Positions 1-64,000 of a stretch of DNA of 64,000 bases are shown piece after piece. Below the pieces are notes generated by a model that was given only the letters and a program-made list of their open reading frames with translations, did not search any database and was not told where the DNA came from. Location of the stretch: the NCBI RefSeq assembly GCF_000337535.1, contig NZ_AOIP01000014.1, forward strand, positions 186,001-250,000. Reading direction: 5' to 3'. Position 1 is the stretch's first letter, and the number at the start of each line of letters is the position of its first letter. The position numbers were made by a program, and so were the translations under genes. This DNA comes from Natrialba aegyptia DSM 13077 (GTDB lineage: Archaea > Halobacteriota > Halobacteria > Halobacteriales > Natrialbaceae).

Positions 1-730
1 CCTCGCCGGCGTCCCCTCCGTCTTCGTCCGCACGAGCGGCTGTAACCTCCGCTGTTGGTTCTGTGACTCCTATCACACCTCCTGGGAACCGACCCACGCC
101 TGGATGAGCCTCGAGGAAATCCTCGCCGAGATCGAATCCTACGACGCGGACCACGTCGTCCTCACCGGCGGCGAACCGCTGTTGCACGACGCGAGCGCGG
201 ACCTGCTCTCCGAACTCGACGACCGCGGCTACCACACCACCGTCGAGACGAACGGGACGATCCACCGCGACGCCCCCATCGACCTCGCCTCGATCAGCCC
301 GAAACTCGAAAGCAGCACCCCGACTCCCGAGCGCGACCCGAGAAGCGAGATTCCAGAAGAATCTCGAAACGGTGAGCGGCGATCACGAGGAGCCGCGAAC
401 CGAGGCGACGGCGAATGGGAACAGCGCCACGAGAGCGCCCGACTCGACCTCGACGCACTCACCGAACTCGTCGAGACCCACCCGTTCCAGTTGAAGTTCG
501 TCGTCACCGACGCGGACGACATGCCGGAGATCCTCGACCTGCTCGCCGAACTTCGGGACGCAGCGACCGTTCCCATCCGCGACGAGAACGTCCTGCTGAT
601 GCCCGAGGGTGCGACCCGCGAGCGCCTCGCCGAAACGCGAACGCGCACCGCCGAACTCGCGATGGAGCACGGCTTCCGGTACACGCCGCGGCTGCACGTG
701 GATCTGTGGAACGACGCACCCGAGACATAA
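1..730 (+). CDS. queE: 7-carboxy-7-deazaguanine synthase QueE (5' partial)
   Basis: Radical SAM enzyme that makes 7-carboxy-7-deazaguanine, an early step of the archaeosine (tRNA G15 modification) pathway in the cytoplasm. The frame is open from base 2, and the CxxxCxxC iron-sulfur motif (CNLRCWFC) lies at bases 41-64. The gene therefore starts upstream of the window, and the ATG at 104 is internal because it would remove the cluster. A GGEPLL motif typical of radical SAM proteins follows. About 40 residues of charged linker (bases 330-450) interrupt the middle and look lineage-specific. queC follows after 30 bp, so the two are probably co-transcribed. The call is secure; the true start cannot be seen. 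Confidence 0.93.
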   Translation, partial: LAGVPSVFVRTSGCNLRCWFCDSYHTSWEPTHAWMSLEEILAEIESYDADHVVLTGGEPLLHDASADLLSELDDRGYHTTVETNGTIHRDAPIDLASISPKLESSTPTPERDPRSEIPEESRNGERRSRGAANRGDGEWEQRHESARLDLDALTELVETHPFQLKFVVTDADDMPEILDLLAELRDAATVPIRDENVLLMPEGATRERLAETRTRTAELAMEHGFRYTPRLHVDLWNDAPET

Positions 731-760
731 CCCAGTACCATCCCGATACGAAGAGATACG

Positions 761-1501
761 ATGACATCCGATTCACCCACCACCGACACCGGTACCGACC
801 CGACGACCGACTCGAAGCGCGCCGTCGTCCTCCTTTCGGGCGGCATGGACAGCGCCACCGCCGCCTACGAGGCCCGCGAACGCGGTTACGACCTCTACGC
901 CCTCCACACCTCCTACGGCCAGCGCACCGAAACCCGTGAACTCGACTGTGCAAAACGCCTCGCCGACGACCTCGAGATGAACGACTTCCTGCAGGTCGAA
1001 ACCGGACACCTCTCGGCGATCGGCGACTCGAGTCTCACCGACGACGAACTCGCCGTCGCGGACGCGGACATGGACGGCGACGAAATCCCCACCTCCTACG
1101 TCCCCTTCCGGAACGCGAACCTGCTCGCGATGGCCGTCTCCTACGCCGAAGCCAACGACTGCGAAGCCGTCTTCATCGGTGCCCACAGCGAGGACTTCTC
1201 GGGCTATCCGGACTGTCGCCCCGAGTTCTTCGAGGCGTTCGAAACCGTGGTTGACGTGGGGACCAAACCCGAGACTGACATCTCGATCGAAGCCCCCTTC
1301 GTCGAGTGGTCAAAGACCGACATCGCAGCCCGCGGTACTGAACTCGGGGTTCCCTACGAACACACGTGGAGCTGCTACCGCGACGACCAGCCGGCCTGTG
1401 GCACCTGCGACGCCTGTGCCTACCGCCTCCAGGCGTTCCAGCGCAACGATCGCCGCGATCCGATCGAGTACGCCGAGCGGCCGTCCTACATCGAGGAGTG
1501 A
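761..1501 (+). CDS. queC: 7-cyano-7-deazaguanine synthase QueC
   Basis: ATP-dependent enzyme that converts 7-carboxy-7-deazaguanine to preQ0, the base inserted into tRNA on the way to archaeosine. The PP-loop SGGMDS is at residues 26-31. A zinc site of four cysteines (C205, C214, C217, C220; pattern Cx8CxxCxxC) lies near the C-terminus, as in the family. The length of 246 aa is normal, with a short acidic Thr/Asp-rich N-terminal extension. It lies 30 bp after queE, so the two consecutive pathway steps probably form one transcript. Confidence 0.96.
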   Translation: MTSDSPTTDTGTDPTTDSKRAVVLLSGGMDSATAAYEARERGYDLYALHTSYGQRTETRELDCAKRLADDLEMNDFLQVETGHLSAIGDSSLTDDELAVADADMDGDEIPTSYVPFRNANLLAMAVSYAEANDCEAVFIGAHSEDFSGYPDCRPEFFEAFETVVDVGTKPETDISIEAPFVEWSKTDIAARGTELGVPYEHTWSCYRDDQPACGTCDACAYRLQAFQRNDRRDPIEYAERPSYIEE

Positions 1502-1565
1502 GCGACGACCGCGTGGTGCGTTCGAAAAGGCAAACGTTCTTTGGCCAACCCATCGTTCTCCCGCT

Positions 1566-2018
1566 ATGTCCCTCCCGATCGTCTCGTGGGTTCGCGACGC
1601 GGACGGCGGTTGGACGCTCCCCGACGGCCGTCGCCGCGAGTTCATCGGCCTCGCGCTCGGTCTCCCGGTGTTCGCCTGGTTTGTCGCGGACGATGTGGGG
1701 CCGCTCGCGCCGAGCCAGCACTGGCCGGTCGTGGTACTCGGCGTCTGCTGTGGCGTTTACTATGCGGCATCCGTTCGACCCACGGTGTTCGAGTTGCTTC
1801 CCGACGGTCTCAGCGACATGACTGTGCTGTCACTGCTCAGTGGCGGAGCCGGTCTCTCGCTGCTCGAAATCGTTCACCTCGCAACACCGACCGTCGTGTT
1901 CCTGGTGACTGCCGGTGTGACGATTCTCGGAATCTACGTGATTCGACTCGTTTCTCCCCTCCACGACGGATTACAGCCCTCGCGTCGCGGGGCCGAGCCG
2001 CCGCCCGCGATAGAGTGA
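1566..2018 (+). CDS. small membrane protein, unknown function
   Basis: A 150-aa protein starting at ATG 1566, MSLPIVSWVRDADGG. A short soluble N-terminus is followed by about four hydrophobic stretches (roughly residues 27-42, 53-68, 84-105, 108-128) and a short basic/acidic tail. No catalytic motif is visible. The gene follows queC by 64 bp in the same direction and ends 12 bp before the convergent dehydrogenase. The longer reading frame that begins at 1179 lies in another frame of queC and is not credible. It looks like a haloarchaeal orphan membrane protein; I cannot assign a role. Confidence 0.75.
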   Translation: MSLPIVSWVRDADGGWTLPDGRRREFIGLALGLPVFAWFVADDVGPLAPSQHWPVVVLGVCCGVYYAASVRPTVFELLPDGLSDMTVLSLLSGGAGLSLLEIVHLATPTVVFLVTAGVTILGIYVIRLVSPLHDGLQPSRRGAEPPPAIE

Positions 2019-2030
2019 ACGCCGCTCTGC

Positions 2031-3284
2031 TTACCACGCCGCTTCGAGCACGGCGACGAGTTCGTCGACCGACGGGTCGAGCCCCGGCGGCGCGTTCGCC
2101 ATCATGCGATCCGCGAGCGTCGCCTCTGCGACGGCACTGAACTCGTCGGGTTCGGGGCCGTCCACGTCCCGAAGCCGGGTCGGGAGCGAGAGCGCGTCGC
2201 GGACCGCGGTCACGCGGTCGACGACCGCGGCGGCCGGCTCCGCGTTTGCGCCGACGCCGAGCGCGTCCGCGAGCAAGTCGACGCGGGCGTCCACGCCCTC
2301 GCGGGCGAAGACGAACTCGAGGACGTGCGGGGCGACGACCGCGTGAGCCGCCCCCTGTTGGACATCGTTCGTGCGCGTCAGCCCGTGGCCGAAGGCGTGG
2401 ATGATCGACAGCGTCGTCTCGCCGGGGCGGGAGATGCCGTACTGGACGAGGACGATCCCTTCGAGAATCGTCTCGAACGTCTCGGGGTCGCGCTCGCCGC
2501 GGCCGTACGCGCGCAGTCCGGACTCCAGTGCGGCCAGTCCGCGCGACGCCGTCGCGTCGGTGATCGGCGTCGCGTTGGCGGCGTAGATCGTCTCGAGACC
2601 CTTGTCGAAGCCGTTCATCGCGGACCCCGCGAGGACGGATTCGGGCGTCGTCGCGACCAAATCGGGGTCGTAGAAAGCGGCCGCAGGCATCAGCTCCCGG
2701 CCACCGATACCACCCCCGAGTTCCTCGTCGATCCGACCCGATCCGTCCGACGCCGGTGCGGCCGTGACGCCGGCAGCCTGCGAGAGATCCGCCCCCGCGA
2801 GCGTCGTCGGCACCGCGAGGATCGGCACCAGCCCCGACTCGGGAACGGTGATCGTTCCCGTCTCGCTGAACTCGGCGACGATATCACCGCGCGAGCGATC
2901 GTCGGCCGCGAGCGCGCTGATCACCTTCGCCACGTCGAGGCTGCTGCCGCCGCCGACCGCGACGATCGCGTCAGCGTCGGTGTCTCGAAGGCGATCGAGT
3001 CCGTCGAACGCCGTCCCGAGCCGTTTCTTCGTCGTCGTCTCGTCGAAGACGCCCGCGAGTTCAGCGCCGAGTCCCGTCCGGACCGGGTCGATTACCGCCG
3101 GCGTGCTCCCGACGGTCGACCCGCAGACGACCAGCGCGCGCTCGCGGTCCAGCCGCTCGAGTTCGGCGTCGAGGTCGGCGACGCAGCCCCGGCCGAAGCG
3201 GATGGTCGGCGACGTGAACTCGAAGCGAAACGGGGTTCGATCTCGCGCCTTCTGAGCGAAGCCGTTCGAATCGGGTGCGGTCAT
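2031..3284 (-). CDS. iron-containing alcohol dehydrogenase family protein with altered metal site
   Basis: A 417-aa member of the group III (iron) alcohol dehydrogenase / maleylacetate reductase family. The NAD(P)-binding GGGSSLDVAK is at residues 111-120 and the family sequence PTTLAGADLSQAAG at 159-172. The usual metal ligands Asp-x3-His and His-x13-His align here to N224, K228, H296 and Q310, so three of four are replaced. It is probably a cytoplasmic oxidoreductase with an unknown substrate. Metal-independent relatives such as maleylacetate reductases are known in the fold. It is transcribed alone and is convergent with the gene at 1566. Confidence 0.85.
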   Translation of the reverse strand: MTAPDSNGFAQKARDRTPFRFEFTSPTIRFGRGCVADLDAELERLDRERALVVCGSTVGSTPAVIDPVRTGLGAELAGVFDETTTKKRLGTAFDGLDRLRDTDADAIVAVGGGSSLDVAKVISALAADDRSRGDIVAEFSETGTITVPESGLVPILAVPTTLAGADLSQAAGVTAAPASDGSGRIDEELGGGIGGRELMPAAAFYDPDLVATTPESVLAGSAMNGFDKGLETIYAANATPITDATASRGLAALESGLRAYGRGERDPETFETILEGIVLVQYGISRPGETTLSIIHAFGHGLTRTNDVQQGAAHAVVAPHVLEFVFAREGVDARVDLLADALGVGANAEPAAAVVDRVTAVRDALSLPTRLRDVDGPEPDEFSAVAEATLADRMMANAPPGLDPSVDELVAVLEAAW

Positions 3285-3402
3285 GGGGTCGTCTACGGAC
3301 GGGGGACTGTTAACAGTGGAGTCCCCGGCGGGCCACGTCCGAGGGTCCGTCTCGATCCGTCACTCCAAAACACTGTTGCCGTTTCCGGAACGATACTGCT
3401 AC

Positions 3403-4614
3403 GTGGCGCTCACACCGAACTGGCGACTCCGGGTTCGAATCGCTGCCGCGCTCGCGCTGGTCGTGGGAGTGAACGGACTCCTGCTCGCGGCGTTCGCCTG
3501 GAGCGCTCTCCGTCTGCTTTCCGCGAGCGGCCGATCGGTGCCGGTCGAACTCGGCCTGCCGCTCACCGTCGGGACGCTCCTCCTCGCCGCCGTCGGCCTC
3601 GTCGCCGTGCAGGCGCGATACGGCTCGCGGACGATCGTCTCCGGCCTCGATCTCGACGAACTCCACGAACGTGACGACTCCGGCGAACTCGAGGGAACCA
3701 ACCCGCAAACCCTCGACGGCCGGGTTCGGCGACTCGCAGCGCAGGCGGACGTCCCGCTTCCGTCGGTGGCCGTCGCCGACCGACCTGAGCCCGCCTGTCT
3801 GACCGTCGGGACGCAACGCTCGCCGACGATCGTGGTCACGACGGGACTGCTCGAGCGACTCGACGACGACGAACTCGATGCGGCTCTCGCACACGAGGTC
3901 GCCCACGTCGCCAACCGCGACCTGCCGGTCGTGACCGCAGTCGCCGCAACCGTCGCGATCGGCGATCGGTTACTCGAGCGCGAGCGGAAACTCCGCGGCG
4001 TTCTCGCCGGCATGGCGATGGTCGCTCTCTTCACCGGGATCGGCCTCCTCATCTTCGCAGTCCCGATTCTCGTGGTCGGCGCGCTCTACCTCGCCGTGAG
4101 TATCGTTGCGCGGGCGCTGCTCGGACTGAACTCGATCGCGCTCGGACTGTTTTCGAAGACCCGCGAGTTCGCCGCCGATCGCGGCGCGAGTCGACTGACC
4201 GGTGAGCCGGCGGCGGTGGCGAGCGCGCTCGAGACGCTCGAGGACGAGCGATCGAAACCGGATCAGGATGCGCGACTGCACGCGAGCGCGACGCTCGGGA
4301 TCGTTCCGCAGCCGCTGGCGTTCGAGCGCACGGCTGAGAACGGTGAGGGTGAGGGTGAGGGTGAGGAACACTGGTTCGACCGGTGGTTCGTCGGTCAGTT
4401 CTCCATAGAGAGAGTCGACAAGCAAGAATCCGATGGTCCCCCGGGACCCATCGCCCGGCGCAAGGAGCGGGTCAAAACGTGGCTTCGTACGAGAACCATC
4501 GAGCCGGTGCGGACACGTATTCGACGAGTGCTCGCGTGGCGGCCCCCGACGCATCCGGCGACTGAGGAACGGATCGAACAGCTACGAACGCTCGAACGGC
4601 GTCGGCGCGGGTAA
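3403..4614 (+). CDS. M48 family (HtpX-like) membrane metalloprotease
   Basis: Integral-membrane zinc protease of the HtpX type, probably acting in membrane protein quality control. I chose GTG 3403 (403 aa, starting at ALTPNWRLRVR) because the residues encoded before it resemble intergenic sequence; ATG 3283 is possible. Two N-terminal transmembrane stretches precede the catalytic domain. The zinc motif HEVAHVANRD starts at residue 164, and the third ligand is E255 in REFAADR. Two more hydrophobic segments lie between them. A Gly-Glu tract around bases 4340-4368 and a basic C-terminal tail are haloarchaeal embellishments. A second M48 protein is encoded at 31839-32780. Confidence 0.9.
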   Translation: MALTPNWRLRVRIAAALALVVGVNGLLLAAFAWSALRLLSASGRSVPVELGLPLTVGTLLLAAVGLVAVQARYGSRTIVSGLDLDELHERDDSGELEGTNPQTLDGRVRRLAAQADVPLPSVAVADRPEPACLTVGTQRSPTIVVTTGLLERLDDDELDAALAHEVAHVANRDLPVVTAVAATVAIGDRLLERERKLRGVLAGMAMVALFTGIGLLIFAVPILVVGALYLAVSIVARALLGLNSIALGLFSKTREFAADRGASRLTGEPAAVASALETLEDERSKPDQDARLHASATLGIVPQPLAFERTAENGEGEGEGEEHWFDRWFVGQFSIERVDKQESDGPPGPIARRKERVKTWLRTRTIEPVRTRIRRVLAWRPPTHPATEERIEQLRTLERRRRG

Positions 4615-4645
4615 GTCGTCTCTTCCAGTATGCGACGGCGACGAA

Positions 4646-5626
4646 CTACCGATCAGACGATGGCTCGGAATCGACCGCCGGGCCGTCGAACGGCGGCAAC
4701 TGCGCCTCGATCCGTTCGCGCTCGTCCTCGAGCCACTCGGGCAGCGCCAGGCTGGACCCCAGTTCGTCGCGGTCCTCGTCGGCCGTGAACCCGGGCTCCG
4801 TCGTCGCCATTTCGAAGAGGACGCCGCCGGGCTCGCGGGTGTAGACCGACTGAAAGTACTTCCGATCGATGACCTCGCTCGGGGAGAGTCCCTGCTCGGC
4901 GTAGGCCTCCCGCCAGCGCTCTTGTTCCTCGAGATCGGCCGCCTCGAAGGCGACGTGGTGGACCGTCCCGACGCCCATCCGTCCGCGACCGGCATCGGTC
5001 TCGACCAGGTCGACGATCGAGCCGGGACCGCCGGCCGCGCTCCGGTACCGGCGGCGACCGTCGGCCTCGGCCTCGAGTTCGTAGCCGAGCACGTCGGTCA
5101 GGATCGCCTCCGTCGGCCCGAACTCGCTGACGGCGAGCGTGACGCTGTGAAAGCCGCGCAGTTGGTGGTCGGTCGGGACGGGTCCGTCTTCCCACGGCGT
5201 CGCGTCGCTCTCGGCGGCCGCGTCGTCGGCCGGCGCGACGAGTTCGAGTTCGATCCCGTCGGGGTCGGCAAATCGGAGGACGGTTTCGTCGAAGCGCTGC
5301 ATCCGCTCGACGTCGATACCCTCGCTCTCGAGTCGGTCGAGCCAGTAGTCGATCGAGTCGGGGCGGATCAGGTAGGCGGTCGCCCGCGTCTGGCCGGCAC
5401 CGAACTCGCCTCGGCGGCCGCGGTCGGTCCAGGGAAAGAACGTAATATTCGTGCCGGGCGTCCCGCCTTCGTCGCCGAAGTAGAAGTGGTAGGAACCGGG
5501 GTCGTCGTGGTTGACGGTCTGCTTGACGAACCGGAGGCCGAGCGCGCCGACGTAGAACTCGGCGTTTCGATCGGGATCGCCGGCGATCGCCGTGACGTGG
5601 TGTAATCCGGGCGTGGTCGGTGACAT
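4646..5626 (-). CDS. VOC family ring-cleaving dioxygenase-like protein
   Basis: A 326-aa double glyoxalase-fold protein of the type annotated as ring-cleaving dioxygenase (PcpA/MhqO-like), a predicted metal-dependent cytoplasmic oxygenase. The start is ATG 5626 (MSPTTPGLHHVTAI); the upstream part of the longer frame does not look coding. Two VOC modules are visible, beginning with GLHHVTAI (residues 7-14) and with FHSVTLAVSE in the middle. Candidate metal ligands are the His of GLHHVT, the His of GTVHHVAFE and the Glu of LFEMATTEPGF. The substrate is unknown; quinone detoxification is one role known for relatives. It is convergent with the M48 gene. Confidence 0.88.
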   Translation of the reverse strand: MSPTTPGLHHVTAIAGDPDRNAEFYVGALGLRFVKQTVNHDDPGSYHFYFGDEGGTPGTNITFFPWTDRGRRGEFGAGQTRATAYLIRPDSIDYWLDRLESEGIDVERMQRFDETVLRFADPDGIELELVAPADDAAAESDATPWEDGPVPTDHQLRGFHSVTLAVSEFGPTEAILTDVLGYELEAEADGRRRYRSAAGGPGSIVDLVETDAGRGRMGVGTVHHVAFEAADLEEQERWREAYAEQGLSPSEVIDRKYFQSVYTREPGGVLFEMATTEPGFTADEDRDELGSSLALPEWLEDERERIEAQLPPFDGPAVDSEPSSDR

Positions 5627-5746
5627 ACAGCGTGTAGGCGCTCGGCCCTTGTGAGGGTTGTCCACGGTCGTGTCACCAGGGGACGCGGCCGTTACCGGGC
5701 GTCCGTCCCGCGGTTTCTTTATGTACTTCCACAATAGATTAGAAAT

Positions 5747-6535
5747 ATGAACCGACGACAGTGCGTGGTCGGTATCGCCGCCCTCTCCTCGAGCGCCGTC
5801 GCAGGGTGTTTCTCGCGGGAATCGGGTGGCGCACAGCAGTTGAACCTCACCCCGATCGACGACCGAGACGTCGAGGCGGTCTCCTCGACGACGTTCGACG
5901 AGGACGTGACGCCGATCTGTGCCGAGGGCGAGTCGCTGACAGCGACCGTCGACGGGCCGAACGCGGACGCCGTAGTCGCCCACGAGTTCGTCCGCGATCC
6001 CGAGAGCGGGCGGTACGGCGTTCGCGGTCGGATCGAGCCCGGAGAGTGGGGGAATATACCGAGTATTCGCGCGGCGTTCGACGACGGGTCGAGTGAGTCG
6101 ACTCGGGTGTACGGACTCGACGCGGACGAAACGTATCTATTTACGATCACGACCGCAGATGGAGCGGCCGACGAAATCGGCGAGTACACGCTCACCGTTC
6201 GCGACGGGGAAACCGCGGATATCGGTCGCGTTTCGGAGCAGTACGCCACCGTCGACGGCGACTGGGGGCAGATCGGAACGTACGATGGGTCGCCGGTCTA
6301 CGGCTACAGCGCGACGGTTGCGAACGACCACAGCGAAGCCGTCGAACTGTATCCGCGGCTGAAAGCGTACCTGGATGAGTCAACCGTGGCGTACAGCGGG
6401 ACGGCTACCGAGTCGACCATCGACGTCGCACCCGGCGAGACGAGAGCGGTCTCTTTCCCGTATCCCCGGTGCGATCCGGGGAGCATCGTCACGGTTGAGG
6501 CGTGGCTCGACTGGTCGACGATGCTGTATCCCTGA
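5747..6535 (+). CDS. predicted secreted lipoprotein, unknown function
   Basis: A 262-aa protein whose N-terminus MNRRQCVVGIAALSSSAVAGC carries an Arg-Arg pair and a lipobox ending at C21, so it is probably exported and lipid-anchored on the outside of the cell membrane. The mature part is acidic and beta-rich. An FEFxW-like region is absent and no enzymatic motif is seen. A TATA-like TTTATG sits about 25-30 bp before the start. The gene stands alone between a convergent gene pair and the next small gene. It is a haloarchaeal orphan to my eye. Confidence 0.8.
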   Translation: MNRRQCVVGIAALSSSAVAGCFSRESGGAQQLNLTPIDDRDVEAVSSTTFDEDVTPICAEGESLTATVDGPNADAVVAHEFVRDPESGRYGVRGRIEPGEWGNIPSIRAAFDDGSSESTRVYGLDADETYLFTITTADGAADEIGEYTLTVRDGETADIGRVSEQYATVDGDWGQIGTYDGSPVYGYSATVANDHSEAVELYPRLKAYLDESTVAYSGTATESTIDVAPGETRAVSFPYPRCDPGSIVTVEAWLDWSTMLYP

Positions 6536-6692
6536 CCGAACGGTTTTTCGGTTCGTGATTCGCGGTTTTCCACAGTATCAACCGCTCGGCGTATGGCGGA
6601 CGGCAAGCGGCGAGTAGCGAACGGCGACCTCAAAGGGCGGACGACGAACCCGGACGGCGAACAGCTAACACGATCGGCCCGGAACGATGCCT

Positions 6693-6977
6693 ATGTCCTG
6701 TCCGTTCCTGGACTACCGACTCGAGGCGAACGAGCGGCAATTCGACGAACCGCGGGCATACTGCGAGGCGGCGGCGCGGTTCGTCCAGCCGATGCGCGCT
6801 GATATCTGCAACGACCGCTACGACCTGGCACACGACAGCGACTGCGAAATCTACCTCGAGCACGCCGGGGCTGCCGACGAGAACGAGGGTAAGAACGAGC
6901 GGGAGCCGAAAAACGGGACCGGGAACCGAAGCGGTGACGGCGACGAAAATCGGGCCGGGTCCGGTGAAGACGCGTGA
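6693..6977 (+). CDS. small four-cysteine acidic protein
   Basis: A 94-aa protein starting MSCPFLDYRLEANERQFDEP; ATG 6687 two codons upstream is also possible. Four cysteines (C3, C24, C39, C51) in the conserved-looking first half could bind zinc or an iron-sulfur cluster. The C-terminal 40 residues are low-complexity Glu/Asn/Gly. The stop overlaps the start of the following BKACE gene (GTGA), which indicates translational coupling. This suggests a role linked to that enzyme, but none can be named. Confidence 0.7.
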   Translation: MSCPFLDYRLEANERQFDEPRAYCEAAARFVQPMRADICNDRYDLAHDSDCEIYLEHAGAADENEGKNEREPKNGTGNRSGDGDENRAGSGEDA

Positions 6978-7816
6978 GTTACGCCGAGTTCCTCGCCGGC
7001 GAGCCGGTCATCGTCACCGCCGCCCTGACCGGCGGCGTACACGGCAAGGAGACCACGCCGCACCTCCCTGAAACGCCCGAAGAGATCGGGAAAGCGGCGG
7101 CGGAAGCCGAAGCCGCCGGCGCGGCCGTCGTCCACGTTCACGCGCGCCAGCCGAACGGCGAGCGCACGTTCGCGACCGAGCGCTTTCAGGAGATCGACGA
7201 CGCCATCCGCCGCCGCGCTGAGGACGTGATCATCCAGCACTCCACCGGCGGAACGGGTGCGCCGGATGCGGCGCGACATCTTCCCCTGCGGACTGACCCC
7301 GCCCCGGAGATGGCCTCGCTCGACATGGGGCCGCTGAACCGGTACGATCACCTCACCAGCGAGAACACCCGCGGCCTCGTCGACTCGCTCCACGCGGAGA
7401 TGGTCGAACGCGGCGTGAAACCCGAACTCGAACTCTTCAACGACGGCCACCTGAACGAGGCGCTCGGGCTCCTCGATCGGCGCGACCTCGCCGACCCCGT
7501 CTACGGAACCCTGATCTTCGGCCCCGGCACGCTCACCCCGCCGACGCCGCGGAACTTCCTGACCGCGATCGACAACCTGCCCGCGGGCGCGCAGTTCAAC
7601 ACCCTCGGCTTCGGCCGCCATCAGCTTCCGTTCGCAACGATGGGCCTCCTCTTCGGCGGCCACGTCCGCGTCGGTCTGGAGGACAACGTCTACTACCGAC
7701 AGGGTGAACTCGCAACGAGTAACGCGCAACTGGTCGAACGAGTTGTCCGCATCGCCGACGAACTCGGCCGCCCGGTCGCGACGCCGTCGCAGGCGCGCGA
7801 AATTCTGGGTCTCTGA
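6974..7816 (+). CDS. BKACE family beta-keto acid cleavage enzyme (DUF849)
   Basis: A 280-aa TIM-barrel enzyme of the 3-keto-5-aminohexanoate cleavage (BKACE) family, which condenses a beta-keto acid with acetyl-CoA. The zinc-binding HVHAR motif is at residues 54-57, preceded by the family opening VIVTAALTGGVHGKE. The start is GTG 6974, overlapping the stop of the upstream gene by four bases. The substrate cannot be read from sequence, and neighbouring genes do not point to lysine fermentation. The cytoplasmic location follows from the lack of a signal. Confidence 0.9.
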   Translation: MSYAEFLAGEPVIVTAALTGGVHGKETTPHLPETPEEIGKAAAEAEAAGAAVVHVHARQPNGERTFATERFQEIDDAIRRRAEDVIIQHSTGGTGAPDAARHLPLRTDPAPEMASLDMGPLNRYDHLTSENTRGLVDSLHAEMVERGVKPELELFNDGHLNEALGLLDRRDLADPVYGTLIFGPGTLTPPTPRNFLTAIDNLPAGAQFNTLGFGRHQLPFATMGLLFGGHVRVGLEDNVYYRQGELATSNAQLVERVVRIADELGRPVATPSQAREILGL

Positions 7817-7838
7817 GTCGCGTCTGCCCCCGACCTCT

Positions 7839-7877
7839 GACGAATCCGACGAATCCGACGAAATCGACGAAATCGAC
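7839..7877. repeat. 9-bp tandem repeat between genes
   Basis: Four head-to-tail copies of a nine-base unit: GACGAATCC twice, then GACGAAATC twice, followed by GAC. The tract sits in the 96-bp gap between the BKACE gene and yqeC. No function is evident. It is one of several short tandem tracts in this window. Confidence 0.9.
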
Positions 7878-7912
7878 CCAAACCATTAGCCCCCTTCCAT
7901 CGTACCGGGCCT

Positions 7913-8674
7913 ATGGTCGCGGACGACTCGCCTCTCACAGTGGCACTCCAGATCGACTCCGGCGTCGTCGCCGTCGTCGGCGCCGGCGGCAAGAAAACGA
8001 CGCTCTACACGCTGGCGGAACGCGCCACCCGACTGCCGCCGTCGAAAACCGTCCTCACCGCGACCGTCCGTATCCCTATCTTCGACCAACACGTTGGGGC
8101 CGTCTCCATCTCGGACGATCCGGTCGCAACTACAGCCAACGCGGATCGGTGGCCTCTCGGCGTCGTTCCGGAGCGAGAGGGCGACCGCTACGTCGGCTAC
8201 GATCCCGCTACTATCGATGAACTCGCGGCCGCGGACACCGCCGACCTCGTTCTCGTCAAAGCCGACGGCGCGCGAACGCGCGAGTTCAAAGCGCCGGGCG
8301 ATCACGAGCCGCAACTGCCGCGGGGCACGGACACCGTCGTCCCGATCGCGAGCGTGCAGGCCGTCGGCAAGCCGCTCTCGGCCGAGTTCGTCCACCAGCC
8401 CGAGAGAGTCGCGGCGATCACCGATCGTGAACTCGGCGAGGAGATCCGGCCCGACGACGTTGCGCGGGTGCTCGCGAGCGAGCGCGGCGGGTTGAAGGGC
8501 GTTCCGGACGGGGCGGCGGTCGTGCCGGTACTCAACAAGGTCGATGACGCGTCGCTGCGAGCGACCGGCGAGGAAATCGCAGCGGCCCTGCTCGATCGCG
8601 CGCCGGCCGTCTCTCGCGTCGTGCTCACGCGTTTGATCGACGCCGAGCCGGTGGTGGAGGTCATCGAGTCCTGA
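7913..8674 (+). CDS. yqeC: YqeC-like selenium-dependent hydroxylase accessory protein
   Basis: A 253-aa protein of the YqeC family, named for co-occurrence with selenium-dependent molybdenum hydroxylases; its biochemical role is not established. The N-terminal VVAVVGAGGKKTTLYTLA contains a P-loop-like GAGGKKT near residues 23-29, so nucleotide binding is likely. A later VVPVLNKVDD resembles a G-domain NKxD. It lies just before the convergent mobA and near the formate dehydrogenase gene, so a role in molybdenum-enzyme maturation fits. Selenium use itself is not supported, because the dehydrogenase here has a cysteine. Confidence 0.88.
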   Translation: MVADDSPLTVALQIDSGVVAVVGAGGKKTTLYTLAERATRLPPSKTVLTATVRIPIFDQHVGAVSISDDPVATTANADRWPLGVVPEREGDRYVGYDPATIDELAAADTADLVLVKADGARTREFKAPGDHEPQLPRGTDTVVPIASVQAVGKPLSAEFVHQPERVAAITDRELGEEIRPDDVARVLASERGGLKGVPDGAAVVPVLNKVDDASLRATGEEIAAALLDRAPAVSRVVLTRLIDAEPVVEVIES

Positions 8675-8728
8675 CTCGGTTGCTCTGTACCCGGTACCGA
8701 GAGCGCGCGAGTTCCGATACGCCGCCCG

Positions 8729-9433
8729 CTAGGCCGAGTCGGCGAGTCGGTCGCGTGCCGCCTCGAACTCCTCGGTCGTGTTGATGTTCTCGAACGTCTC
8801 CAGATCAGTGTGGTCGCGTATCTCGTCCGTCTCGACGACGACGTAGTCGAGATCGAACAGGGGTTCGACGACCCGTCGGTCGCCGCGGTCGACGGCGCGT
8901 TCGCAGGCCTCTCCCATCGGCTCGGTTCGGTAGACCGCCTGCGTCGTCTGGAACCACTCGTCTTCGAGTCGCGGGACCGCAGCGTCCGCGTCCGCGCTTG
9001 CCGCCCGATCGAAAAGGGCCGAGACGAGTTCGGGATCGACGAAGGGCATATCGCAGGCGACGACGGCACTGAATTCGGTCCGCGCCGCGCGAAGTCCGGT
9101 CATGATGCCCGCCATCGGGCCGCGGTCGGGGACCGGATCGACGGCGAAGGAGACCGGTGGCTCACCAGCGCCGTCGGAGTCGCCCGCATCGGCCGTGAGT
9201 GCATCGTCGATAACGGGCACCTGGTCGTCCCGACAGTTGATGATGAACTCGTCGACGACGGGGCGGAGTCGATCGACGACGCGGCGGATCATGGGCGTTC
9301 CCGCGAGTTCGGCGACGGCCTTGTCCTCGTCGCCGAAGCGGGTCGAGTGGCCGCCCGCGAGGATGACGGCCGTCCGCTCGTTCGGCGTGGCGTCCGGTTG
9401 CGCTGTACCGCCCGATCCGGTTGCGGGGGACAT
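8729..9433 (-). CDS. mobA: molybdenum cofactor guanylyltransferase MobA
   Basis: Attaches GMP to molybdopterin to form the guanine dinucleotide cofactor used by bis-MGD enzymes such as formate dehydrogenase. The N-terminal nucleotidyltransferase signature LAGGHSTRFGDEDKA is clear, as is VACDMPFVDPELV in the middle. The start at ATG 9433 (MSPATGSGG) removes nine doubtful residues and leaves 234 aa. It is convergent with yqeC, and the bis-MGD enzyme gene fdhA begins about 800 bp away on the other strand. Confidence 0.92.
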   Translation of the reverse strand: MSPATGSGGTAQPDATPNERTAVILAGGHSTRFGDEDKAVAELAGTPMIRRVVDRLRPVVDEFIINCRDDQVPVIDDALTADAGDSDGAGEPPVSFAVDPVPDRGPMAGIMTGLRAARTEFSAVVACDMPFVDPELVSALFDRAASADADAAVPRLEDEWFQTTQAVYRTEPMGEACERAVDRGDRRVVEPLFDLDYVVVETDEIRDHTDLETFENINTTEEFEAARDRLADSA

Positions 9434-9490
9434 ACACGCGTGTTCGGCGACCGGCAACAAAAGTCCGCGGCCGACCGTCTGAATCGAGCG

Positions 9491-10075
9491 TTACTGGTCG
9501 GTAGTGGCGGCCGAGAGACGCCAGAGCGCCCGGTGAACCATCCACAACTCGCAGTCGGTCGTCGTCGCAATCGATCGACAGCGGTCGAGATACGTCTCGT
9601 AGTCGCTCGCCGTTGGTGCGGGCGGGTACGGCTTCGCGAGTTCACCCGCGTCGTAAAGGACGGTCCACTCGCGAGGGCCGAGGACGACGAACTCCTGCGG
9701 GGCGAAAAACATGAGAAAGCCGGTGGCGACCGGAACGTCGACACCGTCCAGTGCGGTGAGGGTATCGATCGCAGCCGTCGCGTCTCGCTCCGGGCCGGCG
9801 GTCGCATCGACCGCGTCCGCGATAGCAGCCCGGACCGCGTCGAACTCGTTCTCTTGAAAGCGCTCTTCTGCGGCTCGTCGCTCGGCGTCGGGATAGGTGC
9901 CGAGAAATCGCCGGTAGTACCACCTGACGACCCAGGCGGCGTCGCGCCACCCGAATGCGTCCGTCTCGAACGCTCGTGGAAGGGTTTCGAGTTGCTCCTG
10001 TTCGACGGGATAGAAGGGGTTCTCCGCCCGGTAGTCGGCCGCTTCCGAACGCACCAGGTCACGCGTGAACTCCAT
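9491..10075 (-). CDS. putative helix-hairpin-helix glycosylase-like protein
   Basis: A 194-aa protein of unknown function. In the middle, LTALDGVDVPVATGFLMFFAPQ followed by a conserved-looking PREW resembles the helix-hairpin-helix and following helix of OGG-type DNA glycosylases and their haloarchaeal relatives. The first half is helical and rich in aromatic and Arg residues (YYRRF). The expected lysine/aspartate catalytic pair cannot be placed with confidence, so enzymatic activity is uncertain. It lies upstream of mobA on the same strand with a 57-bp gap. Confidence 0.65.
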   Translation of the reverse strand: MEFTRDLVRSEAADYRAENPFYPVEQEQLETLPRAFETDAFGWRDAAWVVRWYYRRFLGTYPDAERRAAEERFQENEFDAVRAAIADAVDATAGPERDATAAIDTLTALDGVDVPVATGFLMFFAPQEFVVLGPREWTVLYDAGELAKPYPPAPTASDYETYLDRCRSIATTTDCELWMVHRALWRLSAATTDQ

Positions 10076-10231
10076 CGTGCGACTGTATGGCGCGGGGCGC
10101 TGTTAGCGTTCGCCCGAGGTGGTCGCGTTCCACCCCTCGTCTGGCCGCTCGTCTCCAGTGTGGTAGAAAAACTCATGCACACTCGCGTTGTGAATGCACG
10201 TACCGCGATTCACCACCGAGCGGAGCATCCA

Positions 10232-12340
10232 ATGTCCAGTGATCAACACCAGACCGACGAACCGGTCACGACGATTTGTCCGTACTGCGGCGTCGGCTGT
10301 GGTATCCAGGTTCAACAGGGCGATGACCCGGGTGACGTGCAGTTCATGCCCTGGGGCGACGCGCCGGTCAACGAGGGCCGCATCTGTATCAAAGGCGGCG
10401 CGGCGACGGAGGTCGTCGACCACGAGGACCGACTGACCGACCCGCTCATCAAAGACGACAGCGGCGAGTTCCGCGAGGCGACCTGGGACGAGTGCTACGA
10501 GTTCATCGTCGATGAACTCGAGCGGATTCGAGCGGCGTACGGTCCGGACGCGGTGGGCTTTTTCGGTTCCTCGAAGACGATGAACGAGGAGAACTACCTC
10601 CTGCAGAAGATCGCCCGCCGCTACGGGACGAACAACGTCGACAACTGCACGCGGATGTGTCACGCCTCGACGGTCTGGGCGCTGCGGACGAGTCTAGGCG
10701 CGGGCGCGATGACGAACAGTATGGCCGACTTGCGGGCCGAAACCGACGTGTTCTGGATTCAAGGGGCCAATCCGGGCGAGCAACATCCCATTGCGAACAG
10801 CCAGTACTTCCGGCAGGCCGTCCTCGACGGCGCGACCGTCATCCAGGTCGATCCGCACGCGAACAAGACGACTCGTTCGTTCCAGATCGACGAGACGGAT
10901 CGACACATGCACCTCCAGTTGAATCCGGGGACCGACGTTCCCCTGTTGAACATCGTCCTCAAAACGGTGCTCGAGAACGACTGGATCGACGACGAGTTCA
11001 TCGCGGAGCGAACCGAGGGCTTCGAGCACCTGCGGGAGACGCTCGCCGAGTTCGACAAAGCAGCCGCCGCCGAGGAGTGTGGGGTCCCGCTCGCGGACAT
11101 CGAACTCGCTGCGGAGAAGTACGCAACGGCCGAGAACGCGGCCATCTTCACCGGCATGGGGATGAGTCAGCACCGTTGCGGCGTCGACAACGTCCAGAAC
11201 GAGATCAACCTGGCGCTGATCACGGGGAATCTCGGTCGCCCCGGGACCGGCGTCAATCCGCTGCGCGGCCAGAACAACGTTCAGGGCACCTGCGACGTGG
11301 GTGCGATGCCGAACGTCCTGCCGGGCTACCAGCTCGTCGACGACGACGAAGCCCGTGAACGCGTCGAGGAAGAATGGGGATTCGACATCCCCGACGAGCC
11401 CGGTCTCACGAACGTCGAGATTTCCCACGAGTTCGGCGACGGGATTCGCGGCCTGTACGTCATGGGTGAGAACCCGATCATGAGCGAACCCGATGCGAAC
11501 CGGGTCGCAGAGCGGATGGAAGAACTCGAGTTCATGGTAGTGCAGGACATTTTCCCGACGGAGACGGCCGAGTACGCCGACGTGATTCTGCCGGCGACGA
11601 CCTGGGCGGAGCGCGGCGGGACGGTCACCAATACGGATCGTCGCGTCCAGCGCATGCGCGGCGTCGAGAGAGTCCACGAGAACACGAAACACGATCTCGA
11701 GATCCTTTCGGAAGTCGGCACGCGACTCTTCGGCGCGGCTGGGTTCGACTTCGATACCCCCGAAGCTGTTTTCGAAGAACTCCGGCAGGTCTGCCCGAGT
11801 TATCACGGGATGACCTACGACCTGCTCGGCGAGGAGGGGCTCCACTGGCCCTGTTACGAACTGGGCGACGAAGGTGATCCCTACCTCTACGAGGAGGACT
11901 TCGACACCGAGAGCGGACTCGGGCACATCGAGGGTGTGAGCCACACCCCGCCGGCCGAAACGCCGGACGAGGACTATCCGCTGATCCTCACGACGGGCCG
12001 CCTCGAGGAGCACTACAACACCGGCACGATGAGCCGTCGGTCGTCTACGCTCAACCGACAGACGCCGGAAAACTTCGTCGACGTGCATCCGGCGGACGCC
12101 GAGCGATACGGCATCGAGGACGGCCAGGCGGTCACCCTCACGTCGAGGCGCGGCGAGATCACCGTCGAGGCGAAGGTCACCGACGACACCAAGGAGGGCG
12201 TCGTCTGGACGACGCCGCACTTCGCGGCCGCCTCGGCGAACAAACTGACGAACGACGTGCTCGACGACCGGGCGAAGATTCCCGAATACAAAGCCGCGGC
12301 GGCTGAGATCGAAGTTGCACTCGAGTCTGACGACGACTAA
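10232..12340 (+). CDS. fdhA: formate dehydrogenase alpha subunit (molybdopterin, cysteine type)
   Basis: A 702-aa member of the DMSO-reductase superfamily that would oxidise formate to CO2. ATG 10232 (MSSDQHQTDEP) is chosen; the frame is open far upstream but opposite mobA. The N-terminal 4Fe-4S ligands C16, C19, C23 (CPYCGVGC) plus the cysteine in GRICIKGG are present. C143-H144 (RMCHAST) matches the Sec/Cys-His pair of formate dehydrogenases, here encoded by TGT. The C-terminal molybdopterin dinucleotide-binding domain starts near LTTGRLEEHYNTG. No Tat signal is seen, so it is probably cytoplasmic. No iron-sulfur or diaphorase partner gene is adjacent; mobA and yqeC nearby fit cofactor supply. 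Confidence 0.93.
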   Translation: MSSDQHQTDEPVTTICPYCGVGCGIQVQQGDDPGDVQFMPWGDAPVNEGRICIKGGAATEVVDHEDRLTDPLIKDDSGEFREATWDECYEFIVDELERIRAAYGPDAVGFFGSSKTMNEENYLLQKIARRYGTNNVDNCTRMCHASTVWALRTSLGAGAMTNSMADLRAETDVFWIQGANPGEQHPIANSQYFRQAVLDGATVIQVDPHANKTTRSFQIDETDRHMHLQLNPGTDVPLLNIVLKTVLENDWIDDEFIAERTEGFEHLRETLAEFDKAAAAEECGVPLADIELAAEKYATAENAAIFTGMGMSQHRCGVDNVQNEINLALITGNLGRPGTGVNPLRGQNNVQGTCDVGAMPNVLPGYQLVDDDEARERVEEEWGFDIPDEPGLTNVEISHEFGDGIRGLYVMGENPIMSEPDANRVAERMEELEFMVVQDIFPTETAEYADVILPATTWAERGGTVTNTDRRVQRMRGVERVHENTKHDLEILSEVGTRLFGAAGFDFDTPEAVFEELRQVCPSYHGMTYDLLGEEGLHWPCYELGDEGDPYLYEEDFDTESGLGHIEGVSHTPPAETPDEDYPLILTTGRLEEHYNTGTMSRRSSTLNRQTPENFVDVHPADAERYGIEDGQAVTLTSRRGEITVEAKVTDDTKEGVVWTTPHFAAASANKLTNDVLDDRAKIPEYKAAAAEIEVALESDDD

Positions 12341-12458
12341 TCCTTGGCGACCGACGACCGACGATCAACGACCGACGACAGAGGCCCACCGATCAGTTTC
12401 GGTGTGCGGTCGGCACTTATGCCCACCGGGACCCAAGAGCGACCAACGGAGAGAACCA

Positions 12459-12884
12459 ATGAAACTACAGATTCTCGACGGCGAAATCGCTATCGACGAG
12501 TCGAGTATCGCCGAATCGGTCGCCGAAATCCGTACGCAGGTACGCGAGTACGAGCGGGGCGACCGGCGGCGCTTCGACCTCGACGTGGACGTTCCCGACG
12601 GGCTAACCGGCGACGTAATGGCCGCGATGATGGCAATCCCCTACGGCGAGACGCGCACGTACGGCGACCTCGCCGCTGACCTTGGAACGAGTCCAGTCGC
12701 CGTGGGTCAGGCCTGCGGCCGCAATCCCGTGCCGATCGTCGTTCCCTGCCACCGCGTCGTCGGCAGCGACGGCGCGCTCACCGGCTACTCGGCGGCCGAC
12801 GGCGTCGCGACGAAGCGCCGGCTACTTGAACTCGAGGCACGCGAGAGCGACGGCCCGGTACAGACGCGATTGCCGACGACGTGA
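12459..12884 (+). CDS. ogt: methylated-DNA--protein-cysteine methyltransferase
   Basis: DNA repair protein that removes alkyl groups from O6-alkylguanine by transfer to its own cysteine. The active-site PCHRV has its cysteine at residue 97, preceded by the helix-turn-helix region TYGDLAADLGTSPVAVGQACGRNP. The 141-aa length from ATG 12459 fits the short archaeal form with a reduced N-terminal domain. A purine-rich CGGAGAG about 10 bp before the ATG can serve as ribosome-binding site. It is separated from fdhA by about 118 bp, so it is probably its own unit. Confidence 0.93.
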   Translation: MKLQILDGEIAIDESSIAESVAEIRTQVREYERGDRRRFDLDVDVPDGLTGDVMAAMMAIPYGETRTYGDLAADLGTSPVAVGQACGRNPVPIVVPCHRVVGSDGALTGYSAADGVATKRRLLELEARESDGPVQTRLPTT

Positions 12885-13017
12885 CGCTATCGGAGAACTG
12901 CTCTCACCTCCCAAGTGATTACAATAATCGGTAAGTACGGACGAAGAACCGACTGGTGTTCATCGCTTCCAGAGTTGTCTGCAAAACACGTTCCGCAGCT
13001 TGCTCCATAGCTCAGGT
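12885..13017. other. spacer before the zinc-protein pseudogene
   Basis: Together with the pseudogene and the bases up to 13260 this makes a stretch of about 375 bp without an intact gene. I see no RNA gene or mobile element here. The composition is AT-richer than its flanks, in keeping with accessory DNA. Confidence 0.5.
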
Positions 13018-13157
13018 ATGTCCACGACCATCACAACACCCGATGCAGACGAGGAATGTGCGTACTGTGGATCGCGTGTCTCTCGACATATATCGACGAG
13101 AACAGCCGTATGTCGGGGAATGCGTGTGAATGGCCGCCTGGTGAACGCAATTGTTGA
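13018..13157 (+). pseudogene. collapsed small zinc-binding haloarchaeal protein
   Basis: From ATG 13018 the frame reads MSTTITTPDADEECAYCGSR, the usual beginning of a short haloarchaeal zinc protein. At bases 13075-13080 the frame changes. The next frame, from 13077, reads CLSTYIDENSRMSGNACEW and ends at TGA 13157, matching the usual end of the same family. As I recall the family, a central segment of about 20 residues with further Cys/His (FDHDPxCVRDC...) is missing. So an internal deletion joined the two ends out of frame. The uncorrected frame stops at 13161 after nonsense sequence. Confidence 0.7.
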
Positions 13158-13260
13158 GTGAGGCACATCGTTAGATCAACATGTGGGCTTACCGTCACGT
13201 TTCTCCGAATACGGACATGATCTGCGAGGCCTATTGAACAGATTTGGTCAGAACAGGAAT

Positions 13261-13452
13261 CTACTCGTTCTCCAGAGCCGCGTAGATTTCGGCGTGACGG
13301 CGTCCGTCGAGTTTTCCCATCTCGAGTGCGATCTCGTGGCGTTCCTCGTCGCTCTCAGCCGACTGATATCGCTCGTACAGCCGGCGGACCTCTTCATCGA
13401 CCGCTGCCGAGGAGTCAGTACTGGACGCCATCGCTGTATCCTGAATACGCAT
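13261..13452 (-). CDS. small acidic partner of the Doc toxin (putative antitoxin)
   Basis: A 63-aa acidic helical protein (core DEEVRRLYERYQSAESDEERHEIALEMGK, given here only as a position guide of residues 19-47 in part) encoded directly after the Doc-like gene. ATG 13452 lies 12 bp after the toxin stop; ATG 13431, with AGGA upstream, is an alternative. No DNA-binding domain is visible, unlike classic Phd. A helical peptide that occupies the Fic active site would be the expected mode of neutralisation, but this is inference. Confidence 0.6.
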   Translation of the reverse strand: MRIQDTAMASSTDSSAAVDEEVRRLYERYQSAESDEERHEIALEMGKLDGRRHAEIYAALENE

Positions 13453-13464
13453 TGAATCCCTTTA

Positions 13465-13863
13465 TCAGTTGCGACGAGCACACGCTCGGAAGTAGATGAC
13501 TGCCGTCTCGGTGTCGACCCCGGCTTCGTCCGTTGCAAATCGGTGCAGTAAGGCGCGAATTTCGTTGCCGTATTCGAACGTATACCCGTTCAGCATATAG
13601 AAGACAACCACTGTTCGGAGTGCAGTTCGTTTGTTCCCATCGACAAACGGATGATTTGCAACGAGGAGTCGCATCAAATGCACTGCTTTTTCGTGACGTG
13701 TTTGTGGGACCTCCCCGAAGAACCCCTCTGACACGTACTGAAGTGCGGATTCAATCGCGTCCTCCGACCGAACGCCTGGTTCCGTATTGTCGCCTTCCGC
13801 AACGATCTGCTCGTGGAGATCGAGAATTAGTTGCTCGGAGGGATACCCGATATCGTCAGTCAC
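13465..13863 (-). CDS. doc: Doc-type Fic domain toxin
   Basis: A 132-aa protein of the Doc (death on curing) family. Doc enzymes phosphorylate EF-Tu and stop translation. The Fic-fold motif HPFVDGNKR is at residues 71-79 and matches the Doc consensus HxFx(D/N)(A/G)NKR. The N-terminus YPSEQLILDLHEQIVAE and the middle HEKAVHLMRLL are typical. The gene is transcribed before its small partner, the reverse of phd-doc order. It lies in a small AT-richer patch with a pseudogene, consistent with acquired DNA. Confidence 0.88.
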   Translation of the reverse strand: MTDDIGYPSEQLILDLHEQIVAEGDNTEPGVRSEDAIESALQYVSEGFFGEVPQTRHEKAVHLMRLLVANHPFVDGNKRTALRTVVVFYMLNGYTFEYGNEIRALLHRFATDEAGVDTETAVIYFRACARRN

Positions 13864-14006
13864 GCTCCCAACTCTCTCGGGCCACCCGATAGTAGTTTCT
13901 GATGAGTGATCTTCCCTGTCAGTACTGTCTAGTTACGCGATTCAGGCATGCGTGGGCGTTCTGTGCAAACTGTTCTATGACACCCTCGGCGAAGTGAGAA
14001 ACCACC

Positions 14007-14435
14007 TTACCCAACATCGTCGTGCGTCAGCAGCGGCCGCTCGCGCTCGCCCGCCGGCGACTCGTAGGTGATCACCTCGAGCAGGTTCCCGTCCGGATCG
14101 AGGAAGTAGAACCCCTCGAACTCGTCCCAGTCGTACGGCCCCTGCTTCGGAAACTGGCCGCCGAGTTCAGCCGTCAGTCGCTCGTACTCCCGTCGATCGG
14201 TCTCGAAAGCGACGTGGGCCTTGTCGAGCGGGTGATCCAGGCCGCGCTCGTCCCAGCCGTCGGCGCGACCGGTTTCGGCCAGCGTGACGACCGTCTCGCC
14301 GACCTGGAACATGGCGTGTTCGCCTTTGAAATCGGACGGCTCGCGGCGGACGTCGAGCCCGAGTTCATCGCGGTAGAACTCGTAGCAGGCGGTGAGGTCG
14401 TCGACGTCGATGTTGATGTGGTCGACTGCGTGCAT
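14007..14435 (-). CDS. VOC (glyoxalase) family protein
   Basis: A 142-aa single-module VOC protein starting at ATG 14435 (MHAVDHINIDVDDL). DHINID near the N-terminus, DKAHVAFE in the middle and FYFLDPDGNLLEVITY near the end supply the usual His and Glu metal-ligand positions. It is the last gene of a unit with three substrate-binding-protein homologues; the gap to the preceding stop is 8 bp. An isomerase, dioxygenase or resistance function is possible, and context suggests it acts on the same compound as its neighbours. Confidence 0.85.
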   Translation of the reverse strand: MHAVDHINIDVDDLTACYEFYRDELGLDVRREPSDFKGEHAMFQVGETVVTLAETGRADGWDERGLDHPLDKAHVAFETDRREYERLTAELGGQFPKQGPYDWDEFEGFYFLDPDGNLLEVITYESPAGERERPLLTHDDVG

Positions 14436-14443
14436 GGGTATCC

Positions 14444-15442
14444 TCAGAGCCGCGGTTCCGTTTCCGACTCGGCGACGCGCTCCGCGTAGTTCCCGATCAC
14501 CTCGTCGTCCGCGTCGATGAACTCGTTCGTCCAGACCGCGTCGGGATCGATCTCGCCCTCGAGCAGGTCCGTCTCGGCGAGCGTCCGGCCGAGCGTCCGC
14601 CAGCGCTCGCCCTCGTGCAAGCCCCACCCTTCCGCCCGCGTCCGGTCGGTGAACTGGAGGTCGGTCGCCGCCGTCTCGAACTTGCGCCGCTCGACGGGTC
14701 GATTCCGCTCGAGCGTCGCGTTGCGTTCGACGAGCACGTCGATCGCCGCGTCGGGATCGTTCGTCGCGGCCGCCCAGCCGCGGGCCGTCGCCCGGAGGAA
14801 GGAGCGGACCGTCTCCGGCTCTGCGCGGGCGAACTCGGGGTCGGTCACGATGGTCATCCCGTAGATGCCGAGGTGGTCCCCGATTGCGAGTTCGTCCGCC
14901 CGCCGGTCGTGTTCGCGCTCGAGTTCGTAGCCGTTCGTGACGACGCCGACGGCGGCGTCGACGCGCCCATCCAGGAGCTTGTGCTGCACGCGGTGGTGGG
15001 TGTGATCGTCGACGCCGAGGAGGTCGACCTCGTCGCGGATACCCGCGTCTTCGAGCAACTGGGCCGTCAGGATGCGCGTTTTGGTCGCCGACGGCGCGAC
15101 AGTCCGGCCCGCGAGTTGCGAAGGTTCGGTCAGCGCCTCGCCGAACTCGTCCCGGAGGGTGTAGATCGCGGCGGGCGTCTTGCCGGTGACGGCGGCGACG
15201 GCGAGCGGGTCGAGCCCACGGCTCTGGATCGAGAGGACGGCGCTCGCGCCCGCCAGCGCGAACTCGGCTCGGCCTCGGGCGGCCTGCTCGGCGGCGAAGG
15301 GCGAGCCGTGGCCCTCGACGAACCGCACGTCCAGCCCCTCGTCGTCGTAGAAGCCGCGATCGCGCGCGAGGAAGTAGGGGGCCTGAAAGCCGTTCGGCTC
15401 CCAGTTGAGTTGGAAGTCGACGGTCGTCGTGTCCGGCGTCAT
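14444..15442 (-). CDS. NMT1/THI5-like substrate-binding-fold protein (third of three)
   Basis: A 332-aa protein with the periplasmic-binding fold of the NMT1/THI5 group. The opening VDFQLNWEPNGFQAPYFLA and DRGFYDDEGLDVRFVEG are diagnostic, and the C-terminal NEFID region is also typical. From ATG 15442 (MTPDTTTVDF) there is no signal peptide or lipobox, so a cytoplasmic location is likely. It overlaps the upstream homologue by four bases (ATGA). No ABC permease or ATPase gene is near. It may be an enzyme (the fold includes THI5-type pyrimidine synthases and dihydroxyphthalate decarboxylase relatives) rather than a transporter component. Confidence 0.85.
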   Translation of the reverse strand: MTPDTTTVDFQLNWEPNGFQAPYFLARDRGFYDDEGLDVRFVEGHGSPFAAEQAARGRAEFALAGASAVLSIQSRGLDPLAVAAVTGKTPAAIYTLRDEFGEALTEPSQLAGRTVAPSATKTRILTAQLLEDAGIRDEVDLLGVDDHTHHRVQHKLLDGRVDAAVGVVTNGYELEREHDRRADELAIGDHLGIYGMTIVTDPEFARAEPETVRSFLRATARGWAAATNDPDAAIDVLVERNATLERNRPVERRKFETAATDLQFTDRTRAEGWGLHEGERWRTLGRTLAETDLLEGEIDPDAVWTNEFIDADDEVIGNYAERVAESETEPRL

Positions 15443-16467
15443 TGCGACGGCACCTCCAGTCGGAACAGGTCGTCCGGAATGTGGTCGACGCCGAGCGCCT
15501 CCGGGCCGGCGACTGCGAGCAGGTGGTCGAACAACTGTTCCATCGCGTCGACCGTCTCCGCGTTCCACTCGGTGACGACCATCTCCCGCCAGTGATCGCG
15601 AACGCCGCGAACGACGGCGGGGTCGTTCTCGTGCATGAGTCGGTCGCCCAACTCCGCCCAGAGTTCATCGTCGGTCTGCAGGCGTTCGACGGCGTCGGCG
15701 TACGCGCGCTTGAACCCCCGGATGGCTTCGGGCTGGTTTGCCAGGTAGTCCTCGCTCGTGAGGAACGTCGAGATGGGCAGCGTCCGCTCGACGCCCGAAA
15801 GCCGCTGGACGAGTTCGGCCATCGGGATCGCTTCGCGGTAGGGACCGGGTTCGACGAGTTCGGGGATGAGTTGCCAGAACTGGAGGGCGGCGTCGACCTC
15901 CCCCTCGCGCAGCAGTCGGGTGAGTTCGACCTTCGAGCCCGCCTCGACCGACGTGGCTTCGGTTTCGGGATCGAACTCGTTGAACTCGCGGCAGGCGGCC
16001 CGTGTGAAAATCCAGTTCTTGTCGAGCCGGCGGACGACGCCGATGCGGTGGCCGGGGAGGTCGGCCAGACCGTCGATCGGCGAACTCTCGGGGACGACGA
16101 GGCCGCCGACGGTTCGGCCGTAGGGATGGAAGGCGACGATGGGTGCGCCGCCGGCCCGCTCGCGCGCCGTCGAGATGTAGTCGATGTCGATCAGATCCGC
16201 GTCGCCCTGGTGCAGTTTGGCCTCGACCGTTTCGAGGCCGTCCTCGAGTTCGTCCGAGACGAGTTCGACGTCGAGGTGGAAGCCGTGGTCGTGGTCGAAG
16301 CCGTACCGCTTGATGGTGTACAGCATGTAGCGGGGGCTGCCGTTGTGTTCGAATCGGGCGCGCAGTTCCGGAAGCTTAATCCTGGTCGCGTCGTCGCTCT
16401 CTGTCCGAGCGGGAGCGTCGTGGAGTTCGTCCAGTGCCGCTTGCTGGGTTTCGATGTCGCTAGTCAT
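15439..16467 (-). CDS. substrate-binding-fold protein (second of three)
   Basis: A 342-aa homologue in the periplasmic-binding type II fold. ATG 16467 (MTSDIETQQAALDEL) leaves no signal peptide. HQGDADLIDIDYIS and LVVPESSPIDGLADLPGHRIGVVRR are the ligand-cleft segments seen in taurine/NMT1-type proteins. It overlaps both neighbours by four bases, so the three are translationally coupled. It is more divergent than the other two. Function is unknown, and an enzymatic or heteromeric role with its neighbours is inferred from the coupling. Confidence 0.8.
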   Translation of the reverse strand: MTSDIETQQAALDELHDAPARTESDDATRIKLPELRARFEHNGSPRYMLYTIKRYGFDHDHGFHLDVELVSDELEDGLETVEAKLHQGDADLIDIDYISTARERAGGAPIVAFHPYGRTVGGLVVPESSPIDGLADLPGHRIGVVRRLDKNWIFTRAACREFNEFDPETEATSVEAGSKVELTRLLREGEVDAALQFWQLIPELVEPGPYREAIPMAELVQRLSGVERTLPISTFLTSEDYLANQPEAIRGFKRAYADAVERLQTDDELWAELGDRLMHENDPAVVRGVRDHWREMVVTEWNAETVDAMEQLFDHLLAVAGPEALGVDHIPDDLFRLEVPSQ

Positions 16468-17372
16468 TGGCTCGAGGGGGAAACGATCGTCCTGATGTCG
16501 GCCCGGTCGTCGATCAGTTCTCGGTCCTTCATCCACTCGAGGTGGCCGTCGAGTTGGTCGGGATCGGCGAGTTCGGGGACCTCGTACCGGGGAACGGTCA
16601 CCGATTCGCGAACGGTTTCGAGGTTAACGCCATCGAAGAGGTCCGGTGCGATCTCGGCGTCCGACTCGAGCATCGCGAGGTACTGCTCGCGGAAGGCTTG
16701 CGGGTCGTCGTTGATCGCCTCGACGGCGCGGCCGTAGGCTCGCATGAAGGCGTCGAGTTCGTCGCCGTCGAGTGTCTCGGTGCCGACGATACCGATGTGG
16801 TTCTCGAAGGCGAGGACCCGCTCGAAGCCGAGGTGATCGGCGAGGGTGCTGTGTGGATCGAGGAGCGTGATGGCATCGATGTCGCCGTCGCGGAGCGCCC
16901 GCAGCCGCTCGGTCGGCATGCCGAAGTGTTCGAGTTCGATTTCGTCGGGGTCGACGTACTCTTCGAGCGCTTTGATGGCGGTGTACTCTTGGCCGGTTCG
17001 GCGATTGACGCCGACGGGGGTACCGGCGAGGTCGGCGGGAATGTCGATCGACGTTTCCGGCCGCGTATAGAGGCTATACGGGAGGTCTGCGAACGTTCCG
17101 TGGGCGACGATTTTGCCGTCATCGAGCGACCAAGTGCGTCGGAGACTCTCCCACTTGCAGACCGGGTAGAGGTCGACGTTGTCGTCGCCCGTCAGCGTCC
17201 AGTCTCCCGGGACGTACTTCCAGTCGACCTGTTGCCGGTCGCGTTCGACCAGTTCGATGTCGAGTCCCTCGTCCTCGAAGTAGCCACGCTCGGCTGCGAC
17301 CCGTTGTGGCAGCATGAACGAGAACGGGAGGTGAAAGATGCGCAGTGCACTCTGCATGTCACTCGATGCCAT
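16464..17372 (-). CDS. substrate-binding-fold protein (first of three)
   Basis: A 302-aa homologue starting at ATG 17372 (MASSDMQSALRIFHLPFSFM); ATG 17357 is an alternative. The sequence AAERGYFEDEGLDIELVE and IPADLAGTPVGVNRRTGQEY mark the NMT1/SsuA-like binding fold. There is no hydrophobic signal and no lipobox. It opens the four-gene unit with a TATA box about 45-55 bp upstream. The cupin gene is divergent from it. The ligand is not predictable; the lack of transporter genes argues against simple uptake. Confidence 0.82.
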   Translation of the reverse strand: MASSDMQSALRIFHLPFSFMLPQRVAAERGYFEDEGLDIELVERDRQQVDWKYVPGDWTLTGDDNVDLYPVCKWESLRRTWSLDDGKIVAHGTFADLPYSLYTRPETSIDIPADLAGTPVGVNRRTGQEYTAIKALEEYVDPDEIELEHFGMPTERLRALRDGDIDAITLLDPHSTLADHLGFERVLAFENHIGIVGTETLDGDELDAFMRAYGRAVEAINDDPQAFREQYLAMLESDAEIAPDLFDGVNLETVRESVTVPRYEVPELADPDQLDGHLEWMKDRELIDDRADIRTIVSPSSQ

Positions 17373-17415
17373 ACAATATGTGACGGCAACGGGCGGCATA
17401 AAACGTTTCTAGGGA

Positions 17416-17428
17416 TGGTTTATATGCC
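17416..17428 (-). promoter_or_regulatory. TATA element for the substrate-binding-fold unit
   Basis: On the minus strand the sequence reads GCATATAAACC, a good archaeal TATA box 45-55 bp before ATG 17372. Transcription would begin roughly 20 bp before the gene. Confidence 0.5.
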
Positions 17429-17514
17429 TGTTAGCGGCGAATACAGTCATCGCTGGCTGAAGTAAGATTCACGTATCGCACTCGCTGAGCATACAGGTAA
17501 CGGCAACTGATATC

Positions 17515-17862
17515 ATGGACCACATACAGACGGCCGATGTCACCGCCGAGGAGGTTGCGGACGGCGTCTATCTCGGCGATCTCTCGATGGGCGACCGGGC
17601 GAGCATGAAATACTGGCGGATCGAACCGGGCGCGACGTTACCCGCCCACGAGCACGACAACGAGCAGATCGGCTACGTGCTGTCGGGAACGCTGATAGCG
17701 ATCGTCGAGGGGGACGAGGTCGTTCTCGAAGAAGGTGACGCCTACCGGTTTCCGAGCAACGAGTATCACGGGGCTGAAAACCGACGCGACGAGCCGGCGA
17801 TCGGACTCGGCGTCCTCGCACCGCCGCGACAGCAGCCGGACTGGCGGACGAACGTCGACTGA
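17515..17862 (+). CDS. cupin domain protein
   Basis: A 115-aa single-domain cupin. PAHEHDNEQIGYVLSG carries H45, H47 and Q51 (Glu in the textbook motif), and NEYHGAEN carries H85, giving a plausible metal site. It is divergent from the three substrate-binding-fold genes with a 142-bp shared upstream region, so common regulation is possible. It could be a small metal-dependent dioxygenase, isomerase or ligand sensor. No signal peptide is present. Confidence 0.85.
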   Translation: MDHIQTADVTAEEVADGVYLGDLSMGDRASMKYWRIEPGATLPAHEHDNEQIGYVLSGTLIAIVEGDEVVLEEGDAYRFPSNEYHGAENRRDEPAIGLGVLAPPRQQPDWRTNVD

Positions 17863-17959
17863 CGAACGGATAGCATAGAACGCCGCTCACTCCTCAGTGG
17901 TCGGTCCATCCTGCTCACGACCGCAATCTGACGCCGCGAACGGGTGAGACAGCAGGCGC

Positions 17960-18192
17960 TCACTCGACTATCGCCAGTAACACGACGACCCCACCGATGG
18001 CCGAGAGACACCCGCTGAGTAGTTTCGTCAATGTGACTTCCACTCGGCCGGTTCGACGGTCCCGGCCGACCGCGTACTCCCGATGGCGTCGAGTTGCTCG
18101 TGAAACCGAGTGATCCCGTAGGCGTGTCGTACGCCGAGAAGTCCGAGTCCCACTAGAACAGTGCCAACCACGATTCCGCCGATCGCGACCAT
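17960..18192 (-). pseudogene. frame-broken small membrane protein (or two overlapping micro-ORFs)
   Basis: ATG 18192 begins MVAIGGIVVGTVLVGLGLLG and continues RHAYGITRFHEQLDAIGSTRSAGTVEPAEW (shown in two parts) before a stop at 18028. One frame over, from 18031, TKLLSGCLSAIGGVVVLLAIVE continues a second membrane helix to a stop at 17960. Together they would form one two-helix protein of about 77 residues. The junction CATTGACG lacks one base to join the frames. Either a one-base deletion has broken the gene or a TTG start overlaps the stop. Similar two-helix haloarchaeal proteins (possibly DUF6199-like, from memory) support the single-gene view. Confidence 0.5.
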
Positions 18193-18305
18193 AGCCCTAC
18201 GCTTATGCTGCTAGTTTAAAAGCTCTCGTTCTCCAACCACTCTCTCCGCAGTTCCGAACCGAGGTCTCAGCCGCCCAAACGCCGCGGGTATCGCGCCAAG
18301 GGACA

Positions 18306-19172
18306 TCAACGATTCCCGCTCCCCGGACCCGGAATCCACGCGAGAACTGAACTCGTCTCGGAAACCGCCGTAGAGACGAGCACCCGATCGCAGTCCCGGC
18401 AAACCCGTTCGATACCGACTTGCGGCCGACGACAGCAGTGTTCGTCCCGCTCGACGCGCCGGGAGAGCGGCCCGCCACAGACGGGACACCGGTCCCGAAG
18501 TATCCGCAGGCCGGTGAGAGTCGCTCGCCGATCCGCGGTGTCGACTGCGTCCCAGCCGTCGAGTCGCGATTCGAGTTCACGAGCGGCGGCGACGTCGGCG
18601 GCGAGGGCCGCGTCCGACGGCCACCGGACCAGTTTTTCGCCGTCGAGTTCGACGGTGCCGACGCCGCGCCGGGTTGCGGTCTCGGCATCGAACGCCGCCG
18701 CCACGGCCGCCGCGTCGACGGTGACGGATCCGTCGTGGTCCGTCCCGGAGCTACCAGCGATGGTCGACAATCGGTCGTCCCACTGCGTCGCAAATCCCGT
18801 CGTGAGTCGCGGTCCGTCCGCCCTTTCCTCGATAACGCCGGCAGCCGAAAGCGCGCGAACCGCGCTCTCGAACTCGGCGGTGTCGATCGAGGGCTGCCGA
18901 TCGGCCGCCGTTCCGACCGCCGCATGAACTCGATCGGGGAGGTATCGCCGCGTAAGGGTCGGCGTACCGGGGAGTAGGTAACCCCGAAGCGCGATGATCC
19001 CGAGGAACGCGACTAACGCGACCGCGCCGACCGCTTCGGAGATGGCGACGCCGAATCCGACCGCGCCACCGAGTGCGATGGCGACGTTTCCGATCGTACA
19101 CGGGAGACAGCGATTCGCGCCCGTATACTCGGGCCGCCTGAGCCGCGAAAACGCATCGGGTAGTCCGGCCAT
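18306..19172 (-). CDS. membrane protein with C-terminal zinc-finger-like cysteines
   Basis: A 288-aa haloarchaeal protein. The N-terminus RLRRPEYTGANRCLPCTIGN has a CxxC just before two transmembrane helices (roughly residues 27-47 and 47-67). A soluble alpha-rich middle follows. Near the end, DRCPVCGGPL and HCCRRPQVGIERVCRDCD give several CxxC pairs able to bind zinc, followed by a short Ser/Gly tail. The type is widespread in haloarchaea, but I know no function. It is divergent from the quinoprotein operon, with a 159-bp gap. Confidence 0.75.
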   Translation of the reverse strand: MAGLPDAFSRLRRPEYTGANRCLPCTIGNVAIALGGAVGFGVAISEAVGAVALVAFLGIIALRGYLLPGTPTLTRRYLPDRVHAAVGTAADRQPSIDTAEFESAVRALSAAGVIEERADGPRLTTGFATQWDDRLSTIAGSSGTDHDGSVTVDAAAVAAAFDAETATRRGVGTVELDGEKLVRWPSDAALAADVAAARELESRLDGWDAVDTADRRATLTGLRILRDRCPVCGGPLSRRVERDEHCCRRPQVGIERVCRDCDRVLVSTAVSETSSVLAWIPGPGSGNR

Positions 19173-19331
19173 TACCGATCACTCGGGTACCGCTTCGTGC
19201 CGAACGGGGAATATACTTGTAGTACGTTCGACATACTGTCGGGATATGATGGCATTATTTCGAACCTATCCGACTGAGACTTAGATAGCACGCCACCTGT
19301 TCGAAGTCTTTGATAATGATTATTCGTTGGT

Positions 19332-20264
19332 ATGTGGGAGAAAACCATGTGTGGTGAGAACATGACGCATGCAAATGCGAAGCGGGAGATCTCAGGCGCG
19401 GACCAAACGAAACTGGCGATGCAACTCGGTGCGACCGAGGTATCCGATCGACCGGTAACGTGGAGCGACCTGGCGGGACGAATCGAACCGGACCGATCGC
19501 CGACGCTCGAGGCCGCCGGCGCGACGATCCGAACTGAACTCGCGGAGCGACTCGACGGCGAAGTACTCGAACGCGAGCGAGACAGGCTTGCGGCCCGGAT
19601 CGAGCGGCTTCCCGAGGTTCGGGAGACCGGCGTTCCGAACGAGCCCCACGGTTGTTACGAGGCGGTGGCCGATCCCGGCTGGCGGCTTTACGAGCACCTG
19701 GCGGAGGGCGAGTTCTTCGAGCGTCTCGACGAGACGCTGCCGCGATTTACGCCCGGACACATCGAGCGCACCGCGCGGGAACTGGTACTGACGACGCCGC
19801 TTTCGGCGGCGCTCGACGATGTCGGGTTCGACGAGTCCGAGAAGACGGCGTTGCTGATCGCCGTCGCGAACGACGCCGATCGGCTCGCCCGGTGGGTGCC
19901 GTCGAACCAGATTCCGGACGGCGTCGAGTTCGATACCGAAACCGTGCCCCCTCTCCACCGGCGCGCGATGGGCGGGGCGCTGCTGTGGATTCGCGGACTC
20001 GACCGGCACCTCTGGCAAAACGAGGTGCTCGTCACCGAGGAAGTCCTCGACGCCGCTGTCGCGCACACGAAGACGATGCTGGGCGGCCTGTTCCTGTCGG
20101 CGACGGCCGCTTGCGATATCGCCACGACGGGGCGGCTCACGGACGAACAGGTGACCGCCGCGTTCGCGGCGGGGACGGCGGTACAGATCGTCGGGCAGGA
20201 GGAGCTGTTACACGAGGTGTTCTACGTTACCGACGAGACGCGCGCGCCGAGCAAACTGAGGTGA
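19332..20264 (+). CDS. helical protein of unknown function, first gene of the quinoprotein operon
   Basis: A predicted all-helical, acidic, soluble protein of 310 aa from ATG 19332, or 300 aa from ATG 19362, which has a GGTGAG four bases ahead. There is no signal peptide, no membrane segment and no recognised motif; one Cys lies near FLSATAACDIATTG and a His in HEVFYVTDET close to the end. It stops six bases before the PQQ-dehydrogenase gene, so the two are coupled. A role in assembly, cofactor handling or electron transfer for the dehydrogenase is inferred from position only. It does not resemble PqqC or other PQQ synthesis proteins as far as I can judge. Confidence 0.75.
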   Translation: MWEKTMCGENMTHANAKREISGADQTKLAMQLGATEVSDRPVTWSDLAGRIEPDRSPTLEAAGATIRTELAERLDGEVLERERDRLAARIERLPEVRETGVPNEPHGCYEAVADPGWRLYEHLAEGEFFERLDETLPRFTPGHIERTARELVLTTPLSAALDDVGFDESEKTALLIAVANDADRLARWVPSNQIPDGVEFDTETVPPLHRRAMGGALLWIRGLDRHLWQNEVLVTEEVLDAAVAHTKTMLGGLFLSATAACDIATTGRLTDEQVTAAFAAGTAVQIVGQEELLHEVFYVTDETRAPSKLR

Positions 20265-20270
20265 GTACGC

Positions 20271-21980
20271 ATGGCACTTCGCAACGACAGGGCCGTTCAG
20301 GCCGCACGCGACATCGAACTGACCGAGATCGAAGACGGCTACACGCTCGTCGGCGGTCCCGACGACTCCGTCACCGAACAACACGACACCGACCGGATTC
20401 CGGAGGTCGACGTCGACCAGGAGATGCTGAGCGGGACCGGGGAGGACCCCGAGTCGTGGCTCATGTACGGCGGGAACTACGAACAGCACCGAGCGACGAC
20501 CGCCGACGTCATTACGCCCGACAACGTCTCCGATCTCGAACTCGAGTACGAGCTGTCGGTCGGGACCGGTTCGAGCATGGAAGGGACACCGATCGTCGTC
20601 CCGGGCGATCCGCCGATCATGTACCAGACCAACGGACCGAATCACATGAAGGCGATCGATCCCCGCGAGGGGGAGGTCCTCTGGAGTTACACCTACGCGC
20701 CGCCGATCGGCGTCGAACTCTGCTGTGACGACAACAATCGCGGGGCGGCCGTCCTCGGCGACACGGTGTACATGACGACGCTCGATTCGGGGATCGTCGC
20801 GCTGAACCGGTACACCGGCGAAGAGGAGTGGCACACGCAGACGGCGGACCACGAGGTCGGCTACTCTGCGACGTGGGCCCCGGTGATCTACGACGGCACA
20901 CTGTACACGGGCAGCGCCGGCGGCGAGTACGGCGTCCTCGGATTCATCGCCGGCCTCGACGCCGAAAGCGGTGACATGCAGTGGAAGTGCGACACGCTGC
21001 TCGAGGACGAGTGGGTCGGCGCGAGCCGCGAGCACGGCTGCGGGACGAGCTGGATGACGCCGACGATCGACGAGGACCGCGGCGTCCTCTACTCGCCCGT
21101 CGCGAATCCGGGACCGGACTTCGACGGGACGGTCCGTCCGGGGCCGAACTTCCCGACCTGCGGTACGCTCTCGCTCGACCTCGAGTCCGGCGAGTTCAAC
21201 TGGGGCTTCCAGAGCAGTCCGCACGACGTCTGGGACTACGACGCGGCGGCTCCGCGGGTGCTGGTTCCGGACGTGTCGGTGGAGGGCGAGTCGATGGATC
21301 TCGTCGTCGGCTCGGACAAGTCCGGCTGGGTGTACATGATGGACGCCGACTCGGGCAAGCTTCACGAACGCAGCGAGGAGATCTGCCAGCACATCAATAT
21401 GTGGGAGATGATCCCGCACATCAGCGAGGACGAGCGGGTTCCGTTCGTTCCCGGCGCGCCGGGCGGCAACGACTGGCAGCCCCCGTCGTACAATCCGGCG
21501 ACGGGGCTGGTGTACGTTATCCACCAGAACTATCCGCAAGACCTCTACTGGCGGTACGAAGAGTACGAGGCCGGCCACCCCTACTGGGGCGGGAACCTCG
21601 ACGATCCGGCATCGGAGTTCCCCGACGAATGGAACGGTGCGATCACCGCCTTCGCCGCGGTCGATCCGGCGACGGGCGAGCGCGTCTGGCGCGACTGGAT
21701 CGAAAGCGAGGACGACCACTACATGTGGGGCGGTTCGCTATCGACCGCGACGGGACTCGTATTCAACGGCACTCAGAACGGTAATTTCGTCGCCTACGAC
21801 GGCGAGAGCGGCGACCGACTCTGGGAGTACGAGTTCGACGTGCCGATCAGCGCGTCGCCGATGAGCTGGTACGATCCGGGCGAGGAGAAACAGTACGTCG
21901 CCGTGCAAGTCGGCGGCAGCGGCTGGCTCCGCCAGGGGCCGCGCGGCGACACGCTCGCCGTGTTCTCGATGGACGGCTGA
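20271..21980 (+). CDS. PQQ-dependent alcohol dehydrogenase-like quinoprotein, lanthanide-type ligands
   Basis: A 569-aa beta-propeller quinoprotein of the methanol/ethanol dehydrogenase family. The vicinal cysteines C151-C152 (ELCCDDNNRGAA) match the disulfide over PQQ. Metal ligands align as E219 (GGEYGVLG), N279 (ANPGPDF) and catalytic D322 (HDVWDYD). D324, two residues on, is the extra Asp typical of lanthanide-dependent XoxF enzymes; the N-to-D spacing of 43 equals that of XoxF as I recall it. Tryptophan-docking-like repeats recur. From ATG 20271 (MALRNDRAVQAARDIEL) no Sec or Tat signal is visible. A cupredoxin gene follows. Substrate and cellular location are unknown. Confidence 0.88.
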   Translation: MALRNDRAVQAARDIELTEIEDGYTLVGGPDDSVTEQHDTDRIPEVDVDQEMLSGTGEDPESWLMYGGNYEQHRATTADVITPDNVSDLELEYELSVGTGSSMEGTPIVVPGDPPIMYQTNGPNHMKAIDPREGEVLWSYTYAPPIGVELCCDDNNRGAAVLGDTVYMTTLDSGIVALNRYTGEEEWHTQTADHEVGYSATWAPVIYDGTLYTGSAGGEYGVLGFIAGLDAESGDMQWKCDTLLEDEWVGASREHGCGTSWMTPTIDEDRGVLYSPVANPGPDFDGTVRPGPNFPTCGTLSLDLESGEFNWGFQSSPHDVWDYDAAAPRVLVPDVSVEGESMDLVVGSDKSGWVYMMDADSGKLHERSEEICQHINMWEMIPHISEDERVPFVPGAPGGNDWQPPSYNPATGLVYVIHQNYPQDLYWRYEEYEAGHPYWGGNLDDPASEFPDEWNGAITAFAAVDPATGERVWRDWIESEDDHYMWGGSLSTATGLVFNGTQNGNFVAYDGESGDRLWEYEFDVPISASPMSWYDPGEEKQYVAVQVGGSGWLRQGPRGDTLAVFSMDG

Positions 21981-21984
21981 TCAC

Positions 21985-22014
21985 GATTACGAGTACGAGT
22001 ACGAATACGAATAC
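21985..22014. repeat. hexanucleotide tract between quinoprotein and cupredoxin genes
   Basis: Five six-base units in a row, GATTAC, GAGTAC twice and GAATAC twice, followed by GATTC. They fill most of the 53-bp gap between the dehydrogenase stop and the cupredoxin start. The tract could vary in length and alter spacing. Confidence 0.85.
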
Positions 22015-22033
22015 GATTCAACAGACTCCAACC

Positions 22034-23155
22034 ATGACGAACGACCAACGCTCACGCGACGACGTGTCCCGTCGTGGCGTACTGAGGGGAACAGCGGCGA
22101 TCGCCGGAACCGCGGCGACGGCCGGGACCGCGGGCGCGTATCGCGACGAGATCGACTTCCGACTGCCGGCCACGCAGAACGACGGCGAGGGGCGAACGCT
22201 CTCGCTGCTCGGCATCGTCGGCGGCTGGGTCGGCGTCGCCCCGGCCGAACTCGACGGGAAGTCGAACCCGACGCTACGGCTAATCGAGGGCGAAGAACAC
22301 GAGATCGTCTGGACGAACGGCGACGGCTCGAACCACAACTTCACCGTCGCCGACGAGGACGGTGAGGTGATCGAAGCGACGGACTTCGTGGACGAACAGG
22401 GCGAATCGCTCTCGTTTACGATCACCGCCGACGAGGAGATGGCCGAGTACTACTGCATGCCGCACCCGGTTCAGATGCGCGGTCCGATCGAACTGGTCGA
22501 CGCGGCCGAGGTCCACGAGCTACGGGTACGAGTCGAGGACGAGAACGGCGAACCGCTCGGCGCGGAGGTGTTCGTCGGCGATCACCACTCCTTCTCCGAC
22601 GTCGCCGCGCGGCCGGGACAGGAGGCGGAAGAGAGCCCGCCGTCGGTCGCCCGCTTCGACATGCTCGAAGACGGCGAGTACGAACTCGAGGTCTGGACCT
22701 ACGGTCACGAGCGGGTGACCGACACGGTAGCGATCGACGGCGACGATCAGGAAGTCACCGTCACGCTGCCCGCGACCGAACCCGGCGACCCGACCGAAAC
22801 CTACGCGCTCCGACTCGAGGAGGGACAGTGGGTCGGCGTCGGACCCGACGAGATCGCTGACGAATCGAATCCGACACTCGAGTTCGAGGCGGGTGAGACC
22901 TACGCGATCGAGTGGGAGAACGCGATCGGTCGCCACCAGCCCGAGGCGGAGAACAGGTCGATGGAACCGCTGCCAGGACACAACCTCGTGCTTGCATCCG
23001 GCGGCGAAACCAACCAGTGGAATACCCTCGTCAGATCGGACTTCCTCGATGAGAGCGGCGAGACCCAGACCGTCGAGTTCGTCGCCCGGGAGGAGATGGG
23101 AGTCTACCTCGACCAGTCACAACTCGATGCGATCGGCGAGGTTGCCGTCGAGTAG
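22034..23155 (+). CDS. Tat-exported two-domain cupredoxin (blue copper) protein
   Basis: A 373-aa protein with a twin-arginine signal (SRRGVLRGTAAIAGTAA). Domain 1 (about residues 47-155) has a complete type-1 copper site: H101 in SNHNF, then C141, H144 and M148 in YYCMPHPVQM. A middle beta domain (about 156-255) resembles a carboxypeptidase-regulatory repeat. Domain 2 (about 265-373) repeats the opening of domain 1 (WVGVGPDEIADESNPTLEF versus WVGVAPAELDGKSNPTL) but has lost the Cys/His/Met ligands. It is probably an electron acceptor outside the membrane for the preceding quinoprotein, replacing the cytochrome used in bacteria. That pairing is inferred from gene order. Confidence 0.85.
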   Translation: MTNDQRSRDDVSRRGVLRGTAAIAGTAATAGTAGAYRDEIDFRLPATQNDGEGRTLSLLGIVGGWVGVAPAELDGKSNPTLRLIEGEEHEIVWTNGDGSNHNFTVADEDGEVIEATDFVDEQGESLSFTITADEEMAEYYCMPHPVQMRGPIELVDAAEVHELRVRVEDENGEPLGAEVFVGDHHSFSDVAARPGQEAEESPPSVARFDMLEDGEYELEVWTYGHERVTDTVAIDGDDQEVTVTLPATEPGDPTETYALRLEEGQWVGVGPDEIADESNPTLEFEAGETYAIEWENAIGRHQPEAENRSMEPLPGHNLVLASGGETNQWNTLVRSDFLDESGETQTVEFVAREEMGVYLDQSQLDAIGEVAVE

Positions 23156-23211
23156 TTCGGAGCCGCGATCGTCACACGGCGGGTGCCCAGACCCGCTCCC
23201 GCTTTGATGGG

Positions 23212-24147
23212 TTATCCCGGCGTCGGCTCGCGTCGTCGCTCGCGCTCGATCGTCGTCACGTAGATGCCGGCGAGAACGACGAGGCCGCCGAGTACCGTGA
23301 TCAGATCCGGGACCTCGGTCAGCAAGGCGAGCGCGAGCACCGTCGCCCCGACGGGTTCGCCGAGCCAGGCTACGCTGACGACGACCGATTCGAGGTACTC
23401 TAACACCCAGTTGACCACCGTGTGTCCGAACACGCCGGGGCCGATCGCCATGCCGAGAAAGAGCAGCCACTCGCGGGCCGAATACGCGACGAAGTCGTGG
23501 CCCTGGACACCGACCAACGCGACCAGCGTCGCCGCACAGGCCGTATAGACGACGGTCACGTAGGGAAACAGCGAGACGCGCTGGCGGATCGATCGCCCGG
23601 CGAGCACGTAGCCCGCGACGGTGACCGCACCGAGGACTGCAAGCGCGTTCCCGTACATCGTCGCGTCCGAGAGCGGTGCTTCGCCGGCGTCGCCGAGCGA
23701 CATCGCCGCTGCCCCGACGATCGCAATCGCGAGACCGACCACTGTTTCCCGGGAGACGCGCTCGCCGAGGACCAGCCCCGCGCCGAGCGCCACGAACAGC
23801 GGTTGGGTCTGGACGAGCGTCACGCTCGCGGCCACGCTCGTGTGATTCAAACTCTCGAACCAGGCCGCAAAATGTACCGCGAGCGCGACGCCAGCAACGA
23901 CCGCAAATCCGACGTCGCGCCGAGCGAGACGACCGAACTCGTCCCGGTGCCGATACAGGGCGATCGGCGCGACCAGCGCCGTCGTAAACACCACGCGATA
24001 GAGGGCCGCGACTGAACTCGGGGCGTGACTCCAGCGAACCAGGATTGCACTGGTGCTCGCGGCGAAAATCGCGAACGCGAGCGCGGCGTAGGGCGTCACT
24101 TCGAGTTCGGACGAGCGCACGTCGTGTCGACGGTTTCGAACATCCAA
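23212..24147 (-). CDS. EamA/DMT family transporter
   Basis: A 311-aa integral membrane protein with about ten hydrophobic helices arranged as two EamA repeats (first ending near LGDAGEAP, second starting near LAVLGAVTVAGYVLAG). Internal markers are ALYRVVFTTALVAP and TQPLFVALGAGLVLGE, the latter typical of drug/metabolite transporters. The substrate is unknown. It is convergent with the cupredoxin gene, with a 56-bp gap. The start at 24147 gives a 19-residue soluble N-terminus; a later start near TPYAALAF is possible. Confidence 0.88.
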   Translation of the reverse strand: MDVRNRRHDVRSSELEVTPYAALAFAIFAASTSAILVRWSHAPSSVAALYRVVFTTALVAPIALYRHRDEFGRLARRDVGFAVVAGVALAVHFAAWFESLNHTSVAASVTLVQTQPLFVALGAGLVLGERVSRETVVGLAIAIVGAAAMSLGDAGEAPLSDATMYGNALAVLGAVTVAGYVLAGRSIRQRVSLFPYVTVVYTACAATLVALVGVQGHDFVAYSAREWLLFLGMAIGPGVFGHTVVNWVLEYLESVVVSVAWLGEPVGATVLALALLTEVPDLITVLGGLVVLAGIYVTTIERERRREPTPG

Positions 24148-24243
24148 ACGTGTTCCGGATACGGTGCGGCGAGAGGTGGGTGGTGGGGGCGGGAGTGGGG
24201 CGGGAGGTGAGAGCGGTGGGCGGGAGGCGGTATGGTGGGTCGG

Positions 24244-24855
24244 TCAGGGCTCGTCGGGGACGCGTCTGCCGCGATAGATGCGGGCGATCTCGCGGTCGAC
24301 GGCGGAGAGTTCGATGATATCCTCCTCGGTTAGCGCTTCGGCGTCCCACTCGTCGAGGTAGGCGACGGCGTCTTCGCGGGCGGCGAACGGGCGAGGGTTG
24401 AGTCCCATCGGCTCGTTGTCCACGCCGTCCTCGTCGGTGACGAGCACGAAGTGGGCGTCGGTGGCGTCGATCAACTCGGTCGTTCCGAAGTTGGTCGTCC
24501 AGGCGTCGCTGACCGGCGATTCGACGGGCGGAGCGGCGTAGTAGGCGAACAGGCAACCCGGCGTATCGAAGACTGCGCCCTCGCCGTTCTCGTGTGCGAG
24601 TTGGCTCTGCCACCGCGCGTAACTCGTCGGTTTCATGTTACATACGGCACAGTGCTGGTCGTCGGTGAACGGAATCGACTCCCCGCCCGGATGGTCGATC
24701 ACCCTGTCTGCAAACGGATGCTCGTCATCGTCTTCCCCCTCCGCCCCGTTGTCACCGAATTCGCCGAGACAGCCGGCGACGCTGGTGGTAATGCCGATCC
24801 CCAGCGCACCGAGAAATCGGCGTCTCGAGGGGTCTATTGCCGAAGGCCCAGTCAT
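24244..24855 (-). CDS. nosL: NosL family copper-binding lipoprotein
   Basis: A 203-aa Tat-exported lipoprotein: SRRRFLGALGIGITTSVAGC ends in a lipobox with C29. The mature part has the NosL copper site CAVCNM (C69, C72, M74), and GCLFAYYA follows. NosL proteins deliver copper, classically to nitrous-oxide reductase. No nos genes are in the window, but the cupredoxin and quinoprotein genes lie within 4 kb, so copper delivery to that protein is a possible alternative. The gene is monocistronic here. Confidence 0.88.
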   Translation of the reverse strand: MTGPSAIDPSRRRFLGALGIGITTSVAGCLGEFGDNGAEGEDDDEHPFADRVIDHPGGESIPFTDDQHCAVCNMKPTSYARWQSQLAHENGEGAVFDTPGCLFAYYAAPPVESPVSDAWTTNFGTTELIDATDAHFVLVTDEDGVDNEPMGLNPRPFAAREDAVAYLDEWDAEALTEEDIIELSAVDREIARIYRGRRVPDEP

Positions 24856-25027
24856 AGAAGCGTATATTCATCGCGCCCTCAAAACGGACGTGGTTCACCT
24901 TTCGAAACCACCCCTGCGGCGTAGCCGACCCCGTTCGAGTCGGGTGTGCCCACTGAGCGACGTGATGGTCGACAACCCAAGTGTTGACGCGCTGTCGACG
25001 GGATATCGCGACGAACGTTCATCGTAG
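24856..25027. other. intergenic sequence, no gene seen
   Basis: First part of a stretch of about 650 bp without an intact gene, between nosL and the Lrp gene. I see no RNA or repeat in this part. The region from 25028 holds a broken coding remnant. Confidence 0.5.
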
Positions 25028-25296
25028 CGACCGGTTCTCTGTGAGCCGTTGTTCGACTACTGGACCGAGGAGGTCATCGGCGACTTTCGAACCATTCGCG
25101 AGGACTTCGGCACGGAGAAAGACGACCCGACCGACTCGACAGCACCCATCCACCTGCTCCTGAACTCGTCGACGGCTCGACCGGACTCGCCACACCACCA
25201 CTCATTACCGGTGGCCTCGCCGTTTGCTCGCTCGTTGTCTCCCTACTCGGGATAAACACAGTGATCCTTCTGCGGGATCGGTTCGAACGCCGATAA
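25028..25296 (+). pseudogene. remnant of a membrane protein gene in two frames
   Basis: Frame one, open from 25028, reads PVLCEPLFDYWTEEVIGDFR, which looks like real protein. It then becomes Ser/His-rich nonsense. In the next frame LATPPLITGGLAVCSLVVSL is a clear transmembrane helix, followed by a positive tail and a stop at 25296 (GINTVILLRDRFERR). A frameshift between them, and stops upstream of 25028, leave only the gene's 3' part. The parent family is not recognised; the ending resembles that of membrane permeases. Confidence 0.4.
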
Positions 25297-25503
25297 CTGA
25301 GTCTCGGCCCGAGCAGTATCGCATACTGCTCACCACGATCGATCAATACGACGACCGTTCAGCAGGAAGACACCGGATAGACTCACCAGAAACGATTCCG
25401 CTCGTGTCCACCCCACGACGCCACCCGGCCACCCCCACCGCCGAACGCAGGCTGCGGTCCCGAGGCCGAGACACAGCGATGCAATCAGTGCAGTCCGATC
25501 GTC

Positions 25504-25932
25504 CTACTTGAGTCGCTCCTGCAGAAACGAGGGATGGGCCGCGGTAACGCCCTCGATCTCGAGCAGCGTCGACGAGATGAACTCGCCGAGCGCGTCGCCG
25601 TCTTCGGCGCGGACCTCGGCCATCAGCATGTGGTCGCCACTCGAACTGTACAGCGCCTCGATCTCGGAGAGGCTCTTGAGTTCTTTCGTCACCTCGACGT
25701 AGCGCTCGCTCGCAACGTCGAGTCCGACCAGTGCAATCGTCTTGCTCGAGAGCTTCTTCGGATCGATCTCGGCGGAGTAGCCGACGATCACGCCCTCGTC
25801 TTCGAGTTGGTTAATATACTTTCGAACCGTCGGCTTCGAGACGTCCGCCCGTTTGGCGATTTCGGCGTACGACGCCTGGGCGTCCTCCTCAAGGGCCTCG
25901 AGAATACGGTCTTCCGTCGCCTGCGTACTCAT
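25504..25932 (-). CDS. Lrp/AsnC family transcriptional regulator
   Basis: A 142-aa regulator from ATG 25932 (MSTQATEDRILEALEED). The N-terminal helix-turn-helix spans about residues 18-48 (YAEIAKRADVSKPTVRKYINQLEDEGVI). The C-terminal RAM/ligand domain covers the rest (ALVGLDV to TAAHPSFLQERLK). Such proteins sense amino acids as octamers. A GTG at 25941 would add three residues, but a TATA box about 25-34 bp before the ATG favours a nearly leaderless message from 25932. The target genes are not known. Confidence 0.92.
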   Translation of the reverse strand: MSTQATEDRILEALEEDAQASYAEIAKRADVSKPTVRKYINQLEDEGVIVGYSAEIDPKKLSSKTIALVGLDVASERYVEVTKELKSLSEIEALYSSSGDHMLMAEVRAEDGDALGEFISSTLLEIEGVTAAHPSFLQERLK

Positions 25933-25954
25933 AGTAGACACTTTTGCTCCGATG

Positions 25955-25976
25955 GGAAAATATCTTTTGTATACGA
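25955..25976 (-). promoter_or_regulatory. promoter of the Lrp gene
   Basis: On the minus strand GTATACAAAAGATATTTTCC contains a TATA-like AGATATTTT 25-34 bp before the ATG with an A-rich BRE-like stretch in front. The palindromic GTATAC just upstream could be part of an autoregulatory site. Confidence 0.45.
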
Positions 25977-26106
25977 AAACGTCGGATTGCCTAGCGGAAC
26001 GTCCCGGCTCGCGGCCCGATGCGGCGTTTCATCGGCGCAGACGCACTCGATCGATTTAGAGACAACTCATCGGTGAAATAATAGGGGAGGCCGATTAATT
26101 CCCGCT

Positions 26107-27447
26107 ATGTCCCCTCGTGACGACGATCGTGCGCACGTCAGCCCACGACTCGTACTCGCGCTCGGATTCATCCCTCTCTTGCTCCTTACAGCGGGCTGTA
26201 CCAGCCCCTTTGCCGACGACCTCTCCGCCGACACCATCGAAACTGAACTCGACGAGGCGACGCCGCCCGACGAGTTCAGTGCGACGGTCGAGGTTCGCGA
26301 GGTGATCGACGGTGAGACGAGTACGGAGACGGAGACCGTCTGGTTGCGCGCGGACGGAGCGAGTCGCGTCGAAACGGACCCGGAGGCGGGGTCGGCGGCA
26401 AATGAGACTGGTGTCCTTGTCGTTACCGACGGTGACACGCGCTGGCATTACGACCGCGAGACCGAGACGGTGACGCAACTGGAACGAGATCCCAATGCGT
26501 CGTCCTGGCTCAAGGGTCTCTACGCCCAGCAAGATCGCTACATCGAGGCCTACGATATCGCCGACGTGACGGAAGCCAGCGTCGACGGCCGCGACAGCTA
26601 TCGTGTCACGTTTGAACCGCCGGCAAACGAGACGGTCGAACAATCGCTCGACATCCTCGTCGGGCAGACGGAGTACGCCGTTCCGCTGTCGACCAGTGAA
26701 CAGCCGACAGAACGCGGTGTCGACCGCGTCGAGGTCTGGTTCGACCAGGAGACGATGTTTCCCCTGAAACACCTCGTCGAGGGCGAAGAGGGTGAACTCG
26801 TCCTCGAGACGACGTATCGCAATGTCTCCGTCGATCCAGAGCCCCCGCTCGACGACGACTTGTTCGAATTCGACCCGCCGGCGAATGCGAGTTCTGACAC
26901 CGATACCGACGCCGAAAACCCGGATTCCGATTCGGGGCCGTCCGTTGAGACCATCCCCGACAACACAACAGAAGACAGTTCGAACGGTGACGGGGGAGAA
27001 GAAACCCCGAACGACAGCGACGACAATACCGACGGCGCAGCAATCGCTCTCCCGTCGATCGATCACTACGACTCCATCGCGGCTGCCGACGAAACGGTCT
27101 CGTTCCCCGTCGTTGAACCACCGTCGGACTCTCTTCCAGCAGCAGTCGACCGCGAGCGCATCAGCAGATACGAGTTCCCGGACGAGGACCGCCGGCAGGT
27201 GACACTGCTATACGCCGACGACGATACCGGCGGCACGATCTCGGTAACGACCAGCGACGGGCCTCGGACGTTCGCAATGGACGGCTCCGAACTCCCGATC
27301 GGCGATGTGACGGGATCGATCGCCCACACCGACGAGGGAACCGAACTCCAGTGGGCCTGCGGCGAGCACTACCGCTCCGTGTTCGTCAGCCACGAGTTCG
27401 AGAACGGGACGGCGATCGAACTCGCGCGGGCGATCGGCTGTCAGTAG
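26107..27447 (+). CDS. lipoprotein with LolA/outer-membrane-lipoprotein-sorting-like domain
   Basis: A 446-aa secreted lipoprotein with lipobox LLLTAGC at C31. The mature N-terminal half (about residues 40-260) has the beta pattern of LolA/LppX-like proteins: VWLRADGASRVE, VVTDGDTRWHYDRETETVTQLE, VEVWFDQETMFPLKH and LFEFDPP. A disordered Asp/Ser/Asn/Thr linker (about 262-312) leads to a second beta domain. Haloarchaea have many such proteins; lipid or metabolite binding at the cell surface is inferred. The protein at 36504-37745 is a clear architectural relative. Confidence 0.82.
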   Translation: MSPRDDDRAHVSPRLVLALGFIPLLLLTAGCTSPFADDLSADTIETELDEATPPDEFSATVEVREVIDGETSTETETVWLRADGASRVETDPEAGSAANETGVLVVTDGDTRWHYDRETETVTQLERDPNASSWLKGLYAQQDRYIEAYDIADVTEASVDGRDSYRVTFEPPANETVEQSLDILVGQTEYAVPLSTSEQPTERGVDRVEVWFDQETMFPLKHLVEGEEGELVLETTYRNVSVDPEPPLDDDLFEFDPPANASSDTDTDAENPDSDSGPSVETIPDNTTEDSSNGDGGEETPNDSDDNTDGAAIALPSIDHYDSIAAADETVSFPVVEPPSDSLPAAVDRERISRYEFPDEDRRQVTLLYADDDTGGTISVTTSDGPRTFAMDGSELPIGDVTGSIAHTDEGTELQWACGEHYRSVFVSHEFENGTAIELARAIGCQ

Positions 27448-27504
27448 GAGGACAGCGATTGCCGGCGCTTTTGTCTGGCATCTGGTGGCTGGTATCGAAG
27501 TGAA

Positions 27505-27532
27505 CTCGGCTCTCGGCTCTCGGCTCTCGGCT
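27505..27532. repeat. 7-bp tandem repeat, four copies
   Basis: CTCGGCT is repeated four times without change in the 156-bp space between the lipoprotein gene and the convergent porB. No function is visible. Confidence 0.9.
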
Positions 27533-27603
27533 GGACGAGCCCGCAACTGAGCAGCTGTGAGTCGCGCGCAAAAATCGGAATGCGTCGAATCGCGATCCTC
27601 GCG

Positions 27604-28539
27604 TTACGTGTGACGCTCGAGGAGGTCGTAGCTGCGCTCCCACTCGGCGTCGTCGTCGAAGTAGCGCTCCGCGAGGGGCTGGTCGGGCATCTCGCCGACC
27701 GCCTTCTTCTCCTGGGAGTACGACGGTCGGTCCTCGTCGACGTAGTACCGGCCCGTCAGAACCGTCCCCTCGTTGAGGACGTTCTCCGTTTCGCGCATCA
27801 TCTCGGCGGCTTCCGCCCGGTCAGTGGTGTCGAACTCGTAGTCCTCGGACTCCTGGACGTCGATGTAGGGGACGTACTGGCGCGCGTCCTTGTTCCAGGT
27901 CGGACACTGCGTGAGGAAGTCGATGTGGGCGAACCCGTCGTGCTCGATGGCTTCCTTGATGATCTCTTTGGCCTGGTTCGGGTTGACCGCGGCGGTGCGG
28001 GCGACATAGCTCGCACCGGCGTTCAGCGACATCGACAGCGGGCGAAGCGGCGTCTTCGCGCTGCCGGACGGCTGGGTCTTTGACTTGTGGCCCTTGGGGC
28101 TGGTCGGGGAGGTCTGGCCCTTCGTCAGCCCGAAGATCTCGTTGTTGAACACGATGTAGGTCATATCGTGGTTCTCTCGGGCCGAGTGGATGAAGTGGTT
28201 GCCGCCGATCCCGTAGCCGTCGCCGTCGCCGCCGGCGGCGATGACTTCGAGTTCGGGATTGGCGAGTTTGGCGGCCCGGGCGACGGGCAGCGCACGGCCG
28301 TGGATCGTGTGGAAACCGTACGTGTCGAGGTAGCTGTTCAGTTTGCCGGAACAGCCGATCCCGGTGACGGTTAGCACTTCCTCGGGCGTCTTGCCGGCTT
28401 CCGGGAGGGCCTGCTTCAGCGCTTTGAGGACGCCGAAGTCGCCACAGCCCGGACACCAGGTCGGCTGCGGTTCGATACCGGGCGTGTACTCGTCCCGGTC
28501 GATCTCTCGTTCGTCTCCGATTGCGTTGAAAGCACTCAT
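27604..28539 (-). CDS. porB: 2-oxoacid:ferredoxin oxidoreductase beta subunit (PorB-type)
   Basis: TPP-binding beta subunit, 311 aa, of a coenzyme A-acylating 2-oxoacid:ferredoxin oxidoreductase. WCPGCGDFGVLKALKQALPE opens the protein. GDGDGYGIGGNHFIHSAREN is the thiamine-diphosphate motif, and FNNEIFGLTKGQTSPTS follows. The size, and the 634-aa fused alpha partner, match the haloarchaeal pyruvate enzyme better than the shorter 2-oxoglutarate enzyme, as I recall them; substrate choice is therefore moderately sure. It starts three bases after the porA stop, as the second gene of the operon. Confidence 0.9.
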   Translation of the reverse strand: MSAFNAIGDEREIDRDEYTPGIEPQPTWCPGCGDFGVLKALKQALPEAGKTPEEVLTVTGIGCSGKLNSYLDTYGFHTIHGRALPVARAAKLANPELEVIAAGGDGDGYGIGGNHFIHSARENHDMTYIVFNNEIFGLTKGQTSPTSPKGHKSKTQPSGSAKTPLRPLSMSLNAGASYVARTAAVNPNQAKEIIKEAIEHDGFAHIDFLTQCPTWNKDARQYVPYIDVQESEDYEFDTTDRAEAAEMMRETENVLNEGTVLTGRYYVDEDRPSYSQEKKAVGEMPDQPLAERYFDDDAEWERSYDLLERHT

Positions 28540-28542
28540 TGG

Positions 28543-30447
28543 TTAGTCACCTGCAGCGGGTTCGATTCGTACCTGTGCAGTCGGTTCGCGGTCCTCGTCG
28601 GCGAGGTTGACCTCGTATCCCTCGACGATCTCCGCTGGTTCGAACGGATTGCCGTTGTACTTGAGCAGGCTCGTGAGTTTCTCGCCGAAGCGGCCGAGTT
28701 CCTTCTGGAGCAGGCCGCGGAACTGGGCGGTGGCGTTCATCTCGACGACCATCGCCTCGTCGACGCTCTCGACGAACTCGGTCACTTCCCGCTCCGGGAA
28801 CGGCACCATGTCGGAGACGCTGAGCCCTTTGACGGAGTGGCCGTTCTCGTTCAGCCGCTCGATGGCTTCCTCGACGGCTCCCTGGCTCGAGCCCCACGTG
28901 ATGATGCCGTACTCGGCGTCGTCCTCACCGAAGTAGGTCTGGGTGGACTCGCGTTCCTCGTCGAGTTCCTCGCGAATGGACTCGAGTTTCTCGAGGCGGC
29001 GGTCCATCTGGTGGACGCGGTTGTCGGGGTCCTCGCTGATGTGTCCGACCGGGTTGTGCTCGTTCCCGGTCGCGAGGTAACGCCCGTCCTTCTGTCCGGG
29101 CAGCGAGCGCGGCGCGACGCCGTTCTCGGCGTCCTCGTGGTTGAACCGCTTGAACTTCCCGGAGTTGTCGTGTGCGGCCTCCCGGAGTTCTTCCTCGGTC
29201 AGCGTCGAGCCCAGATCCGGCGACGGTTCGCGGTCGAAGAACTCGACGTCGACGTTGGTGTTCTCGCCGGAGAGCTTCTGGTCGTAGATGATGATCGTCG
29301 GGATCTGGTAGTCCCAGGCGATGTCGAAGGCCAGTCGCGTCTGCTCGTAGGCCTCCTCGATGCTCCCTGGTGCGAAGACGACGCGCTGTGAGTCGCCCTG
29401 ACTGGTGTAGAGGACGTGCTCTAAGTCGCCCTGTTCGGGCTTGGTCGGCATCCCGGTCGACGGACCGGCGCGCATGGCCTCGATCAGGACGAGCGGCGTC
29501 TCGGTCATCTCGGCGAGACCGAGCGGTTCGCTCATCAGCGCGAAGCCGCCGCCGGAGGAGCCGGACATGGCCTTCACGCCGGCGTGGCTCGCGCCGACCG
29601 CGAGGGCCGCGGCGGCGATTTCGTCTTCGACCTGCTCGGAGATCCCGCCCATGTCGGGGAAGTTCTGACTGAGGATGGTGAACACGTCCGTCCACGGCGT
29701 CATCGGATAACCGCTGATGAACCGACAGCCGGCGTCGATGGCACCGTAGGCGATCGCGTTCGAACCCGAGAGCAGCGCCTGCTCGGCGTCGTGTTCGCCC
29801 GTGGGCGCTCGGAGGTCGTGGTCGAACTCGTACTCCTCGTTGACGCTGTCGTAGGCCTCGTGGAGGATCTCGATGTTCGCTTCGAGCACGTCGCCGCCCA
29901 TGGCGTCTTCCATGAGGTCCTCGATGTGCTCGAGTTCCATGTCGAGCAGTGCGGCGGTCGCGCCGACGCCCGCGGTGTTGCGCATGACCTCGCGGCCGTG
30001 TTCCTTGGCGAGTCCGCGCAGGTCGAGCGGGTAGACGTGCCAGTCGTTCTCTTCGGCGCGCGCTTCGAGGTCGAGGGCCTCGATGTCGTCCTCGCCGATG
30101 AGCCCCTCGTCGTAGATGATGACCCCGCCTTCGCGGAGGTCATCCAGGTTCTCCGAGAGCGGCTTGATCTCCTCGTTGCCGTAGTAGGCTTCTTCCTGCG
30201 GGTTACGGGCGAACGAGTCCCCCAGTGCGAGCAGGAAGTTGTAGCCGTCCCCGCGTGACTGTACCTCGTGTGCTGCGGCCCGGATCTCGACGTAGGTGTG
30301 GCCGCCACGGATTCGCGATGGGTAGTGGCGGTGTGTGAATACGTTGAGCCCCGAACGCATCAGCGCTTTCGCGAAGTTCTGGCTCGTCGAGTCGATCCCG
30401 TCGCCGGAACCTCCCGCGATTCGCCAGATAAGTTCGTCGTCGCTCAT
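28543..30447 (-). CDS. porA: 2-oxoacid:ferredoxin oxidoreductase gamma-alpha fusion (PorA-type)
   Basis: A 634-aa large subunit that fuses the gamma domain (residues 1 to about 190, starting DELIWRIAGGSGDGIDSTSQNF) to the alpha/pyrimidine-binding domain (SGSNAIAYGAIDAGCRFISGYPMTP in the middle) and a C-terminal domain. With PorB it converts pyruvate and CoA to acetyl-CoA, reducing ferredoxin, the haloarchaeal replacement for pyruvate dehydrogenase. The start is ATG 30447 (MSDDELIW); the extension to 30495 is unlikely. The symbol assumes the pyruvate rather than the 2-oxoglutarate enzyme. Confidence 0.9.
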   Translation of the reverse strand: MSDDELIWRIAGGSGDGIDSTSQNFAKALMRSGLNVFTHRHYPSRIRGGHTYVEIRAAAHEVQSRGDGYNFLLALGDSFARNPQEEAYYGNEEIKPLSENLDDLREGGVIIYDEGLIGEDDIEALDLEARAEENDWHVYPLDLRGLAKEHGREVMRNTAGVGATAALLDMELEHIEDLMEDAMGGDVLEANIEILHEAYDSVNEEYEFDHDLRAPTGEHDAEQALLSGSNAIAYGAIDAGCRFISGYPMTPWTDVFTILSQNFPDMGGISEQVEDEIAAAALAVGASHAGVKAMSGSSGGGFALMSEPLGLAEMTETPLVLIEAMRAGPSTGMPTKPEQGDLEHVLYTSQGDSQRVVFAPGSIEEAYEQTRLAFDIAWDYQIPTIIIYDQKLSGENTNVDVEFFDREPSPDLGSTLTEEELREAAHDNSGKFKRFNHEDAENGVAPRSLPGQKDGRYLATGNEHNPVGHISEDPDNRVHQMDRRLEKLESIREELDEERESTQTYFGEDDAEYGIITWGSSQGAVEEAIERLNENGHSVKGLSVSDMVPFPEREVTEFVESVDEAMVVEMNATAQFRGLLQKELGRFGEKLTSLLKYNGNPFEPAEIVEGYEVNLADEDREPTAQVRIEPAAGD

Positions 30448-30830
30448 AGCTAAATCAGTGGCCGGTGGGCCAACCGTAGCGGAGATTTGCCCCACTTACC
30501 CTAAAGCCTTTGCTATAGATTAACAAGGATCTATCGTTAAGAATGTGTGCTCGCCGGCCGATCTCTTACTAACAATAATTACTGTAGTGGCAAAAACGTA
30601 CAGAAATGTCCATCTTTTCGACTACACTGACCACCCAAGCGTGTGTGAAAAACGATAGTCACTCGTACTGAAACGAACACGTTTGGGTCTATCTACTCGG
30701 GTGTTTTTTGCGTCTCAAGTAACGGATATCGAGTTCCTTTGTCGGCGTTTTCACTCCGGTCATGCTGACTCATCTCGACCGACCTATTCTCATTCAGATA
30801 GTTCGACGCGAGCATCAACCTCCCATTTCA
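30448..30830. other. long intergenic leader region of porAB
   Basis: About 380 bp without a credible gene, AT-richer than its surroundings. It must hold the porAB promoter; TTAATCTATAG on the minus strand near 30517-30527 is a possible TATA region. The short plus-strand frames here lack haloarchaeal codon character. Confidence 0.5.
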
Positions 30831-31610
30831 TCACTCTCGAAGGGCGACCGGTTCGACGAGTTCGAGTTCAGACTCCGCGAGGAACTCCTCGAGAAACGCG
30901 GCCCGATCACCGATCTCGGCCGGGCGGTGCGAATCCGTTCCGACCGTGATCGGAACGTCGAACTCACGCAGCGTTCGGCTGAACTCGGGTTCGGGATGAA
31001 CGATTTCCGCGTCGGTCAGCGCGCGGCCGGCGTTCAGTTCCGGGACGGTTCGCGAGTTCGCAAACGCCCGTGCGACCCGCCGGTAGTGGTCCGTCGTCGC
31101 GCGGCCGCGCAATGGCGGCGTGCGTTCGACCAGGTCGACGTGGGCGGCGATGTCGAACAGTTCCGACTCGATCAGCGAAACGAGCGTCTCGAAGTACTCG
31201 TCGACGACGGCGTTCAGTTCCTCGGCGGACAGTTCGTCGAACAGCGATGGCACCTGGACGTTCTTGCCGGCGACGGCGTGGACGCTTCCGAGGCTGTAAT
31301 CGAAGTCGGCCTCGGCGAGAAACGCCTCGATTGCGGCCTCGTCGCGCGGATCGTAGTCCATCTCGACCGCATCGTAGACCGGGATCGATGTCGTTTCGCG
31401 AACGCGTTCGATCGCCTGCCGTCGACGCTCGTAGGTCAGATCGAGGTTGAACCCGTGGAGGTTTCGCATCGCCGCCGCGGATTCCCGCTCGGCGACGTTG
31501 CAGTGGTCGGCGATGCCGATGCCCTCGAGCGGAGTTTCGTCGGCGGCGCGGACCATTCGCCTGAGAAAGCTTCCGTCCGAGTAATTCGAGTGGACGTGAA
31601 GGTCCTTCAT
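30831..31610 (-). CDS. PHP domain phosphoesterase (histidinol-phosphatase-like)
   Basis: A 259-aa PHP-fold metal hydrolase. The N-terminal LHVHSNYSDGSF supplies the first His pair (H5, H7). IGIADHCNVAE, EMDYDP, SVHAV, AAHVDLVE and TVGTDSHRP supply the remaining metal ligands in the expected order. The length and motif spacing are those of HisJ-type phosphatases, but many paralogues act on other phosphates, so histidine biosynthesis is only one option. It is transcribed alone; a 15-bp palindrome lies 110 bp before its start. Confidence 0.88.
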   Translation of the reverse strand: MKDLHVHSNYSDGSFLRRMVRAADETPLEGIGIADHCNVAERESAAAMRNLHGFNLDLTYERRRQAIERVRETTSIPVYDAVEMDYDPRDEAAIEAFLAEADFDYSLGSVHAVAGKNVQVPSLFDELSAEELNAVVDEYFETLVSLIESELFDIAAHVDLVERTPPLRGRATTDHYRRVARAFANSRTVPELNAGRALTDAEIVHPEPEFSRTLREFDVPITVGTDSHRPAEIGDRAAFLEEFLAESELELVEPVALRE

Positions 31611-31719
31611 ACGTGGTCCACGCAGGACGACGAGTTAGGTGTTGTGCCCGGGTATCAACGAACGGTTTACACGCCAAACCAGTTACTACCCGATAAGCGG
31701 TAAGTACAGGTGGGCGACG

Positions 31720-31734
31720 TATCGTAATACGATA
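31720..31734. promoter_or_regulatory. 15-bp palindrome upstream of the PHP gene
   Basis: TATCGTA-A-TACGATA, two perfect seven-base arms around a single A. It lies in the 228-bp gap between the PHP gene start and the end of the M48 gene. A dimeric regulator could bind here. No second copy was noticed in the window. Confidence 0.45.
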
Positions 31735-31838
31735 TGACTTATACGTCAACTGGCAAAAGCAGCGTGCAACAGTCAGAGGACACACGACAGTTCCGTTTGT
31801 TTCACCAGAGCTACTTCGGACCGGCATCCCGACTCCGG

Positions 31839-32780
31839 TCAGGCAGCCACCGACCGAAGCTGCTCGAGGCGCACCTCAAGCGGGGGATGCATCGCACGAA
31901 AACCACCCGGATCACCGTCTTCGTCGAGTGTCGGCAGGACGTTGACTGCGCTTCGCGACCGAGTGTGACGGAGGTCCATCGCTGGTCGTCGCGAGCGACG
32001 CTCAGCGAGGCGCTCGAGAGCTGACGCGAGTGTGCCCGGATTGCCGGTTGCCTCGACTGCAGCTCGATCCGCAGCGAGTTCACGGCCGCGAGAGAACACC
32101 CCCAGACCGACGAGCGCGACGGCCATGAGCGTCCAGCCGAATGGATCGAATTGCCACTTCTCGTCCTCGTCGTTCTCGTAGACGAACTCGGCGGCGAACA
32201 GCGGGACGAGTAGCCACGAGGTCAACTGCAGATCGTCGTTCCCCACATGTGCGAACTCGTGGGCGAGCACGGCCTCGATTTCCGTCTTCGAGAGCGTTCT
32301 GACGAGTCCTCTTGAAACCACCACGAACGGCGTCCCCTGCCGTCGAATGGCGACGACGGGATCAGTCGGTCCGTACGTCGTGTACGCAAGTGGTTCATCC
32401 GACGGATGTAGTCGGACCTCGGGCGTAACGACACCAAACTGTATGCCAAGTCGCGTCGCCGTAGCCTCGAGCTTCCGGGCCGTTTCGGCGTCGACTGCGT
32501 CGGCGCTAACAGTTTCCTCGAGCAGATGCTGTCGCTCTCGCCTGATTGTGTGGCCGATGACGAGTGCAAAGCAGGGGAGGGAAAGGACGGAGCCGGCGGC
32601 GAGCGCCCACAGGAATCGCGTCTCAGTGAACTCTAGCAGCCCGAGTTGCATCGGGAGGACTATGAGGAACGCTGCAACGAAGACCGTGACCGTATATGCG
32701 CTCACGAGCAACGCCCCGACAGTGATAACGGCCGCGAGAATGGCACGGACGGCCAGACCGATTGGTCCTGTCAGTCGCAT
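31839..32780 (-). CDS. M48 family membrane metalloprotease
   Basis: A 313-aa HtpX-like protein. Two N-terminal transmembrane helices (about residues 10-48 and 58-80) are followed by the catalytic domain with HEFAHVGNDD (zinc ligands H174, H178) and E234 in RELAADRAA. The C-terminal RAMHPPLEVRLEQLR is the family ending. It is shorter than and different from the M48 protein at 3403-4614, so the genome has at least two. Role in membrane protein turnover is inferred. Confidence 0.9.
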   Translation of the reverse strand: MRLTGPIGLAVRAILAAVITVGALLVSAYTVTVFVAAFLIVLPMQLGLLEFTETRFLWALAAGSVLSLPCFALVIGHTIRRERQHLLEETVSADAVDAETARKLEATATRLGIQFGVVTPEVRLHPSDEPLAYTTYGPTDPVVAIRRQGTPFVVVSRGLVRTLSKTEIEAVLAHEFAHVGNDDLQLTSWLLVPLFAAEFVYENDEDEKWQFDPFGWTLMAVALVGLGVFSRGRELAADRAAVEATGNPGTLASALERLAERRSRRPAMDLRHTRSRSAVNVLPTLDEDGDPGGFRAMHPPLEVRLEQLRSVAA

Positions 32781-33143
32781 ATCAGGCCATCACCCGGCGA
32801 AGCAAAAAACAGTTCGACTCCTAATCATTCTCGTCGGTGGAAGTACTACTGCTCTCAGTCTGTGCCGCATATGCGCCCTGTCTTCATCACGACTTCTCGA
32901 AGAGATCCACTGATTGACAGGATTCTCGGCGGTCAATAAGCACACCTACTTATCGGACGATTCACTTCTAGTGTGGGCATGATTCCCACAGTGGGAAGAG
33001 TTCTATAATGCCGTCGATGTGTCCGGTATCCGATCCCGATCAGCGGCCGACGCGCGGGCATCTCGCCCGCTGCGCTTCGCTCGCTTCGCTCGTCGCCGTG
33101 TCGGACGGGACAGTTATGTTTCTCTTGGCCGAACGACCGACGG
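32781..33143. other. intergenic region with inverted repeats
   Basis: About 360 bp with no credible gene. It contains the GTGGG/CCCAC/GTGGG array at 32973-32997, and a GCGGGC/GCCCGC hairpin near 33055-33071. The frames running through it lack recognisable protein. Confidence 0.5.
32973..32997. promoter_or_regulatory. overlapping inverted repeats (alternative hairpins)
   Basis: GTGGG (32973-32977), CCCAC (32985-32989) and GTGGG (32991-32995) allow the middle arm to pair with either flank. The second pair is part of the 15-bp near-palindrome TTCCCAC-A-GTGGGAA (32983-32997). It lies about 150 bp before the SHOCT-domain gene. Confidence 0.4.
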
Positions 33144-33704
33144 ATGGTATCTCGTCACTGGCTGTACTTCGGCGGCTTCGCGATCACCGGGCTGCTATTG
33201 GTTGGCACCGGTTTGCTGGGACTTCTGGACGCCCTGTCGGTGATGGCCGACGGCGCGTCCTACAGCGAGGAGTTCGTGGTGCTTGCGATGCTCGCGGAAG
33301 CCCGCGAGTGGGTCGTCGTGACGCTCGTCCTCGGCCTGCTCGCGACGGCGTTTCTCGGGGCGACCGTCGCCTCCATCCTGCGACACGCGTCACTTCCTCG
33401 CAGCGACCGACTGGTCGCTCTCGTCGAGCGACTCGAGTACCGGTATCCGATACTGCGGCAGTTCGACGCCTCGCAGCGAGTCGAACCGACGACCGAAGAC
33501 CGCAAACAACGGCTCAAAGAGCAGTACGTCGCAGGCGAAATCAGCGACGGCGCGTTCGAACGCGAGATGGCGCAACTGATGGACGATCCTTCGGATGCGA
33601 ACGCGAACATGAACACGAATGCGAACGCAAATGTGAACGCGAACGCCGACGCCAAGACGAACTCGCGGTCGAAATCCGCGACGGAAATCGATCTCGAGGA
33701 GTGA
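33144..33704 (+). CDS. membrane protein with SHOCT domain and Asn-Ala repeat tail
   Basis: A 186-aa protein with two transmembrane helices (about residues 7-29 and 53-77), a short linker and a C-terminal SHOCT domain, RKQRLKEQYVAGEISDGAFE, near residue 118. After it comes a tract of alternating Asn and Ala/Val/Met (about 150-168) and an acidic end. SHOCT domains are short oligomerisation elements in membrane and secreted proteins. The role is unknown. It is convergent with aroC, 41 bp away. Confidence 0.8.
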   Translation: MVSRHWLYFGGFAITGLLLVGTGLLGLLDALSVMADGASYSEEFVVLAMLAEAREWVVVTLVLGLLATAFLGATVASILRHASLPRSDRLVALVERLEYRYPILRQFDASQRVEPTTEDRKQRLKEQYVAGEISDGAFEREMAQLMDDPSDANANMNTNANANVNANADAKTNSRSKSATEIDLEE

Positions 33705-33745
33705 GCACGAGAGACGAAACACCGCCCGACGCGTGCGAGTGACGA

Positions 33746-34897
33746 CTATTCGTTTCGCGGATTGCTCGGGTGGTAGTCCGTGTCGTACGTTCCGGGCTGG
33801 TCGTCGACGCGGTCGGGATTGAGCCGACCCGACAGCAGCATGAAATCGACGAGCGTCAGCGCGAGCATCGCCTCGACGACCGGCACGCCCCGCGGCGGGA
33901 GGACGGGATCGTGGCGGCCGATCACCTTCTCCTCTTTCAGTTCGCCCGTCTCCCAGTCCGCGGTCTGCTGGGACTTCGGAATCGAGGTCGGCGCGTGCAG
34001 CGTCACCTCGCCGTAGATCGGCTCTCCCGAACTGATGCCGCCCTGGATACCGCCGTGGTCGTTCTCCACGGGCGTCGGGTTGCCGTCCTCGTCGAACTCC
34101 CAGTCGTCGTTTCGCTCCTTGCCGGTCCACTCCCGAGCCTCGCGGCCCAGCCCGAACTCGAATGCCGTCGTCGCCGGCACCGCCATCATCGCCTGGCCGA
34201 GTCGAGCGGAGAGGGAGTCGAACCGGGGCGCGCCGAGCCCGACGGGGACGCCCTGGGCCTCGAAGTAGATGCTCCCGCCGATGGAGTCGCCTTCTTCCTG
34301 GTAGTCCGCGATCAGCTCCTGCATCTCGTCGGCCGTTTCGGGGTGGGCACAGCGCACGTCGTTCTCCTCGCTGTGCGCTTTGATCTCCTCGAAGCTCACC
34401 TCGGGTGCCTCGATGTCCCCGATCTGGTTGACGTGGGCCTTGAGTTCGATACCCTCTCTGGCGAGCAGCTTCTTCGCGACCGCGCCCGCAGCGACCCAGT
34501 TGACGGTTTCGCGAGCCGAGGAACGGCCGCCGCCGCCCCAGTTTCGCGTGCCGAACTTGGCCGAGTAGGTAAAGTCGCCGTGCGAGGGACGCGGCGCGGT
34601 GATGAAGGGCTCGTACTTCCCCGAGCGGGCGTCCTTGTTCTGGATGACCAGACCGATCGGCGTGCCGGTCGTGTAGCCGTCCTGGATCCCGGACTTGATC
34701 GATACGTCGTCCGGTTCGCCGCGACTGGTCGTGATCATCGACTGGCCCGGCTTTCGCCGATCGAGATCTGCCTGAATATCCTCCGCTGTGAGTTCCAGTC
34801 CGGCGGGACAGCCGGAGATGGTACAGCCCATCGCCTCGCCGTGGCTCTCGCCGAACGTGGTCACCTGAAAGAGCCGACCGAAACGGTTGCCGTTCAT
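33746..34897 (-). CDS. aroC: chorismate synthase
   Basis: Last enzyme of the common aromatic pathway: converts EPSP to chorismate with reduced FMN. The 383-aa sequence has the signatures TTFGESHGEAMGCTISGCPAG (residues 13-33 in part), RPSHGDFTYSAKFG and NWGGGGRSSARETVNWVAAG near the FMN site. It follows aroA on the same strand with a 228-bp gap. Together with aroA and tyrA nearby it forms an aromatic amino acid cluster. Full length and intact. Confidence 0.97.
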   Translation of the reverse strand: MNGNRFGRLFQVTTFGESHGEAMGCTISGCPAGLELTAEDIQADLDRRKPGQSMITTSRGEPDDVSIKSGIQDGYTTGTPIGLVIQNKDARSGKYEPFITAPRPSHGDFTYSAKFGTRNWGGGGRSSARETVNWVAAGAVAKKLLAREGIELKAHVNQIGDIEAPEVSFEEIKAHSEENDVRCAHPETADEMQELIADYQEEGDSIGGSIYFEAQGVPVGLGAPRFDSLSARLGQAMMAVPATTAFEFGLGREAREWTGKERNDDWEFDEDGNPTPVENDHGGIQGGISSGEPIYGEVTLHAPTSIPKSQQTADWETGELKEEKVIGRHDPVLPPRGVPVVEAMLALTLVDFMLLSGRLNPDRVDDQPGTYDTDYHPSNPRNE

Positions 34898-35125
34898 TGT
34901 CGGCCCCTCGGAGACGCGGATACTTAGCCCTGCAGGATCCCTGCGAATTTTCGCCGGCTATCGTCCGCCCGCTCGCCGTTCCCGCCCCCGATGCAGAGTG
35001 AATAGGGCGGGCGCAATCGGCGTTCGGGACACTCCCGACGAGTTCGCACGCGACTCGCGGAGGGAATCGAGTCGTGCGGCCGCGAGCGGAACCGGCATCT
35101 CCTAACGTGGAAGCGAGCGTCGCGG

Positions 35126-36415
35126 CTACCGTTCTCGATCGATCGCAGCGCCCAGGTCCGACAGCATCTCGAAGAAGCCGGGGAAGGAGACGTCGACGTG
35201 GTCAGCGCCGACGACGGTCGTCTCGCCCTCGGCGACGAGTCCCGCCAGCGCGAGCGCCATGATGACGCGGTGGTCGTTCCGGCCGTCGACGGTCCCACCG
35301 GTGAGTTCGGAGTCGCCGCCGTGGATCGTCAGCGAGTCCTGCGTTTCGGTCGTTTCGACGCCGAGCGTGGCGAGTTCGTCGGCCATCGCGCTGACGCGGT
35401 CGGTCTCCTTGTACCGGACGTGTTCGGCGTTCGTAATCCGCGTTTCACCGTCGGCGACGGCTCCGAGCGTGGCGATCGTCGGCAGGAGGTCCGGCGTGTC
35501 CTCGACGGAGACCTCGACGCCCTCGAGTTCGCCGGCGGTGACGTCGATGGTGCCCGCGTCGCGATCCCAATCGACAGCCGCGCCCATGCGGTCGACGATG
35601 TCGACGATGGCGGTGTCGCCCTGCGCGCTCGGGTGTGCGCCGTCGATTCGGACGCCGTCTTCGCTCGTGATCGCGCCCGCGGCGAGCGGGTACGAGATCG
35701 ACGAGAAGTCGCCGGGGACGGCGTACTCGCCGCCGGTCGCACTGTAGGTTTGGCCGCCGTCGACCGCGAACCCGAGTTCAGTCTTGCGGGCGTCGACGCC
35801 GAACGCTGCGAGCACCTCGAGCGTGATGTCGACGTACGGGGCGGATTTGAGTTCGGTTTCGAGTTCGATTTCGAGGCCGTCCTCGGTGACCGCACCGGCG
35901 AGCAGCAAGGCCGTGATGTACTGGGAGGACACGTCGCCGGGGATCGACACGCGGCCGCCGGAGATGGGGCCGGTGACGACGAGCGGTGCCTGACCGTTTC
36001 CGCGGGTGCTCGTCGCCTCGCCGCCGAGGTCGGTGATGGCTTCCAGTAGCGGTCCCTGGGGTCGTGAGCGGAGCGATTCGTCGCCGGTGAGCACAGACGT
36101 GCCATCGGCGAGCGCGGCCGTTGCGGTGACGAGGCGCATCGTGGTCCCACTATTCCCACAGTCGATGACGTCCGCGGGAACACCGGGCCGGTCGTGGAAT
36201 CCCTCTATTTCGAGCGTCTCTCCGCGTCGGTTGACCGTCCCGCCGAAGCGTTCGACGGCACGCGCCGTCGCCTGGGTGTCGGCACTCCAGAGGGCGTCTC
36301 GAACGGTCGTCTGATCGGCGTAGCCCGCAACGAGGATCGCCCGGTGCGTGTAGCTCTTCGAGGGCGGTGCCCGCGCGAGGCCCTGAACGCGCGAGGGCGT
36401 GATCGTGACGTTCAT
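35126..36415 (-). CDS. aroA: 3-phosphoshikimate 1-carboxyvinyltransferase (EPSP synthase)
   Basis: Transfers enolpyruvate from PEP to shikimate-3-phosphate, the step before chorismate synthase. The 429-aa protein begins [31 protein letters not shown] with the substrate-binding [21 protein letters not shown] and [19 protein letters not shown] are the two family signatures. It precedes aroC in transcription order. The 228-bp gap between them could hold a separate promoter. Confidence 0.97.
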
Positions 36416-36503
36416 GCTCGGGGTGTCGGCCGGCCACCCTATACCGGTATCGGTCGCGCCAGTATCTGTCCCGCCGTCGACTCGATCCCTCGTTGTCTCT
36501 CGG

Positions 36504-37745
36504 TCACGAACAGCCGATGGACGCGGCGACGTCGACGAGCGGCTCCTCGACGGTCACGCTCGAGACCTCGTAGCTCAGGTCCGAACAGGTCCAGAAGTAG
36601 CTATCGATCCGTCCACGCCGACGATAGGCTGTGTGGCCGTCGATCTCCGTCTCTTCGAGCAAATTCGGCTTGAACTGCTGATCCGTCAGCACGGCGACGG
36701 AAATCTCCTGATCGGGCCGATCCGAATCGACGTACCACAGCGTCGTCACCGGACCGGACTGGCGCACGTTATCGACGACGGTCACGCGATCGAGTTCGTA
36801 CGCGTCCGGCACGTCGGGATCGGGAATCTCGTACGGGACGGTCGTCGCAGCTGCCTCTCGTGACTCGTAGATCCCCTCCGGTTCGTCGCCGAGCGTGCCG
36901 ACCTCCGCGTCTTCGGGCGGCTCGTAGACGAACGTGTCCGGATCGAGTCCGTCGTTGATCGCGAGGTCCTCGTAGGTCACCGTCAGTCGGTGGAGCAACG
37001 TGCCGTCCCCGTCGCGAACGACGTCCCGTTCTTTGATCGGATAGCTGAACTCGTCGTCGATCCAGACGGTTCGTGAGACGGCCAGTTCCTCGCCGTCGAG
37101 TTCGTCGTCGGTCGTCTCGGTTTCGTTTTCGGTTCCGTTCTCGGTTCCGTTTTCGCTTTCAGCACTGGCATCGGTATCGGACGAGCCACCCAGCGGAATT
37201 CGATAGACCGTCTCGCCGACGAGGAGTTCGATCGCGCGGCCGTCGGCGTCGTCGGATAGCCCGGTCCCCGTTGGTACCGCGTCGATGCGATGTGTTTCGC
37301 GGCCGTCGACGGTGTCGGTCCCGTCGTACGTGAGTTCGTAGTCCTCGAGCAAGTCCCTGAGAACGAGTCGCGGGCCGTCGGCGACGACTTTGTTCGGATG
37401 GTAGCGTTTCCAGACGAAGTTTTCCTCGGGGTAGTAGTCCCAGGAAATTTCGCGATTCGTGACCGAAACCGTCCCCGTCGGCGGGTCGCCGTCGTCGGAG
37501 CGCAGGACGGTTCGGCGTTTTTCGGCCGGGGGTCGTCGGGAGATGGATTCGGTCTGTGTCGTCGTTTCCGCCGGTGTTTCGGCCGTTAGGTGCCGCCGAG
37601 CCTGGAGGTCGGTCAGCTCGAGACGGGTCTCGATCGCGGCTTCGACGAGTTCCGAACCGGTTCGGTCCTCGGTCGACTCCGCTGGCGTCAGACAGCCAGC
37701 AAGCGCGGCGAGCGTTCCCGTGGCAAGGAGTCGGCGGCGGCGCAT
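36504..37745 (-). CDS. secreted lipoprotein, LolA-like architecture
   Basis: A 413-aa protein with N-terminus [18 protein letters not shown], an arginine-rich signal with lipobox C18. The mature region resembles that of the lipoprotein at 26107-27447: a beta-rich domain with [18 protein letters not shown] and [20 protein letters not shown], a linker with [13 protein letters not shown], and a second domain ending in a short Cys-containing tail. Surface location is expected; ligand unknown. It sits between aroA and an M24 peptidase and has no evident link to them. Confidence 0.8.
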
Positions 37746-37943
37746 ACACGTGGCTTGGAATCGTCAGTGATAAGTCTATGGTTTCAACTGATCGCGTAAT
37801 GAATAGATCGCAATAATTGCCGCTCCGAGCGCGATGACATCGTCCGCTGCGGGCGGTTTCGATCCGGTCGGTTCGGCCGTCGAACACCGGACACCGACGC
37901 CGCGACCCTCGCCATTATGTGACCGCCGGTCACACGTCGGGGC

Positions 37944-39131
37944 ATGGACGACCCCGTCGATCTCACACCGCTTCGTGCGATGCTCGAACAGCGCGACCTG
38001 GACGGCTATCTCATCGACGCCGACGGATCGAACTCGGACCAGCGGTACGTCTCCGGGTTCACCGCGCCGGACCCCTATCAGACGCTCGTCACCCGGGATG
38101 GAGTTCACCTGCTCGTCTCCGGGCTCGAGTTCGGTCGCGCGCAGTCGGATTCGGCGGCTGACTCGGTTTCCCGGCTGTCGGCGTACGATTACCACGAGCG
38201 CCGAGCCGAACACGGCCGGTACGAGGGGATGATCCGAACCCTCGCGGCCTTCCTGGCGGACCACAACGTCGACACCATCGCCGTTCCACAGGAGTTCCCG
38301 ACGGGAACCGCCGACGGACTCCGCGAGCAGGGCGTGACCGTGACCGCCGAAACGGAGGGTATCGTACAGAAGATTCGGGCGACGAAGACGCCGTGGGAGG
38401 TAAACCAGATCCGAGCCACCCAGCGAGCGAACGAGGCGGCCATGGCGGCCGCCGAGACCCTCATCGCGAGCGCGGACGTGGAGGACGGGGTTCTCGTCCA
38501 CGACGGCACGCCCCTCACCAGCGAGCGCGTCACAGAGGAGATCGAGATCACGCTGCTTCGCCACGGCTGTGGGCTGGACGAGACGATCGTCGCCTGCGGG
38601 GCGGACGCGGCGGACCCGCACAACCGCGGCAGCGGTGAACTCGCGGCCGGCGAGTGCATCGTGATCGATATCTTCCCGCAGGACAAGGAGACGGGCTATG
38701 CCGGCGATATGACGCGCACCTTCTCGCGCGGCGACCCGGGCGAAGAGGCGAGACGGCGATACGACGTCACCAAGGAAGCCTACGAGGCCGGCCTCGAGGC
38801 CGTCGAGGCAGGCGTTACCGGTGCCGCCGTCCACGACGCCGTCTGCGACGTGATCGAAGACGCCGGCTACGAAACCCTCCGCAGCGATCCCGACACCGAC
38901 ACCGGATTCATCCACAGCACCGGCCACGGCGTCGGCCTCGACGTCCACGAGGAGCCCCGCGTCTCGCCAAGCGGCGGTGAACTCGAACCGGGCCACGTCA
39001 TCTCGATCGAACCGGGTATCTACGACCCCGCGGTCGGCGGCGTCCGCATCGAAGACCTCATCGTCGTCACCGAGGACGGCTACGAGAACCTCACCGACTA
39101 CCGCGTCGGGCTCGACCCGACTACCGAGTAG
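37944..39131 (+). CDS. M24 family Xaa-Pro peptidase
   Basis: A 395-aa two-domain metallopeptidase. The N-terminal creatinase-like domain covers residues 1 to about 150. The C-terminal pita-bread domain carries the metal ligands: Asp in IDIFPQD, Asp in YAGDMTRTF, His in STGHGVGLDVHE, Glu in SIEPGIY and Glu in VRIEDLIVV. It would release N-terminal residues before proline, or cut related dipeptides, in the cytoplasm. It begins just upstream of tyrA, 106 bp apart, with a possible shared transcript. Confidence 0.92.
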   Translation: MDDPVDLTPLRAMLEQRDLDGYLIDADGSNSDQRYVSGFTAPDPYQTLVTRDGVHLLVSGLEFGRAQSDSAADSVSRLSAYDYHERRAEHGRYEGMIRTLAAFLADHNVDTIAVPQEFPTGTADGLREQGVTVTAETEGIVQKIRATKTPWEVNQIRATQRANEAAMAAAETLIASADVEDGVLVHDGTPLTSERVTEEIEITLLRHGCGLDETIVACGADAADPHNRGSGELAAGECIVIDIFPQDKETGYAGDMTRTFSRGDPGEEARRRYDVTKEAYEAGLEAVEAGVTGAAVHDAVCDVIEDAGYETLRSDPDTDTGFIHSTGHGVGLDVHEEPRVSPSGGELEPGHVISIEPGIYDPAVGGVRIEDLIVVTEDGYENLTDYRVGLDPTTE

Positions 39132-39237
39132 CGCCGCCGGGCCGAGTTCAGCGGCGGCCGATCGGTTCGAAACGGTGACCGTCTGGCGTGCTAATCGATC
39201 GAACGTCTTTTGCAACGGCGGCAGGTAGAGCCCACCG

Positions 39238-40092
39238 ATGGACGTACTGATCGTCGGCGCGGGTGCGATGGGGACCTGGTTCGGCAGCGCCATCGACGCC
39301 GACGTGACCTTCGCCGACCTCGATCACGACGCCGCAGTCACGGCAGCGGCGGAAACCGGCGGCAGCGCGACCGTCCTCGAAGACGGCGCGGACGCCGGTG
39401 TTGATGGCACCCCCGAGACAGACGAGGCCACCGATGCCACCGACGCCTACGACGCCGTCTGCCTCGCCGTTCCGATGACACACGTCACCGAGGCGATCGC
39501 CGCCCACGCCTCGCGGGCCGAGCGAGCCGTCGTCGACGTCTCGGGTGTGATGGCCGCCCCGATCGAGGCCATGCAGCGCCACGCGCCCGACTGCGAACGC
39601 GTCAGCCTCCACCCGCTGTTCGCGCCGGCTCGCGCCCCCGGCTCGATCGCCGTCGTGCGCGACGCCGACGGCCCGGCGACGACCGCGCTCCTCGACGCGC
39701 TCGCGGCCCGCGGCAACGAACTCGTCGAGACGACCGCGAGAGAGCACGACGACGCGATGGAGACCGTGCAAGCGATGACCCACGCGACCGTCCTCTCTTT
39801 CGCCCTCGCGGCCGAATCCGTCCCGGACGGCTTCGAGACGCCGATCTACGAGCAGTTACGAACGCTCGCCGAGCACGTGACCGCCGGCACGCCCCGCGTC
39901 TACGCCGATATTCAGGCCACGTTCGAGGGAGCCGAGCAGGTCGCGGCGGCCGCCGGGGCAATCGCCGACGCGGACGCAACTGAACTCGAATCGCTCTACC
40001 GGGACGCCGCGGCGCAGTGGCACGAGGACGCGACCGGACCGAGCGACGGGCAACCCGTCGCCGACAGCAAAGCGGAGGAGACCGACCGATGA
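39238..40092 (+). CDS. tyrA: prephenate dehydrogenase
   Basis: A 284-aa NAD(P)-dependent prephenate dehydrogenase that would make 4-hydroxyphenylpyruvate for tyrosine. The Rossmann motif VLIVGAGAMGTWFG is at the N-terminus, VDVSGVMAAPIEAMQ and RVSLHPLFAP are the catalytic region with the conserved His, and a helical C-terminal domain follows. An acidic loop about residues 47-65 (ADAGVDGTPETDEATDA) is unusual. Its stop overlaps the start of the Rsm22-like gene (ATGA). With aroA and aroC nearby it belongs to the aromatic cluster. Confidence 0.9.
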   Translation: MDVLIVGAGAMGTWFGSAIDADVTFADLDHDAAVTAAAETGGSATVLEDGADAGVDGTPETDEATDATDAYDAVCLAVPMTHVTEAIAAHASRAERAVVDVSGVMAAPIEAMQRHAPDCERVSLHPLFAPARAPGSIAVVRDADGPATTALLDALAARGNELVETTAREHDDAMETVQAMTHATVLSFALAAESVPDGFETPIYEQLRTLAEHVTAGTPRVYADIQATFEGAEQVAAAAGAIADADATELESLYRDAAAQWHEDATGPSDGQPVADSKAEETDR

Positions 40093-41657
40093 CCGACCAA
40101 CGCGAGGCGATTCGCTCGAACGCGAAGTACCTGCGAAACGTCCGGCCGATCGATCCCGACGAGATCTGCGAGTACGTCGAGGGGAACCCACATCCGGCGG
40201 TCGTTCGCCAACATCTCCGCGAGGACGCACCCGCCCTCGGCCTGATCGAACGCGAAGACGGAACCTTCGTCCCCGTCTCGGACGAACCGGTCCGGCCGAA
40301 CCGAGGGCCGGTTCGCGAGTTCCCCGAGCGCTACGCGCAGGCGCTCGAAAATTTCCTCGTCGATCGCTACGGCGTGAACTGGCACGCGGACGCCGCAGGC
40401 GACCTGCTTCGCTCGACGATCCGGCGGTTCAAAGCGCGCTATCTCGAGCGCCGGTCCGTCACCTACGACGACGACGTGGCGGCGGGCTACGCGATCTATC
40501 ACCTGCCGGGGTACTACGCCGCGATCCAGTACGCGCTGGACGACTTGGCCGAACGGAGTCTCCTCGGCCGGAACCTCCGCGTGCTCGACGTCGGAGCCGG
40601 CGTCGGCGGCCCCGCGCTCGGCCTCTGTGAGTACCTCCCCGAGGACGCGCTCGTCGAGTACCACGCCGTCGAACCCAGCGCCGCCGCGGACGTCCTCGAA
40701 ACGCTGCTCGCGGAGACGGGGCAAAACGTTCACGCGACCGTTCACCGATCGCCGATCGAGGATATCGATCCCACGACACTCGGGTCGACCGACGGCACAG
40801 CCGAGTTCGACCTCGTTCTTGCCTGCAACGTTCTCAACGAACTCACAGCGCCGACGACCGTCGCTCGCTCGCTCCTCGACGCCCTCGCACCCGACGGCAC
40901 GCTCCTCGCGATGGCCCCCGCCGACAAGAACACGAGCATCGCCCTTCGAGAGATCGAACGCGAACTCGAGGACGAGCGGGTTCGAGAGCCGAGCGAGTTC
41001 AGCGCGCTCGAATCCGGCGGGGACGATGCGGCCGGCGAGGCAGCCGACGAGGCAGACGGCGACGGCGGGACCGCTGACCGCCGCGGTCGCGTCACCGTCT
41101 ACGGACCGACCGTCCGCCTCTGGCCGGGCGAGCGCCCGTCCGATCGCGGCTGGTCGTTCGACGTGCGCCCCGATCTCGAGGTACCCGCGTTCCAGCGCCG
41201 GCTGGACGAGGCGACGCCCGCGGACGACGCCGAGCACGCCCCCGGCGAGTTCGTCAACGTCGACGTGCAGTTTTCGCACTCGCTGTTGCGCCTGGACGGC
41301 ACGCGCCGCATCGATATCGAACTCGAGACGGACGACTGGGCAAAGATGGCCGAGATGGAACGCCACGTCACGAACCGGATCGACCTCGTCGCGGCGAAGG
41401 TGAGCCGCTCGCTGAGCGGGGCCGCCGAGTCCGAGTACGGCGAGAAACCGAATCCGCTGTTCAAGATCAGCGACGGCAGCGAGGCCGTCGATCACTACGC
41501 CGTCCTCACGTCCGAAACCTCGCTCAATCGGCCGTTGCTCGAGGCCGAGTACGGCGAGGTGTGCTCGTTCGAACAGATCCTCGCGCTCTGGAACGACGAC
41601 GAGGAGGCGTACAATCTGGTCGTCGACGAGGACACGATCGTCGATCGGATCGGCTAA
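40089..41657 (+). CDS. Rsm22-like SAM-dependent methyltransferase
   Basis: A 522-aa protein from ATG 40089 (MTDQREAIRSNAKYLRNVRP). The N-terminal 160 residues are helical, with RYAQALENFL and AGYAIYHLPGYYAAI typical of the Rsm22 (mitochondrial small-subunit methyltransferase-like) family. The SAM motif VLDVGAGVGGPALGL lies near residue 166, and LACNVLNELT near 240. A C-terminal segment after an acidic linker resembles the extra domain of haloarchaeal members. It probably acts on the ribosome or its assembly. It is translationally coupled to tyrA for no obvious biochemical reason. Confidence 0.85.
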   Translation: MTDQREAIRSNAKYLRNVRPIDPDEICEYVEGNPHPAVVRQHLREDAPALGLIEREDGTFVPVSDEPVRPNRGPVREFPERYAQALENFLVDRYGVNWHADAAGDLLRSTIRRFKARYLERRSVTYDDDVAAGYAIYHLPGYYAAIQYALDDLAERSLLGRNLRVLDVGAGVGGPALGLCEYLPEDALVEYHAVEPSAAADVLETLLAETGQNVHATVHRSPIEDIDPTTLGSTDGTAEFDLVLACNVLNELTAPTTVARSLLDALAPDGTLLAMAPADKNTSIALREIERELEDERVREPSEFSALESGGDDAAGEAADEADGDGGTADRRGRVTVYGPTVRLWPGERPSDRGWSFDVRPDLEVPAFQRRLDEATPADDAEHAPGEFVNVDVQFSHSLLRLDGTRRIDIELETDDWAKMAEMERHVTNRIDLVAAKVSRSLSGAAESEYGEKPNPLFKISDGSEAVDHYAVLTSETSLNRPLLEAEYGEVCSFEQILALWNDDEEAYNLVVDEDTIVDRIG

Positions 41658-41738
41658 CGTCGCGCTAGTAACGCTGCGGGTGACTGACAAACTACCGAAA
41701 CCAGAGTCCTTTTCGCTCCAGCCTCCAACAAAACCGCT

Positions 41739-42557
41739 ATGAGCGACACTCTCGAGATCCTGCTCACCAACGACGACGGGATCGACAGCGTCGGCATCCG
41801 TGCGATCCACGACGCCCTCGTCGAGCACGCCGACGCGAACGTCACCGTCGTCGCACCCGCGAGCGACCAGAGCGCCTGCGGCCGGTCGATCTCTCACGGC
41901 GGCGAAATCGGCCTCGTCGACCACGAACTCGGTTACGCCGTCGAGGGAACTCCCGCCGACTGCGTCGTCGCCGGCCTCGCCGAACTCGGTCCCGACCCGG
42001 ATCTCGTCGTTGCAGGCTGTAACAGAGGGGCCAACCTCGGCGAGTACGTCCTCGGCCGCTCGGGCACCATCAGCGCCGCCGTCGAAGCCGCCTTCTTCGA
42101 CGTTCCCGCGATCGCCACGTCGATGTACGTCCCCGTCGACGAGACGCCGCTCCGCGAGATCGACCTCTCGACCGACGACTTTCGCGAGGCGCGCCGCGTC
42201 ACGACCTACCTCGCCGAGTACGCCCTCGACGCCGGCGTCTTCGACCACGCGGCATACCTCAACGTCAACGTCCCTACCCCCGGGAAGCGGCCGGCACCAA
42301 TCGAAATCACGCGCCCCTCGAAACGCTACGAAATGGACGCCGAAGCCACCGACGGGTCCGTCACCCTCCACGACCGCGTCTGGGAATCGATGGATCCCGA
42401 CACGATCCCCGACCCCGACGGAACCGACCGCCGTACCGTCGCCGAGGGCCGCATCAGTATCTCCCCGCTCACCGCTCCCCACTCGACCAACCACCACGAA
42501 ACACTCACCGAACTCGCGGAGACGTATCACGACCGCGTCGCGACTGCAGACGACTGA
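41739..42557 (+). CDS. surE: 5'/3'-nucleotidase SurE
   Basis: A 272-aa metal-dependent nucleoside monophosphatase. The N-terminal ILLTNDDGIDSVGIRAI holds the metal-binding Asp-Asp. VVAPASDQSACGRSIS supplies the conserved Ser, VEGTPADCVVAGL follows, and GCNRGANLGEYVLGRSGT carries the metal-binding Asn. These are the expected motifs in order. It is an 81-bp step downstream of the methyltransferase gene with a likely promoter of its own. Confidence 0.95.
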   Translation: MSDTLEILLTNDDGIDSVGIRAIHDALVEHADANVTVVAPASDQSACGRSISHGGEIGLVDHELGYAVEGTPADCVVAGLAELGPDPDLVVAGCNRGANLGEYVLGRSGTISAAVEAAFFDVPAIATSMYVPVDETPLREIDLSTDDFREARRVTTYLAEYALDAGVFDHAAYLNVNVPTPGKRPAPIEITRPSKRYEMDAEATDGSVTLHDRVWESMDPDTIPDPDGTDRRTVAEGRISISPLTAPHSTNHHETLTELAETYHDRVATADD

Positions 42558-42734
42558 GAACGGTGTTGGTCGTCCACTCGCCCAGTGTTGGTCTGCCTTC
42601 TCGACCGGCTATCACAGTCGGCCTGCTATCCTGTCTGGAACTCGAAGTGAACACCGGTCGACAGCGATCCGGTAGCAGGGAACCGATCACGCCAGTAGTG
42701 AACGACACACATTCCTCCTGCTCGGGCAGAGCAC

Positions 42735-42746
42735 AGATATATAACC
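42735..42746 (+). promoter_or_regulatory. TATA element before the winged-helix gene
   Basis: AGATATATAACC centred near 42741 is a strong archaeal TATA box. It lies about 70 bp before ATG 42811, so the message would carry a leader of about 45 bases. That leader contains a very short ATG frame (11 codons from 42763) that is probably chance. Confidence 0.45.
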
Positions 42747-42810
42747 GATAGGACAGAAGAGTATGTTACTGACGGATTTCCGCGACACACTGCCGTGAGG
42801 GTGATCGACA

Positions 42811-43209
42811 ATGGTATTCAGCACACTCTGGGCTCGCCTCTCGTCGCTCTGGCAGGGGGACTCGGACGACGAGCGTTCGACGAGTGAGTCCACGACGGGA
42901 ACAACTGACGCATCGACAGACGAACGCGAGGACGAGACGCTGAGTTATGCCGAGGAGATCGAGTACGGCGTCGACGAACGCGACCTCCCCGACGAAGACA
43001 AGGTCCTCAGATTGCTGGTCAAGCGCGGTGGCCGCGTCGACGAATCGACCGTTCGCGAGGAAACCGGCTGGTCAGCGGACCGGCTCGAAGCGGTGATCGA
43101 CAGTATGGAAGACGACAACCAGATCAGCGCGATCACGGTCGGCCGGAAACGCGTCATCTGTCGGCGCGGTTTCGAGCCGAAGGGGTACCGGTCGCACCTC
43201 GGCGAATAA
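42811..43209 (+). CDS. winged-helix domain protein
   Basis: A 132-aa protein. The first 45 residues are a Ser/Thr/Asp/Glu-rich, possibly disordered segment after MVFSTLWARLSSLWQ. The C-terminal half (about residues 60-125) forms a winged helix: DKVLRLLVKRGGRVDESTVREETGWSADRLEAVIDSMEDD, described in part only, ending in a wing with RKRVICRRGFEPKG. It may be a transcription factor or membrane-associated adaptor. No neighbour suggests a target. A TATA box is visible upstream. Confidence 0.8.
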   Translation: MVFSTLWARLSSLWQGDSDDERSTSESTTGTTDASTDEREDETLSYAEEIEYGVDERDLPDEDKVLRLLVKRGGRVDESTVREETGWSADRLEAVIDSMEDDNQISAITVGRKRVICRRGFEPKGYRSHLGE

Positions 43210-43450
43210 CTCGAACCGGTTTTGTCTGTGGCCGTTTCTGCGCTCCAGTTTCACCACCAGCCGAGTTCAGGCTGCAGGGTGATCGCGCTGCTGTGCCAAC
43301 GCTTGCGTTGATCGATCAGCGCGCGAGAATCCGCGATGGAGACCGCTCAGAACCGCGGAGCGAATCGACGAACGCGGTATCGGTTGGACGGGCCACACGT
43401 CGGCGTATGCATGCCAAATTCATATTCACTGAACGGTCATCTATTCGACC

Positions 43451-43597
43451 ATGCTAGAACTTGCACTCATGTTTTTCGTGATTGCAGTCATCGCGGGTGC
43501 GCTCGGCGCAACCGGTATCGCCGGGCTCACGATGACGATCGCGAAGTGGCTCGTGATCGCGTTCCTCGTCCTCGCAGTCGTGTCGCTACTGCTGTAA
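43451..43597 (+). CDS. DUF1328 small membrane protein
   Basis: A 48-aa hydrophobic peptide, [20 protein letters not shown] then [20 protein letters not shown] and a short tail. The pattern of two helices with ALGxTGIAG between them is that of the widespread DUF1328/YtjA family of short membrane proteins of unknown function. The start is ATG 43451 and the stop TAA 43597. It is too short for most gene callers. It stands alone, 237 bp before the helicase-nuclease operon. Confidence 0.88.
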
Positions 43598-43810
43598 CGA
43601 GCACACCGACCACCACGCCGTTTCAGTTTCTAGCAGAAGTCGTTGTCCCACCGCAGCAGAACTGGCTAGCGACGCGTCTCGTGTCTGATCCAGCGAGAGG
43701 GAGTCTGTCACAGCAGTCACAGTGTTCTTCGCCACGGACGCTCTGGTCGGAAACAGACTGCTTCCCACGATAGTCTTCCGAATCGATAAGTATTCGCCAG
43801 CCGAGATTCA

Positions 43811-43830
43811 GGACGAACGTACGTTCGTCC
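43811..43830. promoter_or_regulatory. perfect 20-bp palindrome before the helicase-nuclease operon
   Basis: GGACGAACGTACGTTCGTCC reads the same on both strands with no mismatch. It ends four bases before ATG 43835 of the first operon gene, where a bound dimeric repressor would block a nearly leaderless transcript. In RNA it could also form a hairpin over the start. No other copy was noticed in the window. Confidence 0.6.
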
Positions 43831-43834
43831 GGAT

Positions 43835-46192
43835 ATGTCTCACACACCTGCCCTAGACGGCACACTCCACGTCCTTCCGTTCGATAGCGGCTCGCTCGCG
43901 ACCCGCGTCGCCGATATCTACACGACCGCACTCGAGTCCGCGGACGGCGACCCGCGAAACGTCCTGGTCCTCAAACGCCTGCCGACCGGCATCGACGAGT
44001 TCACCGCGGCGCTTCGCGACGCCGCCGAACTCGAGGGGCGACCGAACGTCAAGTCGCTCCCGCGACACGCCGGGATGGTACTCGAGGAGGCCGAGCCGGA
44101 AATAACGCGGCTCGGCTACGAGGAGCGGATCGAGTTCCTCGCGCGGGTGCTCGACGGCTTCGATTGGTCGCCGTACTTCGAGCGGGCGAGCGAGCACGAT
44201 TCGTTCGGCCGCGACGTGGGGCAGGTGTTGCTCGATGCAACGTGGAACGGCGGGTTCGACGTCACTCCGGACGCGGAAGCGCCTCTGGCTGGCACGGACG
44301 ACGAGCGGGAACAGTACGACGCATATCTCCGGGAACTCGCCGCCGTCAACGACGCGTTCCACGAGCGCCTCGCCGAGCGCGACCTGCTCGAACAGGCCCA
44401 GACGATCGAGCGGGCCATCGACGCGCTCGACCGCACGGCGATTCGAGCGCAGATCGAACGCGAGTTCGACGTCGTCCTCGCCGTCGAGTTCGAGGAGTGC
44501 GGTGAACTCGATCGGGAGTATCTGGCGACGCTGACGCGGAACGTCGACTTGCTCTGCGTCGGCGAGGAGCACGCGAGTATCGAGCGCACGAAGACCGAAT
44601 CGGGTTCCGTGCGCGAACTCGCACCCGCGTTGACCGTCGTCGACCACACCGACGAGTCGAACGCGGAGACGACGCCGTCGGTTCCTGGGGCGGAGACCGA
44701 GACCGGGACGGGGACCGAGATGGCCGGTCGGGCGTTCGGATCGTTTCTCGCAACCGGCGGCGGTGGCGACCGGAACGGCACGGTTGCCGGTGACGGGGCC
44801 GATGGCGGCGACGGTGACGGGAACACTGTGAAATCGGACCCTGGGACCGGAGCCAACGAAAACGAGGCGTACGCACGCCTGATCAGCGAACCAACCCTCG
44901 ACCAGCAGGTCGAGGCGGTCGCCAACGAAATCGAGTTCTTGCGAGCGGAACACGGCTGGGAGTACGACGAGTTCGCCGTCCTGTTGCGCCACGTCGGCAA
45001 TCCGATGCCCCGCGTTCGGCGCGTGCTCCAACACGCCGGCGTTCCGACCGCCTCGGCCGGCGTCAACGGCCTCGAACAGGACCTCGCCGTTCGAGAACTC
45101 CACGCGCTCGCGCAGTACCACATCGACGACAGCGAGCGGGCCTACGACCTGCTCGATGCACGAGTACCTGAACTCGACGAGAATCTCATCCAGGGGTGTG
45201 TCGTCCGGAACTCGGTCGCCCAGAGCCTGAAACGCTGGATCGTCACAACCGACCTCAAACGGCGTATCGCGGCTGATACCGAGTCTATCGACGCCAGAGA
45301 GCAGTTTCAGAACGTCTCCAGGCTCCTCTCGATCGCCGAGTTCGTCGACGGACAGGACATCCTCGCCGGCGACTGGATCCAGTTCGTCACGATGCTAGAA
45401 CGCGCGATCACCTACGACGCGCCCTACGCCCACACCGCTGCGGTCTCCGTGCCCGAGGGCGGCGTCACCGTCGGCGACGTGGGACTGCTCAAGAACGACA
45501 GCCGAACGGCCGTCTTCCTGCTCAACGTCGTCGATGGCGAGTACCCGGGTGAGGAAACCCTCTCACCGCTGTTTCCGACCGCCTGGATCAAACAGATGGG
45601 CGGCTATCCGGCGGTCACGAACCCCAGTGCGGCCGACGTGGCGGCGACGTACGCGACGGTCGAGACCGCCGACATCGCCGGCAACGCGTTCGAACGCTAC
45701 CACGACGAACGCGCGCGCCGACAGCTCGCCATCGGCGCACGAGCCGCCGAGGAGCAGCTGTACTTTTGTACGTACCGCCAGACGGACGGCTCGATCGGCC
45801 GGTTACAACACCGCTCGCGGTACCTGCACGCGATCGAGGACTGCCCGCACCTCCGCGTCGAGGAAGTCGCCGGCGTCGGCACCGATCGGGACATCCACAC
45901 CCTCGGCAGCGCGTCGACCGAAATCCTGGCCCAGCCCTGGACCGAACTCGAGCGCATCCAGGCCGAGGCCAGTACGGGCGGCGACGTCGAACTCGAGTCG
46001 ACGGAAGAAACGCTGGCTGCCATCCAGCGAGTTCTCGAAACGCGCGAGACGGTCGACTCCCGGTTCGAGCGCGCCGTCGAGACGCAGTTCGATCTCGCAC
46101 GCGGCGCGGTTCGCCCGGCTGCGGGGCAACGAGTGCCGCACGCAGAGACAGAGACTGAAACTGAGACCGAGACGGTGACGAACGATGACTGA
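43835..46192 (+). CDS. AddB/RecC-like inactive helicase subunit
   Basis: A 785-aa protein with the architecture of an AddB/RecC-type subunit: superfamily-1-like helicase domains without a Walker A motif. LHVLPFDSGSLATRVADIY replaces the nucleotide-binding start; VRELHALAQYHIDDSERAYDL and DVGLLKNDSRTAVFLLNVVDGEYPGEETL are helicase-fold segments, and AARRQL/EEQLYFCTYRQTDGS resembles motif VI surroundings. A Gly/Asp-rich linker (about residues 275-345) and a Glu-Thr repeat tail are present. It overlaps the nuclease-domain gene by eight bases. It probably forms a DNA end-processing complex with the next two products. Confidence 0.75.
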   Translation: MSHTPALDGTLHVLPFDSGSLATRVADIYTTALESADGDPRNVLVLKRLPTGIDEFTAALRDAAELEGRPNVKSLPRHAGMVLEEAEPEITRLGYEERIEFLARVLDGFDWSPYFERASEHDSFGRDVGQVLLDATWNGGFDVTPDAEAPLAGTDDEREQYDAYLRELAAVNDAFHERLAERDLLEQAQTIERAIDALDRTAIRAQIEREFDVVLAVEFEECGELDREYLATLTRNVDLLCVGEEHASIERTKTESGSVRELAPALTVVDHTDESNAETTPSVPGAETETGTGTEMAGRAFGSFLATGGGGDRNGTVAGDGADGGDGDGNTVKSDPGTGANENEAYARLISEPTLDQQVEAVANEIEFLRAEHGWEYDEFAVLLRHVGNPMPRVRRVLQHAGVPTASAGVNGLEQDLAVRELHALAQYHIDDSERAYDLLDARVPELDENLIQGCVVRNSVAQSLKRWIVTTDLKRRIAADTESIDAREQFQNVSRLLSIAEFVDGQDILAGDWIQFVTMLERAITYDAPYAHTAAVSVPEGGVTVGDVGLLKNDSRTAVFLLNVVDGEYPGEETLSPLFPTAWIKQMGGYPAVTNPSAADVAATYATVETADIAGNAFERYHDERARRQLAIGARAAEEQLYFCTYRQTDGSIGRLQHRSRYLHAIEDCPHLRVEEVAGVGTDRDIHTLGSASTEILAQPWTELERIQAEASTGGDVELESTEETLAAIQRVLETRETVDSRFERAVETQFDLARGAVRPAAGQRVPHAETETETETETVTNDD

Positions 46193-47276
46193 CCCCAACT
46201 CCGACGCGCCGACGAACGCCGAACCCGCCACCGAGACGACCACCATCACCGCAACTGAACTCGCGACGCACCTCGTCTGTCCGCGCCGGTACGAGTTCAG
46301 GTTCGAGCGCCCGCTGTCGGCGCGCGAGGGGAGTCGCGATCGGGTGAGAGCGCGTCGTCGGGAACTCCTCCGGCGGCCGATCATCGCCGGGTTGCGCGCG
46401 GATGGTGACGCAGCGGCCGACCGCGTCGATGCCGCACTCGAGCGGTTCGACCGCCACTGGCACTCCTCGCGGGAGTCGTACCTGGCCGACGAACAAGAAC
46501 GGTACGACGAAGAGGCGGTCGCGGCTGCGATCGAGGCCTATTTTTCGAACGGTGGCCACGACCACGCCGAGCGACTGGTCGACGCGGATACCACGCTCGG
46601 CTACGAACGCGACGGGATTCGATACGAGGCTGCCGTCGACGCCGTCGTCGAGCGTGACCGGGGGTATCTCGCGATCAGGTACGTGCCGGATCTAACCGGT
46701 ATCTTACACGTGAGTTGGTCCGACAGCCACGTCCGGGACTTTCTCGACGGCCGGAAGTACTACCCGCGCCAGATCGGCAGCTTCGTCAGGGCGGGCGTCG
46801 CGATTCGCGGGCTCAAAGCCGAGTTCGGAATCGATCTGCCCTGTGACTTCGCTTACGTCGCACCGCTTGCGGAGAGTCGACCGGCCTACGAGTTCGCATC
46901 CGGATCCAAATCCGAATCCGAATCCGAATCCGAATCAGCGTCCGAACCGGGCGTCCACGTCGATATCGCACGCCGTCACTTCGAGGACGCATACGAGGAA
47001 GAGCGGTTGGACCTCGTCGAACTGATCGGAGACCGAGCCGCGGCGATCCGCGCCGGTGAGACCGACCCGCGGGAGCGGCGCTTCGACGAGATAACGGCCA
47101 CCGCCTGCGAGTACTGCGCCTATCGCGACGCCTGTCCCGATCACCTGGCAGCCGAGGTTTCGTTCGGCGACCGGCCGCGTTCGCGCTCCCAGTCGCGGGT
47201 TTCGGGGGATGCCGACGACACGACGGAACACGGCCAGACACAAGATACCGCGGACGCACCGACGGGTGACGACTAA
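46185..47276 (+). CDS. PD-(D/E)XK/Cas4-like iron-sulfur nuclease-fold protein
   Basis: A 363-aa protein. ITATELATHLVCPRRYEFRF is the start of a Cas4/AddB-type nuclease domain with its first cluster cysteine. Three more cysteines near residue 300 (CEYCAYRDAC) complete a 4Fe-4S set. The catalytic core region RYEAAVDAVVERDRGYLAIRYV keeps the first Asp but lacks the usual (D/E)-x-K, so cutting activity may be lost. A Ser-Glu repeat (about bases 46905-46937) lies before the cluster. It looks like the C-terminal nuclease domain of AddB encoded separately. It overlaps both neighbours. Confidence 0.8.
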   Translation: MTDPNSDAPTNAEPATETTTITATELATHLVCPRRYEFRFERPLSAREGSRDRVRARRRELLRRPIIAGLRADGDAAADRVDAALERFDRHWHSSRESYLADEQERYDEEAVAAAIEAYFSNGGHDHAERLVDADTTLGYERDGIRYEAAVDAVVERDRGYLAIRYVPDLTGILHVSWSDSHVRDFLDGRKYYPRQIGSFVRAGVAIRGLKAEFGIDLPCDFAYVAPLAESRPAYEFASGSKSESESESESASEPGVHVDIARRHFEDAYEEERLDLVELIGDRAAAIRAGETDPRERRFDEITATACEYCAYRDACPDHLAAEVSFGDRPRSRSQSRVSGDADDTTEHGQTQDTADAPTGDD

Positions 47277-50200
47277 TGTCGGACGACAACGCGACCGACG
47301 GTGACGCTACCGCCGAACCCGAGTTCGGATCCCGATCACGATCCGCGGAGCCGAACACCGTCGAACCCAAGGGCAACCAATCGGCCGTCATCGCCGCAAC
47401 CGGCGGCGCGCACACGGTCGAAGCCGTCGCTGGCTCCGGCAAGACGACGACGATGGTCAAGCGACTCCGAGCCGAAATCGAAGACCGCGACGTCGCACCC
47501 AACCGCTTGCTGGTACTCACCTTCGCGAACGAGGCCGCACACACGATCCAAGCGAAGCTCCGCGACGAACTTGGACCGCAGGACGCCTTCGACATCGACG
47601 TCTACACCTACCACTCGTTTAGCTCACAGCTCCTGACGGAGTACGCCTACCACGTCGGCGTCTCGCCCGAGTTCGAACTCGTCACCGAGGCAGATCGCCC
47701 GCAACTGATCGAATCCGTGTACGACGAGATCGACTTTTCGTTCGTCGCGCCGGGCGCGCCCTCGGCGGGCGGCACGAACGAGGGCACGCTCTCCGAACTC
47801 ACGTCGTTCATCGAGTCGATGCGCCGCGAGGCGATACGACCGGCAGCCATCCGCTCGTACCTCCCCGACGACGAGGCGCTACGAGCCCTGCTCGACCTCG
47901 TCGGCGACCTCAAGCAAATGGCACACGATGTCATCAACGTCGACGCGAACGATATCATGTGGGCCGACGACGAACTCGCCGAGCGGTGTGACCGGCTGTC
48001 GGTCGTCTACCGCGCCAAGGCTCGCGAGTTCAACGGCGACGGTCCCGTGCAGACCGCCGTCGGAACCCACCTCGAGGCGATGGCCGAGACGGCAACCCGC
48101 GCCGCCGACCACCTCCGGACGGCGACTGAACTCGAGTGGCAGGACTACCGGCTCCCCGAGGCGATGTTCGAGGGGGAAACCGGCCCGCTCACGTCGATCG
48201 CGCAGACGCCGATGGGACGCCTCGACCACTTCGTCCACATGCTTCGGCGGGTGCGAGCGTTCGTCGGTGCCTACGAGGCATACCTCGACGCGCTCGAGGA
48301 GCGCAACGCGTTCGACTACGACGAACTGATCCATCGAACCGTCTCGCTCCTACAGGACGAGACCGTTCGCGGGGACATCCTCGCGGAATGGGATGCCGTC
48401 TACTGCGACGAGTTCCAGGATACGGACGAGTCACAGCTCGAACTGGTCGAAGAGTTGCGCGACGGTCTCGACATCATGGTCGTCGGCGACAGCGATCAGG
48501 CCATCCACGAGTGGCGCGGCCAGGACCCCGAGAACATGTCGAACCTCCCGGCGAGCTTCGAGGAGATCGGACTCGAACTCAACTTCCGATCGCGGCAGCC
48601 GATCCTCGACCTGGCGACGAATCTCGATCCCGAAAAGGACGCTATCGAGGCGTACAAGGAGCCGAATCCGCCGAACGTTTTCAAAGTCGACAGCGAGGGA
48701 GAGCGCACGCCCGCCCAGGTGAGCACGACGATTTCCCACCTCCTTACGGGGCGGTTCGAGGACGTTCCCGACCGCGACCTCTCGGATATCGCCGTCCTCG
48801 TCCGACGCAACCAGAACGCCAGAGACGTCGCCGCGCAACTCGACCGGGACAGCATCCCCTACACGCTCTCGAGCGACGCCGCCGGTGATCTCGGGCACGG
48901 CGTTCGGACCGTCCTCTCGTACTTCCGGATTCTCGTCTCGCCGGACGACGACGTGAGTTGGCAGCGCGTCCTCCTGCACCTCTATCGGATTCCGGAGGCG
49001 GACATCGATACGCTGTTGACCGCGGGCGAAACGGTTCCGGAGGGATACGAGGCGCTCACGGATGCGGACACCGCGCTCGCTCGCCCCGACCGCGTTCGCG
49101 ACGCGCTCGCGGACTACGATCGACTGCGGTCGGTTTCGACGACGCACTCCATCTCCGAACTCTACCGTCACTTCAAGCGCGAGACGCGGATCGACTGGTT
49201 CCTCCGCGAGAGCGACCGGGATGCCCTCTCGAACGTCGAGCGCCTGATCGGCGCATTCAACGATAGCCCGGTTCAGTCCGGGCTCACACCGGCGTTCGTC
49301 GACTACCTGGAACGTCAGGCACACCTGCTCTCGGCCGACGACGAGACGGCGACGAGCCCCGGCTCGCAGTCCGACGACGCCGTCGACATCATGACCGTCC
49401 ACCAGGCCAAGGGCCTCGACTTCGATACCGTCTTGCTGCCCTTCCTCACCGAATCCGAGTTCGGCCACATCACACTCGAGAACTACCAGCGAGACCTCTA
49501 CCGCTACGACGTACTCGTCGACGACATCCAAGGCGAGTTGGACGATCCGCTTCGAGCCGACTGCAGCGACGACCAGATCGCGGAGGAGTGGCGCGTCCTC
49601 CACGTCGCGCTCACACGGGCGAAAGAGCGTCTCTTCCTGTTCGGGAACGACGTCGAAGACGCCGGTCCAGGCGCCGATCTGTTGGATACTCACCTTCCCG
49701 ACGAGACGAGTGATACCCCGGTTCACTGGTCGGCCGAGGGGCCGCGACTGCCCGTCTGGGATGCACTGATGGACAGCTACGACGACCTCGCGGATCGGAC
49801 CCCTTCGGCCGTCCGGGACTCCACCGACGCCGTGAACCGCGGCGTGGACGAGGACCCCGGGACGATCACGTACTACCAGTCCGAAGTCACGACCGAACGG
49901 GCGCTCGAAACCGTCCTCGAGTTCGCCGACGAAGTCGTCGCCGGAACGCTTGCGAACGACGACCCCGAGACGGACGCCGCGACCTCGCGTTTCGCCGACG
50001 CGCCACTCGGCGGAACCGTCGACGCCGAACTGGCGCGCCAGCACAGCCACACCGCACTCGAAGCCGTTCGAAACTGCGAGCGAAAACACGTCCTCGATCA
50101 CGTGGTCGACGCGTTTCCCGATCCGATCGCCGGCACGGCAACGGAATCCACACGCACCCACACCCACACCCACACCCCGGCCGACGTCGGATCGCTCTTC

Positions 50201-50806
50201 CACGCAGTCGCCGAACTCGCCTACTGGCGCGACTACGACGACCGCGGCGACTGGCGAACGGCGTGTACCCGCCTCGCCCAGAGCCGTGATCTACAGCCCG
50301 CGCTCGAGCCAGCACTCGACTGTATCGATCGGTACTTCGAAACCGACGGTTCCCGCTGGCCCGCCGTCGGCTCCGAAGTCCCCATCACCGCCACGGACAT
50401 CCCGGACGTGGCCGGCGATGTCACCGGATACGTCGACACCGTTCGCCGACATCCGGACGGTGGCCTCGCCGTCCTCGACTACAAGACGAGCCGAACGCGA
50501 AACGAACTCGAAGAAAGTCACCAACTGCAACTCTACGTCCGAGCCTGTCGGGACCGCTTCGACGATCCCATCACCCACGCCGGCTACGTGTACGTCGGCG
50601 AGGCCGGTCCGGCGACGGAACTCTTTGCGGTTTCGGAGTTGGAGCCGTTGTGGACGGACGTACTCGACGATTTGCAGGCTGCGGACGAATCGGCGTTCGA
50701 GAACGCGACCCCCGGTTCGCACTGCCGGTTCTGCGAGCACCGCTCACTCGGATGCCCGCAAGCCGAGTTCAGCTACGAGGACGAGTTCCGCGTCGATCGC
50801 CGGTGA
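47276..50806 (+). CDS. AddA-like UvrD helicase with C-terminal iron-sulfur nuclease domain
   Basis: A 1176-aa helicase-nuclease. Walker A AGSGKTT is at residues 52-58, motif II DEFQD at 378-382, then ELNFRSRQPI, VMTVHQAKGLDFDTVLLP and ALTRAKERLFLF for the later superfamily-1 motifs. The C-terminal RecB-type nuclease has DYK at 1068-1070 (VLDYKTSR) and QLQLYVRA. C934 with C1150, C1153 and C1160 form an AddAB-type iron-sulfur site. It would resect double-strand ends together with the two preceding products. The start ATG shares a base with the previous stop (TAATG). Confidence 0.9.
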   Translation: MSDDNATDGDATAEPEFGSRSRSAEPNTVEPKGNQSAVIAATGGAHTVEAVAGSGKTTTMVKRLRAEIEDRDVAPNRLLVLTFANEAAHTIQAKLRDELGPQDAFDIDVYTYHSFSSQLLTEYAYHVGVSPEFELVTEADRPQLIESVYDEIDFSFVAPGAPSAGGTNEGTLSELTSFIESMRREAIRPAAIRSYLPDDEALRALLDLVGDLKQMAHDVINVDANDIMWADDELAERCDRLSVVYRAKAREFNGDGPVQTAVGTHLEAMAETATRAADHLRTATELEWQDYRLPEAMFEGETGPLTSIAQTPMGRLDHFVHMLRRVRAFVGAYEAYLDALEERNAFDYDELIHRTVSLLQDETVRGDILAEWDAVYCDEFQDTDESQLELVEELRDGLDIMVVGDSDQAIHEWRGQDPENMSNLPASFEEIGLELNFRSRQPILDLATNLDPEKDAIEAYKEPNPPNVFKVDSEGERTPAQVSTTISHLLTGRFEDVPDRDLSDIAVLVRRNQNARDVAAQLDRDSIPYTLSSDAAGDLGHGVRTVLSYFRILVSPDDDVSWQRVLLHLYRIPEADIDTLLTAGETVPEGYEALTDADTALARPDRVRDALADYDRLRSVSTTHSISELYRHFKRETRIDWFLRESDRDALSNVERLIGAFNDSPVQSGLTPAFVDYLERQAHLLSADDETATSPGSQSDDAVDIMTVHQAKGLDFDTVLLPFLTESEFGHITLENYQRDLYRYDVLVDDIQGELDDPLRADCSDDQIAEEWRVLHVALTRAKERLFLFGNDVEDAGPGADLLDTHLPDETSDTPVHWSAEGPRLPVWDALMDSYDDLADRTPSAVRDSTDAVNRGVDEDPGTITYYQSEVTTERALETVLEFADEVVAGTLANDDPETDAATSRFADAPLGGTVDAELARQHSHTALEAVRNCERKHVLDHVVDAFPDPIAGTATESTRTHTHTHTPADVGSLFHAVAELAYWRDYDDRGDWRTACTRLAQSRDLQPALEPALDCIDRYFETDGSRWPAVGSEVPITATDIPDVAGDVTGYVDTVRRHPDGGLAVLDYKTSRTRNELEESHQLQLYVRACRDRFDDPITHAGYVYVGEAGPATELFAVSELEPLWTDVLDDLQAADESAFENATPGSHCRFCEHRSLGCPQAEFSYEDEFRVDRR

Positions 50807-50860
50807 GCCGTTCGTGTCGGTAGCGAGCTCGTCGAGCACAAGGCGTGTGAGCCGACACCC

Positions 50861-50927
50861 GTCCGATATCGAGTATCGGACCGCGTCACCGTGGGCTTCG
50901 GGGGACTCGTGACCCGTCTCGACGGGT
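50861..50927. other. two hairpins downstream of the helicase operon
   Basis: GTCCGATA/TATCGGAC (50861-50881) is an eight-base perfect stem with loop TCGAG. ACCCGT/ACGGGT (50912-50927) is a six-base stem with a CTCG tetraloop. They lie in the 346-bp gap after the operon, where no other gene is seen. They may help end transcription or belong to an unrecognised RNA. Confidence 0.4.
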
Positions 50928-51152
50928 GCAGTGTTCCTCCGCACCGGTACAACGTCCACCCAGCCGATTTCTCGACCGCCGGCAGTGAACTCGATTCGCT
51001 GATCCGCGGCCCGTCGACAGCGCTTTCAGCATCGGTGCCGAATCCACCGACGCTGAACTCGGCCGGCGCCCGACTGAACCGTGCCGCCGGTCAGCTGCGA
51101 CAATAGCCTCTCTATAGTACACTTTTTAGCCGCCGAACGCGTACCTCCAGTA

Positions 51153-51284
51153 TGGCCGCGTTTTTATCACTCGGTTCGAAGTACGTTCTCACGCACATCG
51201 ACGATGCGACGTTTGGAATCGCATTAGCCGAGGCCGGATACATCCTCCTCTGGATCTTCCACGCGATATACCGCGGCAAGTAAC
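51153..51284 (+). CDS. 43-aa hypothetical membrane peptide
   Basis: ATG 51153 opens MAAFLSLGSKYVLTHIDDAT, followed by a hydrophobic helix (GIALAEAGYILLWIFHAIY) and a basic end RGK. A T-rich TATA-like region CTATAGTACACTTTTTAG sits about 25-40 bp upstream. The composition and single helix suggest a real small membrane protein, but I know no family. Confidence 0.5.
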
Positions 51285-51449
51285 CTCGGTCTCTCTCGAA
51301 CCGTTGCACCACGTGCTGAACTCGTCTGGAGTGAACAATCCAACGCGTTTGCGCGGTCGACGAGTTCGGTATCGTAAACTCACGCCTTCGTCTTCGTCGT
51401 TACTTTTGCTGTCGGAGACCGTACTGCGAGTTCAGAGGCCGAAGCCCCA

Positions 51450-51776
51450 TCAGAAGGAGAGTTGTTGATCTTCCCGTCGTTCCCCAATCGCAGGTGGCGT
51501 CCGATCGGAGTAGTACTTCCGGCCGATAGCTCGGCTGTCAACCATGTTGAACACCGCTTGCCGCGCCTCGCTCGGAGATTCGTACGTCTCGTTCGCGAAC
51601 GAACCGAGAATCTCGCGGACCGATTCCGTCCCGTTCGGAAATTCGATGACGTGTTCACCGTACTCCTCGACGAGTTCCTCGTTCGTAATCGGATACGAAT
51701 GCCCCTCAATCTGGCCGGCTAACTCACCGAATTCAACGCCAAGCTCTCGGTGTGGGACGCTGTTGTAGTCTGTCAT
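51450..51776 (-). CDS. DUF5789 family protein
   Basis: A 108-aa acidic protein of a haloarchaeal family (DUF5789 as I recall). SYPITNEELVEEYGEHVIEFPNGTE, described in part, and the C-terminal AIGRKYYSDRTPP then QQLSF are its recognisable features. Its function is unknown. It stands alone in a gene-poor stretch between the small membrane peptide and tRNA-Ala. GC content is a little lower than that of the neighbours. Confidence 0.8.
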   Translation of the reverse strand: MTDYNSVPHRELGVEFGELAGQIEGHSYPITNEELVEEYGEHVIEFPNGTESVREILGSFANETYESPSEARQAVFNMVDSRAIGRKYYSDRTPPAIGERREDQQLSF

Positions 51777-52077
51777 CGTCGATCCGGGATTCGTACATCA
51801 CTGATTCATAAACGTCTATGGGTACGTCAATTGGAGTGACTACCTCGCTACTCGTACGTACCGCGCGTTTTACTGGTGATCTGCGGAACTGAATTACGGA
51901 TCGCTACTGATCAATCTCACCGGCGATCGCGGTCTTGGCCTCAAAACTCACTGCCCTCGATAATAGCGTTTCGGTGAGACGTGTCTGCTCTCCCTGAGTG
52001 AACTCGTCGGGACCGAGCAAACCGAACCGGTTGCGATGGGTAGCGAGTTCGCAACTAGACGAATAATAGTAACGGAG
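51777..52077. other. intergenic sequence, no gene seen
   Basis: About 300 bp between the DUF5789 gene and tRNA-Ala. No credible coding frame, repeat or attachment-site duplication was noticed; only the tRNA 3' side would be a candidate integration point. Confidence 0.5.
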
Positions 52078-52149
52078 TGGACTCGCCGGGATTTGAACCC
52101 GGGGCCTCTTCCTTGCGAAGGAAGCGATCTGCCACTGATCTACGAGCCC
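52078..52149 (-). tRNA. tRNA-Ala (anticodon CGC)
   Basis: On the minus strand the acceptor GGGCTCG pairs with CGAGTCC, including the G3-U70 wobble pair that marks alanine tRNAs. The anticodon arm is CTTCC-TTCGCAA-GGAAG, giving anticodon CGC, which reads GCG. The T arm CCGGG-TTCAAAT-CCCGG is intact. The discriminator is A and CCA is not encoded. No intron is seen. Confidence 0.96.
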
Positions 52150-52242
52150 TCGCTCGTTTCTAACCCCGGTTTGTATTTGTAGCTTGTGTTTTGTCGAGAG
52201 GAACTGCCCGTCAGTGATGGCACGCACTGACACACAATAAGG

Positions 52243-52971
52243 TCAGACGACCGATCGACTGGCACTCGACTCAGAGTTCACGTGCAGAATGCGGGTGCGG
52301 CCGGCGAGCAGGCCGAGCAAGAAGCCGGTGAAGTGAGCGATCAGGGCGACACCCGGCGCGGCGGTGACGAGCGTGACGGTGAGTGCGAGGCCGACGAAGA
52401 CGAGTATCGTCACCCACTGTGGTACGTCGATGATCGAGGCGAAGCCGGCCGAAAGTCTGTTTGACGTGAGCAGATAGCCTAACAGCGCAAAGACGGCTCC
52501 ACTCGCGCCGAGGACGGCCACCGGCGTGCCAGCAAGAAACGGAGCGGTCGCGGCGAAATCGGTGAGCAGCACCTGTGAGATACCGGCGATCGAGCCGGTA
52601 ACGAGGATGAACGCGTGAAACCGACCGCGTGTCGTTGCGCGAGCGACGGGCCAGCCGAAGACGAGCAGTGCGAGGCTGTTCGAGAGGAGATGCCAGATGC
52701 CATCGTGCGCGTAAACGCTCGTCACGATCGTCCACGGATTCTCCGCGAGCGGCGGGGCGAGGATAAACAGCCCGGCCATCGCTCCGACGACAGCTGTGAG
52801 TCCCTGAATGATGAAGACAAGCCCGAAGATAACGAGCACTTCGAAGATCGGACTGCTCGAACCGGTAGTCGAATCCGACGGCGGGCTAGAACCAGTGTCG
52901 ATACCCTCGGGTTGTGAACTCGACCGTGCGCTGGACGGTGATCCGGGTCGCGACCGCGATCGGTTCGCCAT
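52243..52971 (-). CDS. rhomboid family intramembrane serine protease
   Basis: A 242-aa membrane protease from ATG 52971 (MANRSRSRPGSPS); the frame runs further upstream but without sense. A Ser/Pro/Asp-rich cytoplasmic head of about 40 residues leads to six transmembrane helices. HLLSN (H94, N98), catalytic Ser157 in GASGAVFALLGY and catalytic His213 in AHFTGFLLGLLAG make the complete rhomboid site. It would cleave membrane proteins within the bilayer. It ends 93 bp before tRNA-Ala. Confidence 0.92.
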   Translation of the reverse strand: MANRSRSRPGSPSSARSSSQPEGIDTGSSPPSDSTTGSSSPIFEVLVIFGLVFIIQGLTAVVGAMAGLFILAPPLAENPWTIVTSVYAHDGIWHLLSNSLALLVFGWPVARATTRGRFHAFILVTGSIAGISQVLLTDFAATAPFLAGTPVAVLGASGAVFALLGYLLTSNRLSAGFASIIDVPQWVTILVFVGLALTVTLVTAAPGVALIAHFTGFLLGLLAGRTRILHVNSESSASRSVV

Positions 52972-53249
52972 ACTGATTCTAGGACGGAGAGCGATAAAAG
53001 TCTGCACGCTGAGTGAACGCGACGGTCTGTATGAATCGATGGGTGCCGTATGAAATAATGCCATAACTGATATATTCACACACTGATCGTACCGCCGCCG
53101 TGCGATCAGGTGTGCGCTGTTCAGTGGCTACGAGACGAGGCGGCGAGGTGTCTACGACCTGCCTCGAGATGAGTCCAGCAGCTATCGGATGAGAGGACAG
53201 TAAGATGGTGAAAACGCAGCGCGGCGCTGTCGTTGTAAGTCGACCGAGT

Positions 53250-53558
53250 TCAGTCTTCGAGGACGATCTCGATCGAGACGTCGTTTGGCACCTGAATGCG
53301 CATGAGCTGTCGGAGTGCGCGTTCGTCGGCGTCCAGATCGATCAGGCGCTTGTGGACGCGCATCTCCCAGTGCTCCCACGTGGCGGTACCCTCGCCGTCA
53401 GGCGACTTCCGGGTCGGCACCTCGAGGGTCTTGGTCGGCAGCGGAATCGGACCGCTCAGGTTGACGCCGGTGTTGTTCGCAATCTCGCGGACGTCGTCGC
53501 AGATGTCGTCTAAGTCGTCTGGACTCGTGCCCGCGAGTCGAACGCGTGCCTGCTGCAT
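53250..53558 (-). CDS. rpsJ: 30S ribosomal protein S10
   Basis: A 102-aa S10 (uS10) protein, [20 protein letters not shown] then [20 protein letters not shown] and [17 protein letters not shown], the archaeal form. Its ATG follows the tuf stop codon without a gap, as in the conserved archaeal order EF-1A then S10. It is a component of the small-subunit head. Confidence 0.97.
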
Positions 53559-54821
53559 TTATTTCTCGTTGACGTCGAGGACCTTGCCGGCCGCGATGGT
53601 CTGGCCCATGTCGCGGATGGCGAAGCTCCCGAGTTCAGGGATTTCGCTGGACGGTTCGATGCTGAGGGGCTTCTGCGGTCGGATAGTGACCACAGCAGCG
53701 TCACCCGACTGGATGAAGTCGGGGTCTTCCTCGGCGACCTCGCCGCTCGAGGGGTCCATCTTCTTGTCGATGGATTCGATCGTACAGGCGACCTGTGCCG
53801 TGTGAGCGTGGAAGACCGGCGTGTAGCCGGCCGTGATCACGGACGGGTGCTGCATGACGACGACCTGGGCCTGGAAGGTCTCGGCGACCTTTGGCGGGTT
53901 GTCGGCTGGGCCACAGACGTCACCGCGGCGGATGTCGTCCTTGCCGATGCCGCGGACGTTGAATCCGACGTTGTCACCGGGTTCGGCCTTTGGCACTTCC
54001 TCGTGGTGCATCTCGATCGTCTTGACCTCGCCACCGACGTCCGATGGCTGGAAGACGACGTCGTCGCCGGTGTTCATGATACCGGTTTCGATGCGGCCGA
54101 CCGGGACGGTCCCGATACCCGAAATCGTGTAGACGTCCTGGATCGGCAGGCGGAGCGAGGCGTCCGTCGGCGGCTCCGGCTCCGGCAGGTCGTTCAGGGC
54201 CTCGAGCAGAATTTCGCCGTCGTACCAGTCCGTGTTCTCGGAGGATTCGGCGATGTTGTCGCCCTCGAACGCCGAGATGGGGATGAACGAGGCGTCTGCG
54301 GTGTTGAACTGCACCTGCTTGAGGAGCTGCGTAACTTCCTCGACGACCTCGTCGTAGGTGGATTCCTTGTAGTCGACGACGTCCATCTTGTTGACGCCGA
54401 TGATGAGCTCGTCGATACCGAGGGTGCGAGCCAGGAAGACGTGCTCCTGGGTCTGGGGCGCGACACCGTCGTCAGCGGCGACGACGAGGACGGCGTTGTC
54501 CGCCTGGGATGCGCCCGTGATCATGTTCTTGACGAAGTCGCGGTGGCCAGGACAGTCGACGATTGTGAAGTCGTACTCGTCGGTGGAGAACTCCTGGTGG
54601 GCGATGTCGATGGTGACACCACGCTCTCGCTCCTCGGCGAGGTTGTCCATGACGTAGGCGAACTCGAAGCCGCCCTTGCCCTTCTCTTCGGCTTCTTCGC
54701 GGTGCTGTTCGATGACGTGCTCTGGTACGCTCCCCGTCTCGTAGAGGAGTCGTCCCACGAGCGTACTCTTCCCGTGGTCAACGTGGCCGATGATGGCCAG
54801 GTTCTGGTGTTGGTCGCTCAT
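53559..54821 (-). CDS. tuf: translation elongation factor EF-1 alpha
   Basis: A 420-aa GTPase that delivers aminoacyl-tRNA to the ribosome. [21 protein letters not shown] carries the P-loop (residues 12-19 GHVDHGKS); the G3 DCPGH and G4 NKMD are present, followed by the two beta-barrel domains. It is the likely target type for the Doc-family toxin encoded at 13465-13863, since Doc acts on EF-Tu in bacteria; that link is speculative for archaea. It forms an operon with rpsJ, stop and start adjoining. Confidence 0.98.
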
Positions 54822-54844
54822 TGTTGTAGCTCACGCGCAGAGGC

Positions 54845-54857
54845 GCTTATATCGGTC
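54845..54857 (-). promoter_or_regulatory. TATA box of the tuf-rpsJ operon
   Basis: On the minus strand CCGATATAAGCG is a good TATA box centred about 29 bp before ATG 54821, which predicts a transcript with almost no leader. A purine-rich AAAAGGGA lies just upstream where the BRE should be. Confidence 0.6.
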
Positions 54858-54992
54858 CCTTTTGCTCGTTGCGGTTAAAACCATTTCGAAAGCGTATTCG
54901 TCCGAACCCGACGCCCGCTTGCGGTTTGTGTCATGTCCACACGGATCGGTCCGAAACGAATACTGACGGCTGAACTCGACTGTCGTGCTCAG

Positions 54993-55946
54993 TTACAGTG
55001 GTGGAAGACGACCCACGTCGGAGAGGACTGCCGTCGCCGTTTCGGGACCGCCAGCGCCTCGACCGCTCGAATGAAGCGAGCCGGCGTTTCGGGTTTCGAT
55101 CTGGACGATATTTCGCGTCCCGGTCACAGCGAGGGCCCCGTTTTCGGGGACGAGTCGTGGACTCACACGGACCCCGTCACGAGTTGCCTCGCCAATGAGT
55201 CGAATCGTGCGCCCGTCTTCGGCGGCGAGTTCAAGTGCGCTGCCGGGGACGTTCTGAATACCTTCGACGGTTGCATCGTCGAGCGAGAAGCCGCCGTCCG
55301 CCAGGACGTTTGCGAGGATGACGAACTTCAGGGCGGCATCGGTGCCGTCGACGTCGAACGTGGGGTCGGCTTCGGCGACGCCTAAGTCCTGGGCTTCCGC
55401 GAGGACGTGTTCGTAGTCGAGTCCCTCAGCAGCCATACGGGTGAGGATGAAGTTCGCGGTGCCGTTGAGGACGCCGCGGACGGCGGTAACGGCCTGCGGC
55501 GTCGAGTCTTCGATCGTCGAGAGGACGGGGATCGCGCCGCCGACGGTGGCCTCGAATCTGATCGCGCCTGCACTGCCGGCTTCCAGTTCGCGGAGTTCGT
55601 CGTAGCGTTCGGCGACGGGGCCTTTGTTCGCGAGGACGACGTGGCGGTCGGTCTGGAGTGCACGTTTCGCGTGCGTAAAGCCGGGGTCGGCGTCGCCGAG
55701 TGTCGTCGGGGTGGCCTCGACGAGCACGTCGTAGTCGGTTTCGAAAACGGCTTCGGGAGCAGTCTCGCCCAGGTCGTCGCCGCTTCGTTTGCGCTCGACT
55801 ACGTCCGTCACGTCGATGCCCTCGGAGTCGACGGCGGCGCTCGTCGAGTCGGCGAGGGCGACGACCTCGTGTTCGTACTCGCCGGCGAGTTCAGCGACGG
55901 AGCGGCCGACGTTTCCGGCGCCGAGGATCGCGAGGCGCTGTCCCAT
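54993..55946 (-). CDS. hom: homoserine dehydrogenase
   Basis: A 317-aa NAD(P)-dependent enzyme that reduces aspartate semialdehyde to homoserine for threonine and methionine. It opens with RLAILGAGNVGRSVAELAGEY; ANKGPVA carries the conserved lysine and GTANFILTRM the substrate-site region; LAQDLGVAEADPTFDVDGTDAA-type sequence follows. It lacks a C-terminal ACT domain, which the adjacent gene supplies separately. Its ATG shares one base with the stop of that gene. Confidence 0.95.
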   Translation of the reverse strand: MGQRLAILGAGNVGRSVAELAGEYEHEVVALADSTSAAVDSEGIDVTDVVERKRSGDDLGETAPEAVFETDYDVLVEATPTTLGDADPGFTHAKRALQTDRHVVLANKGPVAERYDELRELEAGSAGAIRFEATVGGAIPVLSTIEDSTPQAVTAVRGVLNGTANFILTRMAAEGLDYEHVLAEAQDLGVAEADPTFDVDGTDAALKFVILANVLADGGFSLDDATVEGIQNVPGSALELAAEDGRTIRLIGEATRDGVRVSPRLVPENGALAVTGTRNIVQIETRNAGSLHSSGRGAGGPETATAVLSDVGRLPPL

Positions 55947-56656
55947 CAGGCGTCACCTCCGAGGAGCGGCTCGACGACGGTGAGGTCCTTGGCCGAGCCG
56001 ATCGAGCGGATGGCTTCGAGCGCGGCATCGGTTCGGCCGGAGTCGACGGCGAGTCGCAGTCGGGCGCTGGAGGTGGCCTCGGTGCCGTCGGGGGCGGCGA
56101 GCGAGAGGTCGATGACGGCGGCGTCCGCCTCGGTTTCGATCCGCGAGAGCGTCTCCGAGAGGTCGTTTTCGACGAGGTGGCCGACGAGGACGACGCTGAT
56201 CTCCTCGCCGTAGCGTTCGGCACCGGCCTGGATGACGTTGACGCCGGCACCGCGGAGTCCCTCGACGACGTCGTCGAACCGATCGGGTGGGCATTCGAGG
56301 TCGACTTCGACGGGGATGTGGCCGCGGGGTGTGATGTTGCCCCGCTCGTGGTGTATGCTCAGGAGATTGCCGCCGTTGTCCGCGATCGGGGAGAGCGCAC
56401 GAAGGAGCTCGCCGGGTTCGTCGACGAGTTCGAGGCGGACGGTGTAGGCGTGGACGCCGCCGTCGGTTTCGGTCTCGGTTTCCGTTTCTGTTTCCGCGTC
56501 TGTTGTGGTTTCGGCGTCCTCGCTGTCCGTGTTGGGGTTGCCGTCGGCGTCGTCGGATGTGGCCGCGTGGTCGACAGCGGTCGTCTCTGGGTCTGCATCT
56601 CCAGTTGCGTCCGCCTCGTCGGCCGCCTGGCCGTCTCCGGCGGGTTCGTTACCCAT
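55946..56656 (-). CDS. ACT domain protein, putative regulator of homoserine dehydrogenase
   Basis: A 236-aa protein from ATG 56656 (MGNEPAGDGQAADEAD). The first 65 residues are Asp/Glu/Thr-rich, ending in a Glu-Thr repeat. An ACT domain follows (YTVRLELVDEPGELLRALSP), then a second ACT-like half (EISVVLVGHLVE to VEPLLGG). The gene is translationally coupled to hom. By analogy with ACT domains fused to bacterial homoserine dehydrogenases, it probably binds an amino acid such as threonine and controls the enzyme in trans; that is inference. Confidence 0.85.
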   Translation of the reverse strand: MGNEPAGDGQAADEADATGDADPETTAVDHAATSDDADGNPNTDSEDAETTTDAETETETETETDGGVHAYTVRLELVDEPGELLRALSPIADNGGNLLSIHHERGNITPRGHIPVEVDLECPPDRFDDVVEGLRGAGVNVIQAGAERYGEEISVVLVGHLVENDLSETLSRIETEADAAVIDLSLAAPDGTEATSSARLRLAVDSGRTDAALEAIRSIGSAKDLTVVEPLLGGDA

Positions 56657-56812
56657 TACCCTCACCTCCTGCGGTCGGACATCCACACGTCGTCATGGTG
56701 ACTTACTCCGTAACTCGAGCGTAAAAGGATATAGGAACTCTCAAAACTGACCGATCCTGCCAACGACAAGCACACGGCGAGGGGATGTTCGCTATCGATC
56801 GAAACCAGCAGT

Positions 56813-57178
56813 TCAGAGGTGGTCTTTTCCGGGATTCGACGATCCCCAGTCGCCGCGGCCGCCTTCGGTCCGGTCGACCCCCATAATCGACTCGGCCTGG
56901 TCCGGCCCGCCGAGGCTTTCGCGAGCGTCCGGCACGCGAACCGTCACCTCGTCTATTTCGGGCCACTTGAGGAGTTCAGCCTCGATATTGCCCGTGGTCA
57001 CGTTGCTGACCGAACAGCCCTTGCACCCACCGCCGAGTTCGATGATGACTTCGCCGGACTCCGGATCGGCCTCGCGGACCGCGCTGGTTCCGCCGTGCAT
57101 CTGGATGATCGGCATCTCGCGGGCGAGCCACGTCTCGACGCGTTCCCGAAGCGGCCCGTCGGCATCGGAATCACTCAT
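56813..57178 (-). CDS. NifU C-terminal domain (iron-sulfur scaffold-like) protein
   Basis: A 121-aa protein with a NifU C-terminal (Nfu) domain: HGGTSAVREADPESGEVIIE then LGGGCKGCSVSNVTTGNIEAEL with the CxxC that can hold a transient 4Fe-4S cluster. A haloarchaeal Gly/Asp tail follows. It may carry iron-sulfur clusters to client enzymes. It stands alone upstream of an exported protein gene on the same strand. Confidence 0.92.
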   Translation of the reverse strand: MSDSDADGPLRERVETWLAREMPIIQMHGGTSAVREADPESGEVIIELGGGCKGCSVSNVTTGNIEAELLKWPEIDEVTVRVPDARESLGGPDQAESIMGVDRTEGGRGDWGSSNPGKDHL

Positions 57179-57253
57179 TGTCCGCCCTACGAACTCGAGG
57201 AGTGAATAGGTTTGGTCCTCGAGCGACCGGACCGTGAACTGCGACCGAACTCG

Positions 57254-58687
57254 TTAGGAACGCAGTCGGCGACGCAGCCACGCCGCGCCGACCATACCGC
57301 CTGCGAGTCCCGTTGCGCCGGTCGCGGCGGTGAACCCAGGGATCGACTCGCCGATGGCGCCGCCGTCGGAACTGTCGGACTCGGTATCGCCGCTGTCCGG
57401 GTCCGTCGGGAACGTAACGAGTTCACCCGTCGTCCCCGCCTTGGGAATCACGTCGGTGCTGCTCGCGACGAACGCCGTCTCCGGGTCGAGGATGCGGGCG
57501 GTCCAGAAGCCGGTCGTTTCGGCGTCGCGCCAGGCGGCGAGTTCGGTTGGATCGGCGGGGTCGGAGACGTCGTGAATTTTGACGCCGCCCTGGTACCAAG
57601 CGGAGTAGAGCCGGCCGTTCCGGAGTTCAAAGTTGTGGGCGGTCGTCCACGTGCCGCCGCGGTAGGATTCGTCGTCGGCTGCGGGGGCGTCGATGCTGGC
57701 CCGTCGGGTGGGCTCTGTGGGGTCGCTTACATCGTAGAGATCGATCCCGCCGGCCCCGTCGGGGTCGTCGCTGCCGGTGGCCCAGGCCTCGCGCCCGACG
57801 GCCATGAGGTCGCCGGTGTCGTCGACGGCGGCGTAGTGGTCGTTGCCGGGGAGGCTGAACTGGGCCGTCTCGTCGTCGAGCGTGCGCTGTTCGTCGCGGT
57901 CCAGTTCGGGATCGACGACGTGCGAGACGTACGCTGGCGCGTCCGGGTCGCTCACGTCGACCAGGTAGGTGCCGGCGTTCCAGAACGGGAGGTACGCGAT
58001 GTCGTCCTGGACGTAGACGTCGTGGACGTAGCGAGCGAGCCAGTAGAGGTCTTCCCACGTAGAATCGTAATCGAGAAGCGACCAGCGGCCGCGTTCGGTG
58101 ACCGTGTCGTCGCCGAGATCGAAGATGACGAGTTCGTTCGCCGCGGGCGGCGGGCCGTTGGAGACGACGAACAGGCGGTCGCCCTCGAGATAGCAGTTGT
58201 GGATGTGAAAGCCGGTTTCGTAGGGGTCGATAGCGGTGGTCGGATCGGCGGGGTCGCTCACGTCGTAGCAGCAAAAGCCGTAAAAGACCTCCGCAGAGGT
58301 CGGATTGGCGGGGCCGGGGACGACGAGCCGGTCGCCGTCTACTTCCACGTCGAGGATTTCGATGAGCGGGGTTCCGTCGACCGTGATCCCGCCCTCGCGA
58401 GCGAGCACCGTCGGGTCCGCGGGGTCGGAGACGTCAACGGTCGCAAAGCCCGTCGTGGTTGCGACGTACGCGATTTCGCCGTCGTCACCGACGACGGTTT
58501 CGGCCGCGCGGTCGATCTCCACGCGCCCGAGCGGTTCGTACGACGACGGCGTCGCATCCTGGGGCGTCGAACTGACGTTCGACGTGCTATCCTGCGTGGC
58601 TGCGGGAGCGCCGGTGGCGGCGGTCGCGGACACCGAGAGAGCGACCCCCGCCGCCAGTCCGGTTCGGAGGAACGATCGGCGGCGCAT
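57254..58687 (-). CDS. exported LVIVD-repeat beta-propeller protein with PGF-CTERM-like anchor
   Basis: A 477-aa surface protein. MRRRSFLRTGLAAGVALSVS is a twin-arginine signal. The body is made of repeats in which VDVSDPADPT or a close variant (YDVSDPTEPT, HDVSDPADPTEL) recurs, the mark of LVIVD propellers. After a Ser/Asp-rich stalk (GDTESDSSDGG) comes IPGFTAATGATGLAGGMVGA, a helix with PGF at its start, then an arginine-rich tail, which fits an archaeosortase PGF-CTERM sorting signal. Ligand or enzymatic role is unknown. Confidence 0.87.
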   Translation of the reverse strand: MRRRSFLRTGLAAGVALSVSATAATGAPAATQDSTSNVSSTPQDATPSSYEPLGRVEIDRAAETVVGDDGEIAYVATTTGFATVDVSDPADPTVLAREGGITVDGTPLIEILDVEVDGDRLVVPGPANPTSAEVFYGFCCYDVSDPADPTTAIDPYETGFHIHNCYLEGDRLFVVSNGPPPAANELVIFDLGDDTVTERGRWSLLDYDSTWEDLYWLARYVHDVYVQDDIAYLPFWNAGTYLVDVSDPDAPAYVSHVVDPELDRDEQRTLDDETAQFSLPGNDHYAAVDDTGDLMAVGREAWATGSDDPDGAGGIDLYDVSDPTEPTRRASIDAPAADDESYRGGTWTTAHNFELRNGRLYSAWYQGGVKIHDVSDPADPTELAAWRDAETTGFWTARILDPETAFVASSTDVIPKAGTTGELVTFPTDPDSGDTESDSSDGGAIGESIPGFTAATGATGLAGGMVGAAWLRRRLRS

Positions 58688-58745
58688 ACAGGCATCTCGA
58701 CCTGTTGATTCAAATACTATTGGTTCTCCCGCGAGTTCGTCGGTG

Positions 58746-59723
58746 TCAGTTTTGGAGGCGAGTCCGATCGCCGGTCCCCTGCGTCAGTGCGCTCGCGATC
58801 GCGCCTTCGAGAACGACGTCGTCGCCGTGGTCGGTCACTCGAATTTCGGGGACGTTCGTCATCACCATGTCGGAGACGCGGTCGCGAATCGGGTCGACGA
58901 CCAACGCTTCGTTGTGGAGGGCGACGGCTCCGCCGAAGGAGATCATGATCGGCGCGAACGAGTGGATCACGTTCGTTATCCCCATGGCGTTCCAGTGGGC
59001 CAGTTGGTCGATGACGTAATCGGCGAGTTCGTCTTCGCCGGCGAACTCGAAGACGTCCTTGGCGGTGAAGTCGGGGCTCTCGAGCGGCAGGTCGGTCGAG
59101 ATCGTGGGGTCGTCCTCGGCGAGCAGGCGTGCGTAGTCGGGAATGGCGTTACCCGAGCAGTAGGCTTCCCAGTGACCGTTGCGGCCGCAGCCGCAGGTCA
59201 GGCGACCGCGCGGGTCGACGACGCAGTGGCCGACCTCGCCGGCGTTGCCGTCCCAGCCGCCGAGGATTTCGCCGTCGCAGCAGATGCCGGCTCCGACGCC
59301 CGAGGAGATGGTGATGTAGACCATGTCGTCGGGGTTGCGGTCGGCGTGAAAGCGCTCGCCGATGACGCCGGCGGTCGTGTCGTTGTGGAGGTAGACTTCG
59401 TCGGTATCGAGCAACTTTTCGATCGGTCCCGTGAGCGGAATGCGGTCGATCGAGTCCGGGAGGTTCGCCGGATCGATCACGGCACCCTCCGCGAGGTCGA
59501 ACGGGCCGATCGAGCCGATACCGGCGGCCACGACCTCGCCCGGCGTGACGCCGGCGTCGCCGCAGGCTTCTCGAAGCGTTCGAAGAACGCCTTCCGTAAT
59601 GTCGATTCCCGTCGGTCCACGTGGTGTGGCGTTCCGACTGACGCCGATCGTCGTCCCGTCGTCCGCGGCGACGGCCGCCCGGACGTTCGTCGCGCCGAGA
59701 TCGACGCCCGCATAGTAGACCAT
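58746..59723 (-). CDS. ROK family sugar kinase (glucokinase-like)
   Basis: A 325-aa kinase. YYAGVDLGATNVRAAVA is the phosphate-1 motif; IGSIGPFDLAEGAV, LHNDTTAGVIGE with the catalytic Asp, and GVGAGICCDGEILGGWDGNAGEVGH follow. The zinc motif CGCGRNGHWEAY identifies the ROK family. Glucose or a related hexose is the probable substrate in the cytoplasm. It is monocistronic, 58 bp upstream of the LVIVD gene on the same strand. Confidence 0.92.
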   Translation of the reverse strand: MVYYAGVDLGATNVRAAVAADDGTTIGVSRNATPRGPTGIDITEGVLRTLREACGDAGVTPGEVVAAGIGSIGPFDLAEGAVIDPANLPDSIDRIPLTGPIEKLLDTDEVYLHNDTTAGVIGERFHADRNPDDMVYITISSGVGAGICCDGEILGGWDGNAGEVGHCVVDPRGRLTCGCGRNGHWEAYCSGNAIPDYARLLAEDDPTISTDLPLESPDFTAKDVFEFAGEDELADYVIDQLAHWNAMGITNVIHSFAPIMISFGGAVALHNEALVVDPIRDRVSDMVMTNVPEIRVTDHGDDVVLEGAIASALTQGTGDRTRLQN

Positions 59724-59840
59724 CCTATTCGAATGAGCGCCGCGGCGTTACTTAACTACACATATTGTACTCGACAACGAGTAGTGACTGCGACAGATTT
59801 CATCCCGTGTTATCGGCTGACTACCGACGATCGGCGATAC

Positions 59841-60299
59841 TCACTCGTCCTCGCTCCGGACGAACGTCACCGGACAGGGGGCCGAGAGGAGTACTTCCTG
59901 TGCGGTCGAGCCGAAGACTGCCTTCCCCGTCGGCGACCGCCGCCGTCCGCCGACGACGACCCGATCGGCGTCGACTGCCGTTGCCATGTCGACGATCGCT
60001 GGCCCGTGGTCGCCGACGGCCCCTCGCGTCTCGTAGTCGATCTCGTACTCGTCGAGCGTCTCCTGTAATTCCCTGATCGTCGAGTGGCGCATCGCGACTT
60101 CGTCCGGATCGTCCTCTGCCACCTCAGTATCGAAATCCAGGCGCGTCAGTACCTCGTCGTACTCGGAACTGGTAAAGACGTGGCCGAGAACGACCGTCGC
60201 ACCCGCTGGCGCTGCGATTTCGACGACGGTTTCTGCCAGTTTCTCGCTTCGATCAGCATCACCCGGTCCAACCGCGAGAAGGACGGTTTGTAGCGTCAT
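59841..60299 (-). CDS. universal stress protein (UspA family)
   Basis: A 152-aa Usp-fold protein: [66 protein letters not shown], described in part. The nucleotide-binding GxxG-x9-G(S/T) pattern appears as [16 protein letters not shown]. Probably a cytoplasmic ATP- or AMP-binding stress protein. It is divergent from the SDR gene, with a 139-bp shared upstream region. Confidence 0.92.
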
Positions 60300-60438
60300 G
60301 TCTCGACTATATTCGCCATCCTACTTAAGTGTCAGACCTGGTGTCCAAACTGGCGCTGCGGGACCAGAAACAGCACCGATAGCGCCTCCCGAAACCCGCT
60401 GGCGAGCCATTTTTCCACCCACCCGATGAGAACTCCGT

Positions 60439-61197
60439 ATGAACGATCCAGCACTCGATGGACGTACAGTCCTCGTGACGGGAAGCGCCCGCGGCATCGG
60501 ACGCGAGCTCCTGCTTTCGATGGCTGACCACGGCGCACGAACCGCCGTTCACTACCACACGAGCGCCGAGGCTGCCCGTGAAGTCGCCGCGGAAGCGCGC
60601 TCCCGCGGTGCCGAAGACACGATGACCGTCCAGGGCGACGTTACCGATCCCGACAGCGTCGACGGCCTCTTCGCCGCGGTCGAATCCGAGCTCGGGCCCG
60701 TCGACATCCTCGTCAACAACGTCGGCGACTTCGCACCACGCCGCTGGGATGAACTCGAGTTCGAAACGTGGAACCGCGTTCTCGAGACCAATCTCAACGG
60801 GACCTATCTCTGCTCGAAGCGGGCGCTTCCGGCGATGCGCGAGAGTGACAGCGACAGCGACGGCGAGTACGGCCGTATCGTCAACATCGGCTACGCCTCG
60901 AGCGAGAAAGGGCTCGTCAGCCCGGTTAACTTCCCGTATTTCGTCGCAAAAGCGGGCGTATTAATGTTCACCCGGATGCTCGCTGCGGAGACGCAAGACG
61001 ACGGCATCACCGTCAACGCGATTTCGCCCTACGTCGTCGAGAACTCCGAGGAGTTCCCCGAGGAACTGCCGCGCGATCGTCCCGCGAGTTTCGACGATCT
61101 GATCCAGCCGCTGCTGTTTTTCCTCGACCCGGATTCGGGATACATCAGCGGCGAGAACGTCGAAGTCGACGGCGGGTGGCTCCCGGAACGCGTCTGA
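60439..61197 (+). CDS. SDR family NAD(P)-dependent oxidoreductase
   Basis: A 252-aa short-chain dehydrogenase/reductase. VLVTGSARGIGRELLLSM is the nucleotide motif, NNVGDFAPRRW the stabilising motif, and YFVAKAGVLMF the Tyr-x3-Lys active site with its Ser in GYASSEKG. The C-terminus SGYISGENVEVDGGW is typical of FabG-like classical SDRs. The substrate is unknown; a 3-oxoacyl or sugar/steroid-type alcohol is possible. The start ATG 60439 fits the family. Confidence 0.92.
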   Translation: MNDPALDGRTVLVTGSARGIGRELLLSMADHGARTAVHYHTSAEAAREVAAEARSRGAEDTMTVQGDVTDPDSVDGLFAAVESELGPVDILVNNVGDFAPRRWDELEFETWNRVLETNLNGTYLCSKRALPAMRESDSDSDGEYGRIVNIGYASSEKGLVSPVNFPYFVAKAGVLMFTRMLAAETQDDGITVNAISPYVVENSEEFPEELPRDRPASFDDLIQPLLFFLDPDSGYISGENVEVDGGWLPERV

Positions 61198-61246
61198 GTT
61201 GGCGGAATCAGAATACGTATGCGGGCGGCTGCCGACGGATTGTCCC

Positions 61247-62479
61247 TCAGAAACCGAACTCCTGTTTCGCGAACTGGGCGAGCAGCGGCACGTCCTCGAG
61301 ACCGAGGAGGTTGGAGATAGCGCGGACGTTCCCCCGGTTTGCCTTCGCCAGCGTGTCGTCACCGAGTCGGTTCAGGTCCTGCATCAGCCGGTCGTAGCGG
61401 TCGTTATCCGCGAGATACAGGAGTTTCGTCATCCACAGTCGGTTTTGCATGTTCGGGGCGACCTCGCGGTGCCAGAGCGTCTCGTAGACTTCGAGATTCT
61501 CTGCGGTGGGCTCGATATTGCCATGCTTGAGGCAGCTATCGGCCGCGGCTGCGGCCATCCGTCCGGACTGCATACACTTGTTGATCCCCTCGCCCCAGAG
61601 CGGATCGACCGTCGGCACGGTGTCTCCGATCGCCATGAAGCGGTCGGTGTGTAACTTGTTCGGCATCTGGATGTGTGCCGACCCGCGGTGTTGTTTCTCG
61701 TCGAACCGGGTTGCGTCCCGAAAGCGCGGGTCGGTTTCGACCCAGTGATCGAGGTAGTCGTCGATGCTGAACCCGTCACGGGCGTACTGGTCGTGACTCC
61801 CGTTTTGAATGTAACAGAGGCCGACCTTGGCCGTATCCTCGCCGGTGTGGAAAATCCACGAGTAGCCGCCGGGTGCGATCTCGTGATCCAATCGCAGCAT
61901 CATCGCATCGTGGAGATCCGCGAAGCCGGGCCGATCGATGTCGATTCCCTCGAACTCGTACTCGATGCCGATCGCGTGATTCGTCCGCTTGAGGTCCGTC
62001 ACACCGAGTTTCTTCGCAAGCGGTGCGGCCGGTCCCGTCGCATCGACGATGATTTCGCCGTACACCTCCTCGTCGCCGTTGTACGTCACACCGACGATCT
62101 CGCCGCCCTCCATGATCGGAGCCGTAACCCGCGAATCGAAGCGATACTCCGCTCCCGCGGTCTGGCCCTCCTCGACGAGGAACCGCTTGAAGTCGGCGAA
62201 CTCGAGAACCGCCCCGGACTGTTCTTTGACGAAGTAATCCGTCGGCGATTCGAGGACGACGCTATCGGTATACTGCATCACCACCTCGTCCGGAATGCCG
62301 AACGCGGACATCATCGACGGGAACGTCCCCGCCGTCGACTTGTTGCTCTGGCGCGGGAACTCCTCTTCGACCTCAGTTTCGAGGACGACGACATCGTAGC
62401 CTCTCGTCGCGAGGTCACGGGCACACTGGGCACCGGCCGGTCCGGCACCGGCGATCACCACGTCGTGGCGGTCGTTCAT
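61247..62479 (-). CDS. geranylgeranyl reductase family flavoprotein
   Basis: A 410-aa FAD-dependent oxidoreductase. The N-terminal DVVIAGAGPAGAQCARDLATRG binds FAD; GEIIVDATGPAAPLAKKLG and FMAIGDTVPTVDPLWGEGINKCMQSG are the second and third flavin motifs of geranylgeranyl-reductase-type enzymes. Homologues saturate isoprenoid lipids or reduce other prenyl chains, so a role in membrane lipid or quinone modification is plausible. It is convergent with the SDR gene. It is distinct from the longer halobacterial lipid reductases, so the exact substrate is open. Confidence 0.88.
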   Translation of the reverse strand: MNDRHDVVIAGAGPAGAQCARDLATRGYDVVVLETEVEEEFPRQSNKSTAGTFPSMMSAFGIPDEVVMQYTDSVVLESPTDYFVKEQSGAVLEFADFKRFLVEEGQTAGAEYRFDSRVTAPIMEGGEIVGVTYNGDEEVYGEIIVDATGPAAPLAKKLGVTDLKRTNHAIGIEYEFEGIDIDRPGFADLHDAMMLRLDHEIAPGGYSWIFHTGEDTAKVGLCYIQNGSHDQYARDGFSIDDYLDHWVETDPRFRDATRFDEKQHRGSAHIQMPNKLHTDRFMAIGDTVPTVDPLWGEGINKCMQSGRMAAAAADSCLKHGNIEPTAENLEVYETLWHREVAPNMQNRLWMTKLLYLADNDRYDRLMQDLNRLGDDTLAKANRGNVRAISNLLGLEDVPLLAQFAKQEFGF

Positions 62480-62723
62480 ACTTTCCAGACTCTGTCGAAC
62501 CCTAATGAGTTTGTTCAGTCGTCCCTGCGACCTGACTGCACTCGAGCCACCGGCGTGTGGCTCGGTATCTTCCGTGCAGGCTACGGGCTCCGATGACTTA
62601 CTACCGTTACTACCGGACCGAGTCGCTTGTAGCTTTCACTACCCGCGCACCGAGTGCAGCGCCCGTCGTCAGTTCGGCGTATCGACCGCGTACCTTTTTG
62701 CCACCCCTCGAAAAATGCACCGT

Positions 62724-63503
62724 ATGGTCGACGTCCTCGACAACAAACGGGCCGCGACGCGATTCCGGATCCTCGTCCAGATCGCCGAGCGCCAGCCCGC
62801 CGTCAGCCAGGGGGAGATCGCCGAGGAAGTCGGCGTCACGAGCCAGGCCGTCAGCGAGTACATTCGCGAACTCGTCGACGACGGGCTCGTCGAGAAGGAA
62901 GGCCGTTCGCGCTATCGCGTCACTCGCGAAGGTGTCGACTGGCTTTTCCACGCCGCCGACAACGTCCGTCGCTTCGCAGATCACGTCACCGGCGACGTGC
63001 TCGCCGCGATGAGCGAGGACGCCTACATCGCCACCGACGACATCGAAGAGGGCGATACCGTCTCGCTCTCGCTCGACAACGGCCACCTTCACGCCACACC
63101 CGGCGGCGACGGACCCGCAACCGGCATCGCCACCACCGACGCCGAAGCCGGCACCGACGTCGGCGTAACGAGTTTCGAGGGCGTCATGGAACTCGAACCC
63201 GGCTCCGTGACGGTGTTCCAGGTCCCCTCCGTGCGAACCGGCGGTAGCCGAGCGATCGATGCGGCCACCGTGACCGACGCCTGCGACGACGCCGAACTCG
63301 TCGTCGCAACCGGCGTCGAAGCCGTCGTCGCCTGCCGACGGGCCGCCGTCGAACCCGCGGTTACGTTCGCCGTCGGCGAGGTCGCCGCCGACGCCGCCGA
63401 ACACGGACTCGATGTCACCGCAATCGCGACCACCGATGCCGTCGGCCGTGTCACCGATGCGCTCCGTGACGCCGATGTCGCCTACGAAGTGCTCGAAGGC
63501 TAG
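62724..63503 (+). CDS. winged-helix transcriptional regulator with C-terminal effector domain
   Basis: A 259-aa haloarchaeal regulator starting at ATG 62724 (MVDVLDNKRAATRFRILVQI); ATG 62715 adds three residues. A MarR-like winged helix covers residues 1-70 (SQGEIAEEVGVTSQAVSEYI). The rest, with repeated Ala/Val/Asp-rich beta-alpha segments (VTVFQVPSVRTGG, VVATGVEAVVACRR, DVTAIATTDAVGRVTDAL), looks like a ligand-binding domain of Rossmann type. The family is conserved in haloarchaea, with no function known to me. It is divergent from the flavoprotein gene. Confidence 0.87.
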   Translation: MVDVLDNKRAATRFRILVQIAERQPAVSQGEIAEEVGVTSQAVSEYIRELVDDGLVEKEGRSRYRVTREGVDWLFHAADNVRRFADHVTGDVLAAMSEDAYIATDDIEEGDTVSLSLDNGHLHATPGGDGPATGIATTDAEAGTDVGVTSFEGVMELEPGSVTVFQVPSVRTGGSRAIDAATVTDACDDAELVVATGVEAVVACRRAAVEPAVTFAVGEVAADAAEHGLDVTAIATTDAVGRVTDALRDADVAYEVLEG

Positions 63504-63532
63504 GGGCCGGCGAGACGCCGCAGCTCGTTCCG

Positions 63533-63778
63533 TCACTGGGCCGGCAGTTGGTCGACGATTCCCTCGAAAACCGTTTTTGGAATGTGATAGAGCTGTTCGC
63601 CGCCCATCGAGCGGGTTTCTTTGACGAGAACGATTTCGTTTTCGATATATTGCTTCTCGACGTTCGCGATGAATTTCGCCTCGTACTTGGAAATCGAGTT
63701 CGCTGACTCCTCGTTCTCGAAATCACGAATCGTAGTCCATTCGTCGCTATTAAGAAGTGTTTGGGCGTTTCTTTGCAT
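63533..63778 (-). CDS. small AT-richer hypothetical protein
   Basis: An 81-aa protein from ATG 63778 (MQRNAQTLLNSDEWTTIRDF); GTG 63787 is an alternative. It is rich in Asn, Ile, Glu and Lys. Its codon use, with many AT-ending codons, is unlike that of neighbours, which suggests acquired DNA. The C-terminal GGEQLYHIPKTVFEGIVDQL could be a small conserved domain. No family is recognised. Confidence 0.6.
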   Translation of the reverse strand: MQRNAQTLLNSDEWTTIRDFENEESANSISKYEAKFIANVEKQYIENEIVLVKETRSMGGEQLYHIPKTVFEGIVDQLPAQ

Positions 63779-63827
63779 TACAATCACATGATTATTGGAT
63801 TGGGTTGATAACGCTTCCCATAATAGG

Positions 63828-63845
63828 AACTAAGATTTATAGATT
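63828..63845 (+). promoter_or_regulatory. TATA element near the window end
   Basis: AGATTTATAGATTCCC around 63833-63848 is a clear archaeal TATA box in an AT-rich stretch. It would start transcripts near 63862, very close to ATG 63865. Confidence 0.5.
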
Positions 63846-63864
63846 CCCTAGAACGACCCCTCCT

Positions 63865-63906
63865 ATGGAAACGATCTACCACCTCACGCACTCCTTCTGC
63901 ATATAA
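63865..63906 (+). CDS. 13-codon open frame, possible leader peptide
   Basis: ATG 63865 encodes METIYHLTHSFCI and stops at TAA 63906. It lies about 25 bp after a good TATA box, the spacing of a leaderless haloarchaeal message. It precedes the gene starting at 63946. It may be a regulatory leader peptide, the remnant of an older gene, or chance. Confidence 0.3.
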   Translation: METIYHLTHSFCI

Positions 63907-63945
63907 TTCACAAAATATCTACAAAAAGTACACAGATACGCACAC

Positions 63946-64000
63946 ATGTCCGCGCTGTTACTTGCGGCCCGAAACTCCCCCCGCACGGCTCTCGCAACCG
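63946..64000 (+). CDS. start of a gene running out of the window (possible membrane transporter subunit)
   Basis: ATG 63946 opens MSALLLAARNSPRTALAT and the frame continues past the window end. The pattern of a short amphipathic stretch with Arg-Asn and TALAT resembles the beginning of FtsX/ABC-type permeases, but 18 residues are too few to be sure. Confidence 0.4.
   Translation, partial: MSALLLAARNSPRTALAT

Follow-up and report, generated by a model that had tools for sequence, protein, structure and literature searches.

A predicted three-subunit AddAB/AdnAB-type helicase–nuclease with a split AddB-like subunit in haloarchaea

Three overlapping genes of Natrialba aegyptia DSM 13077, here called P1, P2 and P3, probably encode a three-subunit helicase–nuclease of the AddAB/AdnAB type that loads on double-stranded DNA ends and resects them (probability about 0.8). 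The genes lie in the window, the whole 64,000-nucleotide stretch of contig NZ_AOIP01000014.1 that was analysed. The folds, motifs, gene order, co-inheritance and clade-specific loss were established by computation. Because other archaea have AddAB-like pairs that are not split, AddAB-type genes are not unique to the window, and what is new here is the split of the AddB-type subunit and the lineage-specific loss of the P2 nuclease, not AddAB in archaea as such. No description of the split form was found in the literature searched.

Gene organisation and distribution

A preliminary description of this DNA had reported three overlapping genes, and three open reading frames with overlaps of 8 nt and 1 nt were indeed present (Table 1). 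The order P1-P2-P3 on one strand was found in 40/40 fetched Halobacteriales loci and was kept in every Halobacteriales locus with sufficient contig. Of 80 named loci collected independently, 73 carried all three genes (P3 was interrupted in one of them), and the remaining 7 ended at a contig edge. Given these counts, the arrangement is not due to chance. The pairwise distance matrices of P1, P2 and P3 correlated within and across clades (mirror-tree r 0.97-0.99), a correlation that is partly the shared descent of neighbouring genes. Neighbour clustering across the loci revealed no conserved partner beyond the trio, including any fourth gene; many of the clusters were spurious antisense ORFs. 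The current public annotation of the trio reads 'DNA helicase UvrD', 'PD-(D/E)XK nuclease' and 'ATP-dependent DNA helicase'.

Table 1. Coordinates of the three genes and of their main features in the window (aa, amino acids)
Feature	Residues	Position (nt)	Strand	Remark
P1 gene	785 aa	43835..46192	+	Predicted AddB/AdnA N-terminal helicase-like (inactive motor) subunit
P1 SF1 helicase-like fold	8-757	43856..46105	+	Equivalent to AddB 2-768 (model)
P1 loop at the Walker A place, PFDSGS		43877..43894	+	No GK[ST] in any homologue
P1 motif-II position, EExxxxDR	E220, E221, D226, R227	44492..44515	+	Invariant across 70 sequences
P1/P2 stop-start overlap		46185..46192	+	8 nt, ATGACTGA; ATGANTGA or ATGA conserved among homologues
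P2 gene	363 aa	46185..47276	+	Predicted Fe-S nuclease domain of the RecB family as a protein of its own, corresponding to the C-terminal domain of AddB/AdnA; catalytically degenerate in the window
P2 nuclease fold	14-327	46224..47165	+	Equivalent to AddB 785-1138 / AdnA 789-1039 (model)
P2 first cluster cysteine	C32	46278..46280	+	Invariant
P2 catalytic Asp	D152	46638..46640	+	One catalytic Asp, retained in all homologues
P2 RYV instead of DYK	165-167	46677..46685	+	D/E-x-K position
P2 other cluster cysteines	C308-x2-C311-x5-C317	47106..47135	+	Invariant
P2/P3 stop-start overlap		47274..47278	+	TAATG; 1-nt overlap
P3 gene	1176 aa	47276..50806	+	Predicted AddA/AdnB/UvrD-type motor plus Fe-S nuclease
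P3 Walker A, AGSGKT	52-57	47429..47446	+	40-homologue alignment
P3 motif II, DEFQ	378-381	48407..48418	+	40-homologue alignment
P3 Fe-S nuclease domain	about 909-1160	50000..50755	+	Pfam and profile comparison
P3 catalytic DYK	1068-1070	50477..50485	+	40-homologue alignment
P3 cluster cysteines	C1150-x2-C1153-x6-C1160	50723..50755	+	Fourth ligand C934 at 50075-50077

P1 homologues were detected in 44/146 Halobacteriales genomes (2 of the 44 weak). In the window's family, P1 of either clade was present in 109/125 genomes and in 98/111 high-quality ones. P1 is therefore near-core in this family and accessory elsewhere, and the trio was patchy outside Natrialbaceae. The neighbours of the window's own copy are the housekeeping genes SurE, tRNA-Ala, S10 and EF-1alpha.

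Folds and motifs of the three proteins

P3 is predicted to be an intact motor of the UvrD/AddA/AdnB type with a catalytic four-cysteine Fe-S nuclease. Pfam assigned UvrD N/C domains plus PDDEXK_1 to it. Across 40 homologues, the helicase motifs AGSGKT, DEFQDTD and QAIHEWRG and the nuclease residues H976, D1054, D1068-Y-K1070, Q1083 and C934/C1150/C1153/C1160 were conserved or invariant, in agreement with the earlier claim that the last gene has all helicase motifs and a RecB-type nuclease with DYK and four cysteines. In NCBIfam, the nearest models to P3 were PcrA/Rep/AddA/RecB, all far under the equivalog cut-offs (AddA, 134 bits vs 707.65), and the AddB model matched neither P1 nor P2. The full P3 profile matched PcrA, AdnB, AddA and RecB, and its nuclease-domain profile alone matched AdnA/AdnB and Cas4 but not AddA. 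AddA is not known to carry an Fe-S nuclease. By profile-profile comparison, P3 was closest to UvrD-Cas4 fusions (HH E 6e-80).

P1, which is 96% identical to its N. taiwanensis counterpart, had no Pfam domains. Single-sequence PDB searches with P1 or P2 gave nothing meaningful; profiles and models were required. The best match of the P1 profile among PDB sequences was B. subtilis AddB (E 2.6e-9), with UvrD1 (8e-7), PcrA (0.006) and AdnA (0.007) ranked lower. The AlphaFold2 model of P1 (pLDDT 81.5, pTM 0.82) aligned to UvrD-type helicases (Z 27-30 over 435-523 residues), to residues 2-766 of B. subtilis AddB (Z 25.3, 624 residues), to AdnA 23-779 (Z 22.9, 570 residues) and to RecC (Z 17.8); by query-normalised TM-score in Foldseek, AddB was highest (0.58). 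Profile-profile comparison gave an HH probability of 98.4% over 671 columns against the unsplit archaeal AddB and of 98.2% against UvrD-Cas4 fusions. All 111 P1 homologues lacked both GxGK[ST] and GK[ST] within their first 60 residues, and the motif-II position reads E-F-E-E. The preliminary description had seen helicase-fold segments without a Walker A in the first gene and had staked its reading on an AddB-like fold there; both were found. The ionic latch of AddB is formed by E129-R629 (PMC4824097). In the alignment this pair is unconserved in P1, where column 134 is T/E/A/D and the 575-605 insertion has no conserved Arg; any Chi-like control would therefore probably work in another way.

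In P2, Pfam recovered only the C-terminal end of PDDEXK_1, slightly below the cut-off. Because the P2 sequence profile found no relative in the PDB, the fold assignment rests on the predicted model (pLDDT 80.3). Its best structural match was the AdnA nuclease 789-1039 (Z 16.9, 235 residues), it also aligned to AddB 785-1137 (Z 14.9, 269 residues), and it matched Cas4-family proteins as well. Profile-profile probabilities were 91-96% for AddB C-termini, 96% for the UvrD-Cas4 nuclease, 94% for the P3 nuclease and <3% for the AddA nuclease. Since P1 covers AddB 2-766 and P2 covers 785-1137 (AdnA 23-779 and 789-1039), the two models tile one AddB/AdnA chain. The individual models of both proteins aligned to AddB, and the earlier idea of an AddB split into two polypeptides held. 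On these models, the chain is predicted to be split at the motor/nuclease boundary.

Two clades with a kept or lost P2 nuclease

In an alignment of 41 P2 sequences, 19 retained the whole catalytic set of H, D/E-x-K and Q and 22 had lost essentially all of it; two of the latter (L035, L036) had no Lys but still an acidic residue. The four cysteines and D152 were retained in 41/41 sequences and in 68/68 of a second set. The sister clade reads H...D...DYK...Q, and P2 of the window's clade is degenerate. The middle gene had been described as a Cas4/AddB-like iron-sulfur nuclease domain on its own with its (D/E)-x-K apparently lost; the domain assignment stood, and the loss applied to the window's clade (RYV) but not to the sister clade (DYK).

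A P1 tree of 79 sequences comprised 32 with an intact P2, 46 with a dead P2 and 1 partial, and one branch (SH-aLRT 100) separated the states. The minimum number of changes of catalytic state on this tree was one. The tree is unrooted, and agreement with the superfamily suggests that the intact P2 is ancestral, with loss rather than gain. The dead-P2 clade, which includes the window's P2, is almost entirely Natrialbaceae and mostly chromosomal. The intact-P2 clade is mobile and mixes families, and several members are on plasmids. Both clades occurred within one genome in two cases, G063 (L046, L073) and G100 (L044, L061).

Several plasmid copies of the intact clade lie within defence islands. 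Their neighbours were type III R-M (L206, L211, L214), BREX-5 (pglZ) and R-M (L208), and pAgo with PLD (L209). Other members had conjugation, Cdc6 or metabolic neighbours. On the L213 plasmid, metallophosphoesterase and SMC-like ATPase genes, Mre11-Rad50-like, precede the trio. Apart from the trio itself, no neighbours were common to the two clades, and the trio order and coupling were kept in both.

With the P2 nuclease dead, the form in the window has one nuclease, as RecBCD has. The one-nuclease and two-nuclease clades share the same architecture and offer a natural comparison for the role of the second nuclease and of the Fe-S cluster in it.

Possible function and relation to known systems

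In AddAB, a single SF1A motor unwinds the DNA, the 3' strand is scanned by a helicase-like domain, and both strands are cut, by two nucleases (PMC4824097). The most likely function of the trio is that of an end-resection helicase-nuclease: it would load on double-strand DNA ends and resect them. By analogy with AddAB (PMC4824097), P3 would be the single 3'-5' SF1A motor with an active Fe-S nuclease, and P1 a helicase-like subunit with a dead motor, through which the unwound strand is scanned or channelled. The C-terminal Fe-S nuclease domain of AddB/AdnA would here be a polypeptide of its own, P2, coupled to the others in translation. Since the P2 and P3 nucleases are both intact in the mobile sister clade, there could be one nuclease for each unwound strand in that form. 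For the window's Natrialbaceae clade, the likeliest remaining role of P2 is that of a structural Fe-S module that binds DNA ends, and P3 would be the sole nuclease. The Fe-S cluster of AddAB-type enzymes is reported to be essential for binding broken DNA (Yeeles et al. 2009), and cysteines kept in P2 without catalysis fit this need. We infer the physical complex, its polarity, end resection in vivo and the residual role of P2 from these comparisons.

A reading in which the three are independent neighbouring genes, with P3 acting apart from P1 and P2, is highly improbable, as order and coupling persist in clades whose surroundings have no other gene in common, the distance matrices match, and P1 and P2 jointly resemble the known partner of a P3-type subunit. 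We consider it just as improbable that programmed frameshifting at the P1/P2 overlap yields one fused AddB-like protein, which would make the split an apparent one. Nearly all loci do have a conserved short overlap, as frameshifting would have it. However, the junctions are almost always 8 nt (ATGANTGA-type) in one clade and mostly 4 nt (ATGA) in the other, and these lengths need different frame relations with opposite shifts, which argues for coupling by termination and reinitiation. Each overlap has its own start codon, and no natural in-frame P1-P2 fusion was found among ~110 loci. A frameshift or fusion origin of the split was therefore rejected.

Which family the enzyme belongs to is a closer matter. 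The trio may be an AdnAB with a split AdnA rather than an AddAB, a reading to which we give a probability of about a third: the AdnA nuclease outranks AddB as a structural match of P2, the P3 nuclease profile finds AdnA/AdnB and not AddA, and both subunits have nuclease domains. The P1 profile, however, favours AddB over AdnA. The parent of P1 and P2 could equally be called AdnA (AdnAB) or AddB. It is somewhat less likely that the trio is a defence helicase-nuclease, like the UvrD-Cas4 fusions of defence loci, whose target is invading linear DNA, with repair secondary. The defence genes beside mobile-clade copies and the proximity of P3 to UvrD-Cas4 fusions, a class linked to defence loci (PMC5704561), point that way, and because of the copies in defence islands the trio may originally have served to destroy foreign DNA. 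Against a defence role stand the near-core status of P1 in the window's family, the housekeeping genes around the window's copy and the non-defence neighbours of other mobile-clade members, and PADLOC gave the trio generic GajB/DRT-type helicase similarity only.

Passages of two papers on haloarchaea (PMC7776575; PMC12977600) describe herA and nurA as absent or not apparent in halophilic archaea and name no RecBCD/AddAB-type enzyme. We found NurA in 129/146 Halobacteriales genomes, including the window's own genome, which also encodes a HerA-like ATPase. The trio as a replacement of HerA-NurA was rejected on this ground. Given its patchy occurrence outside Natrialbaceae and the presence of NurA and a HerA-like ATPase beside it, the trio is not necessarily the main enzyme of resection. 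In the window's genome, the Rad50 zinc-hook and SbcC Walker-B Pfam models had no match; the same models miss H. volcanii and are hence uninformative on Mre11-Rad50. An AddAB/AdnAB-type operon that is near-core in one family of haloarchaea makes the question of what resects DNA ends in these organisms directly accessible to gene deletion. A bolder and tentative proposal, which we think has the odds somewhat against it, is that haloarchaea hold a distinct three-subunit class of end-resection enzyme, and that Natrialbaceae chromosomes captured a mobile two-nuclease form that serves in defence islands; there it would have lost one nuclease, kept the Fe-S module and become a main double-strand-break resection machine. 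If so, the capture and nuclease loss would be an independent arrival at the one-nuclease layout of RecBCD.

Like AddAB/RexAB of Firmicutes and alphaproteobacteria, the trio appears to pair one active SF1A motor-nuclease with an inactive helicase-like/Fe-S nuclease partner, and P1 and P2 together match AddB along its length. AddB is one chain, whereas its equivalent is encoded by separate ORFs in all loci, and the second (AddB) nuclease is intact, whereas P2 reads RYV or DYK according to the clade. AddAB as generally described has Fe-S cysteines in AddB only, and the AddA nuclease lacks the four cysteines that are invariant in P3; with such cysteines in both P2 and P3, the trio is unlike it. 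The ionic latch of AddB and the NCBIfam AddA/AddB equivalog cut-offs also set AddAB apart from the trio. In AdnAB of mycobacteria and actinobacteria, both partners have a UvrD-like motor and a RecB-like nuclease, a domain content matched by P3 and by P1 and P2 jointly, and the nuclease matches noted above add to the likeness; AdnA, however, is a single chain with an active nuclease, and the sequence profile of P1 lies nearer to AddB.

In the window's clade, one active nuclease and a dead nuclease-fold domain in the partner, as in RecC, recall RecBCD, and P1 itself resembles RecC. Unlike RecBCD, the trio operon has no gene for a RecD 5'-3' helicase, and its dead nuclease domain forms a protein of its own, with the four Fe-S cysteines retained. 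The single-chain UvrD-Cas4-like fusions (UvrD helicase plus Fe-S Cas4-like PF12705 nuclease; PMC5704561) are similar to P3 alone, but they are stand-alone or R-M-linked and have no P1/P2 partners. The unsplit AddAB-like pairs, found in the same phylum outside the haloarchaea (L111-L116) and also on plasmids of haloarchaea (L203-L205), consist of an AddB-like protein of ~1020-1120 aa and an AddA-like protein of ~1080-1280 aa; their AddB-like chain is whole, and they are distant from the trio.

Plasmid surroundings and degraded copies of the trio

In the clade of the split helicase-nuclease trio (P1, P2 and P3) that retains an intact P2 nuclease and is often plasmid-borne, four loci shared a conserved block, in which a divergent DUF4143 AAA ATPase is followed by the trio, a hypothetical gene and a PLD/'tyrosyl-DNA phosphodiesterase' gene. 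Type III R-M was present in the block of L206, L211 and L214 and absent from that of L207. On a Natrinema zhouii plasmid, the gene pair upstream of the trio is Mre11-Rad50-like, and its similarity to LmuB is weak. On a Salinigranum plasmid, the trio is directly preceded by pAgo and PLD genes. Degraded copies were also found: P3 was cut down to 529 aa in L060 and interrupted in L199, and L119 held a solitary P1 fragment of 311 aa, the coordinates of which are identical to those of a Halorubrum lacusprofundi record.

Features and their coordinates (within each locus unless stated)
Feature	Locus and coordinates	Orientation or position
Conserved plasmid block with trio	L206, L211, L214: about 1573-19943	
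Conserved plasmid block with trio	L207:8052-19946	
Metallophosphoesterase + SMC/AAA_27 pair, Natrinema zhouii plasmid	L213:5284-9529	same strand as trio
pAgo + PLD genes, Salinigranum plasmid	L209:3151-7992	co-directional with trio
Unsplit AddB-like + AddA-like pair, haloarchaeal plasmid	L203:6056-13242	
Unsplit AddB-like + AddA-like pair, haloarchaeal plasmid	L204:5558-12245	
Unsplit AddB-like + AddA-like pair, haloarchaeal plasmid	L205:5278-11965	
DUF7343 protein gene	window 42811-43209	same strand as P1, about 600 bp upstream of it
NurA-domain protein (424 aa) + HerA-like ATPase (696 aa), window's own genome	L220:5139-10862 = G000:C15:25138-30861	

Unsplit pairs and fusions

The unsplit plasmid pairs (AddB-like, 1018-1116 aa; AddA-like, 1212-1277 aa) are a second AddAB-type system of haloarchaea, separate from the trio. 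Their neighbours are R-M, DUF1156/SNF2 or ParA genes. Non-haloarchaeal genomes of the same phylum as the window encode AddAB-like pairs (L111-L116; AddA NCBIfam E ~1e-100). Single-chain UvrD-Cas4-like fusions are encoded by L104-L110.

P1 annotation, its upstream gene and the NurA-domain and HerA-like genes

Because P1 homologues are without Walker A, the name 'DNA helicase UvrD' given to them in public records (e.g., NZ_CP095488.1) is misleading. Judged from its sequence, the DUF7343 protein encoded upstream of P1 looks like a putative winged-helix regulator.

The NurA-domain and HerA-like ATPase genes lie near each other in the window's own genome. PF09376 matches also occurred in H. volcanii and 129 of the 146 Halobacteriales genomes, in contrast to passages in the literature in which herA/nurA are called absent or not apparent in halophiles (PMC7776575, PMC12977600).
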